A DNA stretch of 64,000 nt from [Mycobacterium] stephanolepidis. GTDB lineage: Bacteria > Actinomycetota > Actinomycetes > Mycobacteriales > Mycobacteriaceae. A model generated the notes under the pieces. That model saw nothing but the letters and a program-made list of their open reading frames with translations, was not told the DNA's origin and made no database searches. Every line of letters starts with the position of its first letter. The first letter of the stretch is position 1. Shown one piece after another: positions 1 to 64,000 of this stretch. A program made the translations under genes and the position numbers. The stretch is taken from assembly GCF_002356335.1 (NCBI RefSeq), contig NZ_AP018165.1, forward strand, positions 124,001-188,000. The letters run 5' to 3'.

Positions 1-25
1 ATCGTGCGCATCCCATGAGATGAGG

Positions 26-787
26 CTAATGGAGCCAGCTCAGGTGATCCCGGAGCAACGCGAACCCCACGAAGGCCACGGTGTCGATCACGCCATGGGC
101 GACGACCAGCGGCCATAGCCGTCCGGTCCGGTGCCAGACGTATCCGAAGACCAGACCCATCACCAGATTTCCGATGCCGGCGGAGACACCTTGATACAGG
201 TGGTAGCAACCCCGCAGCAGCGCCGAGGCCGCGATCGCGGTCGCAGTTCCGTAGCCCAGCTGCCGCAGTCGGGTCTGCAGGTAGGCCACGACCACCACTT
301 CCTCGGCCCAGCCGTTCGCGAAGGCGGACAGCACCAGCACCGGCATTCGCCACCAGGTGTCGTCGAGTGAGGCGGGAATGACCTGAACGCTCAGGCCCAT
401 CCAGCGCGCGCCGACGTACAACGCCAGGCCCGGCAGTCCGATGAGCGCCGCCAAGCCGAGTGCGCCCAGGCCGTCGGTACGTGAGCGCCAGCGGCCGAGC
501 CCGATAGAGGACGGACCGAATCCGCTGCGCCACAGTAAATACACCGCGAGTGCGCCCCACGCGATCAACCGCGTGATCGACACGAGATTCAGTCCGAGGT
601 CGATCAGGCTCAGCTCGGCGCGACGGGGATTGAGGGCGACGGTCTGGCCGGAAAGTCCCGCGATGACGGCAGATGTGAACTGCAGAAGGGCGCTCACAGC
701 GCTCATCCCGAAGCTGATGGCGAGCACAATCCCCATCTCGATGCGGATTGTGCGCGCTGACATGTCCGATTCGGCCACGGCGCTCAT
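26..787 (-). CDS. CPBP-family intramembrane protease-like protein
   Basis: A 253-residue polytopic membrane protein. The C-terminal half has the CPBP (Abi/CAAX protease-like) signature: a paired glutamate in WAEEVVVV near residue 162, a His further on (CYHLYQG) and a third motif with His-Gly near the C-terminus (VAHGVID). In characterised family members these residues form a metal-dependent peptidase site inside the membrane; the substrate here is unknown. The first ATG at 787 is used, but Met9 (763) and Met18 are possible starts. The start lies only 22 bases from the divergent hydrolase start at 810, so the two genes probably share a promoter region. Family assignment is good, function is inference. 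Confidence 0.8.
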   Translation of the reverse strand: MSAVAESDMSARTIRIEMGIVLAISFGMSAVSALLQFTSAVIAGLSGQTVALNPRRAELSLIDLGLNLVSITRLIAWGALAVYLLWRSGFGPSSIGLGRWRSRTDGLGALGLAALIGLPGLALYVGARWMGLSVQVIPASLDDTWWRMPVLVLSAFANGWAEEVVVVAYLQTRLRQLGYGTATAIAASALLRGCYHLYQGVSAGIGNLVMGLVFGYVWHRTGRLWPLVVAHGVIDTVAFVGFALLRDHLSWLH

Positions 788-809
788 TGTGGCTGGTATT
801 GGTAGAAGA

Positions 810-1499
810 GTGTCCGATGTGGTGAGCGCGTTGCGCTATGTGGCATCGCCCGATGGAGTGCGACTGAGCCTGACCGTGTCTGGCGAGGGGCCACCACTCG
901 TCATGGTGCACGGAGCCATGGATTCGGGGGCGACCTGGTCTGATGTCGCCACGGAGCTGCAACGGGACTTCACCTGTTTTCTCATCGACCGGCGTGGGCA
1001 CGGCGCGAGTACCGACGCGGCGGAGCACAGCCTGGCGCGTGAGGCCGATGACGTCATCGCGGTGGCCGCAGAGGCCGGGCCCGACGCGGTGATACTCGGC
1101 CATTCGTTCGGCGCCGTCGTGGTCTTGGAGGCGTTGCGTCGCGGACTCGATGTGGCGGCCGTCGTTCTTTACGAGCCACCGCTTCCGGTGTCGGAGAGTG
1201 TGGCGGTGGCGAATCGGGAAGGCAGCGAGGCTGTCCGGGCACGTTCGGTGACCGTGTCGCGGGAGTTTCAGGCGCTGGAAAAGTGCGCCGAAGTGCTCGA
1301 TGAGTACACGCGAGTGGTCATTCCGATGCTGCTGCTGGAGGGGGCCAACTCGCCGATGCAGTTCCGCGAGCCAGTGGGCTATTTGGCCCGGCGGGTGGCC
1401 GGCGTACGAGTCAAAGAGCTTGTCGGACAGGATCATTTCGCGCACCGCACTGCCCCGGCAATGTTCGCCGGGGTGTTGCGCGAACTGTTGCTGGGTTAG
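810..1499 (+). CDS. alpha/beta hydrolase
   Basis: About 229 residues with an alpha/beta-hydrolase fold. There is an oxyanion-hole segment MVHGAMDSG, a strand ending in RRGHG, the nucleophile elbow GHSFGAV with the catalytic Ser, and a late His in GQDHFAHR. The substrate cannot be told; relatives include esterases and haloperoxidase-like enzymes. The open frame extends upstream to 441 but that part is antisense to the CPBP gene and not protein-like. The chosen GTG at 810 starts just before the first conserved segment. GTG codons at 819 and 822 have better spacing from a purine stretch at 804-808. The 3' end overlaps the convergent DUF2470 gene by 4 bases. Confidence 0.78.
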   Translation: MSDVVSALRYVASPDGVRLSLTVSGEGPPLVMVHGAMDSGATWSDVATELQRDFTCFLIDRRGHGASTDAAEHSLAREADDVIAVAAEAGPDAVILGHSFGAVVVLEALRRGLDVAAVVLYEPPLPVSESVAVANREGSEAVRARSVTVSREFQALEKCAEVLDEYTRVVIPMLLLEGANSPMQFREPVGYLARRVAGVRVKELVGQDHFAHRTAPAMFAGVLRELLLG

Positions 1500-2281
1500 A
1501 TCTTGCGGGCGCGCAGTCCGTTGAGGAAGGGGCAGCCGGCCAGGATGCGCAGTGCCTGGCTCAGTCCGGCGGTGTCGTTGACGGGCTCGTTGAACGGCAG
1601 TCTCACGTCGTGGTCTCCCGCGGCACCCTCGACGCGCAGTTGGATGCCGTAGCGGTCGATGCCGAGCAGCCGCACCTCACCGTGCTGCAGGTTCAGCGGG
1701 AGGCGCCGCGCCAGTCGTTCGACGAGATCACGGTGGTCGTTGTCGATATGCGAGAGCCACCCGGCCTCGAGTGCGCAGAAGGGATCGGGACGCGCGCCGA
1801 GCAGCGCGGAGACATCAACCGATTCAGCGCCCGTCGAATCGGCGACAACGACGGACTCCACGGTCAGGCACAGCAGGATCGAGCCCGGTTCCGTGCGCAG
1901 CCGCATATCGGTGCGGATGTCCAGGAGTGCCGGATCGGGGGTGCGACTGGCGATGACGTCGACGATGCCGCGGGCCTCCCGATCGGTAGCGGCCACGACG
2001 TTGCCGCGTACCCAGACCAGGGATCTGACCGGCTCGCGCAGCGGTAACGGGGCCTGGTCCGTCAGTTCCAGGAGTGCCGGCATGCCGTTCGGCCCCGCGG
2101 AGACCACTGTTGCCGCGATCGCACTATCGGCGGGGACCGCGACGGCGAAGGTTCCGTCGTCGAACAGGTGGTGCAGCGAGGTTCCGACCACATCGGCTCC
2201 GGCAATGGCGAGAGTGGAGCTTGCGGCGCGGGCACATGCCGAGCGCACGCGTTCTGCGGTGGTGGGCGGTGCTGCGGTCAT
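1496..2281 (-). CDS. DUF2470 / HugZ-like protein, homologue of Rv3839
   Basis: A 261-residue cytoplasmic protein. The C-terminal part (about 165-255) resembles DUF2470, the domain found at the end of HugZ-type haem-utilisation proteins (conserved DNxDH-like segment SHIDNDHRD followed by DRYGIQL). It lies divergently beside pheA, as Rv3839 does beside pheA (Rv3838c) in M. tuberculosis. Upstream is an IdeR-like iron box at 2321-2339, so the gene is probably induced by iron starvation. The start at 2281 has a good ribosome site (AAGGAAAGG, 7 bases upstream). A role in haem or iron handling is inferred from family and box; no catalytic residues can be assigned. Confidence 0.8.
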   Translation of the reverse strand: MTAAPPTTAERVRSACARAASSTLAIAGADVVGTSLHHLFDDGTFAVAVPADSAIAATVVSAGPNGMPALLELTDQAPLPLREPVRSLVWVRGNVVAATDREARGIVDVIASRTPDPALLDIRTDMRLRTEPGSILLCLTVESVVVADSTGAESVDVSALLGARPDPFCALEAGWLSHIDNDHRDLVERLARRLPLNLQHGEVRLLGIDRYGIQLRVEGAAGDHDVRLPFNEPVNDTAGLSQALRILAGCPFLNGLRARKI

Positions 2282-2320
2282 GGCGACCCTTTCCTTGTGA
2301 ACCCTGTCGTACCAACCAAC

Positions 2321-2339
2321 TGAGGTAAGCCTAAGTTAA
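2321..2339 (-). promoter_or_regulatory. IdeR/DtxR-type iron box
   Basis: Read on the minus strand the site is TTAACTTAGGCTTACCTCA. It matches the mycobacterial IdeR consensus TTAGGTTAGGCTAACCTAA at 15 of 19 positions and keeps the central TTAGGCT and ACCT. It sits about 40 bases upstream of the DUF2470 start, where bound IdeR-Fe would block transcription. It is about 88 bases from the pheA start, too far to be the pheA core promoter. Confidence 0.75.
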
Positions 2340-2426
2340 CAACGGACTGCGGAGAGTGCAAGGGACACCTGTGCTGTCGACTGTGTCGAGGGTTCGCCGG
2401 GCGATAGAACGCCTAAGGTTTGGAGT

Positions 2427-3353
2427 GTGCAGCGGATCACGTATTTGGGGCCGGAAGGGACGTTTTCCGAGGCCGCGCTGATCAAGCTGCGGACGACGGG
2501 GCGGATTCCAGGCTCGCCCGAAGTACAACCGGTGTCGGTCGCCAGCGCGCGCGACGCATTGGTGCAGGTGCAGAAGGGGGACGCGACCTACGCCTGCGTT
2601 CCGATAGAGAGTTCGCTCGAAGGCCCGGTGGTGCCGACGCTGGACACCCTGGCGGTGGGTACTCCGCTACAGATCTTCGCCGAGGCGGTGTTGCCGGTGT
2701 CCTTCACCATCGCGGTGCGGCCGGGTACTTCCGCTCAGGATGTGAAGACCGTCGCCGGTTTCCCGATCGCCGTCGCTCAGGTACGCGAGTGGCTGGCGGA
2801 CAACCTGCCGAATGCCGAGCTGGTCGCCGCGAACTCGAACGCCGCGGCGGCCGAGGATGTGAAGGCGCAGCGGGCCGATGCCGGCGTGTGTACAGAATGG
2901 GCCGCGCAGCGCCTGGGGCTGAATGCCTTGGCCAGCGGTGTCGTCGACGAAGCTCATGCACACACTCGTTTTGTCCTGGTGGGTCAACCCGGGCCGCCGC
3001 CACCGGCCACTGGTTCCGATCGCACCTCTGTGGTGCTCGGGCTGGGCAACGTACCCGGTGCCCTGGCTGCCGCCATGAACGAGTTCGCGATCCGGGACAT
3101 CGACCTCACCCGTATCGAGTCCCGTCCCACCCGGACCGGTCTGGGTACGTACCGCTTTTTCCTGGACTGTGTCGGGCATATCGACGATGTCGCCGTAGGT
3201 GAGGCACTCAAGGGACTGCATCGTCGTTGTGAGGATGTGCGGTATTTGGGATCGTGGCCACGAGAGACGACGGCACCCGACGGCGCCAACCCGCCGGTGT
3301 TGGACGAGGCGTCGGGATGGCTGGCTGAGACGCGGGAAGGGAAGCTGCGATGA
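2427..3353 (+). CDS. pheA: prephenate dehydratase
   Basis: A 308-residue monofunctional prephenate dehydratase, converting prephenate to phenylpyruvate in phenylalanine synthesis. The N-terminus ITYLGPEGTFSEAAL is the family hallmark, and CVPIESSLEG is the conserved segment before the catalytic region. The C-terminal ACT domain (about 195-280) has the ESRPTRTGLGTYRFFLD signature for allosteric Phe binding. The GTG start at 2427 follows a TAAGGT -10 hexamer (2414-2419) by exactly 7 bases, so the mRNA is probably leaderless. The stop overlaps the next gene's ATG by 4 bases. Orthologue of Rv3838c by sequence and order. Confidence 0.96.
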   Translation: MQRITYLGPEGTFSEAALIKLRTTGRIPGSPEVQPVSVASARDALVQVQKGDATYACVPIESSLEGPVVPTLDTLAVGTPLQIFAEAVLPVSFTIAVRPGTSAQDVKTVAGFPIAVAQVREWLADNLPNAELVAANSNAAAAEDVKAQRADAGVCTEWAAQRLGLNALASGVVDEAHAHTRFVLVGQPGPPPPATGSDRTSVVLGLGNVPGALAAAMNEFAIRDIDLTRIESRPTRTGLGTYRFFLDCVGHIDDVAVGEALKGLHRRCEDVRYLGSWPRETTAPDGANPPVLDEASGWLAETREGKLR

Positions 3354-4036
3354 GTGGGCGCCTTGTCCTGGTCCGGCACGGACAGTCTTACGGAAACGTC
3401 GAACGCCGACTAGACACCAAACCGCCCGGTGCGGCGCTGACCGAACTCGGATTGCAACAGGCACGCCTGTTCGCCAAGCAGTACGAGGAGCTGGCGCCGG
3501 CGATACTGGTGCATTCGGTGGCGCTGCGCGCTGTCCAGACTGCCTCGGAGATCGCGGGACACCTTGGCGTGGAGGCTCTTCAGCTCGACGGTCTGCACGA
3601 GGTGCAGGCCGGGGAGTTGGAGGACCACACCGGCGTGGAATCGTTCGAGGTTTTCGATCGCACGTATGAGCGTTGGCATTTTGGTGACTTCGGAACCCGT
3701 TTGCCCGGTGGCGAATCCGCGCAAGACGTGTTCGACAGATACCTGCCCGTTGTCGCCGAGCTCCGGTTGCGGCACTTGGAAAACGACGCATCGACCGGCG
3801 ATGTGGTGGTGGTGAGCCACGGTGCGGCGATTCGCTTGGTGGCGGCCACGCTCGCCGGAGTGGATCCGGGTTTCGCGGTGAACCATCACTTGCGCAATGC
3901 GGAAGCGGTTGTGCTGGCGCCGATTACCGATGGGCGATGGAGCTGCGTGCACTGGGGTGATGCGGTGGCGCCATTCCCGCATCAGGAGGCTGCCAGCGCA
4001 GAGGAACTGGCGCAGTCGGCCGACCCGATGGGCTAA
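3350..4036 (+). CDS. histidine phosphatase (phosphoglycerate mutase-like), Rv3837c homologue
   Basis: A 228-residue histidine phosphatase superfamily protein. LVLVRHGQSYGN carries the RHG motif with the phospho-accepting His, and VVVVSHGAAIRL carries the second catalytic His. Its start overlaps the pheA stop (ATGA), so the two are translationally coupled, as in M. tuberculosis. Despite the common name phosphoglycerate mutase, members of this subgroup are usually broad phosphatases, and the substrate is unknown. The 3' end overlaps the convergent Cys-rich gene by 4 bases. Confidence 0.9.
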   Translation: MSGRLVLVRHGQSYGNVERRLDTKPPGAALTELGLQQARLFAKQYEELAPAILVHSVALRAVQTASEIAGHLGVEALQLDGLHEVQAGELEDHTGVESFEVFDRTYERWHFGDFGTRLPGGESAQDVFDRYLPVVAELRLRHLENDASTGDVVVVSHGAAIRLVAATLAGVDPGFAVNHHLRNAEAVVLAPITDGRWSCVHWGDAVAPFPHQEAASAEELAQSADPMG

Positions 4037-4260
4037 CCGGCTAGTTGTATCTCGCCTTCACAATCGCATTGTGCGGCAATGCAATCGATAACCAGGCTGT
4101 GTCGAAGTAGGTAGAGTCCGTCGCATTCGCGATCTGTGCACTCGGCGTGGCGAGCGGAATGCACGATGAGAGTGCCGTGACAGTGATCGATGTCCTGGAT
4201 GCAGTCACGGCATGCCACACCGCAGCTGATGGCGTGGCGCCACTCCGGTGATTTCTTCAT
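4033..4260 (-). CDS. small Cys-rich protein, putative metal binder
   Basis: A 75-residue protein with nine cysteines and several histidines, many in close pairs (CGVAC, CRDC, HCHG, CDC). This pattern suggests zinc or other metal binding. I recall similar short DHCHGTL-containing hypothetical proteins in other mycobacteria, but could not search. It is supported as a gene by the regular Cys spacing and by filling the gap between the phosphatase and the AT-rich operator region. No clear ribosome site precedes the ATG. Function unknown. Confidence 0.65.
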   Translation of the reverse strand: MKKSPEWRHAISCGVACRDCIQDIDHCHGTLIVHSARHAECTDRECDGLYLLRHSLVIDCIAAQCDCEGEIQLAG

Positions 4261-4333
4261 ACCGGTGTTGTAGCACCGTATGCCGACAAGTCGTCGTAAC
4301 CGAGCGGGTGGAGGAGCCTCTTTCCATATTAAT

Positions 4334-4404
4334 ATTGCATCGCAATCTGAATATCGATACTATTTAAACCAACTAGGGCCACGCACGTCACATTGCGATG
4401 CAAG
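4334..4404. promoter_or_regulatory. paired palindromic operators upstream of oxygenase operon
   Basis: Two copies of a dyad with core ATTGC-N3-GCAAT lie in an unusually AT-rich stretch. The first is ATTGCATCGCAAT at 4334-4346. The second is ATTGCGATGCAA at 4392-4403, and 12 bases of it are the exact inverse of 4335-4346. The second site ends 12 bases before the oxygenase ATG and overlaps its ribosome site region. Between them is AT-rich sequence suited to a promoter. Likely bound by the TetR encoded at 6209-6829 in the same transcription unit (inference). Confidence 0.6.
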
Positions 4405-4415
4405 GGAGTTGGACT

Positions 4416-5519
4416 ATGGGCAGCCTGCGAGACGACCCGAGATACGCGGGAACTGTAGAGGAACGCCGCAGGCGTGACCGGCGGTACGACTTCCTGTTGA
4501 AGCTGCACGGGAAAAACGGCAAGAAGGCGTTACAGATCGCCGAAGCGCCGCGCCGGGACGACGGCTACTTCGGGCTCGACTCGCTCAGCTTCAAGGTCTA
4601 CGAAAACGTCATGATCGCCGGGATGGGCGCGCTGTCAGGGTTGTTCATCTCCACCATCGACCCCGATGGCGCCTACGGCGTCGGCCAGCACACGACGTAC
4701 TACTACGACACGGTGGGCAGGATTCGCCGGAGTCTGTTGTTCTTCGCCGGGGCAGTCGCGGGAGACACCGACGCAGCGGTCAGGGTCGGGCGGGATCTTT
4801 TCCGTAAGCACTCGCACGTCAATGGCGACGTGCCGTCGACCGGCGAGGCGTATCGCGCGAATCATGTTGAAACGCTGAAGTTCACGTATGTGGTCGGATG
4901 GCCGCATCTGTGGCGTGCGTACAAGAGGTTTGGCGACCCGAATGCGACGTATGAGGACGAGTGCGTTTTCTACAAGGAGCAGGTGCGCGTGTGCGAGTTG
5001 ATGGGCATGCCGGCGGGCGAGCTTCCCGATACGCCGGAGGCCGTCGAGGCCTGGGTGAGGGATGCGGAGAAGAACATCATGGCGGTTACCCGGCCGGCCC
5101 AGGAACTGTATGACTTCATGCTGCACAATCCGTGGACGCCGTTGTACCCCAACGCGATTATGGGTGCGGGCATTAAACTCGCGATCTGGGCGGCGATCCC
5201 GTTGCTCACGCCGTATGTCCGGGAGATCTGCGATCTGGAGACCATGCGGATCCGGCCCGCCATCGGCACATTCGCGATCAAGGGTGCTGTGCGTGCACTG
5301 CGTAATCCGATTGTCGAAAAGCTGATTCTTCCCTGGTTCGGATACGAGATGTGGGGATACATGCACAACGCGATCCGGCATGCACCGGACACCGGGCCGG
5401 TGCCCTTCGATCATGAAGTGGGCCTGAAACTGCAGCAGGGCAAGGGTGGAACGCTCGAGGCCAGTGCATGCCCGATGCATGCTCTGGCAACGGCACCGTC
5501 GGCAGAGGCACTGGTATGA
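4416..5519 (+). CDS. oxygenase MpaB family (DUF2236) protein
   Basis: About 367 residues, assigned to the DUF2236/MpaB-like oxygenase family by the overall pattern. That pattern is an N-terminal basic segment, a helical core with paired His and Arg in HTTYYYDTVGRIRRS, and a conserved W-rich stretch VVGWPHLWRAYKRFG. The family includes latex-clearing protein-like haem oxygenases; the substrate here is unknown. The start at 4416 is preferred over 4398 because AAGGGAG (4402-4408) is a good ribosome site 7 bases before it. The stop overlaps the next gene (ATGA). First gene of a three-gene unit ending in a TetR regulator. Confidence 0.75.
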   Translation: MGSLRDDPRYAGTVEERRRRDRRYDFLLKLHGKNGKKALQIAEAPRRDDGYFGLDSLSFKVYENVMIAGMGALSGLFISTIDPDGAYGVGQHTTYYYDTVGRIRRSLLFFAGAVAGDTDAAVRVGRDLFRKHSHVNGDVPSTGEAYRANHVETLKFTYVVGWPHLWRAYKRFGDPNATYEDECVFYKEQVRVCELMGMPAGELPDTPEAVEAWVRDAEKNIMAVTRPAQELYDFMLHNPWTPLYPNAIMGAGIKLAIWAAIPLLTPYVREICDLETMRIRPAIGTFAIKGAVRALRNPIVEKLILPWFGYEMWGYMHNAIRHAPDTGPVPFDHEVGLKLQQGKGGTLEASACPMHALATAPSAEALV

Positions 5520-6073
5520 CTCGCGTCGACATCATGGCCAACGAGCGGCTACTCGATGACCGTCACCACCTGCATGAGTTTCAGGAGCTGTGGGCCGACG
5601 GTCCGGTGGCGTTGGTCTTCCTGCGACAGTTCGGCAGCGCTTTCGCACTCCGGCAGGCCCAGTCCCTCAACAAGTACCACGACGAGATCACCGCTGCCGG
5701 AGGGAAAGTCGTGTTCATTGGGCTGGGAACCTCCATCCAGGGGTTCACGTTCCGCAAGCGTTCCCAGACGCGGTCGCTGGTGCTGGTGACCCACGACCAG
5801 ACGCTGTACCGAACGATGGGGCTCTGGCGGTATCGGGGAGGCACGATCGGACCCTCGAACCTCGGACCGTGGCTGAACCTGATGCGTGAGGGCGTATATC
5901 CGTATCAACGAACCGGCGACCCCTATCAGCTGGGCGGCGTCTTCGTCGCGACGGCGGGAGGTCGTGAGGTCACCTGGGACTTCCGGGCGCACCGCGCCTG
6001 CGAGATCGCACCGGCGGGCGCCATAGCCAAGGCCCTCATCGGGGCGGCCGCGCGAAATCCTGTCGTGACCTAG
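5516..6073 (+). CDS. peroxiredoxin-like (AhpC/TSA-like, PRXL2-type) protein
   Basis: A 185-residue thioredoxin-fold protein. LVFLRQFGSAFALRQAQSL resembles the peroxiredoxin-like PRXL2/AhpC-TSA_2 family, and the later GGTIGPSNLG and QLGGVFV segments are also typical. The usual CxxC or peroxidatic Cys position in that first segment is occupied by GSAF, so no catalytic Cys is visible there; the only Cys is near residue 165. It is therefore unlikely to be an ordinary thiol peroxidase. The ATG overlaps the oxygenase stop by 4 bases, implying coupled expression and perhaps a joint function. Confidence 0.65.
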   Translation: MTRVDIMANERLLDDRHHLHEFQELWADGPVALVFLRQFGSAFALRQAQSLNKYHDEITAAGGKVVFIGLGTSIQGFTFRKRSQTRSLVLVTHDQTLYRTMGLWRYRGGTIGPSNLGPWLNLMREGVYPYQRTGDPYQLGGVFVATAGGREVTWDFRAHRACEIAPAGAIAKALIGAAARNPVVT

Positions 6074-6208
6074 CGGCCGCCGAAGCCCATGCCCCCAGTA
6101 GCGATTTCCGAGCCGATTGCGGTAGCTGGATATACTGCGAGCCACCCGGCTACGGTCGGGAATCGGAAGGCGCACGATGGGGCGCGCGGACTAGCGAGCG
6201 GGGTGTCG

Positions 6209-6829
6209 ATGCCGAGGGCGCTGACACGTGAGGAGCTCCAGGCGCAGACCCGCGAGCTCGTGCTCACCGCCGCCGAGACGGTCTTTCTACAACGGGGATT
6301 TCACGCGACGACGGTCGCGCAGATAGCGGCCGAGGCAGGACGCACCCAGGGGTCGATCTACAGCAACTTCGAAAGCAAAGACGCGTTATGTCAGCAACTC
6401 CTGCGCATTCATTACGAAGGATGGCTGGCACAGGTCGCGTTGGCGGTAATGACCTCCGAGGGGACGTCGGCCAAACTCGGAGTCGTCGAGGCGAAGTGGC
6501 GAGTTCTCAGTGGTGAGACCGATTGGATCGGCCTCACCACGGAGTATCTCCTGGCCGCCCGGCATAGTCCCGAACAATCAGAGCTCATCCGTCAGACGGT
6601 GTCGGGTCTGCAGGACGGGGTGAAAGCGGTACTTCTGGGACAGCTGCAGAGCGAAGGCGTCGATGTAGACGAGGGCGTCCTGCTCGACGACGCGGTGGCG
6701 GCGATCATCGCGACGGGCATGGGGTTGGTCGTCAACCACACCATGGGCCTGGTCGGTCTCGATCAGTCGACCAGCGTGTTCATGCAGACCCTGGAGACGT
6801 GGCGAGATCGACTGAGTTCTTCTCCCTAA
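6209..6829 (+). CDS. TetR-family transcriptional regulator
   Basis: A 206-residue TetR repressor. The helix-turn-helix is at about 30-60: TTVAQIAAEAGRTQGSIYSN followed by FESKDAL. The C-terminal ligand-binding domain is generic. The start at ATG 6209 is chosen because the DNA-binding domain begins shortly after it; a GTG at 6203 is equally possible. It follows the oxygenase and peroxiredoxin-like genes on the same strand and probably controls them through the operators at 4334-4404. Its last 50 bases overlap the 3' end of the convergent monooxygenase gene. Confidence 0.88.
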   Translation: MPRALTREELQAQTRELVLTAAETVFLQRGFHATTVAQIAAEAGRTQGSIYSNFESKDALCQQLLRIHYEGWLAQVALAVMTSEGTSAKLGVVEAKWRVLSGETDWIGLTTEYLLAARHSPEQSELIRQTVSGLQDGVKAVLLGQLQSEGVDVDEGVLLDDAVAAIIATGMGLVVNHTMGLVGLDQSTSVFMQTLETWRDRLSSSP

Positions 6830-8339
6830 CGCTGGTGAACTCGTAGTCGGTGAATGGGAAATATCGGTTCTGCAAGCGCATCTCGGTATTGGTGGATGGA
6901 CGGTACGCGGCGGCATCACCCTGATAGTTGATGTAGTAGGTGTTCGAGCCGGCGCACAGCGGTGTGGGTAGGTGACTCTTCGCGGCACGCGACAGCATCT
7001 GTTGCCAGTATTTGTCGTGTGGCTCCCGACGAACCTCACACCGTGTTGCTCCGCGCCGCCGGGACTCCGATATTGCCCGAACAGCATGTGCCACAGTTGA
7101 TTCCAGCAGCACTAGATATGATCCGGGTGAGTACGCCCACGGGCCGATCAGCATATAGGCGTTGGGCCAACCCGGAATGGTCACCCCCTGGTAGGCCTGA
7201 TAGCGATTCTCATCCCACCAGGTGTTCAGGTCGACGCCATCGCGTCCCAGGCAGGGGAACGGTGGTGTGGCACCCTTTTCCATGACCTTGAATCCGGTGG
7301 CACACACCAGGACATCGATCTTGTGCTCGACGCCATCGGTGGTGACGACGGAGTCCTCCGTGATGCGTTCGATGGGTTCGGTCACCAGATCGACATTGGG
7401 CTTGGTGAACGTCGAGAACCACTCGTTGTGCATCGACGGCCGTTTGCAGCCAAAGGCATAGGTCGGGGTGAGCTTCTTACGTAGTTCGGGTTGTCCGGGG
7501 AGCTGTGTCCACATCCATCCCCGCAGCGCCAGACCAACGCTCTGCAACACCGCCTTGTACATGCGTTCCCCCAACAGCTGCCCGCCCAGCAGCGCACCGC
7601 CGAGCCCGAGCTCGACGAGCACCATGCCGGCACCGCGCAGGGGCGCGCGCAGCAGGCGGTTACCGAAGATGAAGCGGGTGAGGGGGCCGGTCTTGAAGTC
7701 GAGCTTGGGTGCGACCCATATCGCGGTGCGCTGGAACACCGTCAAGTGACTGACCTGATCGGCGATCGCCGGTACCAACTGCAGCGCAGTGGCGCCGGTT
7801 CCGATCACCGCCACCCGCTTGCCGGTGAGGTCGTAGTCGTGGTCCCACGCCGTGGTGTGCTGGAGCTTGCCGGCGAAGGTATCGATGCCCGGGATGTTCG
7901 GGAGATTCGGCACTTCCAGGCCCCCGATCCCGACGATCACGTGCCGTGCCGTGATTTCGCCTCGGTCGGTCTGCACATGCCAGATGTCGGTGGCCTCGTC
8001 GAACCGGCTGCCGAGCACTGTGGTGCTCAGCAGCAGCTTGTCGCGCAGGCCATGTTGATCGACCACGTCCTCGGCGTACTGCTGCAGCTCGTCGCCCGGC
8101 GCGAACAGGCGGCTCCAGTTCCCGGTTTGGGCAAAGGAGTAGCTGTAGATGAAGGACGGAATATCCACCGCGACACCGGGGTACTTGTTGATGAACCAGG
8201 TTCCGCCCACGGACGGATGCTTGTCGACGATGACGAAGTCCTCGATGCCGGCCTTGCGTAGCTTGACGCCCGCGGCGATACCGCCGAATCCGGCGCCTAC
8301 GACGAGGACCTCGTGTTGGGGGAGGGCGGGTGTGCTCAC
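6780..8339 (-). CDS. flavin-containing (Baeyer-Villiger-type) monooxygenase A
   Basis: A 519-residue class B flavoprotein monooxygenase. It has an N-terminal FAD motif (VVGAGFGG, 14-21), a GGTWFINKYPG stretch, the Baeyer-Villiger fingerprint FAGKLQHTTAW (155-165, His161 present) and a second nucleotide motif VIGTGAT for NADPH. It would insert oxygen into a ketone to form an ester or lactone. The GTG start at 8339 overlaps the esterase stop (GTGA); the longer open frame upstream is antisense noise. Last gene of a five-gene coupled operon. Close in type to MymA (Rv3083), but the substrate is unknown. Confidence 0.88.
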   Translation of the reverse strand: MSTPALPQHEVLVVGAGFGGIAAGVKLRKAGIEDFVIVDKHPSVGGTWFINKYPGVAVDIPSFIYSYSFAQTGNWSRLFAPGDELQQYAEDVVDQHGLRDKLLLSTTVLGSRFDEATDIWHVQTDRGEITARHVIVGIGGLEVPNLPNIPGIDTFAGKLQHTTAWDHDYDLTGKRVAVIGTGATALQLVPAIADQVSHLTVFQRTAIWVAPKLDFKTGPLTRFIFGNRLLRAPLRGAGMVLVELGLGGALLGGQLLGERMYKAVLQSVGLALRGWMWTQLPGQPELRKKLTPTYAFGCKRPSMHNEWFSTFTKPNVDLVTEPIERITEDSVVTTDGVEHKIDVLVCATGFKVMEKGATPPFPCLGRDGVDLNTWWDENRYQAYQGVTIPGWPNAYMLIGPWAYSPGSYLVLLESTVAHAVRAISESRRRGATRCEVRREPHDKYWQQMLSRAAKSHLPTPLCAGSNTYYINYQGDAAAYRPSTNTEMRLQNRYFPFTDYEFTSVREKNSVDLATSPGSA

Positions 8340-9370
8340 GGTGTGCCTGTCTTGGAGATGGTCGGGTTGGTGATCTGGCTGATGAAGTACGCCATGTCGG
8401 CAACGGCCGCGCGAGCATCGGGCAGTAGATCCGCCGCTATCTGAAAATCGTGTATGGCGTGGTCCCAGATCTGGACCGTGCACGGCACGTTGGCCTCGGC
8501 GCAGCGGCCGGCCAATTGCTCGACATCGACCAGCAGTACCTCGAGTGATCCCACTTGAATGAAAACCTTTGGTAGGCCGGTGAAATCGTGGTTCACCGAT
8601 GACCAGGCAGGGTCCAACACCCCGCCGGGGGCCATACCCAGTTCGCCGGGAACCGAGAGGATGAGACCGGATAGCATCGCGTCGCGGGTCTCGTTCGGAT
8701 GAGCCTTCTTGGCCGAACAATCGAGGTCCGCCCAGGGAGAGATGGCGGCGATGCCACCGGGTACGGGTAATCCGAGATCTCGAGCGGCGAGCGCCGCGCT
8801 GAAGGCCAGTCCGCCTCCGGCCGAATCGCCCGCGAACACAATCTTGTCGGCGGTGTATCCCTGGTCGAGCAGATATCGGTAGGCGGTCACGGCATCGGCG
8901 ACGGACTCGGTGATGTGTGCCAACGGGAGCTGGCGATAGTCGACCGCGAGTAGTCGCGTTCCCGCCGTGCGCGCAAGGCGTGCCGTCATGCGTCGGTGAC
9001 TGTGGAGGCCGCCAAGAATGAAGGCACCGCCGTGGAAGTACAGCACCGCGCCCTCCACAGGATTCTCGGGGTCGGAAAGGTCCTTATGCCACAACCATTC
9101 CGCGCGGAAGCGGGGGAACGTCACAATGCGACGCGCGGTACCCCTCCTCGGGCGCAACGGGTAGGCGGCCATCTCGACGAAGTTGACGGCCCGGAATCCG
9201 CGCGTCCTCAGCGATGGAAATCGTATGGTGAGTTTGGCAAGAAGCTCCAGTGGTGCTCGCAGCAGAGCGCGCGCCACCGCGTGGGAAAACCTTTGTAGCG
9301 CGGAGCCACTCCCAGCCATCTCGACGCTGACGGTGCCGCCGGGTGCGGCAATGGGTACCGAGTCGTTCAT
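8336..9370 (-). CDS. alpha/beta hydrolase of the hormone-sensitive-lipase (Lip) family
   Basis: A 344-residue esterase of the HSL family. The oxyanion-hole motif is YFHGGAF, the nucleophile elbow is GDSAGGG, and the late His lies in DHAIHDFQ. It sits between two monooxygenase genes with 4-base overlaps at both ends. This matches mymA (Rv3083)-lipR (Rv3084) in M. tuberculosis, where an FMO and a Lip esterase are adjacent. The natural role inferred is hydrolysis of the ester made by the monooxygenases. Confidence 0.9.
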   Translation of the reverse strand: MNDSVPIAAPGGTVSVEMAGSGSALQRFSHAVARALLRAPLELLAKLTIRFPSLRTRGFRAVNFVEMAAYPLRPRRGTARRIVTFPRFRAEWLWHKDLSDPENPVEGAVLYFHGGAFILGGLHSHRRMTARLARTAGTRLLAVDYRQLPLAHITESVADAVTAYRYLLDQGYTADKIVFAGDSAGGGLAFSAALAARDLGLPVPGGIAAISPWADLDCSAKKAHPNETRDAMLSGLILSVPGELGMAPGGVLDPAWSSVNHDFTGLPKVFIQVGSLEVLLVDVEQLAGRCAEANVPCTVQIWDHAIHDFQIAADLLPDARAAVADMAYFISQITNPTISKTGTP

Positions 9371-10902
9371 GCGAGCACCTCCGCGGGCTGCTTCTCGTAG
9401 GCGTAGTCGTCGAGCGGGAACTTGCGTGTGCTGCGGCGTGCCTCGAAGAAGCCCGCTGGCCGCAGGTACGTGCTGTCGCCCTGTGAGTTCCGGTAGTAGG
9501 TCGGAATATGCCCGTTCAGTTCTGCAAGGTAGTACCGGATGGCTTCGGACCGTTGTCGCACCGTCCGATGGTAGGTGTCGGCGATCTCCCTGCGTACTTC
9601 ACAGCGAATCGCACCGCGCCGGTTGGTCTCGGTGATCGCACGTACGGCGTGATCCGATGTCATCTCCATGAAGGCATGCCAACCCGAGCCCGTCCACGAA
9701 TACGGTCCGCACAACGTCCATCGATTTGGAAGACCGTGCACCGCAACACTTTCGTAGGCCTGCAGTCCTTGCTCGGCATAGTATTTGGCCAAGTCGAATC
9801 CATTGCTGCCCACAATGGTTCCGGGAAGATAGGTCTCCGGATCGGAGAACACTTCGTATCCCGTGGCCAGCACCAGTACGTCGAATCGGTGTTCGGCGCC
9901 ATCGCGTGTCTGGACGCCGGCCGCGGTAATTCTCTCGATCGGCTCGGTGATCAGCGAGACGTTGTCACGGTTGTACGCCTGCAGATAGCCGTTGGATATG
10001 GTCGGGCGCTTGGCAAGCGGGCCGAAGTCGGGAGCTAGTTTCTCGGCCGTAGACGGATCTTTCACCACCCAACGGATGTAGCGCCGGTATGCGGCAATAG
10101 ATGCCGCATCGAACCTGTTCATCGCGGGCCGTGACCATCGGAACGGTGCTCTGCTCAGGGTGCGCAGTAGTAGGTCGGCCAGTACCAGGACGGCGCCATT
10201 GAGTGCTGGCTGCACGCCGGGCGCCGCGTATAGGGGGCGCAGGATGGGACCGATTTCAAGGTCCGGCTTGGGTAGCGACCACACGGGTGTGCGTTGAAAG
10301 ACGCTGAGATGCGATACCTGCGGCGCGATCGTCGGAATGATCTGCACCGCACTGGCTCCGGTGCCGATGATGCCGACACGTCTTCCCGCCATGTCGTACG
10401 AGTGGTCCCAGGCCGTAGGCCGTTGCACCTTGCCGTCGAATGAGTCCGCTCCGGCGATGCCGACATCGGCCTTGGGGCGGACGAAGGCGCCGACCGCGCT
10501 GATCACGAAGCGTGCGGTGATGACCGAACCGTCGCTGGTGAGCAGGTTCCAGAATCCGGCGTCGTCCCACTCTTCCCGTTCGACGTTGGTGTTGAAGCGG
10601 ACACGTTCGTGGACACCGAAGCGTTTGGCCACGTCGACGTGATACTGCTTGACCTCGTCGCCCTTGGGAAAAAGTCTGCTCCACTGAGAGTTTCGTGCGA
10701 AGGAGTACTGGTAGGCGAAGGACGGAACGTCCACCCCCAGGCCCGGATAGTGGTTCTCATGCCAGCTACCGCCAACGTCATCGGCCCGTTCCAGCAGCAC
10801 GATGTTGCCGATACCGGCCTGCAGTAGCTTGACTCCGGCTGCGATGCCGCCGGGGCCGGCACCGATGATCGCGACATCGAATTCCGGTGATGGTGCGCTC
10901 AT
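9367..10902 (-). CDS. flavin-containing (Baeyer-Villiger-type) monooxygenase B, atypical fingerprint
   Basis: A 511-residue monooxygenase paralogous to the one at 6780-8339. FAD motif IIGAGPGG (12-19), GGSWHENHYPG, and NADPH motif IIGTGAS are in place. The Baeyer-Villiger fingerprint reads FDGKVQRPTAW (155-165), so the usual His is Arg161 (codon at 10420-10422). The ATG at 10902 overlaps the upstream SDR stop (ATGA), and the stop overlaps the esterase start. The open frame continuing to 11028 is not protein-like. It may be a different FMO type or have altered activity. Confidence 0.86.
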   Translation of the reverse strand: MSAPSPEFDVAIIGAGPGGIAAGVKLLQAGIGNIVLLERADDVGGSWHENHYPGLGVDVPSFAYQYSFARNSQWSRLFPKGDEVKQYHVDVAKRFGVHERVRFNTNVEREEWDDAGFWNLLTSDGSVITARFVISAVGAFVRPKADVGIAGADSFDGKVQRPTAWDHSYDMAGRRVGIIGTGASAVQIIPTIAPQVSHLSVFQRTPVWSLPKPDLEIGPILRPLYAAPGVQPALNGAVLVLADLLLRTLSRAPFRWSRPAMNRFDAASIAAYRRYIRWVVKDPSTAEKLAPDFGPLAKRPTISNGYLQAYNRDNVSLITEPIERITAAGVQTRDGAEHRFDVLVLATGYEVFSDPETYLPGTIVGSNGFDLAKYYAEQGLQAYESVAVHGLPNRWTLCGPYSWTGSGWHAFMEMTSDHAVRAITETNRRGAIRCEVRREIADTYHRTVRQRSEAIRYYLAELNGHIPTYYRNSQGDSTYLRPAGFFEARRSTRKFPLDDYAYEKQPAEVLA

Positions 10903-11759
10903 TGTCCGACTCGATTCAGGAGGGGCTGCAGCCGAGACATCAGGCCGTCGGCCAGTTCGAATGAGCCGATACCGGTGACGACCCGGCTGAGGCTCGGTGA
11001 CAGGCGGTAGAGCCCGTAGATGAACCACGATTCGGGGTTCACCGGAACGACGGCCCAGTTGTGTCGTACCGATCGCTCAATGACGCGCGCCACTTTGTCC
11101 GGGCCTGCGTAGCTGATCGACTGGATCTTGCCGGCGCTGGCGTACCACTGTTCTTGATCGATCTCGCTGATGCCTGCGCGATGACCATTGGCGATCAGAT
11201 TCGTGTTGATAACACCCGGGCATATCGCGGTGACCCCGATGCGGTGGCGACGTAGTTCGACGCGTAGCGCCTGGGATGCCATGAGTACGGCTGCCTTGGC
11301 GGTTCCGTATGCGGCAATCATCTTGTGCGGCAGGAAGGCCGCACCCGAGGAGATGTTGACGATGTGGCCGGGTACCCCGGCATCGACCATCTGTTGGGCG
11401 AATACGCGTGAGCCGTAGATGACGCTCATCAAGTCGATGTCAATGGTGCGCTGCCACTCCTGCGCGGTCATCTCGACAAAGCCACCCCAGTCCATGATTC
11501 CGGCGTTGTTGACGAGTAGGTGTGGAGCGCCGAATTCGGCATCGACCCACTTACCGAAGGTCTCCCACTGTTCCTCGTCCGCGACATCCAGTTGATACGC
11601 GATCGCGGTGCCGCCTGCGGTGACGATCTCGCCTGCGGCGGACTCGGCGGCATCGATGTCGATATCAGCCAGGATTACCCGATTTCCCTGGGAGGCGAAG
11701 AGGCGTGCGGTTTCTCGGCCAATGCCCGATCCGGCCCCGGTCACGATTGCGGTCTTCAT
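10899..11759 (-). CDS. short-chain dehydrogenase/reductase
   Basis: A 286-residue classical SDR. The cofactor motif is VTGAGSGIG (6-14), the structural NNAG is present in LLVNNAGIMDWGG, and the catalytic Tyr-x3-Lys is YGTAK preceded by Ser in ISSGAAF. A C-terminal extension of about 40 residues is shared with the next SDR upstream. ATG 11759 overlaps the upstream SDR stop. Likely oxidises an alcohol to the ketone used by the monooxygenases (inference from context). Confidence 0.88.
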   Translation of the reverse strand: MKTAIVTGAGSGIGRETARLFASQGNRVILADIDIDAAESAAGEIVTAGGTAIAYQLDVADEEQWETFGKWVDAEFGAPHLLVNNAGIMDWGGFVEMTAQEWQRTIDIDLMSVIYGSRVFAQQMVDAGVPGHIVNISSGAAFLPHKMIAAYGTAKAAVLMASQALRVELRRHRIGVTAICPGVINTNLIANGHRAGISEIDQEQWYASAGKIQSISYAGPDKVARVIERSVRHNWAVVPVNPESWFIYGLYRLSPSLSRVVTGIGSFELADGLMSRLQPLLNRVGQ

Positions 11760-12628
11760 CGGCCTGCTCCGATCCCCAAGGTGGTCAGGGTGCGCGCGCC
11801 CAGATCCACGACACGTTCGGCCAGCGACATCCGCGCCAAGCCCATGAGCCCACGGGACAAGCCCGGGGAGAGTCGGTACAGGTACCAGCCGAACCAGGCT
11901 TCCAGTCCGACCGGTACCGTGGACAGATTCCACCGCATGCCCCGCTCGATCGCGGCGGCCACATGATCGGGGGAGCGTCCGAGGAAGTGCTGCCCCCGGC
12001 TCAGTTTGTCCGTCCACGTTGTACCCGTGGGGTTGTCCACACCACTGCGGGTGCCGTTCGCGGACAGGTTTGTGTCGATCAAGCCGGGACAGATCGCGCT
12101 GACACCGATTCCGCGCCGCCCGAATTCAGCGCGTAGTGCCTGTGTGCCAAACCAAGCTCCTTGCTTCGCAACGACATACGACGGCGCCAGGGAAGTCGGC
12201 ATGAACGCCCCAACCGAGCAGATGTTGGCGATGTGACCTCGTGCGCCGGCCTCGACCATGCGCTGCACAAACAATCGCGATCCGACCAGCGGGCTCATCA
12301 TGTTGATCGAGATCATCCGCCGCCAGTCCGCGCCGGTCTGCTCCAGGAAGCCACCGGCAATGAGGATTCCCGCGTTGTTCACGAGCAGGTCCGGCAGGCC
12401 ATGGTGCTCGCATACCCAATCGGTGAACAGCTCCCAATCCGCCAGATCGGCGACATCGAGGCGGCGGAAGACGGCGTTCCCACCATCGCGCACGATGCGG
12501 TCAACGGTCTCGGCGCCTGTCGTCTCGTTGATATCGGATACCACGACGGTCCAACCTTTACGGCCGAAACGCTCGGCGGTCGCGCGTCCGATGCCGCTGC
12601 CCGCCCCGGTTACGACGGCTACAGACAT
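11756..12628 (-). CDS. short-chain dehydrogenase/reductase
   Basis: A 290-residue classical SDR, first gene of the operon. It has VTGAGSGIG near the N-terminus, LLVNNAGI, and the YVVAK active-site motif. It is paralogous to the following gene, including the C-terminal extension. ATG 12628 has a strong ribosome site (GGGGAGG, 6 bases upstream), so it is preferred over the GTG at 12700, which would add 24 unconserved residues. The 31-base palindrome at 12701-12731 lies directly upstream. Confidence 0.88.
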   Translation of the reverse strand: MSVAVVTGAGSGIGRATAERFGRKGWTVVVSDINETTGAETVDRIVRDGGNAVFRRLDVADLADWELFTDWVCEHHGLPDLLVNNAGILIAGGFLEQTGADWRRMISINMMSPLVGSRLFVQRMVEAGARGHIANICSVGAFMPTSLAPSYVVAKQGAWFGTQALRAEFGRRGIGVSAICPGLIDTNLSANGTRSGVDNPTGTTWTDKLSRGQHFLGRSPDHVAAAIERGMRWNLSTVPVGLEAWFGWYLYRLSPGLSRGLMGLARMSLAERVVDLGARTLTTLGIGAGR

Positions 12629-12700
12629 GGCGGGCCTCCCCGGGACTGTCTGAACCAGAACGGCACTTTCACCATGTGTGGACCTCTCCTCGTCGAGCAC

Positions 12701-12731
12701 TTCATTCAGATAATATGATTATCTGAATGAA
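12701..12731. promoter_or_regulatory. perfect 14+14 palindrome, probable TetR operator
   Basis: Arm TTCATTCAGATAAT (12701-12714), spacer ATG, then the exact inverse arm ATTATCTGAATGAA (12718-12731). It lies between the TetR gene (12818-13450) and the first SDR ATG (12628), in an AT-rich patch that also suits a -10 region. Position and symmetry fit a homodimeric repressor that shuts off the operon. Confidence 0.8.
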
Positions 12732-12817
12732 GGCGCAATGCCTTCCGGCTGAGAGAACGGCGAGAATTCCATGACATCGGGTTGTTCGCGTATCAGATCG
12801 CGAACTGGCTCGATGAA

Positions 12818-13450
12818 TTAGCTGGAGGCGTTAGAAGAGAGCCGTAGGTCGGCAATCCACAGCTGCAGCGTGCGGGTCAGTAGTGCGACGTACTGCTGGT
12901 TGTCGATGGTGCCCAGTGTGCGCCCCAGCGCCAATCCCGTGGCGGTCGCGAGGATCGCGGTGAGCGCGGCGTCACGTTCGTCATCGGGCACGGTGTCGGG
13001 AAGAGCGTTCGAGAGCACCGCGCCCAGCAGACCGCGTCCCATGGCGATGTGGCCCTGCGAGACCGCCAGCTGCGTCTGATCCTTGTGAATGGCCAGTGCG
13101 TACTCGGCGGCCAGCGCTACCAGGCCCTCATCGCCGCTGAGCGCCGCGGACCACTGTGCGAGCTGAGCGACCTGATCCTCGACGGAGGAGGCGGACTGAA
13201 GGAGCTTGCCCGCGACCTCGGAGAAGGTCCTCATGTAGCAGCGCAGCAGCACCTCGGCGCAGAGGTTCTCCTTGCTGGAGAAGTTCGAATAGATCGCCCC
13301 GACGGTCCGGCCGGCGGCATCGGCGATCTTGGTGACGGTGGTGCCGCCCAGTCCGTTGGCGAGGAACAATTCCTCGGCCGCATCGAGGAGATCTTCGCGG
13401 GTACGTTGCTGAGACTCGGCGCGGCTGATCCGTTGTCGCTGCCCGGACAT
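12818..13450 (-). CDS. TetR-family regulator of the monooxygenase operon
   Basis: A 210-residue TetR protein. The helix-turn-helix lies at about 35-65 (TTVTKIADAAGRTVGAIYSN). ATG 13450 is chosen over 13495 because AAGGAGG stands 5 bases upstream. It is on the same strand as, and directly upstream of, the SDR-monooxygenase operon, with the 31-base palindrome in the 189-base gap between them. It resembles the TetR at 6209-6829 in the helix-turn-helix, suggesting common ancestry. Inferred to repress the operon until a ligand binds. Confidence 0.88.
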   Translation of the reverse strand: MSGQRQRISRAESQQRTREDLLDAAEELFLANGLGGTTVTKIADAAGRTVGAIYSNFSSKENLCAEVLLRCYMRTFSEVAGKLLQSASSVEDQVAQLAQWSAALSGDEGLVALAAEYALAIHKDQTQLAVSQGHIAMGRGLLGAVLSNALPDTVPDDERDAALTAILATATGLALGRTLGTIDNQQYVALLTRTLQLWIADLRLSSNASS

Positions 13451-13766
13451 CGCGACCTCCTTGAACCCTGCACCGTATTCGTCTAATCCATCCAACCCGG
13501 ATCAGCCGAGTTCATATTTTGCCATTATCCAGAATAGGGAGTCCAGTGTGCCGGACGGAGACGTCGGCCCGGCACTGCGCCTGAGGCCGAGCCCGGGTGT
13601 GCGCATGGAGCAGACGCTCAACATACAAATCCCGTTCCCGATTCGTTCACTTGCCGTAAATGAGGTCAACTTAAAAATCATGCATACCCAAAAGGGGTAC
13701 GGGGTATTGGCCCGGGCTTTCCGGGAACGGATCGTGTTGGACAAACTGAGAGGCACCGCCGCCACC
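13451..13766. other. intergenic region upstream of MspA-family gene
   Basis: 316 bases with no convincing gene. The frame of the downstream protein is open through it, but the encoded residues do not look like a signal peptide until 13767. A small dyad TACCC-N4-GGGGTA lies at 13685-13699. An AT-rich stretch around 13655-13685 could hold the promoter for the MspA-family pair. The TetR promoter lies at its left end. Confidence 0.4.
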
Positions 13767-14447
13767 ATGCTGAAAAGTCTTGTCGTCCTGACAATCGCGG
13801 GCGTGCTCGGCGCGACCGCACCGGTGGCCCTGGCTGATCCGCTGGGCGGTGAACCATTGCCGGATCGGGCTGCTGCTGATTCCGTAGCCGCCCCGGCTGC
13901 AGACAACGGTGCCGTGGCCTCGGCAGAGCCGGGCATCCTGCGCACGCGGGAGGGTTGGGTTCTGGCCATAGCGGCCAAGGACGAGGCCCAATTGCCCGTC
14001 GCGCCGTTGACTACGGCCCTGTCCTCTCGCGAGTACTTGGTCGGCGGAACGTTCCTTGGAGCCATCCAAGGGTCCGGCACCACGAAACTGACCGATGGAA
14101 TCCTTGAAGCTGGATACCAAATCGGTTGTGGCATAAGCGCTGCCGAGGTCGACTTGAGATTCGGTGGCGGCATCACACCGCAGATCAGTCCCGCGGGTGT
14201 GCCCAGTATCGGAGGTAACGTTTTCGGGCAGGTCCGCCCCACTCTCAAGCCGGGTACCGCCACCATCATTCCGGTCACCAAGATGGCGTTCGAGGGGGAC
14301 AGTGCGCGCGTCACCATTACGGCGTTCCGCATCAAGATCGACAGCTGTGTGGGCCAGTCCTTCATCCGCTCCTATGCGATCTTGACCAGCTCGACCGAGG
14401 ACACGCAGGACGTAGTCACCTACATGGGTGTGACCAAAGCCGTCTGA
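13767..14447 (+). CDS. MspA-family exported protein (porin-like), copy 1
   Basis: About 226 residues. The N-terminal signal peptide (MLKSLVVLTIAGVLG to about 26) ends in ALA-D. The body shows the MspA-family pattern: REYLVGGTFLGAI, then EAGYQIGCG, and a C-terminal TAFRIKIDSC followed by SYAIL. Two cysteines (GCG and DSC) could form a disulfide; classical MspA has none. Start codon is uncertain: ATG 13767 begins the signal peptide, while GTG 13735 and ATG 13680 are in frame upstream. Likely an outer-membrane channel or surface protein, function not shown. Followed by a paralogue. Confidence 0.72.
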   Translation: MLKSLVVLTIAGVLGATAPVALADPLGGEPLPDRAAADSVAAPAADNGAVASAEPGILRTREGWVLAIAAKDEAQLPVAPLTTALSSREYLVGGTFLGAIQGSGTTKLTDGILEAGYQIGCGISAAEVDLRFGGGITPQISPAGVPSIGGNVFGQVRPTLKPGTATIIPVTKMAFEGDSARVTITAFRIKIDSCVGQSFIRSYAILTSSTEDTQDVVTYMGVTKAV

Positions 14448-14502
14448 TCCTAAGCATCCAGATCTCAACTCGCTCAATCGCATCTAGCTCTGAGAGGCGT
14501 CG

Positions 14503-15207
14503 ATGACCATGTTTAAGACACTTGCCACCGTGACAGCCGCGTGCGTACTCGCAGGAGGGGCACCGTTGGCTTCGGCTGAGCCCGGCCCCTCCCCGCTTCC
14601 CTTGCCCGCCGGGATGGAGAACCCGCCGCGGCCCGCTGAAGGTGAGGCTGGCCCGCCGCTGGACAACGGTGTCGTCGCTTCCGAACCACCGGCGACCGTC
14701 ACAACCCCGGATGGCTGGGTGTTGGCACTCGCGGCAGAGGAAGAGACCCAGCTGCCGATTCCGCCGCTCACCACGGCGACCTCTTCCCGCGAATACTTGG
14801 CCGGAGGCACGTTCATTGCCACCGTGAAAGGTGGTGGCAGCACCAAACTCAAAGGCGGAACGGTCGAGGCGGGCTACCAGATTGGCTGCGGTATCGCCTT
14901 GAGTGGAGTTCGCCTGACGGGAAGCATCGGCCTGTCTTCGTCGATCGGCCAGTCCGGGCTCGGCAACATCAGCATGCCCCTCGTGGGAAACATCGAGGTG
15001 AGGCCCAAACCCGGTGAGGTCATCAATGTCTCTGTCACCAAGAAGAAGTTCAAGGGCACGCAATCGCGCATCACGCTCAAGGACGTTCACATCAAGATCG
15101 ACGGATGTATCGGGCAGTCGTTCTTGCGGTCCTATGCGGTGCTCACCAGCACGACCTCAGGAACCGAGGACATCATCGCCTACTACGGCGTCACCAAGAC
15201 GGTCTGA
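14503..15207 (+). CDS. MspA-family exported protein (porin-like), copy 2
   Basis: 234 residues, clearly paralogous to the preceding gene. Signal peptide MTMFKTLATVTAACVLAGG ends near ASA-E. A Pro-rich stretch (about 28-50) follows, then SREYLAGGTF, EAGYQIGCG and HIKIDGCIGQ with the same two cysteines. A good ribosome site (GAGAGG) precedes ATG 14503 by 5 bases. The 55-base gap to copy 1 and the shared architecture point to tandem duplication and likely co-transcription. Predicted location: cell envelope. Confidence 0.75.
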   Translation: MTMFKTLATVTAACVLAGGAPLASAEPGPSPLPLPAGMENPPRPAEGEAGPPLDNGVVASEPPATVTTPDGWVLALAAEEETQLPIPPLTTATSSREYLAGGTFIATVKGGGSTKLKGGTVEAGYQIGCGIALSGVRLTGSIGLSSSIGQSGLGNISMPLVGNIEVRPKPGEVINVSVTKKKFKGTQSRITLKDVHIKIDGCIGQSFLRSYAVLTSTTSGTEDIIAYYGVTKTV

Positions 15208-15221
15208 GCGAGACTGGGGTT

Positions 15222-15965
15222 CTATTCGAGCCCAAGGCTCTTGAGCGCGTGAGACATCCGCTGCGGGGTCGCCGGAGTGAGTGTTGCCCACAGCGCGCCG
15301 TCAGCGGATGTGCTCGGCGTGGCCATGATCCGGCCAAAGGCCGTGTCGTACACGGCGACTCCACCGGGTGCGCGATCGGTGACACCGTCCACGCGACGAA
15401 TCGCGGTGATCTCGGTCATCGCTCCGCGACGAGCCATTGCCTTGGCCACGGCTACCGCGTCGGCTTTGGTGGCACCGAGCGCGATGAGTCGCCGAGCCAT
15501 ATCGGCGGGTTCGGCGTTAAGGGCCAGCGCCAGCTGCTCGGCGGGTGCGTTGATCGACCCGAACTTCAGTGGCGTCGCGTCACCCAGGTACCGCCACAGT
15601 TCGGTGCCGAGCGACCCGGTCACCGAGCGCATGGCCACGCCCTCGCCGTCGTTGACCAGGAGCACGTATGCCTCGCCGTGCTCCACCAGGCACAGGCGCA
15701 GCATCTGCGATCCGGCCCAGCGGCGCACCGCAACCTGACCGGTGGCCTTGCTGGCGGAAGTCAGCATGTCGCGCAGAGTCGGGTGAAGGTCCTCGCCCTT
15801 GAGTAGGTTGCGTTCCTTCAGTCGGGCGCGGGCGCCCTCGAGGGCGTCCCGATGTTCGGCTTCGTCTTCGTGGCGCGGACCGGCGGCCAACACAACCGGC
15901 AATAGGTCATTACCGGTGATCTCGCGGGTCAGTTCCAGTTCGTCGAAGTCCAGGCGGACGGTCAC
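15222..15965 (-). CDS. EspG-family ESX secretion chaperone
   Basis: A 247-residue protein that fits the EspG family (PF14011) in length and in its mixed alpha/beta pattern. It starts with LDFDELELT and has the central RRWAGSQMLRLCL segment. EspG proteins are cytosolic chaperones that bind the tip of PE-PPE dimers and deliver them to a type VII secretion system. Its ATG overlaps the stop of the PPE-like gene, and a PE-like gene precedes that, giving the complete cargo-chaperone trio. No ESX membrane genes lie in the window. Family call is by pattern, not by search. Confidence 0.7.
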   Translation of the reverse strand: MTVRLDFDELELTREITGNDLLPVVLAAGPRHEDEAEHRDALEGARARLKERNLLKGEDLHPTLRDMLTSASKATGQVAVRRWAGSQMLRLCLVEHGEAYVLLVNDGEGVAMRSVTGSLGTELWRYLGDATPLKFGSINAPAEQLALALNAEPADMARRLIALGATKADAVAVAKAMARRGAMTEITAIRRVDGVTDRAPGGVAVYDTAFGRIMATPSTSADGALWATLTPATPQRMSHALKSLGLE

Positions 15966-17002
15966 AGCTCCGCGCTCGCACCGAGGACCGGCGGCGCCAC
16001 CGCACCCTTGGAGCCACCGCGCTCGAACAGCGCTGAGGCGTCAACGTTTTCGAAGTCGGCGACCTTGTCGCTGGCCGGCTTGGTGGTCAGGATGTCCGGC
16101 AATTCGACAGGCTTGCTCTCGTCGCCCATGAAGACGCCGGTGGCGCCGATGGCGGTGAGATCCTTGTCGTCCTCGTCCTCATCCTTCTTGGCACCGGCGT
16201 TGCCGACCTTGATGCCCTTGCCCGCACTCGCGGCCAGCGCACCACCGGCCATCATGCCGGCCATCGGCGCACCCATTCCGCCCATGCCCATCCCGGAGCC
16301 GCCGGCAGAGGCCGCATTGGCGGTCATCGAGATGGCCGCCGCGCGGGCGCTCTGCACACCGGGCACCGAGTCAGGGCTCAGCGGGCTCGGGCCCATCTCG
16401 GACATGCCGAAACCTGCAGCGCTGACGCCGGTGTTGCCGCTGTTGGCTTCCGACTTCTCTTCGGGGTACTTGATGATCTCGGGGGCCGGTGGGAACTCAA
16501 CGACCTTGGCCGCAGGCTCGCTGGCCGACTCGTAGGTCTCCATGGCCTTGGCCGCCTGCAGATCCAGACCCTGCTCCATGCCCTCGGTGGTGGCGTGCAG
16601 CCCGAAGAGCGCCCCGCCTGCCGACAGCGCCTCAGCCTTCGCCTTTTCAAGCTGAGCCAAGTCGTTGATGTGGGGCATGTCCAGAACCGCGGTGCCGTAC
16701 GACTCGGCGTACGTGTTGGCGGTGTCGCTGACCTCCTGGGTCAGTCCGGCCATCTTGTCCAGCCACTCGGTGAACGGGGTCAGCTTGGACAGCGCCTCCT
16801 CGGCGCGGGGTCCGCGATACCCCTCCATGAGCTTCTCGCCGACACCCAGGCTGTTCTCGTGTACCTCGGCGAACGCGGCACTGATCTCCTGCCAGGCCAG
16901 GGCACTGTCGACGACATGCGTCGGTCCGGCACCCGTGGTCAGGTCCAGGGCCAGCTTCTTGGCCTTGCGGGCCACCCAGTTGACGCCAGTGAATCCGGTC
17001 AT
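15962..17002 (-). CDS. PPE-domain-like protein
   Basis: 346 residues. The helical N-terminal part (about 1-175) matches the PPE layout: a helix with WQEISAAFAEVHE, a turn EGYRGPRAEEAL where most PPE proteins have WxG, then TEWLDKM and long helices ending METYESAS. The middle (about 225-275) is Gly/Ala/Met-rich, a disordered linker. The C-terminal part has acidic and Ser-rich segments. It lies 3 bases after the PE-like gene and overlaps the EspG start. Likely secreted as a heterodimer with the PE-like protein, by which ESX is unknown. Confidence 0.7.
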   Translation of the reverse strand: MTGFTGVNWVARKAKKLALDLTTGAGPTHVVDSALAWQEISAAFAEVHENSLGVGEKLMEGYRGPRAEEALSKLTPFTEWLDKMAGLTQEVSDTANTYAESYGTAVLDMPHINDLAQLEKAKAEALSAGGALFGLHATTEGMEQGLDLQAAKAMETYESASEPAAKVVEFPPAPEIIKYPEEKSEANSGNTGVSAAGFGMSEMGPSPLSPDSVPGVQSARAAAISMTANAASAGGSGMGMGGMGAPMAGMMAGGALAASAGKGIKVGNAGAKKDEDEDDKDLTAIGATGVFMGDESKPVELPDILTTKPASDKVADFENVDASALFERGGSKGAVAPPVLGASAEL

Positions 17003-17005
17003 GAT

Positions 17006-17377
17006 CTATTCCCCCACACCATTGATACGGGCGGCGTTGTGTCGTTCGAGATCGACGAACGCCTGCGAGTTGCGCCGGAACGCCTCGGCAATGCGCTTGA
17101 GCTGCTCGATGCCGTCCTTGGCGACCTTCTCGAAGTTCTCGTTGGTCTTCGCGGAGGCATTGGCCACCGCGGTGGACACCTCGTCGCGACCGGCCGAACC
17201 GAACTTCGTCGCCTCGAGCTGCTTGTCGAGAGCTTCCTGCAGTCGCTGCGCCATCGCGTCGTACTCGACAGCGGCATCCTTCATGACATCCGGATCGACC
17301 TGCAGAACAGTTCCCGGCTGGTTAGCCAGGTCCCAACGGATCTCCTCACGCTGGGCGGGCGCTGGTACGTCAGCCAT
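17006..17377 (-). CDS. PE-like protein, partner of the PPE
   Basis: About 123 residues, mostly helical. The PE hallmark DEVSTAVA lies in the helical-hairpin turn at about 60. The usual C-terminal YxxxD/E export signal is not evident: the only Tyr is in the first helix and the end reads FVDLE instead. ATG 17377 is preferred over 17398 because of the AAGGGGA ribosome site just upstream. First gene of the PE-PPE-EspG trio. It could also be called a WXG100-like protein. Confidence 0.62.
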   Translation of the reverse strand: MADVPAPAQREEIRWDLANQPGTVLQVDPDVMKDAAVEYDAMAQRLQEALDKQLEATKFGSAGRDEVSTAVANASAKTNENFEKVAKDGIEQLKRIAEAFRRNSQAFVDLERHNAARINGVGE

Positions 17378-17415
17378 CTTCTGTCCCCTTTCCCCCACTC
17401 GTCTCGCGTCGTCCT

Positions 17416-17433
17416 AAGGGCAGTTTTGCCCTT
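17416..17433. other. small perfect hairpin upstream of PE-like gene
   Basis: AAGGGCA, loop of four, TGCCCTT. It lies 39 bases upstream of the PE-like start and about 90 bases past the metallopeptidase stop (minus strand). There is no U-run on the minus strand after it. It may be a weak terminator for the Rv3835-Rv3836 homologues or part of the PE leader. The remaining gap sequence (17434-17522) is A/T-rich on 17485-17505. Confidence 0.35.
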
Positions 17434-17522
17434 TCACTAAAGATGGACGGCGGATCCCTCTATTCGGTTCCATCATTCTCCAAGATTTTTGGATTTTTTT
17501 CTAGCAAACCCCAGACGCCCCT

Positions 17523-17873
17523 TTAGCCCCAGCCCAGCTGGTGTAATCGCTCATCGTCGATACCAAAATGATGGGCGATCTCGTGGATCACGGTGATCGT
17601 CACCTCGTCCACCACCTCATGTTCGCTGGAACACATCTCGAGCAGCGGTTCGCGGTAGATCGTGATGGTGTCCGGCAGCGCGCCGGCGTAGAAGCTATCG
17701 CGCTCGGTCAGTGCGATTCCCTCGTACAGCCCGAGTAGCTCGGGGTCCTCCGGATTGCGGTCCTGGACCAGCACCACCACGTTGTCGATGGCGGCGGCGA
17801 GCTTCGGTGGCACAGCGTCCAAGGCGTCGGAAACAAGTTCCTCGAACCGTTGTTCGCTCATCTGGACGGCCAT
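17523..17873 (-). CDS. metallopeptidase family protein, Rv3836 homologue
   Basis: A 116-residue minimal zincin of the PF06262 type. The zinc motif is HEIAHHFGI, with a later Asp in DDERLHQLG. An Arg-x2-Leu element in the middle fits the family. The gene follows the septum-formation gene by 22 bases on the same strand, as Rv3836 and Rv3835 are paired. ATG 17873 or Met5 (17861) may be the start. The substrate is not known. Confidence 0.9.
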   Translation of the reverse strand: MAVQMSEQRFEELVSDALDAVPPKLAAAIDNVVVLVQDRNPEDPELLGLYEGIALTERDSFYAGALPDTITIYREPLLEMCSSEHEVVDEVTITVIHEIAHHFGIDDERLHQLGWG

Positions 17874-17895
17874 CAGGCGTCGTGGGCTCGCATAG

Positions 17896-19572
17896 CTAGG
17901 CCGGTCCGGGTGGTGGAGCTCCCGGAGGTGCCTGCCCCGGTGGCTGTCCTTCCATCGGCGGCCCCTCCATGGGTGGGCCGTCCATCGGTGGGCCCGCGGG
18001 CGGCGGAGGCGGACCCGCGCCCGGGGGCAGTGTGGTCACGATCGTGTTGCCCGGAGGGTTGCTGGGATTTGGCGCTGCTGAGGACGTAGGCGGTGCAGAG
18101 GTCCGAGTCGGCTGTTGTGTCGTTTGCTGAGTCGGTTGTTGGGTGCGGGTGGGCTGCTGCGTATACGTCGGCTGCTGCGTGTAGGTGGGTTGCTGAGTCG
18201 GCTGCTGGGTAGGCGCAGGAGTGGTGGATAGCGGGATGGGCGGCATGTTCAGCCGGTCCGCGGGGATGTCCGGCGGCGGCACCGGCGGCTGCCCGTTGAT
18301 GAGCAGTTGCCCGCTTTTGGCGCTGTTGACCAGGGTCGACCAGGCACCGTTACCGAGCGTGGACCCGATGTTGCAGCTGACCTGACGGCTGCCGGCGGTC
18401 CAGCTCGGCAAGGTGATGGTGTTGTACGACAGCGTCAGCGTGGTGGCGCGGAATCCATCGGGGTTGCCCATGTACTCATTGGTCAGACGGTTGCAGTTGT
18501 CCTTGATGAACGCGTCCTGGTCAGGCTCGGGCGGTACCGAACCCGGGAACTGCTCTGCCAGGCTCACCGTTCCGGTTATCTCCATGGCATGGGCCCTGTC
18601 GCAGTCCACCGGGAGCTCGGTGGGCAGGTTCGTCGTGGGGTCGATACCGACGCAGGTGCCCACCGGCCAGACCTTGGACTGGTCCTGCTCGGCCACCTTG
18701 CCGCGGAACAGCTGTTGCTGGTTGTCGGAGCCGGGGAGCTGCAGACCACACAGCACGCGTCGTTCACCCGCTTCGGACCAGCCCTTCTTATCGGGATACA
18801 GCATGCCCATGGTGAATCGGCTGTTCGGGTCGTAGCGATCTCCCAGGTAGCGGTTGATGGCGACCTGGCACTGCTCCTGACTGATCTCCTGGATGCGCAC
18901 CATGCTGGGTGGCTGTGAATCCGGTCCGTACTCGGTGCCGGGGAATGTGCGCAGGTCAATGGATTCGGCGACCTCGAAGCGGTGATCGCTCGCGCAGTCG
19001 ACAGTGCGAACATCGGCCATCGACGTGGGTGCCGACCAGCTGAGGCAGTCACCGGCCTTCGCCGAGTTGAAGGTGCTGTTGCCCGGAGCGCCGGTGCTCG
19101 GCACCGGGTTCGAGTCGATCCTGTTGACCAAGCGGTCCGCCGAGGTCCAACCGTCCGGCAGCGCCTGGGTGAGACCGGCGATGAACAATCCGCCGAAGGT
19201 GACGAGCAGCAGGGCACGGTGCGTGGACCGTTCCTTGAGTCCCTCCTTCAAGCCTTCCCACCAGTGCGGCTTGTCCGATGGGGAGTCACTCTCGTCCGCT
19301 GCGGGCTCGTCGGTGACGTCGTCCTCGGGTGCGTTCTCGGGGTAGTCCAGGACCTCCGTCTGCGGAGCTTCGTCGGCGGCCACCGATTCGATGTCGGAGT
19401 CCGAGGTGACGGGGGTCTCTGGGGCCTGCTCGGCTTCCGCGGGTGGCACGGCGGCAGCCGCGGACTCGGCGTCGGAGTCTGCGGATGTCTCGGTGCCCAC
19501 CTCGTCGTTAGGGGATTCGTCCGGGGTGGACTCGTCCCGCTCGACCTTCGTGGGTTCGGCTTCGTCGCTCAT
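17896..19572 (-). CDS. septum-formation family membrane protein, Rv3835 homologue
   Basis: 558 residues, compared with about 450 in the M. tuberculosis homologue. An acidic, Ser/Asp/Glu-rich N-terminal region (about 1-115) is followed by one membrane segment (ALLLVTFGGLFIAG). Next come two septum-formation-type extracytoplasmic modules with conserved Cys (GDCLSW, VGTCVGI). The C-terminal tail is low complexity: repeated TQQPT/TYTQQPT units, then Pro/Gly/Met-rich repeats of PPMEG. The start at 19572 is the first ATG at the acidic region. The 76-base gap to the divergent ankyrin gene holds both promoters. Confidence 0.85.
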   Translation of the reverse strand: MSDEAEPTKVERDESTPDESPNDEVGTETSADSDAESAAAAVPPAEAEQAPETPVTSDSDIESVAADEAPQTEVLDYPENAPEDDVTDEPAADESDSPSDKPHWWEGLKEGLKERSTHRALLLVTFGGLFIAGLTQALPDGWTSADRLVNRIDSNPVPSTGAPGNSTFNSAKAGDCLSWSAPTSMADVRTVDCASDHRFEVAESIDLRTFPGTEYGPDSQPPSMVRIQEISQEQCQVAINRYLGDRYDPNSRFTMGMLYPDKKGWSEAGERRVLCGLQLPGSDNQQQLFRGKVAEQDQSKVWPVGTCVGIDPTTNLPTELPVDCDRAHAMEITGTVSLAEQFPGSVPPEPDQDAFIKDNCNRLTNEYMGNPDGFRATTLTLSYNTITLPSWTAGSRQVSCNIGSTLGNGAWSTLVNSAKSGQLLINGQPPVPPPDIPADRLNMPPIPLSTTPAPTQQPTQQPTYTQQPTYTQQPTRTQQPTQQTTQQPTRTSAPPTSSAAPNPSNPPGNTIVTTLPPGAGPPPPPAGPPMDGPPMEGPPMEGQPPGQAPPGAPPPGPA

Positions 19573-19648
19573 ACTGCAGCCATTGTTACAGGTGACGGTG
19601 CGGGTTAGCCCAGCGATGCTGTCCGCATGCGCAGCTAGATTGAACTCT

Positions 19649-20107
19649 GTGACAACGATGGAACCTGACCGTGATGACGCCGATGAGGCCGGGGACTCTC
19701 CAGCGGAGGATGCCGAGCACCAGGCCCGCGTCGCCGAGCAGGTCGCCGCGCTGGCCCACGAACTGTTCGATATGGCCCGGGACGGCAACGCGTCCACCCT
19801 GGCCGCCTACCTGGACTCCGGTGCGCCGGTGGACCTGACGAACGAGGCAGGTGACACTCTCGTCATGCTGGCCGCCTACCACGGGAATGCTTCCACGGTG
19901 CGGTCGCTGATCGCGCGTGGTGCCGACGTCAACCGTGCCAACGACAAGGGGCAGACGCCGTTGGCCGGAGCAGTCTTCAAGGGCTCCGACGACATCGTCG
20001 AGATCCTGGTCGAGGCGGGCGCAGACCCCACCGCCGGGACCCCGTCCGCGCTCGATGCGGCGCGGATGTTCGGCAAAGACGAGTATCTGAGCCTGTTCGG
20101 CGTTTAG
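19649..20107 (+). CDS. ankyrin-repeat protein
   Basis: About 152 residues. After an acidic N-terminus come about three ankyrin repeats with the signature turns DTLVMLAAYHGN, GADVNRANDKGQTPLAGAV and AGADPTAGTPSAL. Such repeats mediate protein-protein contacts; partner unknown. GTG 19649 is preferred because a TAGATT hexamer (19636-19641) lies exactly 7 bases before it, giving a leaderless start. ATG 19658 is the alternative. Cytosolic, divergent from the septum-formation gene. Confidence 0.85.
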   Translation: MTTMEPDRDDADEAGDSPAEDAEHQARVAEQVAALAHELFDMARDGNASTLAAYLDSGAPVDLTNEAGDTLVMLAAYHGNASTVRSLIARGADVNRANDKGQTPLAGAVFKGSDDIVEILVEAGADPTAGTPSALDAARMFGKDEYLSLFGV

Positions 20108-20173
20108 GCCGCATGCGGATTCACGGTGAACGCAACCCTCGCCGCGGCCGCAGCTGTAGGCGAGCGTTGCTGC

Positions 20174-20656
20174 GTGTCATCTGCCGAGACCACCCCTCAA
20201 CTCGCCTCCCTGGCACCGCGGCTCGATGAGGTCGCGCGCCTATTGGGTGTTCGATCGGTGCTGGTCATGCGTTCTGAACCCGGTGCGATGGCTGTCGCCG
20301 CCACGGCCGGAGATGCGGCTGAGCACTACGCGGTGGGATCCGTCGGTAAGAAGGCGGGAGATGACCAGAGCAGGGTCCCGCTGTACTGCGAGCAGGTAGT
20401 GGATTCCGGTGATGAGGTGTTTGTGCGTGATTCGCGTGTCGACGAGCTGTTCGCGGGCAACGAGGACGAAATCGAGTTCGGCCTCACCAACTACTTAGGG
20501 CTTCCCGTTCACAACTCGGCCGGTGAAGTTGTCGGGACGGTGTGTGTGCTCGACGAGGTGGCGCGCGAGTACACGCAGGCGGAGCGCGACGAGCTGACGG
20601 GGTTGCGTGCCCAGGTCGAGACGATTGTCCGATCCGATGGGTCGGCACTGGGCTGA
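20174..20656 (+). CDS. GAF-domain protein
   Basis: About 160 residues forming a single GAF domain. Typical elements are VFVRDSRVDELF, TNYLGLPVHNSAGEVVGTVCVLD and the closing helix QAERDELTGLRAQV. GAF domains bind small ligands or form dimers; none can be named here. The start is uncertain: GTG 20174 begins just before the conserved region, GTG 20126 would add 16 residues. It lies between the ankyrin gene and serS, 39 bases upstream of serS. Confidence 0.75.
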   Translation: MSSAETTPQLASLAPRLDEVARLLGVRSVLVMRSEPGAMAVAATAGDAAEHYAVGSVGKKAGDDQSRVPLYCEQVVDSGDEVFVRDSRVDELFAGNEDEIEFGLTNYLGLPVHNSAGEVVGTVCVLDEVAREYTQAERDELTGLRAQVETIVRSDGSALG

Positions 20657-20695
20657 AGCGCAGGTGCGGAAACGAGCCCCAGTAGTGTTCAGCGG

Positions 20696-21952
20696 GTGAT
20701 CGACCTCAAATTCCTGCGCGAAAACCCCGACGCGGTGCGTGCCTCGCAGCGTCTGCGAGGCGAGGACCCGGCGCTCGTCGACGTGCTGCTCGACGCCGAT
20801 ACGGCGCGGAGGGCGGCGGTGTCGACCGGCGACACCCTGCGTGCCGAGCAGAAGACGGCAAGCAAGAAGGTGGGTCAGGCGACGCCCGAGGAGCGCCCCG
20901 CGCTGTTGGCGGCGGCCTCTGAGCTCGCGACGCAAGTCAAGGCCGCCGAGGCCCAGCAGGTTGTCGCCGAGGCCGCGTTCACCGAGGCGCACAAGGCGAT
21001 CAGCAATGTGGTGATCGACGGCGTCCCGGCCGGGGGCGAGCAGGACTTCGTGGTACGCGAGCTGGTGGGCGAGCCGACTGCTATCGAAAATCCCAGGGAC
21101 CATGTGGAATTGGGTGAGTCTCTGGGCCTGTTCGATATGGAGCGCGGCGCAAAGGTCTCTGGCGCCCGGTTCTACTTCCTCACCGGTTACGGAGCGCTGT
21201 TGCAGCTCGGCCTGCTGCAGCTGGCCGTGCAGACCGCGGTGGCCAACGGCTTCACCCTGCTGATTCCGCCGGTACTGGTTAAGCCCGAAATTATGGGCGG
21301 CACAGGCTTTTTAGGTGCGCACGCCGACGAGGTGTACCACCTCGAGGAAGACGATCTGTATCTGGTGGGCACCTCGGAGGTGCCGATCGCCGGGTATCAC
21401 TCCGGCGAGATACTCGACCTGAACGAGGGTCCGCTGCGGTACGCCGGGTGGTCGAGCTGCTTCCGGCGCGAGGCCGGTAGCTATGGCAAGGACACCCGCG
21501 GCATCATCCGGGTGCACCAGTTCGACAAGGTGGAGGCCTTCGTCTACTGCAAGCCCGAGGACGCCGAGGCGGAGCACGGCAAGATCCTGGGCTGGGAACA
21601 GCAGATGCTTGCCCACATTGACGTGCCGTACCGCGTCATCGATGTTGCGGCAGGTGATTTGGGATCATCGGCGGCCCGCAAGTTCGACTGTGAGGCGTGG
21701 GTGCCGACGCAGCAGGCCTACCGTGAGCTGACCTCCACCTCCAACTGCACCACCTTTCAGGCGCGGCGGCTGGCGGTGCGCTACCGCGACGAGAACGCTA
21801 AGCCGCAGACCGCCGCGACACTCAACGGCACATTGGCCACCACCCGGTGGTTGGTGGCCATCCTGGAGAACCATCAGCTACCCGACGGCAGCGTTCGGGT
21901 ACCCGCGGCCCTGGTTCCCTTCGTCGGAACCGAAGTGCTGGAGCCTAAATGA
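20696..21952 (+). CDS. serS: seryl-tRNA synthetase
   Basis: 418 residues, the usual length. The N-terminal coiled-coil arm (about 1-105) binds tRNA-Ser, and the class II catalytic core follows. Motif 2 is visible in [17 protein letters not shown], the serine pocket in [10 protein letters not shown], and motif 3 in [16 protein letters not shown]. The enzyme charges tRNA-Ser (and tRNA-Sec where present). GTG 20696 follows a TAGTGT hexamer (20683-20688) by 7 bases, so it is probably leaderless. Stop overlaps the next ATG by 4 bases. Confidence 0.98.
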
Positions 21953-22767
21953 GCAAGATGTTCGACGTCGAGCTGGACGAGCTGCGTAGTTGGTTCGGCT
22001 TCGGGGTCGCCGGGAACTTCGCCGGGCATCTCGAACAGGCTGGGGAATCAGCGGATTTCGTGAACGTCGCCTCAAACGGCGTGGCGCCCAAGGGGATTTT
22101 TCCGTGGTACGTACCCGGCGACAACGGATTCCTGGGTCAATTCCCGCTCTCACACGACGAGACGGTGCTGCCCGACAGTGACACCCCGCTGAACCTGCAG
22201 ATTGAACCCGAGGTGGGCTTGGCCTGCCGCGTGCATTGGCGCGGTGACGTTGTCGCGTCATTGGAACCGTTCGCGCTGGGGGCTTTCAACGACTGCTCGA
22301 TTCGGCGTCCCAACGCACCCAAGATCAGTTATAAGAAGAACTGGGGTTCGGCGTCCAAAGGCGTTGCACAACAGTTTTTTGAGGTCAGTGACCTCACCCC
22401 CGACGGCCCGACAGCGACCTTGCGGCTGAACTGTCACCTGCACACCGCCGACGGGCAGGAACACGAGTACGGCGTGGACAGCCCGCTGCTTGGGTACTCC
22501 TACTACGGTGAGGTCCTGCTGGACTGGATCACCGAACGCCTGGACAACCAAAAAGGTTCTGTAGACACGCCGTTGGAGGATGTGGGCGCACTCATGGTGG
22601 CCGCTGGGCATCCCGCACATGTGCTGATCGGCATCGGGGCGACCAAGTACACCCCGCTGGGTGAATCCACATATCTACAGGCGGGGGATGAGGCCGTGGT
22701 CCGCGTGTACAGCACCTCCTCCGACGAGGCGTCCGAGCTACGGCAGCGGGTTCGTAGCGTCCGCTAG
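21949..22767 (+). CDS. DUF5718-like protein with FAH-like C-terminal motif
   Basis: 272 residues. The segment [15 protein letters not shown] and the C-terminal [21 protein letters not shown] are reminiscent of DUF5718 and of the fumarylacetoacetate hydrolase fold, where a similar motif closes the active site. The Glu/Asp metal ligands cannot be assigned with certainty. The ATG overlaps the serS stop, so it is translationally coupled to serS, perhaps only by position. Substrate unknown. Confidence 0.65.
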
Positions 22768-22814
22768 GCGGGAAGGACGGGTTCGCGGCCCCGAGTTCGC
22801 GCTAGCGTCGAGAC

Positions 22815-23273
22815 ATGACCGAAGGCGTGACCTCGGATACCTACCGGGAGCTTTCTGAGAACGGTGTGCAGAAGCACAACAGCCGGATGATCAGGCTGCT
22901 CCGCGAGAACGGCGGCAAGCTGCCCGGAGTGCCCGATGACGAGATGCCGGTGCTCATCCTGACGATCCTCGGCGCGAAAACGGGAATCGAACGGTTGACA
23001 CCGCTGGGCTACTTCGAGCATGAGGGTCGCAGGTTCATTGTGGGATCCAACGGCGGACAGCAGAAGCCGCCATCGTGGATCTTCAACGTGCGCACCCATC
23101 CCACCGTGACCGTCGAGGTAGTTCCGAACATCTACGACGCCGTTGTGCGCGAGCTGGACTCGAGTGAACGCGAACAACTCTTCCCGGTGCTGGTGGCCAG
23201 ATACGCATTCTTCGGTGACTACCAGGCGCGCATCGAGCGCGTGATCCCGATGTTCGAGTTGATGCCGCTCTAG
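22815..23273 (+). CDS. deazaflavin(F420)-dependent nitroreductase-family protein
   Basis: A 152-residue split beta-barrel protein of the Ddn/FDOR-A type. Typical parts are ILGAKTGIERLTPLGYFEHEGRRF broken by a conserved Gly, then VGSNGGQQKPPSWIFNVRTHP, the F420-contact region. Family members use F420H2 to reduce quinones and nitro compounds. The start ATG 22815 follows TAGCGT (22803-22808) by 6 bases, so it is probably leaderless. It overlaps the convergent MBL-Rieske gene by 4 bases. Confidence 0.9.
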   Translation: MTEGVTSDTYRELSENGVQKHNSRMIRLLRENGGKLPGVPDDEMPVLILTILGAKTGIERLTPLGYFEHEGRRFIVGSNGGQQKPPSWIFNVRTHPTVTVEVVPNIYDAVVRELDSSEREQLFPVLVARYAFFGDYQARIERVIPMFELMPL

Positions 23274-24823
23274 CCGAGCTTTCTGGAGCGCAGCTCGTGC
23301 CCCTTGGAGGTCATGCAGCGGCCGGTCTCCAGGTTCCAGTCCCATCCGTGCAGGTTGCAGGTGAGCGTCTTTCCTTCCACCACACCGAACTTCGAGAGAT
23401 CGGCCTTGAGGTGCGGGCAGCGCCGCTGGATCTCCCAGCCGTCCAGTGTTATCGAGGCGCTGTCGTCATGGGCCTCGGCGAACCAGCCGTCGGCGTACGC
23501 AATGCGCTCGTTGGTGAGGCATTTGAAGAAGGTGTACAGGTACTCGTTGTAACCGCCCACGCGCCAGGCCTTGAAACGGGTGGACAAGAAGATGGTGTTC
23601 ACCCAGTCGGGCTCATCATCGCGCAGCACGGTGCGGACCAGCTCCGGTGCGATCCCGAACCCGTAGCGGAACTTCTCATTGGGAATGGGTTCACGGACAA
23701 TGCGTTTCGGAAAGTCGAGCGCCACAATCTCGTCTCCCATGCGCAGCTCCACCGGATAGCCGATGCCATCGCAGATCTGATCGGTTTGCGCCATGATCGG
23801 CTCGAACTTGGCACGTAGCGGCCCGAGTAGCGGTTCGCCCTCGGCGGGTGCCCAGGCAGCCTTCTCGGCGGCCAGCACGGGAGCCATCCGCTGCGCGTAC
23901 TCCTCGATGTAGGCGGCCTTGCCGGCGCCGAAGATGTGTTCGGCCTCCTCGTCGGACACCGGATGCGTCAAAGAATTTAATTCGGAGCCGGTGAAATCCG
24001 CAACGGTGCCGGGAATCATCAGTAGGCCCTTGTCGTGGCCGTGCTGGCGCATCTGGTCCAGGAACACCAGCTGGTCCGGGAAGATGTTCGCCGGGTAGCC
24101 GTGGTCGTCGTTGAGGTCACGCAGTTCGGCGTCCAGGAAACACGGTGGCCCAGCGGACGGGATGACCCAGGTGGCGCCCACCTGCGCGATGTACTGACGG
24201 CAGCGGTCCATTCCGCGCTGCCGCTTCTGAGTGCCGAAGGCTTCTTTGGCGCGGGTGGGCATGTCGTAGACCATCGGGTACCAGATGGCCCCGGAGTACT
24301 GCAGCATGTGCACGTCGATGTGCCCGAACTCTTCGGCCAACACGTCAAGATCGACCGGTCGGGCGTCGTTCATATTGAAAGCCGTTGTGGTGCCGTCGAA
24401 TACCACGAGTCCGGAGTCGCCGATGGGTCCGTCGGCCGGAGCGCGCAACGCGATGATCATGACATCCAGGTCGCCCTTGGGCCCGCTCACTCGGTGCTTC
24501 ACCGAGTCCTCGGTCTCCACGAACGTGTGGAACCCCAACCCCTCAAGCTCACGCTTCAGATCGGGCACCGGATAGTCGGGCAGCAGCACCACCGCGTCCT
24601 TGTTGACGTGCTCGGTCAGGTTCTTCGGGTCGTAGTGGTCCTTGTGCAGATGCGAGACATACAGGTAGTCGCAGTCCCCGAGCCGGTCCCAATCCAGGGT
24701 GCTGTTGTCGGGATAGGGAAACCAGGAGGCGAAGTACGCAGGGTTGACCCAGGGGTCGCAGAGGATGCTGCCTGCCGCCGTTTCGATGAAGAATCCGGCG
24801 TGGCCGACACTGGTGACTCGCAT
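23270..24823 (-). CDS. metallo-beta-lactamase-fold / Rieske [2Fe-2S] fusion protein
   Basis: 517 residues. The N-terminal two-thirds is an MBL-fold hydrolase of the UlaG/CMAH-like type, with VGHAGFFIET and the metal motif HLHKDHYD. The C-terminal about 75 residues are a Rieske domain with CPH, 17 residues, then CNLH (CxH-x17-CxxH). The same two modules occur in the opposite order in vertebrate CMP-sialic acid hydroxylase. Start at 24823: TAGGCT (minus strand) lies 7 bases before it, giving a leaderless mRNA. Divergent from the MarR gene. Substrate unknown; a redox-linked hydrolase or monooxygenase is possible. Confidence 0.82.
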   Translation of the reverse strand: MRVTSVGHAGFFIETAAGSILCDPWVNPAYFASWFPYPDNSTLDWDRLGDCDYLYVSHLHKDHYDPKNLTEHVNKDAVVLLPDYPVPDLKRELEGLGFHTFVETEDSVKHRVSGPKGDLDVMIIALRAPADGPIGDSGLVVFDGTTTAFNMNDARPVDLDVLAEEFGHIDVHMLQYSGAIWYPMVYDMPTRAKEAFGTQKRQRGMDRCRQYIAQVGATWVIPSAGPPCFLDAELRDLNDDHGYPANIFPDQLVFLDQMRQHGHDKGLLMIPGTVADFTGSELNSLTHPVSDEEAEHIFGAGKAAYIEEYAQRMAPVLAAEKAAWAPAEGEPLLGPLRAKFEPIMAQTDQICDGIGYPVELRMGDEIVALDFPKRIVREPIPNEKFRYGFGIAPELVRTVLRDDEPDWVNTIFLSTRFKAWRVGGYNEYLYTFFKCLTNERIAYADGWFAEAHDDSASITLDGWEIQRRCPHLKADLSKFGVVEGKTLTCNLHGWDWNLETGRCMTSKGHELRSRKLG

Positions 24824-24892
24824 GAGCCCCAGCCTATCGAGCTGCATATTCTGCGCAAAAAGGTGCAGAAGTCGCACGAAAATGCACCGAAA

Positions 24893-24904
24893 TCCTCTAG
24901 AGGA
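24893..24904. promoter_or_regulatory. 12-base perfect palindrome between MBL-Rieske and MarR genes
   Basis: TCCTCTAGAGGA reads the same on both strands. It sits in the 119-base divergent gap, 25 bases upstream of the MarR -10 hexamer. A second dyad GGTGCA-N15-TGCACC is nearby at about 24862-24888. MarR repressors usually bind short perfect dyads in exactly this layout. Binding is inferred. Confidence 0.5.
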
Positions 24905-24942
24905 CTGCGGGATGATTAGCGAAACTACGTAAAATTGGCCTG

Positions 24943-25434
24943 GTGTCCACTACAGATGGCCTCACTGCCGACGTCCTTACCGTGATCGCGCGGCTCAACC
25001 GCTGGGTGTCCAGCCAGGCAGAGTTGCCCGTACCCACCGGTCAGGCACGGTTGCTGGCCCTCGTCGGCGAGATGGAGGACGCACGAATCTCCGATCTGGC
25101 GCAGGCCGACCACTGCAGCCAGCCGACGATGACCGTGCAGTTGAAGCGGTTACAGGACGTCGGGTACGTCGAGCGGCGGGTCGATCCCACGGACAAGCGG
25201 GCGCAGCGGATCAAGCTGACCACGGCAGGACGTGAGGCGCTGGTTGCCATGCGGGCCGAGCGGCAAAGCGTGCTGGATCCGTGGCTGAGCACCTTGCCGT
25301 CCGATGAGCAGCGCACCCTCGCCGAGGCCGCCGGGATTCTCGAAGGGCTCACGCGCAGGATGGCGGCGCATGCCGACCGCTCACCAGGGCCCGACCACGT
25401 ACTCCAGCAGGGCCAGGGAGAGCGCGCCCAGTAG
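24943..25434 (+). CDS. MarR-family regulator
   Basis: 163 residues with a winged helix. RISDLAQADHCSQPTMTVQL and the wing VDPTDKRAQRIKLTTAGRE are the typical DNA-binding elements. GTG 24943 follows TAAAAT (24930-24935) by exactly 7 bases, so it is probably leaderless. It may control itself and the divergent MBL-Rieske gene through the palindrome at 24893-24904. The last 54 bases overlap the convergent membrane-protein gene. Confidence 0.9.
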   Translation: MSTTDGLTADVLTVIARLNRWVSSQAELPVPTGQARLLALVGEMEDARISDLAQADHCSQPTMTVQLKRLQDVGYVERRVDPTDKRAQRIKLTTAGREALVAMRAERQSVLDPWLSTLPSDEQRTLAEAAGILEGLTRRMAAHADRSPGPDHVLQQGQGERAQ

Positions 25435-25725
25435 GGCGATGACAAACGAAGCGCCGATTGTGTATGTGATGGCTCGTTCGCGGCGCAGTCTTTCTACTGC
25501 GATCCCCGCCGCAGCACCTAGACCGCCGATGACGGCGAACCCTCCTAGTACCAGGTAGAAGACGGCACTGAACATCGCGGGCCAGACCGCACTGAAACCG
25601 CTGACGTAACCGACCATGGATGCCGGGAACCGATAGACCACGGCGGTCAGCGCAGCGGTGATGGGGCTGAACCCGATCGCGGCCACCGAGCCGACGACCG
25701 CACACCGCATGTCTGGCTCCATCAT
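25381..25725 (-). CDS. small membrane protein coupled to an AAA ATPase gene
   Basis: 114 residues with about three hydrophobic segments, for example FSPITAALTAVVY, MFSAVFYLVLGGFAVIGG and ASFVIALLGALSLALL. No recognised family. ATG 25725 overlaps the stop of the ATPase gene by 4 bases, so the two are translated together. The 3' end runs 54 bases into the convergent MarR gene. Function unknown. Confidence 0.65.
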   Translation of the reverse strand: MMEPDMRCAVVGSVAAIGFSPITAALTAVVYRFPASMVGYVSGFSAVWPAMFSAVFYLVLGGFAVIGGLGAAAGIAVERLRRERAITYTIGASFVIALLGALSLALLEYVVGPW

Positions 25726-26435
25726 TCGTTCTCGAACAAGTGACGTAGATACGCGCGCGGGTCAGCGAGGAAGCGCTGCCAGTGCCCCACCATCTCCAGG
25801 TCATTCCAATCGCATTGCTGCACACCGTCTTGGCCGAATTCCAGGATGGTGGCACCGGGGAAGGCCGCGAGCACGGGGGAGTGGGTCGCCATGATGACCT
25901 GAGATCCCGCGGCGACCACGGCGTCCAGCATCGCCATCAATTGCAGGGATGAGGTGAAGGACAGTGCCGCCTCGGGTTCGTCGAGGATGAACAGTCCGCG
26001 CTCCATGTCGCGTTCGGCGAGGAACGCCAGAAACGACTCGCCATGCGAGCGCTCGTTGAGCCTGCCCTCGAAGATCTGTTCCGGGGTGCGCTGGTCGACC
26101 GTCGTGAACAGCTGGTGCATCGCCTCGGCCCGTAGGAAGCACCCTCCGCCGGGGCGTGGGTGCTCGGCATCGAAGGTGACGGCCCAGTACAGGTCGGTGT
26201 CCTCGGTGCCACCGGGCGCGCCCCAGTGCTTGACGGCATAGGGCAGCCGCGAACGCCACGAGGAAGCCACCGCTTCCAGGAACGTGGACTTGCCCGAGCC
26301 GTTCTCGCCGACGATGACGGTGACGCCGGTGGTCAATCGCAGGGGTTCTCGAGCGATCTGTGAGATCGCGGGGATCTCCAAATACCAAGCATCGGGCTGC
26401 TTTTCACGATCGATCGCGATCTGGCGCAGGATCAC
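25722..26435 (-). CDS. AAA (ABC-like) ATPase of the RecF/AAA_21 type
   Basis: A 237-residue standalone ATPase domain. Walker A is GENGSGKST (44-52), Walker B is LFILDEPEAAL, the signature-like SHGESF precedes it, and a switch His follows in MATHSP. No membrane segment and no partner binding domain. Similar small ATPases occur in defence modules and as orphan genes; nothing here proves a defence role. GTG 26435 has TACCAT 6 bases upstream on the minus strand, so it is probably leaderless. Coupled to the small membrane protein gene. Confidence 0.85.
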   Translation of the reverse strand: MILRQIAIDREKQPDAWYLEIPAISQIAREPLRLTTGVTVIVGENGSGKSTFLEAVASSWRSRLPYAVKHWGAPGGTEDTDLYWAVTFDAEHPRPGGGCFLRAEAMHQLFTTVDQRTPEQIFEGRLNERSHGESFLAFLAERDMERGLFILDEPEAALSFTSSLQLMAMLDAVVAAGSQVIMATHSPVLAAFPGATILEFGQDGVQQCDWNDLEMVGHWQRFLADPRAYLRHLFENE

Positions 26436-26491
26436 GTCTCGATGGTATCGGGACGTGATCTTCTCTCATTGCGGTATGTAATGTGGATTTC

Positions 26492-26544
26492 GTTCTGAAA
26501 AACAGAACGCTCCCATCGTTAGAAACCGTTGGACCTGCGGTTTC
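26492..26544. promoter_or_regulatory. two inverted repeats upstream of the nitronate monooxygenase gene
   Basis: GTTCTG-AAAAA-CAGAAC at 26492-26508 is a perfect 6-5-6 dyad. GAAACCG-N9-CGGTTTC at 26522-26544 is a perfect 7-9-7 dyad. Both lie in the 130-base gap between the AAA ATPase and nitronate monooxygenase starts, just upstream of the -10 hexamer TACGGT (26554-26559). They are candidates for the LysR-type regulator encoded third in the operon, or for another factor. Confidence 0.5.
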
Positions 26545-26565
26545 TTGTGAACCTACGGTTGAGAC

Positions 26566-27546
26566 ATGACATTGAAGACTCGGCTGACCCGATATTTCGG
26601 CATCGAGCATCCGGTGGTCCTGGCGCCGATGGATGATGTCGCCGACGCACGCCTCGCCGGTGCGGTCAGCGCGGCGGGTGGCCTCGGCCTGCTTGGCGGC
26701 GGTTATACGAACGAGGAGTGGGTTCGCCGGCAGTTCAACCAGCTCGGCGTTGCCGTCGGGTGCGGGTTCATTACCTGGACCCTGAACGGCAACGAGCATG
26801 TGCTTGATTTTGTGCTGGAACAGAATCCCGCCGCGATCTTCCTGTCGTTCGGAGATCCCGCGCCTTATGCGGCGCGTATCCGGGCCGCTGGTGTGCCACT
26901 GATCTGCCAAGTCCACAACGTCGAGCAGGCTTCCCGAGCCATCGAGGTGGGTGCCGACGTCATCACCGCGCAGGGCGCAGAAGCGGGTGGCCACGGAGCC
27001 GGACAACGATCGACGTTCACGTTGGTTCCCGAGATCGTGGATCTTGTCGCGAAAAACGCGCCTCAGGTTCTGGTGCTGGCCGCGGGCGGTGTGACCGATG
27101 GACGCGCTCTGGCGGCAGCGCTGGCTCTGGGCGCCGACGGTGTGGTGGTCGGGACCCGGTTCTGGGCATCACAGGAAGCGGCGGTCTCCCGGTCCGCCCA
27201 GCAGTACGCCCAACGGGTCGACGGCGACAGCACGATCCGTCAACACGTCTATGACATTGTGCGCGGTAAGGACTGGCCGTCTACCTATAGCGGCAGGGTG
27301 CTTCGCAACGGCTTTGTCGACAGATGGCACGGCCACGAGGCCGAACTGGCTGAACATCTCGAGCAGGCTCGGTCCGAATATCAGATCGGTGTGGCTGCCG
27401 AGGATTACCGCGTCGCCAATCTCATCGTCGGCGAGGGCATCGGGCAGATACGACATATCGAGAGTGCCGCACACATCGTCCATTCCATGGTGGCTCAGGC
27501 CGCCGCCATCAACCCGACATACCAAGGAGTCAGCCCATGCCATTAG
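26566..27546 (+). CDS. nitronate monooxygenase-like (2-nitropropane dioxygenase) flavoprotein
   Basis: 326 residues in a TIM barrel. The start FGIEHPVVLAPM, the FMN-phosphate region AAGGVTDGRALAAALALGAD and the catalytic segment AQGAEAGGHG (His in GGH) are diagnostic. Such FMN enzymes oxidise alkyl nitronates, or in some subgroups act as NADH:quinone reductases. The start follows TACGGT by 6 bases. Its 3' end overlaps the tautomerase gene by 10 bases. Confidence 0.92.
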   Translation: MTLKTRLTRYFGIEHPVVLAPMDDVADARLAGAVSAAGGLGLLGGGYTNEEWVRRQFNQLGVAVGCGFITWTLNGNEHVLDFVLEQNPAAIFLSFGDPAPYAARIRAAGVPLICQVHNVEQASRAIEVGADVITAQGAEAGGHGAGQRSTFTLVPEIVDLVAKNAPQVLVLAAGGVTDGRALAAALALGADGVVVGTRFWASQEAAVSRSAQQYAQRVDGDSTIRQHVYDIVRGKDWPSTYSGRVLRNGFVDRWHGHEAELAEHLEQARSEYQIGVAAEDYRVANLIVGEGIGQIRHIESAAHIVHSMVAQAAAINPTYQGVSPCH

Positions 27547-27941
27547 TGCGTATCGACGTCACCTCGGATCGATCAGGCGATCAGCGACGCGCCATCGCCG
27601 ACGCCGTGCACGAAGCCCTGGTCGAAGTCTTGAAAATCCCTGCACGAGACCGATTTCAGATCATCACTGCGCATGAGTCCGCCGACATCATCGCCGAGGA
27701 TGCGGGGCTGGGGTTCGTGCGATCGGCCCGTGTGGTGATTGTGCACATCTTTACCCAGGCAGGCCGTACCACGGAGACCAAGCAGCGGATCTTCGCCGAG
27801 CTGGCTAAGAGGCTAGCCGCCGTCGATGTGGCGGGCGGGGACCTTTTCGTGGCGATCAGTGAAAATGGGTGGTCTTTCGGCTTCGGTAACGCGCAGTACA
27901 TCACCGGTGAGCTGCCTGTGCCCGCCGCGGCAAGCGCATGA
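27537..27941 (+). CDS. tautomerase-superfamily protein
   Basis: 134 residues of the 4-oxalocrotonate tautomerase/MIF superfamily. Pro1 (MPLVRID) is the catalytic base after Met removal. A C-terminal FVAISENGWSFGFG resembles the longer tautomerase subgroup. It is coupled to the nitronate monooxygenase by a 10-base overlap. A joint catabolic role is plausible, but the compound is unknown. Confidence 0.85.
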   Translation: MPLVRIDVTSDRSGDQRRAIADAVHEALVEVLKIPARDRFQIITAHESADIIAEDAGLGFVRSARVVIVHIFTQAGRTTETKQRIFAELAKRLAAVDVAGGDLFVAISENGWSFGFGNAQYITGELPVPAAASA

Positions 27942-27953
27942 TGGGCTCCTGAT

Positions 27954-28685
27954 ATGGAGCTCAGCGACATCACGCATTTCCTGGCGGTCGCCGAGGCCGG
28001 GGGCATTTCTCGCGCGTCGAAACAGCTTCACACCGTGCAGTCCAACGTCAGCAGCCACATCAAGGCGCTGGAGGACGAGCTCGGTGTCGAGCTGTTTCGA
28101 CGGCATGCCCGGGGCCTGGCCGCATACGCCGCCGACTGTCCCCGCGTGGATTTCACGCTCACCACGGGTACCACTGCCGAGCTGACCGACATGGTGAACG
28201 ATCATCGGCTCGACGGCGGATTCATCTGTGGACCCGTCGAACATGACGCTCTCACCACAAATGTGGCCTTCGTCGAAGAGCTGGTACTGGTTACCGCACG
28301 ACATCACGGCGACGTCCGCGCTGTCTTCGACACCTCGGCACGCATGCTGGTGTTCCGCAACGGGTGTGCCTACCGTGAAAGGTTGCAGGAGATCTTCGCC
28401 GACCACGGCAACCCGGACCCTCAGGTTCTTGAATTCGGAAGTCTGGAAGGAATTCTCGGATGTGTCGCGGCCGACATGGGTGTGACGCTGCTTCCGGTCG
28501 CTGTTGTCACGGCCTCGCAGCGTGCGCAGGCGCTGCGCGTGCATCAGCTACCGCCGCTGCGGGCGCGAGTCGAGACGCTGTTCATCCGTCGTGCGGACTC
28601 GGCTGTCTCACCGGCGATGTCGCAGTTCCTGCGCCATGTGCGGCGTGCCGGTACACCCGCGGCGCTGCGATCGGTCGGCCGGTGA
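27954..28685 (+). CDS. LysR-type regulator with internal deletion
   Basis: 243 residues against about 295-300 for the family. The helix-turn-helix (about 1-52: AEAGGISRASKQLHTVQSNV) is intact. The sequence then jumps from RRHARG straight into YAADCPRVDFTLTTGT, which normally lies about 50 residues later. The linker helix and the first strand of the effector domain are missing while the frame is kept (junction near 28115). The rest of the effector domain is intact. It may be inactive, or bind DNA without the normal dimer helix. Third gene of the nitronate operon. Confidence 0.82.
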   Translation: MELSDITHFLAVAEAGGISRASKQLHTVQSNVSSHIKALEDELGVELFRRHARGLAAYAADCPRVDFTLTTGTTAELTDMVNDHRLDGGFICGPVEHDALTTNVAFVEELVLVTARHHGDVRAVFDTSARMLVFRNGCAYRERLQEIFADHGNPDPQVLEFGSLEGILGCVAADMGVTLLPVAVVTASQRAQALRVHQLPPLRARVETLFIRRADSAVSPAMSQFLRHVRRAGTPAALRSVGR

Positions 28686-29249
28686 CTATTCGTAGCGTCC
28701 GTACCCGGTGATACCCGAATCGTCGGCGGCCACGTAGGTCGACAAGCCGACTCCCCGGCCCTCGCCACCACCGACGGTTGTCAGGGTGCCGTTGTCGTTG
28801 ATCAGCACGATGTTGACATGCTGGCCCTTCGGACTGGGCTCGTCGTACAACACCATGTCGCCCGGCTTCGGCGCGTAATCGGGGGTCTCGTAGCGCCCCT
28901 GATCCTTGAGGTAGGCGGTCAGCGTCAACACCCCCGGGATGCGCCAATGCCCGGAGTTCGGGTTGGCGAACGGCTTGCCCGACGCACGCATCACCCAACT
29001 GGTGAAGTCGGCGCACCAGGGCTCGTCGTTGCCCTCCGAGTACTTCACCATGCCCGCTTGCTCGGCGTACTCCTGCCCGAGAATCTGCACTACGGCGGTG
29101 CGTCCCGGTGACAGCGCAGTGGTGTCGACGACGGGAAACGATGGCGTTGCGGTGCGGGAACGGTAAAAGCCGAGGGCAGCACCTGCCACCACGACAAGGG
29201 TTGCGGCCAGGGCTACCAGTAGCAGCGCGCGGCGGGTCGTCAGACGCAT
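28686..29249 (-). CDS. membrane-anchored CHAP-domain protein
   Basis: 187 residues. One N-terminal membrane segment (RRALLLVALAATLVVVAG, about 7-25) is followed by an extracytoplasmic CHAP domain. The catalytic Cys is in WCADFTSW and the His in GQHVNIV. CHAP enzymes cut peptidoglycan peptides or are amidases. Start at 29249 fits a TAATCT hexamer 7 bases upstream (minus strand). The open frame continuing to 29360 is not protein-like. Abuts the LysR gene end to end. Confidence 0.85.
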   Translation of the reverse strand: MRLTTRRALLLVALAATLVVVAGAALGFYRSRTATPSFPVVDTTALSPGRTAVVQILGQEYAEQAGMVKYSEGNDEPWCADFTSWVMRASGKPFANPNSGHWRIPGVLTLTAYLKDQGRYETPDYAPKPGDMVLYDEPSPKGQHVNIVLINDNGTLTTVGGGEGRGVGLSTYVAADDSGITGYGRYE

Positions 29250-29483
29250 GCGATCCAGATTACGGAAATTTGTCGCGAGGCTACTTTCAGTCCTCGGAGT
29301 TGACGGGGGCCGGCCGGCGATCGCGAGGAAGGTGTGAACAAGGTACGCAACGCCTAACACCGCTGGTCGTCACCAGCCTCTGGCGTTGTGGCGCTGAGCG
29401 TGATCGGGCACCCAGGGGTGCGAAGTTTCACCGCGCAGAATCGGTTGGATGGCCAGGCCTCGTTCTCTGTGTCAATATGTCTG

Positions 29484-29620
29484 CGCCCGGGCCACTTTGG
29501 ATTGTGGATTCGTTAGACGGCGCGGGCATACCGGGTGTGAATCCCGGCTAATCGAGGCCCCGGTAATCCGTGGTGGCTGGCAGCATCCTGCGCGTCAGGA
29601 TGCTGCAGGGCCTGTGGGCG
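29484..29620 (+). promoter_or_regulatory. structured leader of mgtE, cobalamin-riboswitch-like elements
   Basis: The 385-base gap 29250-29634 ends in a leader with several possible helices. CCGGGTGTGAATCCCGG (29531-29547) resembles the P5 core of cobalamin riboswitches. CCCCGGTAA (29558-29566) resembles the following conserved stretch. GTCAGGATGCTGC (29594-29606) resembles the B12 box. CGCCC (29484-29488) can pair with GGGCG (29616-29620). It lacks the complete conserved order, so the assignment is tentative. No Mg-box (ykoK) motif was found. The rest of the gap, 29250-29483, shows only the CHAP promoter. Confidence 0.3.
29580..29606 (+). other. perfect 11-bp hairpin before mgtE
   Basis: GCAGCATCCTG, loop CGCGT, CAGGATGCTGC. 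It ends 28 bases before the mgtE ATG and 16 bases before its ribosome site. There is no U-run, so it is not a classic terminator; it may be the expression platform of the leader. Confidence 0.6.
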
Positions 29621-29634
29621 TAGAGAGGATCGTG

Positions 29635-31023
29635 ATGTCGAAGTCGAATATGGATCTCGGAGTGTTGGGGGTGTTGCCGGTTCGCGCCAGCGCGCTCAAT
29701 TCTGCGCGTGCGGTGTCGGAATGGCTTCGTTTAGCCGGCACTGCGGAGCGCAGCCGAATGGTTGCCCAGATGTCCAAAGAGCAAATCGTGCATCTGGTTT
29801 CACTGCTGGATGAACAGACCGGCCCCGAACTGCTGGGATCTCTAGACGCGCACGCCGCGGCCCAGGTTGTGCGTGCTGCAGGTGTAGAACGGTGCGGCCG
29901 GTTCTTTGAGGCCCTTGACTACGACACGGCTGCCGACATCGTGCGGCAGTTGGGGGGTGTCCGCCGAAAGGCGCTCCTGCAGACCCTGAGCCCGGAGTAT
30001 GTCGAGGCACTCGAAGCGGTGTTGCAGTGGCCGCCGGAATCGGTAGCGGCTCACATGATTCCGGATGTGTTCACCATCGGTCCCGAGTTGAAGGTGCCCG
30101 CGGCCCAAGAATCCGTGCGGGCGCAAAGCCGCAGCGGGGGCGGCAAAGTTCATGGTGGTACAGGCCAGATCTATGTGACCGACGCCGATCGGCACCTGCT
30201 AGCGGCGGTCGGCTTCGATGATCTGGTCCTGGCAGACCCGAATCAGACTGTGGCACAGTTCATGAGCGAGGACCCGATTCGGGTGGGGCCGCTTACCGAC
30301 GCGGAGCACGCTGCTCGAATTCTGATCGATTACGACCTGTTGGCGTTGCCGATCGTCGATGATCAGGGCGAGGTGCTCGGGGTGTTGACCGCCGAGGCCG
30401 CCGACGACATCCTGATCGAAGAGGCCACCGAAGACGCGGAACGTCAAGGTGGGTCGGAGCCTCTTGACGTGCCCTACGTGCGTGCTTCGCCGGCACATCT
30501 ATGGCGCAAACGCATTGTGTGGCTTCTGGTGTTGTTCGTCGCCGAGGCATACACCGGCACAGTGCTGAAGGCGTTCGAGGACGAGCTCGAGGCGGCGGTG
30601 TCGTTGGCCTTCTTCATCCCGCTGCTGATCGGTACCGGCGGAAACACCGGAACTCAGATCACCACCAGCCTGATACGCGCCATGGCCACCGGCCAGTTCC
30701 ACATACGCGATTTGCCCCGCGTTTTGTTCAACGAATTGTCGACAGGCGTCCTTGTTGCGTTGACGATGGCCGGCGCAGGCATCATGCGGGCCTGGACTCT
30801 CGGTGTCGGCAAGGAGATCGCCATCACCGTCTCTTTGACGCTCTTCGCCATCGTCTTATGGACGGCGTTGGTGGCATCGCTCCTGCCGCCCCTGCTCCAA
30901 AAGCTCAAAGTCGACCCTGCGGTGGTATCTGCCCCGATGATCACCACCCTCGTTGACGGAACCGGCCTGATCATCTACTTCCTCATCGCCCACGCGACAC
31001 TTCCGCAGCTGGCCGGCCTGTAG
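29635..31023 (+). CDS. mgtE: magnesium transporter MgtE
   Basis: 462 residues. N-terminal superhelical MgtE_N domain (about 40-140), then a CBS pair (about 150-280; EDPIRVGPL, DLLALPIVDDQGEVLGVLT), then five membrane helices with the family signature LIGTGGNTGTQ. It is a Mg2+ (and Co2+) channel gated by cytosolic Mg2+. ATG 29635 has GAGAGG 6 bases upstream and is chosen over the in-frame codon at 29449. Preceded by a structured leader. Confidence 0.95.
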   Translation: MSKSNMDLGVLGVLPVRASALNSARAVSEWLRLAGTAERSRMVAQMSKEQIVHLVSLLDEQTGPELLGSLDAHAAAQVVRAAGVERCGRFFEALDYDTAADIVRQLGGVRRKALLQTLSPEYVEALEAVLQWPPESVAAHMIPDVFTIGPELKVPAAQESVRAQSRSGGGKVHGGTGQIYVTDADRHLLAAVGFDDLVLADPNQTVAQFMSEDPIRVGPLTDAEHAARILIDYDLLALPIVDDQGEVLGVLTAEAADDILIEEATEDAERQGGSEPLDVPYVRASPAHLWRKRIVWLLVLFVAEAYTGTVLKAFEDELEAAVSLAFFIPLLIGTGGNTGTQITTSLIRAMATGQFHIRDLPRVLFNELSTGVLVALTMAGAGIMRAWTLGVGKEIAITVSLTLFAIVLWTALVASLLPPLLQKLKVDPAVVSAPMITTLVDGTGLIIYFLIAHATLPQLAGL

Positions 31024-31071
31024 AGAGGTTTCCAGGCTGCCCGCCGTCGGTCGGCGGGTAGCGTGCCGGAC

Positions 31072-31845
31072 GTGAACCTCAATGACTTCCAAGCGCTCTA
31101 CGACTTGTCGGGACGTACCGCCATCGTCACCGGCGGCACTCGCGGAATCGGGTACGCGATTGCCGAGGCTCTCGGCGCCTGTGGGGCATCGGTCGTGGTG
31201 TCCAGCCGGAAGGCCGACGCCTGTGCCGCTGCGGCAAAGGAGCTACAAGACAAGGGGTATCGCGCACTCGGCGTGCCCGCCCACATGGGTGACCTGGGTG
31301 ATATCGACAGGCTGGTCGCGAGCACGGTCGACGAGTACGGCGGTGTCGACATCGTGGTGAACGCCGCCGCGAACCCGGTCGCGCAGCCCATGGGCAGCTA
31401 TACGCCGGAGGCGCTGGGTAAGTCCTTCGACGTCAACGTGCGTGGTCCGGTGTTTCTGGTGCAAGCAGCACTGCCGCATCTGACCGCCAGTGAGCACGCT
31501 TCGGTGCTCAACGTGGTGTCGGTGGCGGCGTTTCAGTACGTGCCGATGCTGTCGATGTATGCGGCCATGAAAGCCACTCTGATGGCCTTCACCCGGTCGA
31601 TGGCCGTCGAATACACCGGTCGCGGCATCCGAGTGAACGCGCTGGCTCCCGGCACGGTCGACACCTACATGCTGCAGCAGAACCCGCAGGAGATCATCGA
31701 CGCGATGGCCGCGCAATCCTTTATGGGACGTGTGGCACACACCGACGAGATGGTCGGCCCGGCGCTGTTGCTGCTGTCGGACGCGGGTTCGTTCATCACG
31801 GGCCAGGTGATCGTGGCTGACGGCGGCGGTGGGGTTCAGCGTTAG
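31072..31845 (+). CDS. short-chain dehydrogenase/reductase
   Basis: 257-residue classical SDR. VTGGTRGIG is the cofactor loop, VNAAANP stands in place of NNAG, the Ser lies in NVVSVAAF and the Tyr-Lys in MYAAMK. The GTG at 31072 follows TAGCGT (31059-31064) by 7 bases, so it is likely leaderless; the GTG at 31063 lies inside that hexamer and is rejected. Substrate unknown. Confidence 0.9.
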   Translation: MNLNDFQALYDLSGRTAIVTGGTRGIGYAIAEALGACGASVVVSSRKADACAAAAKELQDKGYRALGVPAHMGDLGDIDRLVASTVDEYGGVDIVVNAAANPVAQPMGSYTPEALGKSFDVNVRGPVFLVQAALPHLTASEHASVLNVVSVAAFQYVPMLSMYAAMKATLMAFTRSMAVEYTGRGIRVNALAPGTVDTYMLQQNPQEIIDAMAAQSFMGRVAHTDEMVGPALLLLSDAGSFITGQVIVADGGGGVQR

Positions 31846-31893
31846 GCGGGTATCCGAGTGCACTGAGCGGGCCGCCAGCGCTAGGCTCGTCAC

Positions 31894-32691
31894 GTGGAGC
31901 CTGTCTATGGAACGGTGATCGGGCTTGCCCGTACCGTCTGGGCCGTTCAAGGCCTGAAATTCACCGTTACGGGTGTCGAGAACCTGCCGACCGAAGGCGG
32001 GGCGGTGGTGGCGATCAACCACACCGGGTACATGGATTTCACCTTCGCCGGGCTACCGGCGTTCCTTCAGAAAAAGGGACGCAAGGTGCGCTTCATGGCC
32101 AAGAAGGAAACCTTCGACAACAAGATCACCGGCCCCATCATGCGGGGCTGTCGGCATATTTCCGTTGACCGCGTAGACGGTGCCGCGTCCTATGCTGAGG
32201 CTGTCGACAAGCTCAAGGCGGGTGAGCTGGTCGGGGTCTATCCGGAAGCCACCATCAGCCGCAGCTTCGAGATCAAGGAATTCAAATCGGGGGCGGCACG
32301 CATGGCCATCGAGGCCGGCGTGCCGATCGTTCCGCACGTCGTCTGGGGCGCACAGCGGATCTGGACCAAGGGGCATCCCAAGAATCTCGGTCGCACCAAT
32401 ACGCCGATCTCGATTGCGGTGGGCGCACCGATCCCGCCGACATTGCCGGTCGCGGAGCTCACCGCGCTGCTGCACGCACGCATGCAGCATCTGCTGCTGG
32501 AAGTGCAGGACGACTACGGTCAGCATCCTGCCGGCGAATACTGGGTGCCGCATCGGCTGGGCGGTTCCGCGCCGACGCTGGCCGAGGCCGCGCAGTGGGA
32601 CGCCCAGGACGCTGCCGAGCGCAAGGCACAACGTGCCGCCCGCGACGCAGAAAAGCAGGCCCAGCAGGATGGGGCACAGAAAGACGGCTAG
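31894..32691 (+). CDS. 1-acyl-glycerol-3-phosphate acyltransferase-like protein A
   Basis: 265 residues of the PlsC family. The HX4D catalytic motif is NHTGYMDF, and the second block is VYPEATISRSFEIKEFKSGAARM (Glu-Ala-Thr replaces the usual EGTRS). The C-terminus is an Ala/Gln/Lys-rich tail. It corresponds to the Rv3814c-Rv3816c set of paralogues next to the HAD gene in M. tuberculosis. TAGGCT lies 6 bases before the GTG, suggesting a leaderless start. Likely acylates a lipid precursor at the membrane. Confidence 0.9.
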   Translation: MEPVYGTVIGLARTVWAVQGLKFTVTGVENLPTEGGAVVAINHTGYMDFTFAGLPAFLQKKGRKVRFMAKKETFDNKITGPIMRGCRHISVDRVDGAASYAEAVDKLKAGELVGVYPEATISRSFEIKEFKSGAARMAIEAGVPIVPHVVWGAQRIWTKGHPKNLGRTNTPISIAVGAPIPPTLPVAELTALLHARMQHLLLEVQDDYGQHPAGEYWVPHRLGGSAPTLAEAAQWDAQDAAERKAQRAARDAEKQAQQDGAQKDG

Positions 32692-33456
32692 ATGGAACCG
32701 GTCTACCGACTCCTCGAAATCACGGCCAATACGGCGGTCCTCCTCACGGGGACCACGATCAGATATCGAGGTCTGGAGCAGGTTCCGTCCGGCGGAGGTG
32801 CGGTGATCGCGATCAACCACACCAGTTACGTCGACTTCCTTCCCGCGGGTTTGGCGACGGTCCGCGCCGGGCGACGGCTGCGGTTCATGCTCAAGGCAGA
32901 GATGCAGGAGGTGCCCATCATGAACTTCCTGATCAAACATGCCAAGGCGATTCCCGTTGACCGCAGCGCGGGCCACGGCGCCTACGAGGCGGCGGTGGAC
33001 AGCCTGCGCAGTGGCGAGATCGTCGGGGTGTACCCGGAGGCCACCATCAGCCGCAGCTTCGAGCTCAAGGAGTTCAAGAGCGGCGCCGCCCGAATGGCGC
33101 ATGAGGCCGGTGTGCCGATCGTTCCGCTCATCGTCTGGGGAGCTCAGCGCATCTGGACCAAGGATCATCCAAAAAACCTGGGCCACAGAAGAATCCCCGT
33201 CAACGTCGCAGTCGGTCCGCCACTGGACGCATCCCCGGACTTCGAGCGTACGACCGCCGGGTTGCACCACGCCATGGAGCAACTGCTGACGCTGGCGCAG
33301 CAGGACTACCCGAAAGAGCCCGGCGCGTACTGGCTGCCCAGGCGCCTGGGCGGCAGCGCTCCCACGCTGGAGGAAGCCGCCGCGCTCGATGCGGCGGAAT
33401 TGGCAGAACGCGCCCGTAAGCGGGCCCAGAAGAAGACAGGGCCGGACCGCACGTGA
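32692..33456 (+). CDS. 1-acyl-glycerol-3-phosphate acyltransferase-like protein B
   Basis: 254 residues, a close paralogue of the preceding gene. NHTSYVDF is the HX4D motif, and VYPEATISRSFELKEFKSG matches block III. ATG 32692 follows the previous TAG directly, and the stop overlaps the HAD gene (GTGA). Two copies here against three in M. tuberculosis. Acceptor unknown. Confidence 0.9.
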   Translation: MEPVYRLLEITANTAVLLTGTTIRYRGLEQVPSGGGAVIAINHTSYVDFLPAGLATVRAGRRLRFMLKAEMQEVPIMNFLIKHAKAIPVDRSAGHGAYEAAVDSLRSGEIVGVYPEATISRSFELKEFKSGAARMAHEAGVPIVPLIVWGAQRIWTKDHPKNLGHRRIPVNVAVGPPLDASPDFERTTAGLHHAMEQLLTLAQQDYPKEPGAYWLPRRLGGSAPTLEEAAALDAAELAERARKRAQKKTGPDRT

Positions 33457-34271
33457 CTCCTCCCACTCTCATCGCGTCCGACGTGGACGGGACGCTGATC
33501 GATTCCGACGAGCTGCTGTCGGCGCGCACCCGCGCAGTCATCACCGCCGCGGTCGAATCGGGCAGCACGTTCGTCCTGGCCACCGGCCGTCCGCCCCGTT
33601 GGATCACCCCCATCGTCGACGCCCTCGGCTTCGCGCCGATCTCGGTGTGCGCCAACGGCTCCGTTTTGTACGACGCGGACAGTGACCGGATCATCTCGGC
33701 GGCAGCGCTCGGTCCGGCGGAGCTCGCCGTGCTGGCCGAGGTCACCCAAGCAGCCATTCCCGGGGTGGGCCTGGCGGTGGAGCGGGTCGGCCGCAGTGCG
33801 CACGACGCTGCGACACCGCAGTTCGTCAGCTCGCCCGGGTACGAGCACGCCTGGCTGAATCCCGATAACACCGAGGTGTCGTTGGACGACCTGTTGAGCT
33901 TTCCCGCGGTGAAGCTGTTGGTGCGCAAGGCCGGAGCCCGTAGCGCAGACATGGCCGAGGTCCTCGCGCCCCTGGTGACCGAGGCAGGTGCGGCCATCAC
34001 CTATTCCACGGACAACGGGCTCATCGAGGTGATGCCCACCGGGATAAGCAAGGCCAGCGGAATCGCTGTGGTAGCGAATCAGCTTGGGGTGCAGCCGGAA
34101 TCGATCATCGCCTTCGGCGATATGCCCAATGACGTAGCCATGTTGCGCTGGGCCGGGCACGGGGTGGCGATGGGTAACGCGCACCCGGATGCGCGGGCCG
34201 CCGCCGATGAGATCACTGCCACCAACGACGACGACGGGGTGGCCAAGGTTCTCGAACGCTGGTGGGGCTGA
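33453..34271 (+). CDS. HAD-superfamily (Cof-type) hydrolase, Rv3813c homologue
   Basis: 272 residues. Motif I is ASDVDGTLIDSD, motif II ATGRPPR, and the C-terminal GDMPNDVAML carries the metal-binding aspartates. The C2-type cap places it with Cof/sugar-phosphate phosphatases. Coupled to the acyltransferase by a 4-base overlap. Substrate unknown. Confidence 0.92.
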   Translation: MTPPTLIASDVDGTLIDSDELLSARTRAVITAAVESGSTFVLATGRPPRWITPIVDALGFAPISVCANGSVLYDADSDRIISAAALGPAELAVLAEVTQAAIPGVGLAVERVGRSAHDAATPQFVSSPGYEHAWLNPDNTEVSLDDLLSFPAVKLLVRKAGARSADMAEVLAPLVTEAGAAITYSTDNGLIEVMPTGISKASGIAVVANQLGVQPESIIAFGDMPNDVAMLRWAGHGVAMGNAHPDARAAADEITATNDDDGVAKVLERWWG

Positions 34272-34293
34272 GATCTTTTAGGTGCGTCCGGCG

Positions 34294-36033
34294 CTAGGCG
34301 GCGGGTGCGAACTGTTCTACGGGGGGCGGCGGAGGAGGCGGAGCCGGTGCGGGCGGCGGCGGTGCTGCCGGTGCCGCAGGAGCCGAGAACTGTTCGGGCA
34401 AAGCGCTTTGTGCCACCGGTGCTACTCCGAGGATCTCGCGGGTCTCTCCGTTGATCACGCTTGAGACCCGGCCGCTGGCCCGGTCGTAGATCAGGGAGCC
34501 GTTCTGGAAGTTCTGCACGATGATGTTCGGTTCGCCCACCTCGTCGGTCACCGGGAGCCCCAGCGACCCCCGCTCGAAATCTGTTTCGGCCCAGGCGTGG
34601 TAGATCGCCCCGACGACCGGGTGGGTGCCCGTGCCGGGAGAGAAGTACATGGCGCCATTGCGGAAGGTGGCGAAGCGGGCATCACCGGCGGCCTGTTGCT
34701 CAGTGGATGTGGGTGCACCGAGGGAACTGTCGGTGCTGCCCAAGCGCATCCAGGTGTCATAGATGGCGCCGCCGCGCATCGCGTCGACCAGATCGGGTGG
34801 CTCTCCGTTGGCGGCGCCTGCGGCGATATCGCGCAGGCGGGGTATCAAGCGGTATGCGGCCTCACCCGGGCATTCGGTGTTGCCGACGTCTCGGTGCGTG
34901 AAAATCGTTGGTAGCGTGACGACTTTTCCTCCGGGCACGGTGGTGAAGGGGCCGCCCTCCGACGCCAGGTCCACCTGGCCGCGTGGATCCACTCCGGCGA
35001 GCCGCAGACGCCAGCCCAGCATGCGGCCGGCGGACTGCAGCATTGCGGGAGAGGGCTCTTCGCGAGTGAAGTCGCCGATCAGCGCCAGCCCCCAGCTGTG
35101 CTCGTTGAATCCGCCGGTATGAGCGCCCTGCACGTTGTTGGTGATGCCGCCGAAACGGCCCTCGAAGATCTGTCCGTACTTGTCCACCAGCACGTTGTAG
35201 GCGATGTCGCACCATTTGAGGGTTTTGGTGTGATACGCGTAGATGGCCCGGATGATGGCGGCGGAGTCGTAGGGCGAGTAGTTGTTGCTTCCGGCGGTGT
35301 GGTGGACCACCCCCGCGCGCACGTCCCTGTTGTAAACCGGTGGGCATCGGTCCGATTCGTTGGCTCCCCATTGGGCGCGAGTGATGATGCGCGGGCCTGC
35401 CTGGGGCAACGCTATCGGCGCCGACCAGCGCTCTTCGAACCGCGCACCGTCGGGTGGTGCCAGCTTGGGGCTGATCAAGATGGCGTCGAGCCCGGTAGTC
35501 AGCGGCTGCTCGATGCTGGCCGGCCGGTAACCCAGGCCGGGGTCGCCGCCGCCGGCCTTCGGCGCCTTCACGTTCGCGCCGTATCTGGATTGCACGGCGA
35601 TCTGAGCGGAATGGGTGGAGCCGACGAACACCGGCTCTGTGGCCGCGGGGATGGCCTTGTCCGGGGCCACGGGATCGCCGGACTCAACGGGGTGGAGCTC
35701 GTACCACTGCCCCCAGCCGCCATCAGTCTGTCGCGCCCGCACGGACACATTGACGGAGGCCAGGTCCTCGCCGCGGACCGCGACGAGGCTGAAGGAGTCG
35801 GCCTGTTGGATGTCGTGCACGGTGGCGGGTGTGTTCAGACCGGGAAGTCCGACCTCTGCGGTCAGGACCTCGTGAGTCGCGGAATTCTGTAGTGACTGCG
35901 AGGTGATGGCAGTCTCTTCGGCCTGTTCGGTTTTGAGGTGATCGACCACGCTGACGGTCATTACCGTCGCGGTCGCGGCAAGAGCCAGCGCAAGCTGCCG
36001 TCGCATGGGCATCTTGCTGACTCGTACTGGCAC
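34294..36033 (-). CDS. N-acetylmuramoyl-L-alanine amidase (PGRP domain), Rv3811 homologue
   Basis: 579 residues. Signal/anchor segment near residues 10-30 (RRQLALALAATATVMTV). A PGRP-type amidase-2 domain lies at about 215-390, with zinc ligands in VVHHTAG and FTHRDVGNTECPG. LGFP repeats follow at about 415-540 (LGAPTSTEQ, LGLPVTDEVG). The end is a Pro-rich tail of repeated PPPP. LGFP repeats anchor proteins to the mycolate layer. GTG 36033 has AGGAGAG 6 bases upstream. Cuts the amide between muramic acid and the stem peptide. Confidence 0.9.
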   Translation of the reverse strand: MPVRVSKMPMRRQLALALAATATVMTVSVVDHLKTEQAEETAITSQSLQNSATHEVLTAEVGLPGLNTPATVHDIQQADSFSLVAVRGEDLASVNVSVRARQTDGGWGQWYELHPVESGDPVAPDKAIPAATEPVFVGSTHSAQIAVQSRYGANVKAPKAGGGDPGLGYRPASIEQPLTTGLDAILISPKLAPPDGARFEERWSAPIALPQAGPRIITRAQWGANESDRCPPVYNRDVRAGVVHHTAGSNNYSPYDSAAIIRAIYAYHTKTLKWCDIAYNVLVDKYGQIFEGRFGGITNNVQGAHTGGFNEHSWGLALIGDFTREEPSPAMLQSAGRMLGWRLRLAGVDPRGQVDLASEGGPFTTVPGGKVVTLPTIFTHRDVGNTECPGEAAYRLIPRLRDIAAGAANGEPPDLVDAMRGGAIYDTWMRLGSTDSSLGAPTSTEQQAAGDARFATFRNGAMYFSPGTGTHPVVGAIYHAWAETDFERGSLGLPVTDEVGEPNIIVQNFQNGSLIYDRASGRVSSVINGETREILGVAPVAQSALPEQFSAPAAPAAPPPPAPAPPPPPPPVEQFAPAA

Positions 36034-36176
36034 GTCGTCTCTCCTGGATCACACCGGACGCGCCGCATGGAGCGACACGACCACCAGGGATGTTACGTAT
36101 GGGACAAATGTGACTAGTGATTCGACACGCGTCAAATGTCGATCTTGATATTTGGCGGGTTGGTCACACGCAACGA

Positions 36177-36204
36177 CACCGCAGAGCCTCTGTGCCCTGC
36201 GGTG
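36177..36204 (-). terminator. hairpin after erp, possible terminator
   Basis: CACCGCAG-N12-CTGCGGTG, a perfect 8-bp stem, 29 bases past the erp stop on the minus strand. No clear U-run follows, so it could be an I-shaped mycobacterial terminator or only a stem. Confidence 0.45.
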
Positions 36205-36232
36205 CCGTTTCGCTATCTAGCTTGTGTGTGAC

Positions 36233-37048
36233 TTATCCGGCCGGCGGAGCCGCCGCGGAGGCGGCCGCCGGGATGGCGCCCTTGATGAGGTCAACCGCCT
36301 GGGTGATGCCCAGCTGGTTCACCGCTCCCATCGCGTCGCTGATCAGGCTGCTGCCGCCACCGAGTCCGCTGCCGCCCCCGAGTGCGCTGGGGGTACCGAG
36401 GCCCGCCAGTGAGGGATCGGCAAGCGCCGGGTTGGTCAGTCCGGTGCCGAGCGCCGGGTTCGGCGTGATCGGGACCTCACCACCGGGTGAGGTCAGCCCC
36501 GCGGCCGGATCGGTGAGCGCCGGGTTCACGCCCGTCGGGCCGGTGCCGGTGAGTCCCGGGGTGCTCGCCGGAGCGGCCGGGTTGGTCAGTCCGGGGTTCG
36601 TCAACGCCGGGTCGGTGAGGCTCGGGGTGGTGGTAGCGCCCGGGCTGGTGAGTCCGGGGCTGGTGAGTCCGGGGTTGGTCAACGCCGGGTTGGTCAGCGA
36701 CGACGACGGGCTGGTCAGTCCGCCCGGCGTGGTGAGCCCACCGGGAGAGAGCGCGGGGTTGGCACCGCCGAGGCTGCCGAGCCCCCCGCCACCCAGGCCG
36801 GGGATGTTGAGACCGGACAACCCGGGGATCTGCACGCCGAACTGTGACGTCATTTGTTGAACTGCGCCCATGACCTCACCGGGGAGGTCCGACACGATCG
36901 CGGCCTGCACGAATTCCTGCTGTGAAGGCGCGGGCGCGGCGGCCTGGGTCATGTTGGTCGCGAGGGCAATGGCAAACGGACTTGCGACGGCCAGCGCGGC
37001 GACCGAGCTCAAGGCTGTCGAAAGCCGGCGGCGGCGACTGTTAGGCAC
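36233..37048 (-). CDS. erp: exported repetitive protein Erp (PirG)
   Basis: About 271 residues, homologous to M. tuberculosis Erp (Rv3810). The N-terminal basic and hydrophobic segment (PNSRRRRLSTALSSVAALAV) is the signal. After QQEFVQAAIVSDLPGE comes a central block (about 95-190) of repeated PGLTS/PALTNP units. The hydrophobic C-terminal domain (ISDAMGAVNQLGITQAVDLI) is conserved. Repeat number differs among species. GTG 37048 has GAGGAG 6 bases upstream; the longer open frame is rejected. Surface-exposed protein needed for full virulence and envelope integrity in other mycobacteria. Confidence 0.9.
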   Translation of the reverse strand: MPNSRRRRLSTALSSVAALAVASPFAIALATNMTQAAAPAPSQQEFVQAAIVSDLPGEVMGAVQQMTSQFGVQIPGLSGLNIPGLGGGGLGSLGGANPALSPGGLTTPGGLTSPSSSLTNPALTNPGLTSPGLTSPGATTTPSLTDPALTNPGLTNPAAPASTPGLTGTGPTGVNPALTDPAAGLTSPGGEVPITPNPALGTGLTNPALADPSLAGLGTPSALGGGSGLGGGSSLISDAMGAVNQLGITQAVDLIKGAIPAAASAAAPPAG

Positions 37049-37316
37049 GGAAGTCTCCTCAATATCGGGTCGATCACTTATGGTGTTCTGCGGTTTTGCG
37101 TTTTCTGTCGCGGGATTTCCCGCGGGTGTCGGATCGGCGGATCGGCACCGGAACCGACGCTTTCGATGGTAACCAGAGTTACTGGTGTGACTAATGGGAC
37201 GAAACCAAATCGTGAGCCAATTGCGACCGGATCCGTACCTGCGAACCCGGGTACTCCCGTTCTTCGCGGGGCGGATGTCGCTGTCCGGGGCTTGCGGTAC
37301 CGGTCCAGTACCCTGA

Positions 37317-40469
<3,153 letters not shown>

Positions 40470-40473
<4 letters not shown>

Positions 40474-41033
40474 CCGGTCTGCTGCCGGGCGAGGTGACCG
40501 CGCCCCAGGGGGAGACTGCGGTTCTCGTCGCCGTGCAGTCGGCCCTCGCCGGCCGGCCCGGGGTGCTCAGCACTGCCCGCGGCCTGTCGCACTTCGGCGA
40601 GCACAGCATCGGTTGGGTGGCCGCGGCGCTGATAGGCGCCGCCATCAACTGGAGAGACAAGCCCCGTCGGCGCAGCTGGTTGGCGGCCGGCGCCGGCGCC
40701 TTTGGCGCTCATGCTGCGTCGGTGATCATCAAACGTGTGGTGCGCCGGCGTCGCCCCAGCCATGAGGCGGTGCGGGTGAACGTCGGTACCCCGAGCCGGT
40801 TGAGCTTCCCCTCCTCGCACGCCACCTCGACTGCGGCCGCCGCAGTGCTCTTGGCGCCGCTGACCGGATTGCCGTTGCCTGCTCTGCTGATTCCGCCGAT
40901 GGCGTTGTCGCGGTTGGTTCTTGGCGTGCACTACCCCACAGATGTGGCCGCCGGCGCTGCTCTAGGCGCGCTGATCGGCACGGCCGTTCGCCGGGCGGAC
41001 TCACGCCTGGCGCTCAAGGAGGAACAGGTATGA
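40470..41033 (+). CDS. PAP2-type phosphatase (Rv3807c homologue), candidate decaprenylphosphoryl-phosphoribose phosphatase
   Basis: 187-residue membrane protein. The PAP2 signature is complete: KRVVRRRRPS, then FPSSHAT and SRLVLGVHYPTD with the catalytic His residues. It sits directly before ubiA, which makes decaprenyl-phosphoribose-5-phosphate. A role in removing the 5-phosphate is a standing proposal from context, not proved here. ATG overlaps glfT2 (ATGA). Confidence 0.9.
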
Positions 41034-41944
41034 GCGAGGAGCCGGCACCCACCGCGGGCCCGCCCAAGAATCTTCTTTCGGGGATCATCAAGGCGCTGCG
41101 CCCGCGTCAGTGGGTGAAGAATGTCCTGGTTTTCGCGGCGCCGTTGGCGGCGCTCGGCGACATTTCGCCGCACGACTACCGGGGTATTTTCATCCGGGTC
41201 GCCATCGCCTTTGTCGCCTTCAGCATGGCGGCGTCGTCGATCTACCTGATCAACGACGCCCGCGATGTCGAGGCCGACCGGCTGCACCCCACCAAGCGTT
41301 TCCGGCCTATCGCCGCAGGGGTTTTGCCGATACCCGCCGCGTACGGGCTTGCGGTCGTGTTGGTCGCCGGGTCACTGGGCATCGCCTCTCGGGTCAGCCT
41401 CAACCTGGTCATCGTGATAGCGATCTATATCGCCATTCAGCTGGCCTACTGTTTTGGCCTCAAACACCAGCCGGTCATCGACATCTGCATCGTCTCATCG
41501 GCGTATCTCATTCGGGCGATCGCCGGTGGTGTGGCCGCCGGTGTGTATCTGTCGCAATGGTTCCTGCTGATCATGGCCTTCGGGTCGCTCATGATGACCG
41601 CGGGTAAGCGCTATGCCGAATTGCAGATCGTCGAGAAGACCGGTGCCAAGATCCGTAAGTCGCTCGAGGGGTACACATCCAGTTACCTGCGGTTCGTCTG
41701 GACGCTGTCGGCCACCGCGATCGTGGTCTGCTACGGGCTGTGGGCCTTCGAACGTGACCACCGCGCCGGATCCTGGTTTGTGGCATCGATGATCCCGTTC
41801 ACCATCGCCATCCTGCGTTACGCGGTCGATGTCGATGGGGGCGAGGCGGGCGAGCCCGAGGAGATCGCTCTGGGGGACAGGGTGTTGCAATTCCTGTTCG
41901 TCGCATGGATCGGATCGCTCGGTGCGGCCTTCTACTTCTCCTAA
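41030..41944 (+). CDS. ubiA: decaprenyl-phosphate phosphoribosyltransferase (UbiA family)
   Basis: 304 residues, polytopic UbiA-type. The first acidic motif is NDARDVEADRLHPTKRFRP, with a second conserved stretch AYLIRAIAGG. Orthologue of Rv3806c, which joins phosphoribosyl pyrophosphate to decaprenyl phosphate, the first step toward the arabinan donor. Its ATG overlaps the PAP2 gene by 4 bases. Confidence 0.95.
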   Translation: MSEEPAPTAGPPKNLLSGIIKALRPRQWVKNVLVFAAPLAALGDISPHDYRGIFIRVAIAFVAFSMAASSIYLINDARDVEADRLHPTKRFRPIAAGVLPIPAAYGLAVVLVAGSLGIASRVSLNLVIVIAIYIAIQLAYCFGLKHQPVIDICIVSSAYLIRAIAGGVAAGVYLSQWFLLIMAFGSLMMTAGKRYAELQIVEKTGAKIRKSLEGYTSSYLRFVWTLSATAIVVCYGLWAFERDHRAGSWFVASMIPFTIAILRYAVDVDGGEAGEPEEIALGDRVLQFLFVAWIGSLGAAFYFS

Positions 41945-43943
41945 CACCCAACCCGGCCCGGGCACGAACGGCCTGACCCGCTTCACGGTGTGGGTCAGCG
42001 TCCTCACCGTGACCGTGTTGTTCGGTTGGGGGGCCTGGCAGCGGCGCTGGATCGCAGATGACGGTCTCATCGTGCTGCGTACCGTGCGAAATCTACTGGC
42101 GGGCAACGGTCCCGTGTTCAACAAGGGAGAACGGGTGGAGGCCAACACCTCCACGGTGTGGACCTACCTGACGTATCTGGGGGGTTGGGCCGGCGGAGGT
42201 ATTCGCCTGGAGTACGTGGCATTGGCCCTGTCGCTGGTGCTCAGCCTGGTCGGCGTCGCGTTGGCGATTCTGGGCACCGCGCGGCTATACGCGCCGCTGC
42301 TTGCCGGGCGTGCCGCGGTCATGGTGCCCGCCGGAATGCTGGTGTACATCGCCATCCCGCCGGCCCGCGATTTCGCCACCTCCGGCCTGGAAAACGGTTT
42401 GGTGCTGGCATATTTGGGCGGACTGTGGCTCATGATGGTGATCTGGGCGCAGGCCGTGCGCGCGCCCGTGACCCTTGATCGACGCGGCGGCCCACACCAG
42501 CCGGTAGACCCGCGGATCGTGCACGCCGACCGAAAAGACCAGAAAGACGTTCTCAGTCGACGATTCACCGTAGGGCTGGCCTTCATGGCCGGGCTGAGCG
42601 TGCTGATCCGTCCGGAGCTGGCCCTCGTCGGGGGTGGCTTCCTGGTGATGATGCTGATCGCCGCCCGCGGGTTCACCAGCCGGGTGTACATCGTGGCGGC
42701 CGGCGGAGCGCTGCCCGTGCTGTACCAGATTTTCCGGATGGGCTACTACGGCCTCTTGGTGCCGAGTACGGCGATCGCCAAGGACGCCTCGGGCTCCAAA
42801 TGGGGACAGGGTTTCGTCTACCTGCAAAACATGAACTCCCCGTACCTCATCTGGGTGCCGACGGTGCTGCTCATCGCGCTCGGTGTGGCTGCCTATCAGG
42901 CCCGCCGAGGTCAATGGTGGGTGCGTCAGGTGGCTGCCCCCGGTTACGGGTGGTTGGCGCGGCTTGTCCAAAACCCCACCGCCGTAGTCATTTTCATGCT
43001 TGCAAGCGGATTCGTCCAGGGTGTGTACTGGATCCGTCAAGGCGGGGACTTCATGCACGCGCGCGTGCTGTTGACCCCGGTGTTCTGCATGCTGCTCCCC
43101 ATCGCGGTGGTTCCGCTGGCGGCGCCGGACAGTGCGGCCTTCACGCCCAAGCGGGCTCGTCTGCTCACCGGGGCCACCATCGCGCTTTTCGCGGGTATCG
43201 CCGGTTGGGCGTTGTGGGTGGCGAACTCGCCGGGCATGGGAGGTGACGGCACCAAGGTCACCTACAGCGGCATCGTCGACGAGCGGCGCTTCTACGCGCA
43301 GGCGACCGGCGTCGCGCATCCGCTGACCGCCGCGGACTACCTGAACTACCCGCGTATGCGGGCCGTGCTGGTGGCGATCGATAACACCCCAGATGGCGCT
43401 TTGTTGCTGCCGTCGGGGAACTACGACCAGTGGGATGTGGTGCCGGCCATTCCGCCGCCACCCCCGATCCCACACGATTACCGCGGGCCGCATGCGGTCC
43501 TGTTCACCAACTTGGGCATGCTCGGCATGAACCTGGGTCTGGATGTGCGGATCGTGGACCAAATCGGGTTGGCCAATCCGTTGGCCGCGCACACCACGCG
43601 CATCACGGATGGACGTATCGGCCACGACAAGGATCTGTTCCCGGAGTGGATGATTGCCGACGGGCCCTGGCTCAAGCGGTACCCGTACATCCCGCGGTAT
43701 CTGAGCCAGGACTGGGTCGCCGAGGCCGTGGAGGCGCTCACATGCCCGCGGACCGAAGCGATGTTGGGTTCGATACGTCGGCCTCTCTCACCTCGGCTTT
43801 TCGTGTCGAACGTGGTGCACTCCGCGGAGTTCACCACGTACCGGTTCGACCGTGTTCCCCGTCTTGAGCTGGCTCGATGCGGTCTGCCGATGCCGAAGCT
43901 GGATACCCCGCCGTACACTGGGCTTCCGGCGACCGGTCCCTAG
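41922..43943 (+). CDS. aftB: arabinofuranosyltransferase AftB
   Basis: About 673 residues; GT-C enzyme with about ten membrane helices and a C-terminal extracytoplasmic domain. RRWIADDGLIVLR carries the DD pair, and GERVEANTSTVWTY and TYSGIVDERRFYAQATG match Rv3805c closely. It adds the terminal beta-(1-2)-linked arabinofuranose to arabinan. The start is uncertain: GTG 41922 lies 23 bases inside ubiA, GTG 41988 gives a protein closer to the M. tuberculosis length. Confidence 0.93.
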   Translation: MRPSTSPNTQPGPGTNGLTRFTVWVSVLTVTVLFGWGAWQRRWIADDGLIVLRTVRNLLAGNGPVFNKGERVEANTSTVWTYLTYLGGWAGGGIRLEYVALALSLVLSLVGVALAILGTARLYAPLLAGRAAVMVPAGMLVYIAIPPARDFATSGLENGLVLAYLGGLWLMMVIWAQAVRAPVTLDRRGGPHQPVDPRIVHADRKDQKDVLSRRFTVGLAFMAGLSVLIRPELALVGGGFLVMMLIAARGFTSRVYIVAAGGALPVLYQIFRMGYYGLLVPSTAIAKDASGSKWGQGFVYLQNMNSPYLIWVPTVLLIALGVAAYQARRGQWWVRQVAAPGYGWLARLVQNPTAVVIFMLASGFVQGVYWIRQGGDFMHARVLLTPVFCMLLPIAVVPLAAPDSAAFTPKRARLLTGATIALFAGIAGWALWVANSPGMGGDGTKVTYSGIVDERRFYAQATGVAHPLTAADYLNYPRMRAVLVAIDNTPDGALLLPSGNYDQWDVVPAIPPPPPIPHDYRGPHAVLFTNLGMLGMNLGLDVRIVDQIGLANPLAAHTTRITDGRIGHDKDLFPEWMIADGPWLKRYPYIPRYLSQDWVAEAVEALTCPRTEAMLGSIRRPLSPRLFVSNVVHSAEFTTYRFDRVPRLELARCGLPMPKLDTPPYTGLPATGP

Positions 43944-44018
43944 AGCGTTCCCGTCCGGGTCCTCGAAGCGATCGCGCCGGCGGGTTTCTGTGTCCGAATC
44001 GAGATCCCAATTAGGTAA

Positions 44019-45107
<1,089 letters not shown>

Positions 45108-45169
45108 GGGCTCGGGGCACCTTGAGAAGGTCCGCAGGCGCACATGGTGATGGTGCTGACAGGTCCAGA

Positions 45170-45185
45170 GATGTGGTTGACTACC
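45170..45185 (+). repeat. 16-base promoter-region repeat, copy 1
   Basis: GATGTGGTTGACTACC, identical to 46395-46410. It contains TTGACT, a good -35 hexamer, and stands 82 bases before the second antigen 85 ATG. It marks the duplicated upstream region of copies 2 and 3. Confidence 0.7.
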
Positions 45186-45267
45186 GCGCGAGTATGCGAT
45201 GGGCGTCCATCAAATCCCTTGACCTGCGCGTGGGAAATCGATTGAAACAGATGGGAAAACGAAGTAA

Positions 45268-46248
<981 letters not shown>

Positions 46249-46261
46249 GCATAAGCAGTCA

Positions 46262-46307
46262 AAAGAGCGGTGGCCACCCTGTCTTTGGCAGGTGGCCACC
46301 GCTCTTT
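46262..46307 (+). terminator. strong intrinsic terminator
   Basis: A 17-bp perfect stem: AAAGAGCGGTGGCCACC, 12-base loop, GGTGGCCACCGCTCTTT, followed by T-rich CGTCTTTCG. It ends the antigen 85 copy 2 transcript 14 bases after its stop. Confidence 0.92.
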
Positions 46308-46394
46308 CGTCTTTCGCCGGATTGTGTCTCAAGACCACATCAGTCCGGTTGCGGACCACCAACAACCGTGACGGGATGTGTTGACAGCCGTCCT

Positions 46395-46410
46395 GATGTG
46401 GTTGACTACC
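46395..46410 (+). repeat. 16-base promoter-region repeat, copy 2
   Basis: GATGTGGTTGACTACC, identical to 45170-45185, and 70 bases before the copy 3 ATG. The flanks have diverged, so this core may be kept by selection, for example as the -35 region or an activator site. Confidence 0.7.
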
Positions 46411-46459
46411 TCGGGGACCCCACAGGATGTCTGTCGGCCTGACATGTAACGCCGACTGA

Positions 46460-47461
<1,002 letters not shown>

Positions 47462-47482
47462 GTATCACTGACAATCGCGAAG

Positions 47483-47511
47483 GCGGCGGCCACTTCGGTG
47501 GTCGCCGCTTT
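47483..47511 (+). terminator. intrinsic terminator with TTCG loop
   Basis: GCGGCGGCCAC, TTCG loop, GTGGTCGCCGC (one G-U pair), then TTTCGTTGTTTC. It lies 21 bases past the stop of antigen 85 copy 3. Confidence 0.88.
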
Positions 47512-47674
47512 CGTTGTTTCGGGGATGGCCGACGGCCACAATCGAGTAACAAATTCTGTGCTGTGACGATCATTTGCGCAGGTGCAGGTGGCATCGGTTC
47601 GGTAGCCTCGCTCGGGGCTCCCGGTACCGTGGAGCAAGCTGCGAGACCGCACGTCACGAACGGCCAGGAGACAC

Positions 47675-48685
47675 ATGCCCAAGACCTCGAGTAGTAAACG
47701 GCACCGGATTCTCGGTTTGGCCGCGGCGCTGGCCGTTGCCGTCGTCGTCATCCTGGTGATCGCGATTGTCGTGGTCATCGTCCGCAGGCCCGACGACGTC
47801 ACACCGCCCGCGGGGCAGGTGACGACGACGACACCGCCGTTGACTCGTCCCGGCCAGAAGCCGCGGCCGGCTTTCCAGAGCGCCGACTGCCCCGATGTGC
47901 AGGCGCTCATCATCCCGGGTACCTGGGAGTCATCACGCACCGACGACCCGCTCAACCCGACAGAGTTCCCGCGATCACTGCTGCTGAACGTCTCCCGGCC
48001 GATCACCGAGAAGTTCGACAAGGCCCGGCTGGAGACCTGGACGGTGCCGTACACCGCCCAATTCCACAACCCGTTCGCCAACGACAACCAGATGTCGTAC
48101 AACGACAGCCGTAAGGAAGGCACCGACCGGGCGCTCAAACAGCTCTCCGAGATGTACGACCGGTGCCCGCTCACCAGCTATGTTCTGGTTGGTTTCTCGC
48201 AGGGCGCGGTGATCGCCGGTGACATCGCCAATCAGATCGGAAACGGCGAGGGACCCGTCGACCAGGACCTGGTGCTCGGCGTGACCTTGATCGCAGACGG
48301 CCGCCGTCAGGACGGGGTCGGACTGTCGCCAGGACCCAACCCGCCCGGGCAGGGCGCCGAGGTCACCCTGGGCGATCTGGGGGTGCTGGATTCCTTCGGC
48401 CTGAAGATGTCGGGCCCGCGTGCCGGTGGATTCGGTGAGCTCAGCGATCGCACCAACCAGATCTGTGGGACCGGTGACCTCATCTGTGCGGCGCCGCCGG
48501 ACGCCTTCAACATCTCCAACCTGGGTAAGACGCTGGACATTCTCTCCGGGGGCGCGGGTGCTCCGGTGCACGCGCTGTACGCCACGCCGGAGTTTTGGCA
48601 GATTGACGGCCAGCCTGCGACGGTATGGACCACCAACTGGGCCGAGGGGCTCATCGAGAAGGCGCCCCACCCCAAGCACGGCTGA
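47675..48685 (+). CDS. cutinase-like envelope lipase, Culp6 (Rv3802c) homologue
   Basis: 336 residues. N-terminal membrane anchor ([20 protein letters not shown]), then a Thr/Pro-rich linker and a cutinase fold. Nucleophile Ser in VGFSQGAV, Asp in [12 protein letters not shown] and His in APVHALY. Two Cys pairs are conserved. Rv3802c is a phospholipase/thioesterase located between fadD32 and the antigen 85 genes in M. tuberculosis, and essential there. ATG 47675 has AGGAGA upstream. Confidence 0.92.
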
Positions 48686-48974
48686 CAAGCGTCGATGTCA
48701 TCTTCGCAACAGGGCGCCGAGATATTTGGAGGGCACGGTACGCTCGCCTAAGATTAAGAGAAAAATAAGACTGTAAGCCGTTCGCGGGGTCGAGTGATTT
48801 TGGCTGGCCGACGCTGACCGATAATCTCGTCGCGAATGGCCGCCTGAGCTGCCGTAGTACGCGATCGCCTCTCGGTACGATCATCGAGGATTTGACGTTC
48901 GCGATGACGCGTGCTCGCGAATGCCTCAGGCCCGCGAAACGCGCATCATGCGCCGTCATAGGAGAGAAGCACAC

Positions 48975-50888
48975 ATGGCGTTCGACAACCCGTTCCTCGA
49001 CTCGGCGGGCCACATCAAGTTCCCCGAGGACGGGAGCATCGTTGGCCACGTCGAAGGTTGGGCGGAGTCGCAAGGCGACAGCCTGGCCTACCGGTTCCTC
49101 GACTTCTCCACAGAGCGCGATGGTGCCTACATCGACATCACCTGGTCACAGTTCGGCGCGCGCAACCGTGCCGTCGCGGCTCGCCTGCAGCAGGTGACCA
49201 AGCCGGGCGACCGTGTCGCCATCCTGGCCCCGCAGAGCCTTGACTACCTCGTCGCACATTTCGGTGCGCTCTACGCCGGTGCGATCTCGGTCCCGTTGTT
49301 CGATCCCAGCGAGGCCGGCCATGCGGGCCGTCTGCACGCGGTACTCGACGACTGCCAGCCATCCGCGGTGCTCACCACGACCGATTGCGCCGAAGGGGTG
49401 CGGAAGTTCTTCCGGAACCGTCCCCCCAAGGAGCGTCCCCGTGTGATCGCGGTGGACGCGATTCCCGAGGACGTCGGGCAGACCTGGGTGGAGCCCGTGG
49501 CCACCAAGGACACCATCGCGTACCTGCAGTACACCTCGGGCTCGACCCGCGCGCCGGCCGGTGTGCAGATCACTCACCTGTCGCTGGCCACCAACCTGCT
49601 GCAGCTGGTCGACGCGCTGTCGCAGCAGGAAGGCAAAGACGGTCAGCCCGGTCACCGGGGGACCACCTGGCTGCCGTTCTTCCATGACATGGGCCTGATC
49701 ACGGTGATGGTGCCGTCCATGATCGGTGAGCACATGACGGTGATGAGCCCGGCGGCGTTCATTCGCCGCCCGCTGCGCTGGCTGCGGGAAATGGCGGTCA
49801 AGGGTGACGACCGTTCGGGAACCTTCTCGGCGCTGCCCAACTTCGCCTTCGAGCATTGCGCGCTGCGCGGTCTGCCCAAGGAGGGCGAGCCGCCGCTGGA
49901 CCTGTCGAATGTGTACTCGATCATCAACGGTTCCGAGCCGGTGTCCACGGCCTCGATCAAGAAGTTCTGCGACGCCTTTGAGCCCTATGGCTTTGACCCC
50001 AGGGCCATTCACCCGTCCTACGGCATGGCCGAGGCAACGCTGTTCGTCACCTCGACCATTTGGAACACGGAGCGGGCGCGCGTGCTGCACGTGGACCGCA
50101 CCGAACTCAACGCCGGGCGCATCGTGCAGGTGGAGCCGGGTGCGGACAACTCGGTGACTCAGGTGTCCAGTGGCCGGATGGCCCGGGACGAATGGGGCGT
50201 GATCGTCGACGGCGATACCGCCTCCGAGCTGCCCGACGGACAGATCGGTGAGATCTGGTTGCACGGCAACAACATCGGGTCCGGCTACTGGGGCCGTCCG
50301 GAGGAAACCCGCGAGGCATTCCACAACACGCTCAAGTCGCGGATCTCCGAATCGCACGCCGAGGGTGTGGCAGACGACGCCAACTGGCTCAACACCGGCG
50401 ACCTCGGAGTATGGGTCGACGGCGAGCTGTACATCACCGGCCGCGTCAAGGACCTCATCATCGTGGACGGACGTAACCACTACCCGCAGGATGTGGAGTT
50501 CACCGCGCAGGAGGCCAACAAGGCGCTGCGCCCGGGATATGTGGCCGCGTTCTCGGTGCCGGCCAACCAGCTGCCGCAGGTGGTCTTCGACAATCCGCAT
50601 GCCGGTCTCAAGTACGACCCGGAGGATTCCTCGGAGCAGCTGGTCATCGTGGGCGAGCGCAGCGTCGGCGGACACAAGTCGGATAACCAGGCCGTCGGTG
50701 ACGATGTGCGCGCTGCGATCGCGGTGCGTCACGGTGTGACGGTGCGCGACGTGCTCCTGGTTCCGGCCGGCTCGATCGCCCGGACCTCCAGCGGCAAGAT
50801 CGCCCGCCGCGCCGCCCGGACCAGCTACCTGGACGGCAGCCTGCGCGGCGGATACCAGCAGACCGCATTCCCCGACGACCGGCAGTAA
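48975..50888 (+). CDS. fadD32: long-chain fatty acyl-AMP ligase FadD32
   Basis: 637 residues. The AMP-binding motif is [14 protein letters not shown], with [10 protein letters not shown] and [18 protein letters not shown] as further conserved adenylation elements and a C-terminal Lys in [10 protein letters not shown]. It activates the meromycolic acid as the acyl-AMP and loads it on Pks13. ATG 48975 has AGGAGAG 8 bases upstream and begins as in Rv3801c. The 289-base gap upstream holds an A-rich stretch (48751-48775) but no recognised motif. Confidence 0.97.
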
Positions 50889-50937
50889 CCGTTCACACAC
50901 GGTCGTCCGTACGCAATACCCCGGAGAGGGCTCGAAC

Positions 50938-53900
50938 ATGACTGATACGCAACAGGATTCGACACCAGAGACCGAACCCGAGGCTCCAGAGGCGACGGAT
51001 GGCGACACCGGCTCCGACGCGCTTCCCGCGGACGGACTGCCGCAGGGTGAGCTGACCATCCCGGAGATGCGTGCATGGCTGCGCGACTGGATCGCCAAGG
51101 CCACCGGGGTGAGCCCCGACCGTGTCGATGAGTCGGCGCCCATGGTGGAGATGGGTCTGTCCTCGCGCGACGCGGTGGCGATGGCTGCCGATATCGAGGA
51201 CCTCACCGGGGTCACGCTGACGGCCACGGTCGCCTTCCAGCACCCCACCATCGAGTCGCTGGCCACTCGGATCATCGAGGGCGAACCGGAACTGCCGGAT
51301 GCCGGTGACGAGGACTGGTCGCGCGATCCCAACATTGCCGCAGGCGAATTCGACATCGCGGTGATCGGTCTGTCGACGCGCCTGCCCGGCGATGTGAACT
51401 CACCGACGCAGTTGTGGGAGGCGCTGCTGGAGGGACGCGACGCCATCACCGATCTGCCCGAGGGGCGTTGGGAAGAGTTCACCGTCGAGCCGCGTATCGC
51501 CGAACGTGTTGCGCAGGCCGCCACCCGGGGCGGCTACCTCAAGGACATCAAGGGATTCGACGCCGAATTCTTCACCCTGTCCAAGATGGAAGCCGACAAT
51601 ATGGATCCGCAGCAGCGGATCGCTCTCGAATTGACCTGGGAGGCATTGGAAAACGCCCGTATCCCGGCGTCCGCGCTCAAAGGTCAGAGCGTCGGTGTCT
51701 ACATCGGCAGCTCCAACAACGACTACAGCTACCTGTCGGTGGCAGACCCCACCGTCACGCACCCGTACGCCATCACCGGTAACGCGAGTTCAATTATCGC
51801 GAACCGGGTTTCGTACTTCTATGACTTCCGCGGACCAAGCGTCGCCGTCGACACCGCGTGTTCTTCGTCGCTCGTCGCGGTGCACCAGGGCGTTAAGGCG
51901 TTGCGTTGCGGTGAGGCCGACGTGGTGGTGGCCGGTGGTGTCAACGCACTCATCACCCCGGTGGTAACGGTCGGATTCGACGAGGTCGGTGGCGTGCTCG
52001 CGCCGGACGGCCGCATCAAGTCCTTCTCGCAGGATGCCAACGGCTACAGCCGTTCCGAGGGTGGCGGCATGCTGATACTCAAGCGGCTCTCCGATGCGCG
52101 TCGCGACGGTGACCCGATCATGGCGATCATCGCCGGCTCCGCGGTCAATCACGATGGCCGTTCCAACGGTCTGCTCGCCCCCAACCCGGATGCTCAGGCA
52201 GAGGTGCTGCGCAAGGCCTACAAGGACGCCGGTATCGATCCGCGCACCGTCGATGTCATCGAAGCGCATGGCACCGGCACCATCCTCGGCGATCCGATCG
52301 AGGCCGACGGCCTGGGCCGGGTGGTGGGCCGTGGCCGCGACGCCGACAAGCCCGCGCTACTGGGCTCGGCCAAGTCGAACTTCGGGCACCTGGAATCCGC
52401 CGCCGGCGCCGCGAGCTTGTCGAAGATCGTGTTGGCCTTGCAGAACAACAAGGTTCCGCCGTCGATCAACTACTCCGGCCCCAACCCGTACATCGACTTC
52501 GACGCCATCCACCTCAAGGTCGTCGATCAGATTTCCGACTGGCCGCGCTACAGCGGCCACGCCATCGCGGGTGTCTCCGGTTTCGGATTCGGTGGCGCCA
52601 ACGCCCACATCGTGGTGCGTGAGGTGCTGCCGATCGACCTGGTCGAACCGGCGGAGCCGTCCGAATCCGATGAGGACGCCGATGTCAATGGCAAACATGC
52701 TGCGGCAGAGGAAGATACCGAGAGCGGCGGTGACGAATCCGCTGCTACCCGCTTTGATGAGTACGGCGAGTTCCTGGGCGGGTACTCCGACGAGCCGGTG
52801 GAACTGCCCGGGCTGACCGATGAGGCCAAGCGTCTCCGGGACGAGGCGCTGGCGGCACTGTCGAATGAAGAGCCGGTGACTCCCGTTGTGCCGCTGTTCA
52901 TCTCGGGATTCCTGTCCTCGCGTAAGAAGGCCGCTGCGGCCGCGCTGGCCGACTGGATGGAAACCGAAGAGGGGCAGTCCTACTCGCTGGAGTCCATCGG
53001 ACGTTCGCTCTCGCGTCGCAACCATGGCCGCTCCCGTGCGGTGGTGCTGGCACACGACCACGAAGAGGCCGTCAAGGGGCTGCGCGCCGTCGCCGAGGGC
53101 AAGCAAAAGCCCTACGTGTACTCCGCTGACGGACCGGTCAGCAGTGGCCCGGTCTGGGTGATGGCGGGATTCGGTGCGCAGCACCGGAAGATGGGCAAGA
53201 GCCTGTACCTGCGCGATCCGCTCTTCGCCGAGTGGATCAACAAGGTCGACTCCTATGTGCAGGACGAGCGGGGCTACTCCGTCGTGGAGCTGATCCTCGA
53301 CGACTCGCACGAATACGGCATCGAAACCAGCAACATCGCCATCTATGCGATCCAGATTGGGTTGGGCGAGGTGCTCAAGGCGCACGGCGCCAAACCCACC
53401 GCGGTGATCGGGCAATCGCTCGGCGAGCCCGCCTCCGCCTACTTCTCGGGCGGCTTGTCACTGGCTGACGCCACCCGGGTCATCTGCTCGCGCGCTCACC
53501 TGATGGGTGAGGGTGAGGCGATGCTGTTCGGCGAGTACATCCGGCTGATGGCCCTGGTCGAGTACTCGGCCGACGAGCTGAAGACGGTGTTCTCCGACTT
53601 CCCGGACCTCGAGGTGTGCGTGTACGCCGCCCCCTCGCAGACCGTTATCGGCGGTCCGCCCGCGCAGATCGACGCGATCGTGGCCCGCTGCGAGTCCGAG
53701 GGCAAGTTCGCCCGCAAGCTGCAGACCAAGGGTGCCGGCCACACCTCGCAGATGGACCCGCTGCTCGGCGAGTTCGCCGCTGAGCTACAGGGTATCGAGC
53801 CGACGACTCCGACCGTCGGGATCTTCTCGACGGTGCACGAGGGTAACTATTTCCGCCCCGGCGGTGAGCCGCTGCACGATGTCGATTACTGGAAAAAGGG

Positions 53901-56286
53901 AATGCGGCATTCGGTCTACTTCACCCACGGCACTCGCAATGCCGTCGAAGCCGGACACACCACCTTCCTCGAGCTGGCACCGAATCCGGTGGCGCTCATG
54001 CAGGTTGGCCTCACCACGATGGCGTCCGGGCTGCCCGACGCGCAGCTGATCGCGACCCTCGCCCGCAAGGAGGACGAGGTCGAGTCCCTGGTCAAGACCA
54101 TGGCGCAGCTGTACGTGCATGGCCATGCCCTGGATCCGCGGACACTGTTCGACAAGGCCGCCAAGTCGTCGGACTACGCGCCTATTCCCGCCACGGAATT
54201 CAAGCGCAAGCCACACTGGCTGCCCGCGCACTTCAGCGCCGACGGGTCGACCCGCATCCCGGGCACCCACGTCTCGCTGCCCGACGGCAAGCATGTCTGG
54301 GAGTGGAGCCCGCGGGAGATCGTCGGGGTCGATTTCGCCGAGTTGGTGAAAACGGCGGCGACATCGGTTATTTCGGGTGCACAGCTCACGGCCTTTGAGC
54401 AGCGGGCCATCCCGGGCGAGGGTTCCACGCTGGTGACCACTCTGTCGCGGCACCCCGGTGGTGCCACCGTGCAGGTGCACGCACGCATCGGTGAGTCGTT
54501 CACACTCGTCTACGACGCAGTGGTCTCCCGTGCGGGTCAGGGTGGCGCGCTGCCGTTCGCGACCGCTGCGGGTGTGGCCACCAACGGTTCGGCGACGGTG
54601 ACGGCTGCCCCGGCACAAGCGCTCGCAGTCGTGGAAGACGAAGTGCCCGAGGAGATTCATGACAACCTGCTCTCCGGGGCGGGTGCGGGTGCCGACTTCA
54701 AGAAGTGGAGCAAGGAGTCCGGCGAGCCGGTTATCGAGCGTCTGGCCTCGATCGTGTCGCTGGCCATGGGCTATGAGCCCGAGGACGTGCCCCGCGAGGT
54801 GCCGTTGATCGAGCTGGGGCTGGATTCATTGATGGCCGTGCGCATCAAGAACCGCGTCGAGTTCGACTTCGACCTGCCGCCCATTCAGCTGCAGGCCGTG
54901 CGCGATGCCAACCTGCTCGACGTCGAGCGGCTGGTCATCTACGCGTTGGAGAACCCGGACGCGGTGCACGAGTTGCACGACTACCAGCAGACCGACGAGT
55001 TCAAGGAGGCCGCACCGACAGGCGGCATGCTCTCGAAGGCCGATCTGGAGAAGGTGCTGGATGCCGTACCGCAGCCGGCAGAGCCAGAGCCCGTCGCCGA
55101 TGGCGCTCCCGCCGCGGAGTCGGCCCTTTCGGCGGAGACGTCGGAATTGGCCAAGGCCGCTGCCGCGATGAACCAGGAGGCTATCGCCGAGGCGCTCAAC
55201 GCTGACGTGCCACCGCGTGATGCGGCCGAACGCGTGGCCTTCGCGACGTGGGCCATCGTCACCGGTGAGTCGCCGGGCAGCATCTTCAATGCGTTGCCCA
55301 AGATCGATGACGCAACGGCAGAGAAACTCGCAGAACGCCTTTCGCAGCGTGCGGACGGGGAGATCGGTGCCGAGGAGGTCAAGCTCGCGCCGACTATCGA
55401 GGCACTCGGTGAGGTTGTCCGCAGCCGACTGGAGGCCGGCAAGATCGACGGTTTCGTGCGGACGTTGGCGCCCCGTCCCGACGGCACAGCGGGTTCCGCC
55501 ACGGTTCCCGTCTTCGTGTTCCATCCTGCGGGTGGGTCGACGGTGGTCTACGAGCCGCTGTTGAAGCGTCTGCCCGAGGGCACACCGATGTTCGGCTTCG
55601 AACGTGTTGAAGGCACCATCGAGGAGCGGGCCGCCCAGTACGTGCCGAAGCTGCTGGAGTTGCACAAGGGCCCGTTCATCCTGGCCGGGTGGTCACTGGG
55701 TGCGGTGCTGGCGTACGCCTGCGCGGTGGGCCTGAAGGAGGCCGGTGCGGAGGTCGCGTGGGTGGGCAATATCGATGGGGTGCGCCCCGGGACGCCGATC
55801 CTGACGACCACGGAGGAGACTCGCAAGCGCTGGGATCGCTACGCGAAGTTCGCGGAGAAGACCTTCAACGTGCAGATCCCGGAGATCCCCTACGAGCAGC
55901 TCGAGGAGCTCGACGACGAGGGCCAGGTGCGGTTCGTGCTGGAGGCCGTCAAGGCCGCCGGCGTGGAGATTCCCGGCGGCATCGTCGAGCACCAGCGCAC
56001 GTCCTACCTGGACCAGCGGGCCATCGACACGTCTACGCCGGTGCCCTTCGACGGGCATATGACGCTGTACATGGCCGACCGGTATCACGATGACGCCATC
56101 ACCTTCGAGCCCGCGTACGCGACTCGCCAGCCCGACGGTGGCTGGGGCGAGTTCGTCTCCGATCTGGAGGTGGTCCCGGTTGGTGGGGAGCACATCCAGA
56201 TCATCGACGAACCGTTCATCGCTAAGGTCGGTGCTCATATGAGTCAGGCATTGCGTTCCATCAATGCGAAGAACCAGGAAGGCTAG
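50938..56286 (+). CDS. pks13: polyketide synthase Pks13, mycolic acid condensase
   Basis: 1782 residues. Order: N-terminal ACP (Ser76 in GLSSRD), ketosynthase (about 138-570; Cys308 in DTACSSS, His in HGTGTILG and NFGHLE), an acidic linker, acyltransferase (about 715-1050; Ser827 in GQSLGE), second ACP (Ser1297 in GLDSLM), linker, and thioesterase (about 1510-1775; Ser1586 in GWSLGA, His1752). It condenses the meromycoloyl chain with carboxyacyl-CoA to make the beta-keto precursor of mycolic acid. GGAGAGG lies 8 bases before ATG 50938. Offset to the known Rv3800c positions is small and constant in the N-terminal part. Confidence 0.98.
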
Positions 56287-56288
56287 AC

Positions 56289-57839
56289 GTGCCACCACAT
56301 ACAACCGCGGAGAAGGTCGCCGACCTGCGTGAGCGGATTGCCCGCACACAAGAGCCGGGTGACGCCAAGGCCATCGCCAAGCGTGACGCCAAGGGCATCC
56401 CGAGTGCGCGCGCTCGCATCCATGCTCTGCTCGACAAGGGCAGCTTCCTGGAGCTCGGCGCATTCGGGCGTACTCCTGGTGATCCGAATGCCCCGTATAC
56501 CGATGGTGTGGTGACCGGGTTGGGCCGCATCGACGATCGTCCGGTGGCGGTGTTCTCCCATGACCAGACGGTCTACCAGGGAAGCGTCGGCGAGATGTTC
56601 GGCCGCAAGGTGGCCAAGCTCATGGAGTGGGCGGCCACCAATGGTTGCCCGGTGATCGGTATCAACGACTCGGCGGGTGCCCGTATTCAAGACACCGCCA
56701 CGTCGTTGGCCTGGTACGCGGAGTTGGGGCGTCGTCACGAGATGCTGCGTGGCATGGTCCCGGAGATCTCGTTGATCTTCGGCAAGTGTGCCGGTGGTGC
56801 GGTGTACTCGCCGATCCAGACCGACCTCGTGGTCGCGGTGCGCGATCAGGGCTACATGTTCATCACCGGGCCCGACGTCATCAAGGACGTCACCGGCGAG
56901 GACGTCACGTTCGACGAACTCGGCGGCGCGGATGTGCAGGCTCAGCGTGGCAACATCCACAAGGTGGTCGAGGACGAAACGGCCGCGTACCAGTACGTCC
57001 GTGATTACCTGAGCTTCTTGCCCTCCAACACCTTCGACTATCCGCCCGTCATCAACCCGGGCCTGGAGCCCGAGATCACCGAGGACGATCTGTACCTCGA
57101 CACGATCATTCCGGACGCCGATAACCAGGGCTACGACATGCACGAGGTTCTGCTGCGGATTTTCGACGACGGCGATGTCTTTGAAATCGCCGACCAGCGC
57201 AGCCCCTCCATGATCACCGCGTTCGCCCGCGTCGACGGGAGCCCGGTCGGCGTCATCGCCAACCAGCCGATGCACATGTCCGGGGCGGTGGGCAACGAGG
57301 CTTCTGACAAGGCGGCCGGTTTCATCCGGTTCTGCGACTCGTTCAATCTCCCCTTGGTGTTCGTGGTCGATACTCCGGGCGCCATGCCGGGTGTGGAAGA
57401 AGAGACCAACGGCGTCATCAAGCGCGGCGGCAGGTTCTTCAATGCCGTGGTGGAGGCTGATGTGCCCAAGGTGACGATCATTACCCGTAAGGCGTACGGC
57501 GGCGGGTATGCGGTCATGGGCTCCAAGCAGCTCTCGGCGGACCTGAACTTCGCCTGGCCGACAGCGCGTATCGCGGTGATCGGTGCCGAGGGTGCGGCGC
57601 AGCTGCTGGTGAAGCGATTCCCCGACCCGACCGCGCCAGAGGTGCAGAAGATTCGCGCCGATTTCATCGAGGGCTACAACAAGAACCTGGCCACCCCGTG
57701 GATCGCCGCCGAGCGTGGCTACATCGATGGCGTGATCGAGCCGCATCAGACTCGGCTGCTACTGCGTCAGTCGTTGAAGCTGTTGCGGGACAAGCAGATC
57801 GCCCGTGTGCAGCGTAAGCACGGTCTTACCCCGATCTAA
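56289..57839 (+). CDS. accD4: acyl-CoA carboxylase beta subunit AccD4
   Basis: 516 residues with two crotonase-like halves. Conserved elements are [18 protein letters not shown] and [11 protein letters not shown] (N half) and [20 protein letters not shown] with [13 protein letters not shown] (C half). As part of the long-chain acyl-CoA carboxylase (AccA3/AccD4/AccD5/AccE5) it makes the carboxyacyl-CoA used by Pks13. The GTG at 56289 follows the pks13 stop by 2 bases. Orthologue of Rv3799c. Confidence 0.96.
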
Positions 57840-57850
57840 CGATTCATCGT

Positions 57851-57890
57851 CAGAAGGCCCCCGCACGCGACGCGTGTCGGGGGCCTTCTG
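57851..57890 (+). terminator. intrinsic terminator of the fadD32-pks13-accD4 unit
   Basis: CAGAAGGCCCCCG, loop that itself holds CACGC-GAC-GCGTG, then CGGGGGCCTTCTG, a 13-bp perfect outer stem. T-rich GCTTGT follows. It sits 12 bases past the accD4 stop and also before the convergent gene. Confidence 0.9.
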
Positions 57891-57902
57891 CTTGTCGGAG
57901 TC

Positions 57903-58317
57903 TCAGTCGCGCAGCACGAGGGCGCGGCTGCCCGCGTGGGCCCACACCATGGCGGCGCCGATCGAGATCAGCATGGTCATCCAGGAGAACCAGGTGACGT
58001 CGATGCGCGGACCGGAGATGAAGCTGTCTTGTACGGCCGGCCAGTACGTCGGCATGAGGTGCACATAACCGAGTCCGAGGACGCTGGCTGTGCCCACCAC
58101 CACGGTGACTTCCGGCGCGTGCTTGCAGTGGCGCAGGATCATCGTCACCGCGATCGCGATCAGAACCGCGTGCGTGGCCGAGAGGTACGTGAGCGTGGGC
58201 GGTGCCGCCGCGATACCGCGGCGCAGGTGGTCGATGAGGTCCAGTGCCCAGCCCGATGATGAAGGCAACGGTGGCGGCCCGCAGAAATCTGTCGGCGCGA
58301 GTGGTGAGCTCTGTCAT
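57903..58317 (-). pseudogene. frameshifted small membrane protein
   Basis: Translation starts at ATG 58317, with ACGGAGG 5 bases upstream, as MTELTTRADRFLRAATVAFIIG. It then runs out of frame. From 58250 the next frame reads WALDLIDHLRRGIAAAPPT and on to a normal stop at 57903, with three more hydrophobic segments. Removing one base near 58251 (GGG C TGG) joins them into about 137 residues. The second frame alone (57903-58268) has no ribosome site. So this is a disrupted gene, a sequencing error or a rare +1 frameshift site. Family not recognised. Confidence 0.6.
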
Positions 58318-58332
58318 CGCGACCTCCGTTGG

Positions 58333-58353
58333 TCTACTACAAACGATAGTAGA
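58333..58353. promoter_or_regulatory. dyad upstream of the frameshifted membrane gene
   Basis: TCTACTA-CAAACGA-TAGTAGA, a perfect 7-7-7 inverted repeat in the 39-base gap between the CDF stop and the ATG at 58317. The minus strand TACTAT could serve as a -10 box, so a repressor there would block transcription. Similar short TACTA/TAGTA dyads are typical of BlaI/MecI/CopY-type winged helix proteins, but this is only a resemblance. Confidence 0.5.
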
Positions 58354-58356
58354 TAC

Positions 58357-59331
58357 CTAACTTGTGCCGGGCAACATGCTTTCGCCCGAGCGGTACGGCT
58401 CTCCGTGGGGGTCGAGGCAGTGTGTGGAGGCCTCGGTGTCCTCGTGGTCGACCTGCAACGTGGTGTGGTCGATGTCGTACTGCGTATGGAGTAACCCTTC
58501 GATGTCGCGCCGTATTCCGTGGCAGTCCGCATCGGGGGCCACCAAGATATGGGCAGACAGTGCGGGCTGACCGGAGGTGATCTGCCAGATGTGCAGATCG
58601 TGCACTTCGGCGACCGATGGCAACGCCGCGAGCTGCGTGCCGATGGCCTCGGGATCCATGTTCGCCGGTGCGGCTTCCAGGAAGATACGGCCCGATTCAC
58701 GCACCAGACCCCATCCGGCCTTGAGCATGAGTGCGGCGACGACGAGGGCGGCGATGGCATCGGCGCGGGTGAACCCGGTGAGCCACACCACGGCGCCCGC
58801 GACGGCGGTGGCGATGAATGCGTACAGGTCGTTGAGGATGTGCTGGAAGGCCCCCTCGACATTGAGGCTGGACCGGTTGGCCTTGCTGATGCACCAGGTG
58901 GCCGCGACGTTGACGACGATGCCCGCCAGTGCCGTGACGAACACGAGCAGACCGGACACCTCTGGGGGAGTGATCAGCCGGCGGATGCCCTCGTAGATGA
59001 AGAAGGCGGCAAGCAGGAACAGGGTGACGCCGTTGGCCTGCGCCGACAGGATCTCGGCGCGTTTGAGCCCGTAGGTGTAGCTGCCACGGGCCGGGCGGGA
59101 GGCGAGTCGAATGGCGATGAGGGCCAACACGATTGACGCCGCGTCGGTCAGCATGTGCCCGGCATCGGAGATCAGCGCCAATGACTGGGCGATCACACCG
59201 ATGACGACCTCGACGGCCATGAATCCGCCGATCAGGATCAGGGCTATGGTCAGCCATTTCCGATCGGCGTTGGCACTCACGCCGTGGCCATGCGAGTGCC
59301 CGGCTCCGTGCTCGTGTGCGTCGGTGGACAT
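58357..59331 (-). CDS. cation diffusion facilitator (CDF) family metal exporter
   Basis: About 324 residues. A His-rich N-terminus (HEHGAGHSHGHG) is followed by six membrane helices. Helix 2 has SDAGHMLTDAASIV and helix 5 has HILNDLYAF, the four metal-site residues of the CzcD/ZitB group (HD-HD). The C-terminal cytosolic domain starts at about 225 and includes SVAEVHDLHIWQIT. It exports Zn2+ or a similar ion in exchange for H+. ATG 59331 has AGAGGGAG before it. Divergent from the zinc-ribbon gene. Confidence 0.93.
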   Translation of the reverse strand: MSTDAHEHGAGHSHGHGVSANADRKWLTIALILIGGFMAVEVVIGVIAQSLALISDAGHMLTDAASIVLALIAIRLASRPARGSYTYGLKRAEILSAQANGVTLFLLAAFFIYEGIRRLITPPEVSGLLVFVTALAGIVVNVAATWCISKANRSSLNVEGAFQHILNDLYAFIATAVAGAVVWLTGFTRADAIAALVVAALMLKAGWGLVRESGRIFLEAAPANMDPEAIGTQLAALPSVAEVHDLHIWQITSGQPALSAHILVAPDADCHGIRRDIEGLLHTQYDIDHTTLQVDHEDTEASTHCLDPHGEPYRSGESMLPGTS

Positions 59332-59352
59332 GGCCACTCCCTCTCTTAGATT

Positions 59353-59378
59353 CATGCAAACATATGCATGCTAGCATG
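59353..59378. promoter_or_regulatory. overlapping palindromes between CDF and zinc-ribbon genes
   Basis: CATGCA-N6-TGCATG (59353-59370) and the perfect 12-base palindrome CATGCTAGCATG (59367-59378) overlap by four bases. They fill the centre of the 51-base divergent gap, next to TAGCAT, a -10 candidate for the zinc-ribbon gene. The layout fits a metal sensor of the ArsR/SmtB type; no such gene is in the window. Confidence 0.6.
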
Positions 59379-59382
59379 TGTC

Positions 59383-59697
59383 ATGACAAACGTTCAGCCC
59401 TTGACCTGTCCCAAGTGTGAATCGCAGATGCTGTCCACGAAGTGGTTTGGTGTGCGCACGTTCCAGTGCACAGGCTGCGCCGCCGTGCTGTTGGAGCAGG
59501 AGAGTCTGCAGCAGTTCGTGGACGGTGCCGCTCGCTTCGGCCCGTCGGCGCATATCGACCAGGCGCCCACCGCGCAGCCGTATCCACCCGCACCGCAACC
59601 GTATCCGCCCGCGCCACCGCAGCCGGACTATCGCGGCGTCATGGGTGGGTTGTTTGGTGGCGGTGGCCACGGCTATCGGCGGCGGGGTCACCACTAG
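59383..59697 (+). CDS. zinc-ribbon (TFIIB-type) small protein
   Basis: 104 residues. CPKCES near residue 9 and CTGCAAVLLE near 30 form a CxxC-x18-CxxC zinc ribbon. A Pro/Tyr-rich repeat follows (PYPPAPQPYPPAPPQP), and a Gly/His/Arg-rich tail (GGGGHGYRRRGHH) that may also bind metal. Divergent from the CDF exporter across a palindromic gap, so probably co-regulated with it. Function unknown. Confidence 0.8.
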   Translation: MTNVQPLTCPKCESQMLSTKWFGVRTFQCTGCAAVLLEQESLQQFVDGAARFGPSAHIDQAPTAQPYPPAPQPYPPAPPQPDYRGVMGGLFGGGGHGYRRRGHH

Positions 59698-59715
59698 TCC
59701 CCTGCGCGAGGTGGG

Positions 59716-62700
59716 TTAGGGCTTGATCCGTATCTTGTTCGGCTTCCAGAGTCCGCTGTGCACCTCGGACCCGTACTCGATCTGGGCGGGTTGGGCGTCG
59801 ACGAGGGTGTCGAACTTGCGTAGCGAGCCCCAATCTCTACCCCAGTCCTTGGACAGGTAGGTCGGCATCACATGGGCCCGCAGGAGCAGATCGGTGATAC
59901 CCAACAGGCCGCCGTTCTCGCCGTCCTCCCAGGTATCGGTGTCCTTGCGCTTCTGGTCGTAGTCCGGAGTGATGCGGAACTCGGGGATCTCGGTGATCCC
60001 GTACTGGTGCAGCATCGGCTGCTGGCAGGGGAAGACGAGCCCCACGGTCCAGTCCATGAGCACAGGCCGCTCACTGCCCACATACTCCTGCAACGACTTC
60101 AGCTCGGGCACGCGAGGCGGGGTGAAGGCCAGCCAGTCGCCCGGACTCAGCGAGAGGTCAACGGCCACGATGCGCACTGCGGTGGCGGTATCCGGGATAT
60201 CCGAACGCGCGAAGCGCAGATTGCGCCATGACGGGGCCGGGCCCAGGTCATAGGGCGTCAGCCGTCCGGCGGGCGTGAAAGTTCCGTTCGGCCCGGCCGT
60301 GCCGTACTCCAGCTCCAGTGTCTGCCCGGCGACGGCGCCCTTGACGTTCTTGGCGGCGATCGTTCCGGCAGCTGTCACCACCACCAGTGGGCGGGCGGTA
60401 TCACGGGCCGGTAGCTCATACCAGTCGGAGGTCGCCTTCGCCTGCTGTTGCGGGCCGACCCGGTAGGTGCCCACGATCGGCACTCGCGCCGGGTCCAGCC
60501 CGTAGGGCAGGCGCACGGTGGAGCCGTTGATCCCCGGAGTCTTGTTGCGGTCCTTGGAATCCCAGTCGTAATCGGTGCCCGGGCGCGAGTCGTTCATCCG
60601 GATCGACTCGGCGACGATCTTGTCCGGCACTCCGTCTGGTGTGAATCCGGAGGGAGCCGCGCCGCCGAGCGGGCCCAGGGGGCCCGATGGTGCGCCAATG
60701 GCCCGCAGCAGACCGGCATTCGGGTCGGACTCGACCAGAACATCGTCGGCCAGCCCGCACCCGCCGGCGAGTTCACGGATGTTGGCCCAGCCGTTGGAGT
60801 ACGACGGGTACTGACGAACGACACCGATCGCCAGCTGGCAGATGGATGTCAGCACCATGAATCCGGCCGCCCAGGCCACCGGGGCTGAGGTGACGGACCT
60901 GATCACCCGGTTGTCCTCGTGCCGAGGCGAGAAGTGCAGCCATGCCGCGTAGGCCACGGCCAGCGCGAACAGCGCGAAAAATATTGTGCTGACGCTTATT
61001 CCGGCGATCTTGGGCATGCTGCTGTTGAAGGGCACACCGAAACTCGAGACGTACCACCAGCCGGCCGCGCTGGCCCAGCTCAGTGCCAGCACGAACAGCA
61101 CGGTTGCCACGACTGCCATCCTGTTGCGGCTCCAGCGCAGCACCTGTGGCGATACCAGCACCGTGGCCAGGGCTGCGACCGCGGCTCCCAGGGCCGCGAA
61201 GAGCCCGAAGTGGTGCACCCACTTCGTCGGCGCGAACATCAGGAAGAAAATGGTGCCGAAGACGACGCCCAGTACGCGCCAGGCCGGCCCTCGGGCGACA
61301 CCGGGAACCCGCTTGCGGCGCAACAGGATGAACATCGCGATGAACAGGCACGCGGCGATGAGCAGGAACCCGAAGCGTCGCGACACCGAGCCGTCGACGG
61401 TCGGCAGGAACATGTAGTAGTACCGCAGGTTGTCGGTGTACCACGCCTGGGATGGGCCGATCGCGGTGCGAATCCGGGTGGCTTCGACGACCGTCGCCAG
61501 GGTCTGGTCGGAGAAGATCACGGGCAGGATGACTGTTCCCGCGGCCAGCATGGGCGACACCAACGGCCAGGTGCCCACCTGCCGGTGCTTCGTCACGATG
61601 ATGCGCAGAATAGGTCGGCCACCGGCGAGCAGGGCGGCGACGGCGATCAGGCCCGTCGGCTGAATCCCCAGGGTGAAGGCCGCGGTGACGATCGCCAGCG
61701 CGGCCGGGGTGAGTCGGCGAGAGGTGATGGCGCGTTCGATGAGCACCCAGGTGATCAGCGATCCGACGGCGATCTGGCCCTCGGGGCGCAGGCCGTTGTT
61801 GAACGGGAACCACGATGCCAGCAGCACAAAGCCGGCGGCCCAGGCCGCGGGCTTGCTGCGGGCGACGGCGGGCCCCAAGCGGGGCAGCACCTCCCGGCTG
61901 ATCAGCAGCCAGCAGACCAGTGAGGCGACGAGGTCGGGCAACCGGATCCACAGGCTGATATCGCTGAACTTCGTCATGATGGCCAGCAGGTTGTAGTACC
62001 AGCCGAAGGGGTCCTCGGGACTGCCGAACCAGCGGAAGTAGTTGGCCATGTACCCGGCATGCTCGGCGGTACGCGCCATGCCCATCTGGTAGCCGTCGTC
62101 CGAAGATCCCGCGCCGATCACGTACCAGAGCACCAGGCTGCTCATGATGACGGTGTCGGTGAGATCGAAACGGCGCCAGCGGGTGGGAATGACCCGCCGC
62201 ATGCGATGACCGTCGGTCTGGTCGATTCGCCACAGGGCCAGCAGCGCGACGATCGTGGAGATGACCGCGCCCACCATCGCCGCGAGCTTGAGAAGCGTTG
62301 GGCTGGAGGAGAACCGGTTGTCGATATGGGCGGTGAGGCTCAGTCCTGCCGGAGCCGGACCGGTGAGCTGGGTGAAGACCCCGACGATCTGCGGGCGCAG
62401 ATTGGGATCGGGGAATCCCGACTTGAGGTCAGCGCTCTTGTCGGCACCGTCGCCGCGCAGCCCCTCGAATGTCGCGTACGTGCCTTTGTCGGAGGAGGTG
62501 ATGACGATCTGCCGGCACTCGGGCGAGGCCACCTTGGCGCGCGGAGCGGTGGCGATGACCACGTTGCGGTCGGTGATGTCGACGCGTTCCTTGGAGACCT
62601 TGACGAACAGGCCCTGTAACGCGGCCTCTTTGCCTTCGGGAGGTGCGGTACTCAGGATCACCGCGCCCTCGGCGGGTGCCGAGTTGATGACCGCGCACGG

Positions 62701-62928
62701 GACGGTCACGGTCATGTCCATCGGCGTCTGCGCGATCAGCGGCGCAGTGACGTTGTTCAGCTGTCCCTGCTGCGGCCAGTTGAGGGTCGCGGTGGACACC
62801 TCGACCGGCAGCAGGGGGATGGAGACGCTCAACACGAACCCGAGCAGACCGAAAACGGTTGCCGTCCAACGTGCGATGTTCAGCTTGCGGGCCTCAGGAG
62901 AGGTGTCTGTCACGGAATTCTGTGTCAT
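59716..62928 (-). CDS. embB: arabinosyltransferase EmbB
   Basis: 1070 residues. GT-C membrane domain (about 1-690) and a C-terminal extracytoplasmic carbohydrate-binding part. The catalytic loop holds [10 protein letters not shown] (Asp277-Asp278), with Gln281-Met282 where M. tuberculosis EmbB has Ile303-Leu304. EmbB polymerises arabinan and is the ethambutol target. Its start overlaps the upstream emb gene (ATGA), and it is last on the minus strand, as in embCAB. The QM pair is a known natural resistance marker. Confidence 0.95.
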
Positions 62929-64000
62929 GGCAGGGCTCGAATCGGTCCGTTGCGGGTCCAGCCGTTCACCACGACGGTGCCCTCGGTGAGTTGTGCGTCG
63001 GGTGCCAGGTCCGTGGCGATGACGGGCTCGTACTTCTCGATCGAGCCCCAGTCGCGGTACCAGTCATTACGCAGATAGGTCGGAACCGAGGAGGTTCGCA
63101 GCAGCGCGGTCGTGAACATGAACGGTCCGCCGTCCTCGGCCGACATCCACATGTTCGACGACGTCGCGACCTGCTTGTGCTCGGGCATGACCCGGAACTT
63201 GGGCAGCTCGGCGACCCCGAGGCGCTCGCTGAACGGCCGCTGGCATGGGAAGTTCTGCGCCACAGCCATATCCAGTAACACCGGAGTTTCGGAGCCCAAC
63301 AGATCCTGTGCGGTCTTGAGGGTGGGTACCCGGGGTGGGGTGAACGCCAACCACTGATCGTTCGACAGGTTCGGGTCGTCGGCGACTATCCGCACCACGT
63401 TGGCCCCGGGGGGAGCGGTCTTTGTGGGGAACCGCAGATTGCGCCAGACTCTCTGCGGCCCAATGTCGATCGGGTAATCCTGGCGAAGCGCACGGATGCC
63501 ACCGGGACTGTTCTGGTCGCGGACTCCCCACTCCAGCTTGAGCGACTGGCCGTAGTTGATCTCCGGACTGAAGGTGCCGTCCTGTTGGAACGACCAGATA
63601 GCTCCGGCGGCCGAGATCACCACCAGTGGGCGATCCGGGCTGGGCGGGGGAAGCTCGTACCACGAAGACTTCAGATGCGCGGCAATCGAATTCTCGCCGT
63701 AGCTGCCCATCACCGGAGTGCGGGCGGGATCGAGTCCGAAGGGCAGCAGTGCGTTGGAGCCATTGATTCCGACGGGCCCGATACCGCCGGTGGTCCCGGC
63801 CGCATCGCTGACCTCCATGATCGGCGCGTTGGGTGAGGCATCGGAGTTCACCAGGCCCGGCTTGCCGATGACGGGCAGTGAGGTCATGCCGGTCTCTACC
63901 GCGTCGGGGGTGAAGCCGATGGGATCGGTGCCGCCGAGGGGCCCGTACTTGCCCGCCGGCTGGCCCGGAACGGGCTGCAGCAGACCGTCATTGGCGTCGG
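62925..64000 (-). CDS. embA: arabinosyltransferase EmbA (C-terminal part, continues past the window)
   Basis: The frame is open to the right edge, so only the last about 358 residues are seen, all in the extracytoplasmic C-terminal domain ([39 protein letters not shown]). Paralogous to the same part of EmbB. Called embA from the embC-embA-embB order known in mycobacteria; embC would lie beyond the window. Stop overlaps the embB ATG. Confidence 0.85.

Follow-up and report, generated by a model that had tools for sequence, protein, structure and literature searches.

The mymA operon of Mycobacterium tuberculosis combines a Baeyer-Villiger monooxygenase (BVMO) gene with genes for an esterase, a short-chain dehydrogenase/reductase (SDR), AdhD and a WS/DGAT protein. 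Among the oxygenases, a 2024 study by Purwani reportedly deals with bacterial haem enzymes that cleave C=C bonds, and the t-anethole oxygenase of structure 8s1j is also a haem enzyme. Published sources describe mymA as a seven-gene operon with fadD13 last (PMC2793005) that is under VirS control (PMC13234193), the MpaB-family proteins as b-type haem oxygenases cutting C=C bonds (PMC12724181) and the trans-anethole oxygenase of Pseudomonas as a flavoprotein (PMC3774712).

The locus compared here lies in the window, the whole stretch of 64,000 nucleotides that was analysed. The host is a Mycobacteroides close to M. chelonae. Five minus-strand genes, SDR1-SDR2-BV1-Lip-BV2 (12628-6780), follow one another with four 4-base overlaps. 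The features are the following:

SDR1, 11756..12628, minus strand: SDR of 290 aa (PF00106, E 2e-45) with YVVAK and TGAGSGIG
SDR2, 10899..11759, minus strand: SDR of 286 aa (PF00106, E 1e-50) with YGTAK
BV1, 9367..10902, minus strand: Baeyer-Villiger-type flavoprotein with Arg for the fingerprint His (PF13738/PF00743)
Lip, 8336..9370, minus strand: HSL-type alpha/beta hydrolase of 344 aa (PF07859, E 7e-41) with HGGA and GDSAG
BV2, 6780..8339, minus strand: protein with the canonical type I BVMO motif (PF13738/PF00743)
TetB, 12818..13495, minus strand: TetR-family regulator upstream of SDR1 on the same strand (PF00440, E 4e-13)
Palindrome, 12700..12732: predicted TetR operator in the gap that separates TetB from SDR1; perfect, 33 bp, with 15-bp arms around 3 central nt
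MPAB, 4398..5519, plus strand: MpaB/Lcp-family oxygenase, predicted haem enzyme with predicted C=C cleavage
AHPC, 5516..6073, plus strand: AhpC/TSA-type peroxiredoxin-like protein (PF13911, E 3e-18), ATGA overlap with MPAB
TetA, 6209..6829, plus strand: second TetR-family regulator, convergent (PF00440, E 1e-14)
Predicted operator, 4342..4363: upstream of MPAB (GCAATCTGAATATCGATACTAT), 21.1 bits with a 22-bp palindromic matrix

The coupling of the five genes by ATGA and GTGA overlaps, claimed in the initial annotation, was borne out by the coordinates and junctions read from the sequence (ATGA at 11756-11759, 10899-10902 and 9367-9370; GTGA at 8336-8339). The upstream end given there, 12731, falls within the palindrome. 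SDR1 could start at ATG 12628 or at GTG 12700, which abuts the palindrome; the former is likelier, because SDR1 then aligns with SDR2 (47% identical) from residue 1. All four overlaps are kept in the close relatives G001, G214 and G193, and two of the four in Antrihabitans stalagmiti. As a special feature the overlaps were rejected, since 8/33 other same-strand neighbour pairs in a hand-picked gene list of the window also overlap by 4 nt. At the window's own rate, four in succession have an expectation of 0.24^4 = 0.003, so the run is somewhat above expectation, and it is weak evidence of anything beyond chance because overlaps clump in operons. The five genes probably constitute one operon. 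Their products belong to adh_short (two), to FAD/NADP flavoprotein families (Pyr_redox_3, FMO-like; two) and to Abhydrolase_3, within which Lip shows the HGG and GDSAG motifs of HSL-type esterases. These families and motifs fit the earlier proposal that an alcohol is oxidised to a ketone, then to an ester, which is finally split.

The label 'mymA-like', applied in the same annotation, fits poorly, as the common ground amounts to three broad enzyme families, and its companion claim of a system separate from mymA holds. Both regulators beside the operon carry TetR_N and not the AraC-type domain of VirS. A single TetR had been noted; the gene is there, but it is one of two related TetR genes (35% identical), TetB upstream on the same strand and TetA convergent. 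The MPAB-AHPC-TetA unit, the operator-like sites and the Arg fingerprint described below did not figure in that account. FadD13 orthologs number 4 among 148 genus genomes, and on annotation no BVMO match occurs at three of these four loci (L187-L189, L181 being left out and L188 ending at a contig end). VirS-like AraC genes near BVMO were looked for in 20 genomes; one AraC-flanked BVMO lies near a SAM synthetase gene (L151), in what we take to be the Rv1393c neighbourhood.

The two Baeyer-Villiger-type proteins are 42% identical. BV2 carries the GGxW-YPG-D motif and the type I fingerprint FxGxxxHxxxW[P/D] (FAGKLQHTTAWD), with His in 120/120 homologs. BV1 departs from the fingerprint at the His position, where it has Arg (FDGKVQRPTAWD), as do 117 of 120 homologs; it keeps the long motif, two GxGxxG/A motifs and the active-site Arg and Asp, and its AlphaFold model (pLDDT 83) matches CHMO, PAMO and STMO (Foldseek E 2e-41 to CHMO). 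No report of an Arg fingerprint in BVMO was found in the literature searched, subscription papers being mostly outside its reach. If the Arg-type proteins are active BVMO, motif-based counts of these enzymes are too low.

The gene set recurs across relatives. BV1 orthologs of at least 62% identity mark 23 loci in 17 genomes; in the 17-20 kb fetched for each, a BV2-type gene is present at 20 of them, SDR1 at 15, SDR2 at 16 and Lip at 15; two G131 loci resemble copies of one region and are not independent within this count. Matches of BV1 below 62% stand outside it (e.g. G014, G096, G343, G097, G141, G404, G239, G386 and G208), and wide flanks were not taken for G452, G521 and G618 (46-52%) or for G075, G151, G178, G218, G255, G322 and G359 (45-50%). 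The initial annotation had named rare joint occurrence in relatives as grounds for giving up its reading. The exact order is indeed rare (3/396 genus genomes and Antrihabitans stalagmiti, where it is identical, with TetB in front and 50-72% identity), but all five genes are found together in 11 of the 23 loci. Methyltransferase or SRPBCC genes are neighbours in some relatives.

The convergent MPAB-AHPC-TetA operon probably belongs to the same system as the five genes: the operator-like sites of the two units are alike, their co-occurrence is skewed, MPAB and BV1 are adjacent in a different genus, and the fold of the oxygenase points the same way. MPAB scores 124.5 bits with PF09995 (cut-off 23), and in structure comparison its predicted fold matches the latex clearing protein (Lcp) and t-anethole oxygenase; the MPAB sequence has no match in the PDB up to E 1. 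The invariant His138 and Arg108 are candidates for residues of a b-type haem and of C=C cleavage. Of the genus genomes whose BV1 reaches at least 68%, 5/9 have an MPAB ortholog, against 2/387 of the others (Fisher 3e-8, with cut-offs chosen after the data were seen and kinship ignored, the carriers being a few clades); with the looser BV1 set of all 25 genomes the figures are 5/25 and 2/371. In G953, which belongs to another genus, MPAB-AHPC directly follows BV1 on the same strand. Wherever MPAB loci of relatives were annotated, AHPC adjoins MPAB, and a TetR of the TetA/TetB kind lies beside MPAB-AHPC in the five wide loci where this pair is unlinked. The association is incomplete in both directions: MPAB is near BV1 in only 3/23 BV1 loci; with 60% identity as the lower limit, 4/9 genus genomes that carry BV1 lack it (in G113 there is a relative at 39%), as do 9/17 of the BV1-bearing genomes searched; and G228 and G334 have MPAB and no BV1 match at E <= 1e-148.

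TetB occupies the corresponding place in G001, G214, G193 and both Antrihabitans clusters. The 3' end of TetA overlaps BV2 by 50 bp; its ATG start was set by the start of the G214 ORF, and a longer ORF from 6089 is also open. The TetR_N domains and the palindrome at the promoter (12700-12732) fit a TetR regulator with a predicted operator. The palindrome is conserved in G001, G214 and G193, and is the sole such site per genome at up to 3 mismatches. Its role as a terminator of TetB was rejected, as a terminator scan shows no terminator-like site there; a scan of 12500-13600 found no sigma-70-like promoter. With a matrix from 13 SDR1/TetB upstreams, 7 MPAB upstreams score above 161 control upstreams (Mann-Whitney 6e-6, width 22; 7/11 used, L031, L162, L185 and L186 being dropped as redundant or inside an operon). 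A matrix from 11 upstreams without Mycobacteroides places the MPAB site first in the 64 kb, at 21.1 bits versus 11.4 for the best site beyond the two promoters. An 18-bp motif built likewise is less favourable: within the window the MPAB sites come no higher than 5th and 6th, and the SDR1 palindrome takes ranks 7 and 9. L100 and L160, which were among the loci used for training, receive low scores, and the MPAB upstreams of L191 and L162 are unremarkable; their respective shuffle p values are 0.024 and 0.20 for a width of 22, and 0.54 and 0.61 for a width of 18. The training is not wholly free of MPAB promoters, because the L162 region before SDR1 also precedes the divergent MPAB-holding operon of G953. 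The SDR1 and MPAB upstreams have no exact 10-mer in common; they share one 9-mer and four 8-mers, ATCTGAAT among them.

The sequence itself shows gene content, overlaps, conservation, catalytic motifs, the predicted MPAB fold, similar operator-like sites and co-occurrence. In the reading that we favour, at slightly better than an even chance, the two operons form one TetR-controlled system that degrades a hydrophobic unsaturated compound. The hydrophobic character is suggested by the mce lipid-import genes close to the Antrihabitans copies (mce-type genes are downstream of both clusters). In the presumed order and direction, MPAB would use O2 to cleave a C=C bond, yielding a ketone and/or an aldehyde, SDR1 and SDR2 would interconvert alcohols and ketones, and BV1 and BV2, possibly with divided labour, would insert oxygen beside the carbonyl to give esters. 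Subsequently, Lip would split the ester into acid and alcohol, and the alcohol could be re-oxidised by an SDR for a second round. The AhpC-like protein may clear peroxide leaked by the oxygenases, and TetA and/or TetB may repress both promoters through one kind of operator until the substrate or a product binds.

On the other hand, the five genes could work on their own in the catabolism of secondary alcohols or ketones, with BVMO and esterase breaking down alkanes by the sub-terminal route, cyclic ketones or steroids, and with MPAB-AHPC-TetA a mere neighbour. The combination of alcohol dehydrogenase, BVMO and esterase is familiar from catabolism, a BVMO of Rhodococcus works in a sub-terminal alkane pathway (PMC12724338), MPAB is absent from 20/23 BV1 loci, and G193 has the same five genes and no MPAB match. 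The similar operator-like sites, the skewed co-occurrence and the G953 arrangement speak against a stand-alone unit, a serious but rather doubtful option. It is improbable that the genes tailor a secondary metabolite or detoxify a xenobiotic rather than serve growth on a substrate: the methyltransferase or SRPBCC neighbours would fit, and the nearest NCBIfam model for both BVMO is (neo)pentalenolactone D synthase, though the score is far under its cut-off, but no core biosynthetic enzyme occurs among the neighbours scanned. A mymA-type operon that remodels cell-envelope lipids is the least probable of all, for although a BVMO, an HSL-type esterase and an SDR are all present, a scan of the operon and 14 ORFs flanking it found neither AraC nor an AMP-binding (FadD) or WS/DGAT family, and BV1 is without the His motif that the BVMO of M. 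tuberculosis are reported to have (PMC9044951).

Within the favoured reading of one TetR-controlled system, a more specific version can be put forward tentatively, as an enzymatic ozonolysis-plus-Baeyer-Villiger pathway. The haem oxygenase would cleave an isoprenoid- or steroid-like lipid at a C=C bond, and the carbonyls would be handled in turn by two BVMO of different lineages, the Arg-type one with a distinct substrate range or chemistry and overlooked by His-based genome mining in Mycobacteriaceae. The locus gives a mycobacterial MpaB-family oxygenase concrete, testable partner genes together with two regulators and short operator-like sites, and it points to a route by which BVMO could process cleaved alkenes further. 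No report of the five-gene operon was found in the literature searched, including with Mycobacteroides, Baeyer-Villiger and TetR combined, where subscription papers were again mostly inaccessible.

Compared with the VirS-controlled mymA operon of M. tuberculosis (Rv3083-Rv3089), the locus likewise has a BVMO gene in the operon, with an esterase and SDR as partners, but it contains two BVMO-type genes, two SDR, TetR genes, a palindromic operator-like site and a linked MpaB-type oxygenase, and no FadD was found in the ORFs scanned. With the sub-terminal alkane and ketone pathways (e.g. BVMO_4041 of Rhodococcus erythropolis XP) it shares the logic from alcohol to ketone to ester, whereas here the two BVMO-type enzymes fall into separate clades, one of them has the Arg fingerprint, an MpaB-type oxygenase is linked, and the TetR operator-like sites are alike. 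BV1 resembles the type I BVMO (CHMO, PAMO, steroid monooxygenase) in fold, two Rossmann motifs, long motif and active-site Arg and Asp, and differs in the Arg at the fingerprint His. MPAB has PF09995 and the predicted fold in common with the MpaB/Lcp oxygenases (Lcp of Streptomyces K30, t-anethole oxygenase 8s1j and Nro1 of Gordonia), at only 12-16% identity to the solved members, and here it sits in a two-promoter system with BVMO.

The initial annotation described five genes joined by four 4-nt overlaps, with which both the coordinates and the junction sequences agree. The genes are:

12628-11756, minus strand: SDR1, short-chain dehydrogenase/reductase (Pfam adh_short)
11759-10899, minus strand: SDR2, short-chain dehydrogenase/reductase (Pfam adh_short)
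10902-9367, minus strand: BV1, Baeyer-Villiger-type (BVMO) flavoprotein (Pfam FAD/NADP flavoprotein families)
9370-8336, minus strand: Lip, HSL-type hydrolase (Pfam Abhydrolase_3)
8339-6780, minus strand: BV2, Baeyer-Villiger-type flavoprotein (Pfam FAD/NADP flavoprotein families)

The SDR1/SDR2/BV1/Lip/BV2 junctions are, in order, ATGA, ATGA, ATGA and GTGA. Such overlaps are not rare in the window, as they occur in 8 of 33 other same-strand neighbour pairs (hand-picked gene list). All four are kept in the close relatives G001, G214 and G193, and two of the four in Antrihabitans stalagmiti. SDR1 and SDR2 are 47% identical, BV1 and BV2 42%. The 3' ends of BV2 and of the convergent TetR-family gene TetA share 50 bp (6780-6829), with an equal overlap in G001 and G214. 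A second TetR-family gene, TetB, is placed upstream of SDR1 and is itself directly preceded by two tandem MspA porin genes (13461-15207). Elsewhere in the window are a PPE-family gene (15962-17002) and, at 23270-24877, a gene resembling Rv3818 that combines lactamase-fold, SCP2-like and Rieske domains.

The expectation that the five genes occur together in relatives held in part: the gene set is conserved outside the genus, though in varying order, and the arrangement of the window is rare (3 of 396 genus genomes). The closest named protein matches are from Mycobacteroides chelonae (BV1 97%; the MpaB/Lcp-family oxygenase MPAB, 93%), and the BV1 match in M. abscessus subsp. bolletii is 84%. BV1 is matched at E <= 1e-148 in 25 of the 396 genomes, with at least 68% identity in nine, and wider draws of 397 order and 301 family genomes, overlapping this set, added further genera. 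The 23 annotated loci (BV1 at least 62% identical; 17 genomes; 17-20 kb each) hold a BV2-type gene in 20 cases, SDR2 in 16, SDR1 and Lip in 15 each, MPAB in 3 and all five operon genes in 11, counts that in some loci include genes on the opposite strand or several kb away. G001, G214, G193 and A. stalagmiti share the order TetB-SDR1-SDR2-BV1-Lip-BV2, and A. stalactiti has TetB-BV1-Lip-BV2, lacking the SDRs. G247 and G230 present SDR1-SDR2-BV2-BV1-Lip, as does G357, but there the BV2 reading frame ends early. This frame (L084, 9735-10943) encodes 402 aa, shorter than in relatives, and a 304-bp gap separates it from BV1; the gene may be broken in this copy, or the sequence may contain an error. 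G001 carries several more shuffled BVMO, SDR and Lip clusters (L032, L033, L034, L045, L046) and 29 FMO-like matches.

In A. stalagmiti the operon is followed by MlaE and MlaD-type (mce) genes; in A. stalactiti genes for an SRPBCC protein and for another BVMO precede the mce genes. These downstream neighbours suggest a lipid-like substrate. The regions with these mce-type lipid import genes are 10564-16352 in L104 and 11332-16480 in L106. A predicted metal-dependent hydrolase, an SRPBCC protein, an MMPL transporter, a methyltransferase or a patatin lie nearby in other relatives.

In PMC9044951 the fingerprint FxGxxxHxxxW[P/D] is called both the limiting motif and the super-hallmark among type I BVMOs. 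It is intact in BV2, and its His is found in all of the best 120 of 6921 BV2 homologs. BV1 reads FDGKVQRPTAWD, with Arg replacing His. Among the best 120 of 3536 BV1 homologs (E <= 1e-60), this position is Arg in 117 and His, Gln and Lys in one each, and all 120 retain the fingerprint Trp together with the Arg and Asp of the active site. A FastTree phylogeny of 400 sequences separates a BV1 clade (n=201, support 0.999; Arg in 167, the remainder Gln, Ile, His, Thr, Val and others) from a BV2 clade (n=173, support 0.874; all His), residue shares that do not describe BVMOs at large since the sample was picked by similarity to BV1 and BV2. The predicted BV1 structure (pLDDT 83) matches cyclohexanone, steroid and phenylacetone monooxygenases. 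Given the kept residues, the separate clade and the structural match, BV1 appears to be a functional BVMO-type enzyme whose lineage would be overlooked in surveys that rely on the motif. Further Mycobacterium BVMO paralogs (L003-L009, L037, L066-L069, L071, L072; about 43-50% to BV1) likewise carry Arg here, and related groups Gln, Ile, Thr or Val.

Co-occurrence, adjacency in another genus, TetR neighbours and operator-like sites indicate that the operon and the convergent unit of MPAB (4398-5519, plus strand), AHPC (AhpC/TSA-type) and TetA probably belong together. An MPAB ortholog (E <= 1e-110) is present in 7 of the 396 genus genomes: 5 of the nine with BV1 of at least 68% versus 2 of 387 others (Fisher 3e-8, uncorrected for kinship and with post hoc cut-offs), or 5 of all 25 BV1-matching genomes versus 2 of 371. 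In G953, from another genus, BV1, MPAB and AHPC follow one another on the same strand, and SDR1-SDR2-BV2 lie alongside in divergent orientation. A TetA/TetB-like gene adjoins MPAB-AHPC in the five wide loci where this pair lies elsewhere and in L190; none was seen beside it in the 4-kb locus L191.

A perfect palindrome of 33 bp, CTTCATTCAGATAATATGATTATCTGAATGAAG (12700-12732), sits between TetB and SDR1. G001 and G214 retain it, G193 has a version whose arms are shorter, and it occurs once per genome in all three (<=3 mismatches). A palindromic matrix was built from 13 SDR1/TetB upstreams, one of which (L162) also precedes a divergent operon holding MPAB. At widths 18, 20 and 22 it gives 7 chosen MPAB upstreams, out of 11, higher scores than 161 control upstreams (Mann-Whitney 2e-5, 3e-5 and 6e-6, respectively); among the top controls are regions that also lie upstream of a divergent TetB or MPAB gene (L106_3228, L182_7173). 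Against own-sequence shuffles at width 22, p <= 0.022 for 9 of the 11 MPAB upstreams; L191 gives 0.024 (0.54 at width 18) and L162, where MPAB lies inside the operon, 0.20 (0.61). With a width-22 matrix trained without Mycobacteroides, the first and second sites of the window, 4342-4363 (21.1 bits) and 4317-4338 (14.1 bits), each precede MPAB; the palindrome before SDR1 ranks fourth and fifth. The corresponding width-18 matrix is weaker (MPAB sites fifth and sixth, palindrome seventh and ninth).

From these sequence comparisons we lean towards a single TetR-controlled system leading from alkene cleavage through Baeyer-Villiger oxidation to ester hydrolysis. TetA and/or TetB would keep both promoters shut until released by a product or by the substrate, an unsaturated hydrophobic compound. 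MPAB would then cleave a C=C bond to carbonyls, the SDRs interconvert alcohol and ketone, BV1 and BV2 form esters, Lip split them and AHPC clear peroxide. The regulon link between the units is likely; the chemistry and the order of its steps, each read from the enzyme family, are tentative.

The mymA operon of M. tuberculosis, to which the initial annotation likened the five genes, includes among its members an esterase, an SDR, AdhD and a WS/DGAT. Window operon and mymA have three broad enzyme families in common. The mymA operon comprises seven genes, Rv3083-Rv3089, with fadD13 last (PMC2793005), and is controlled by VirS (PMC13234193).
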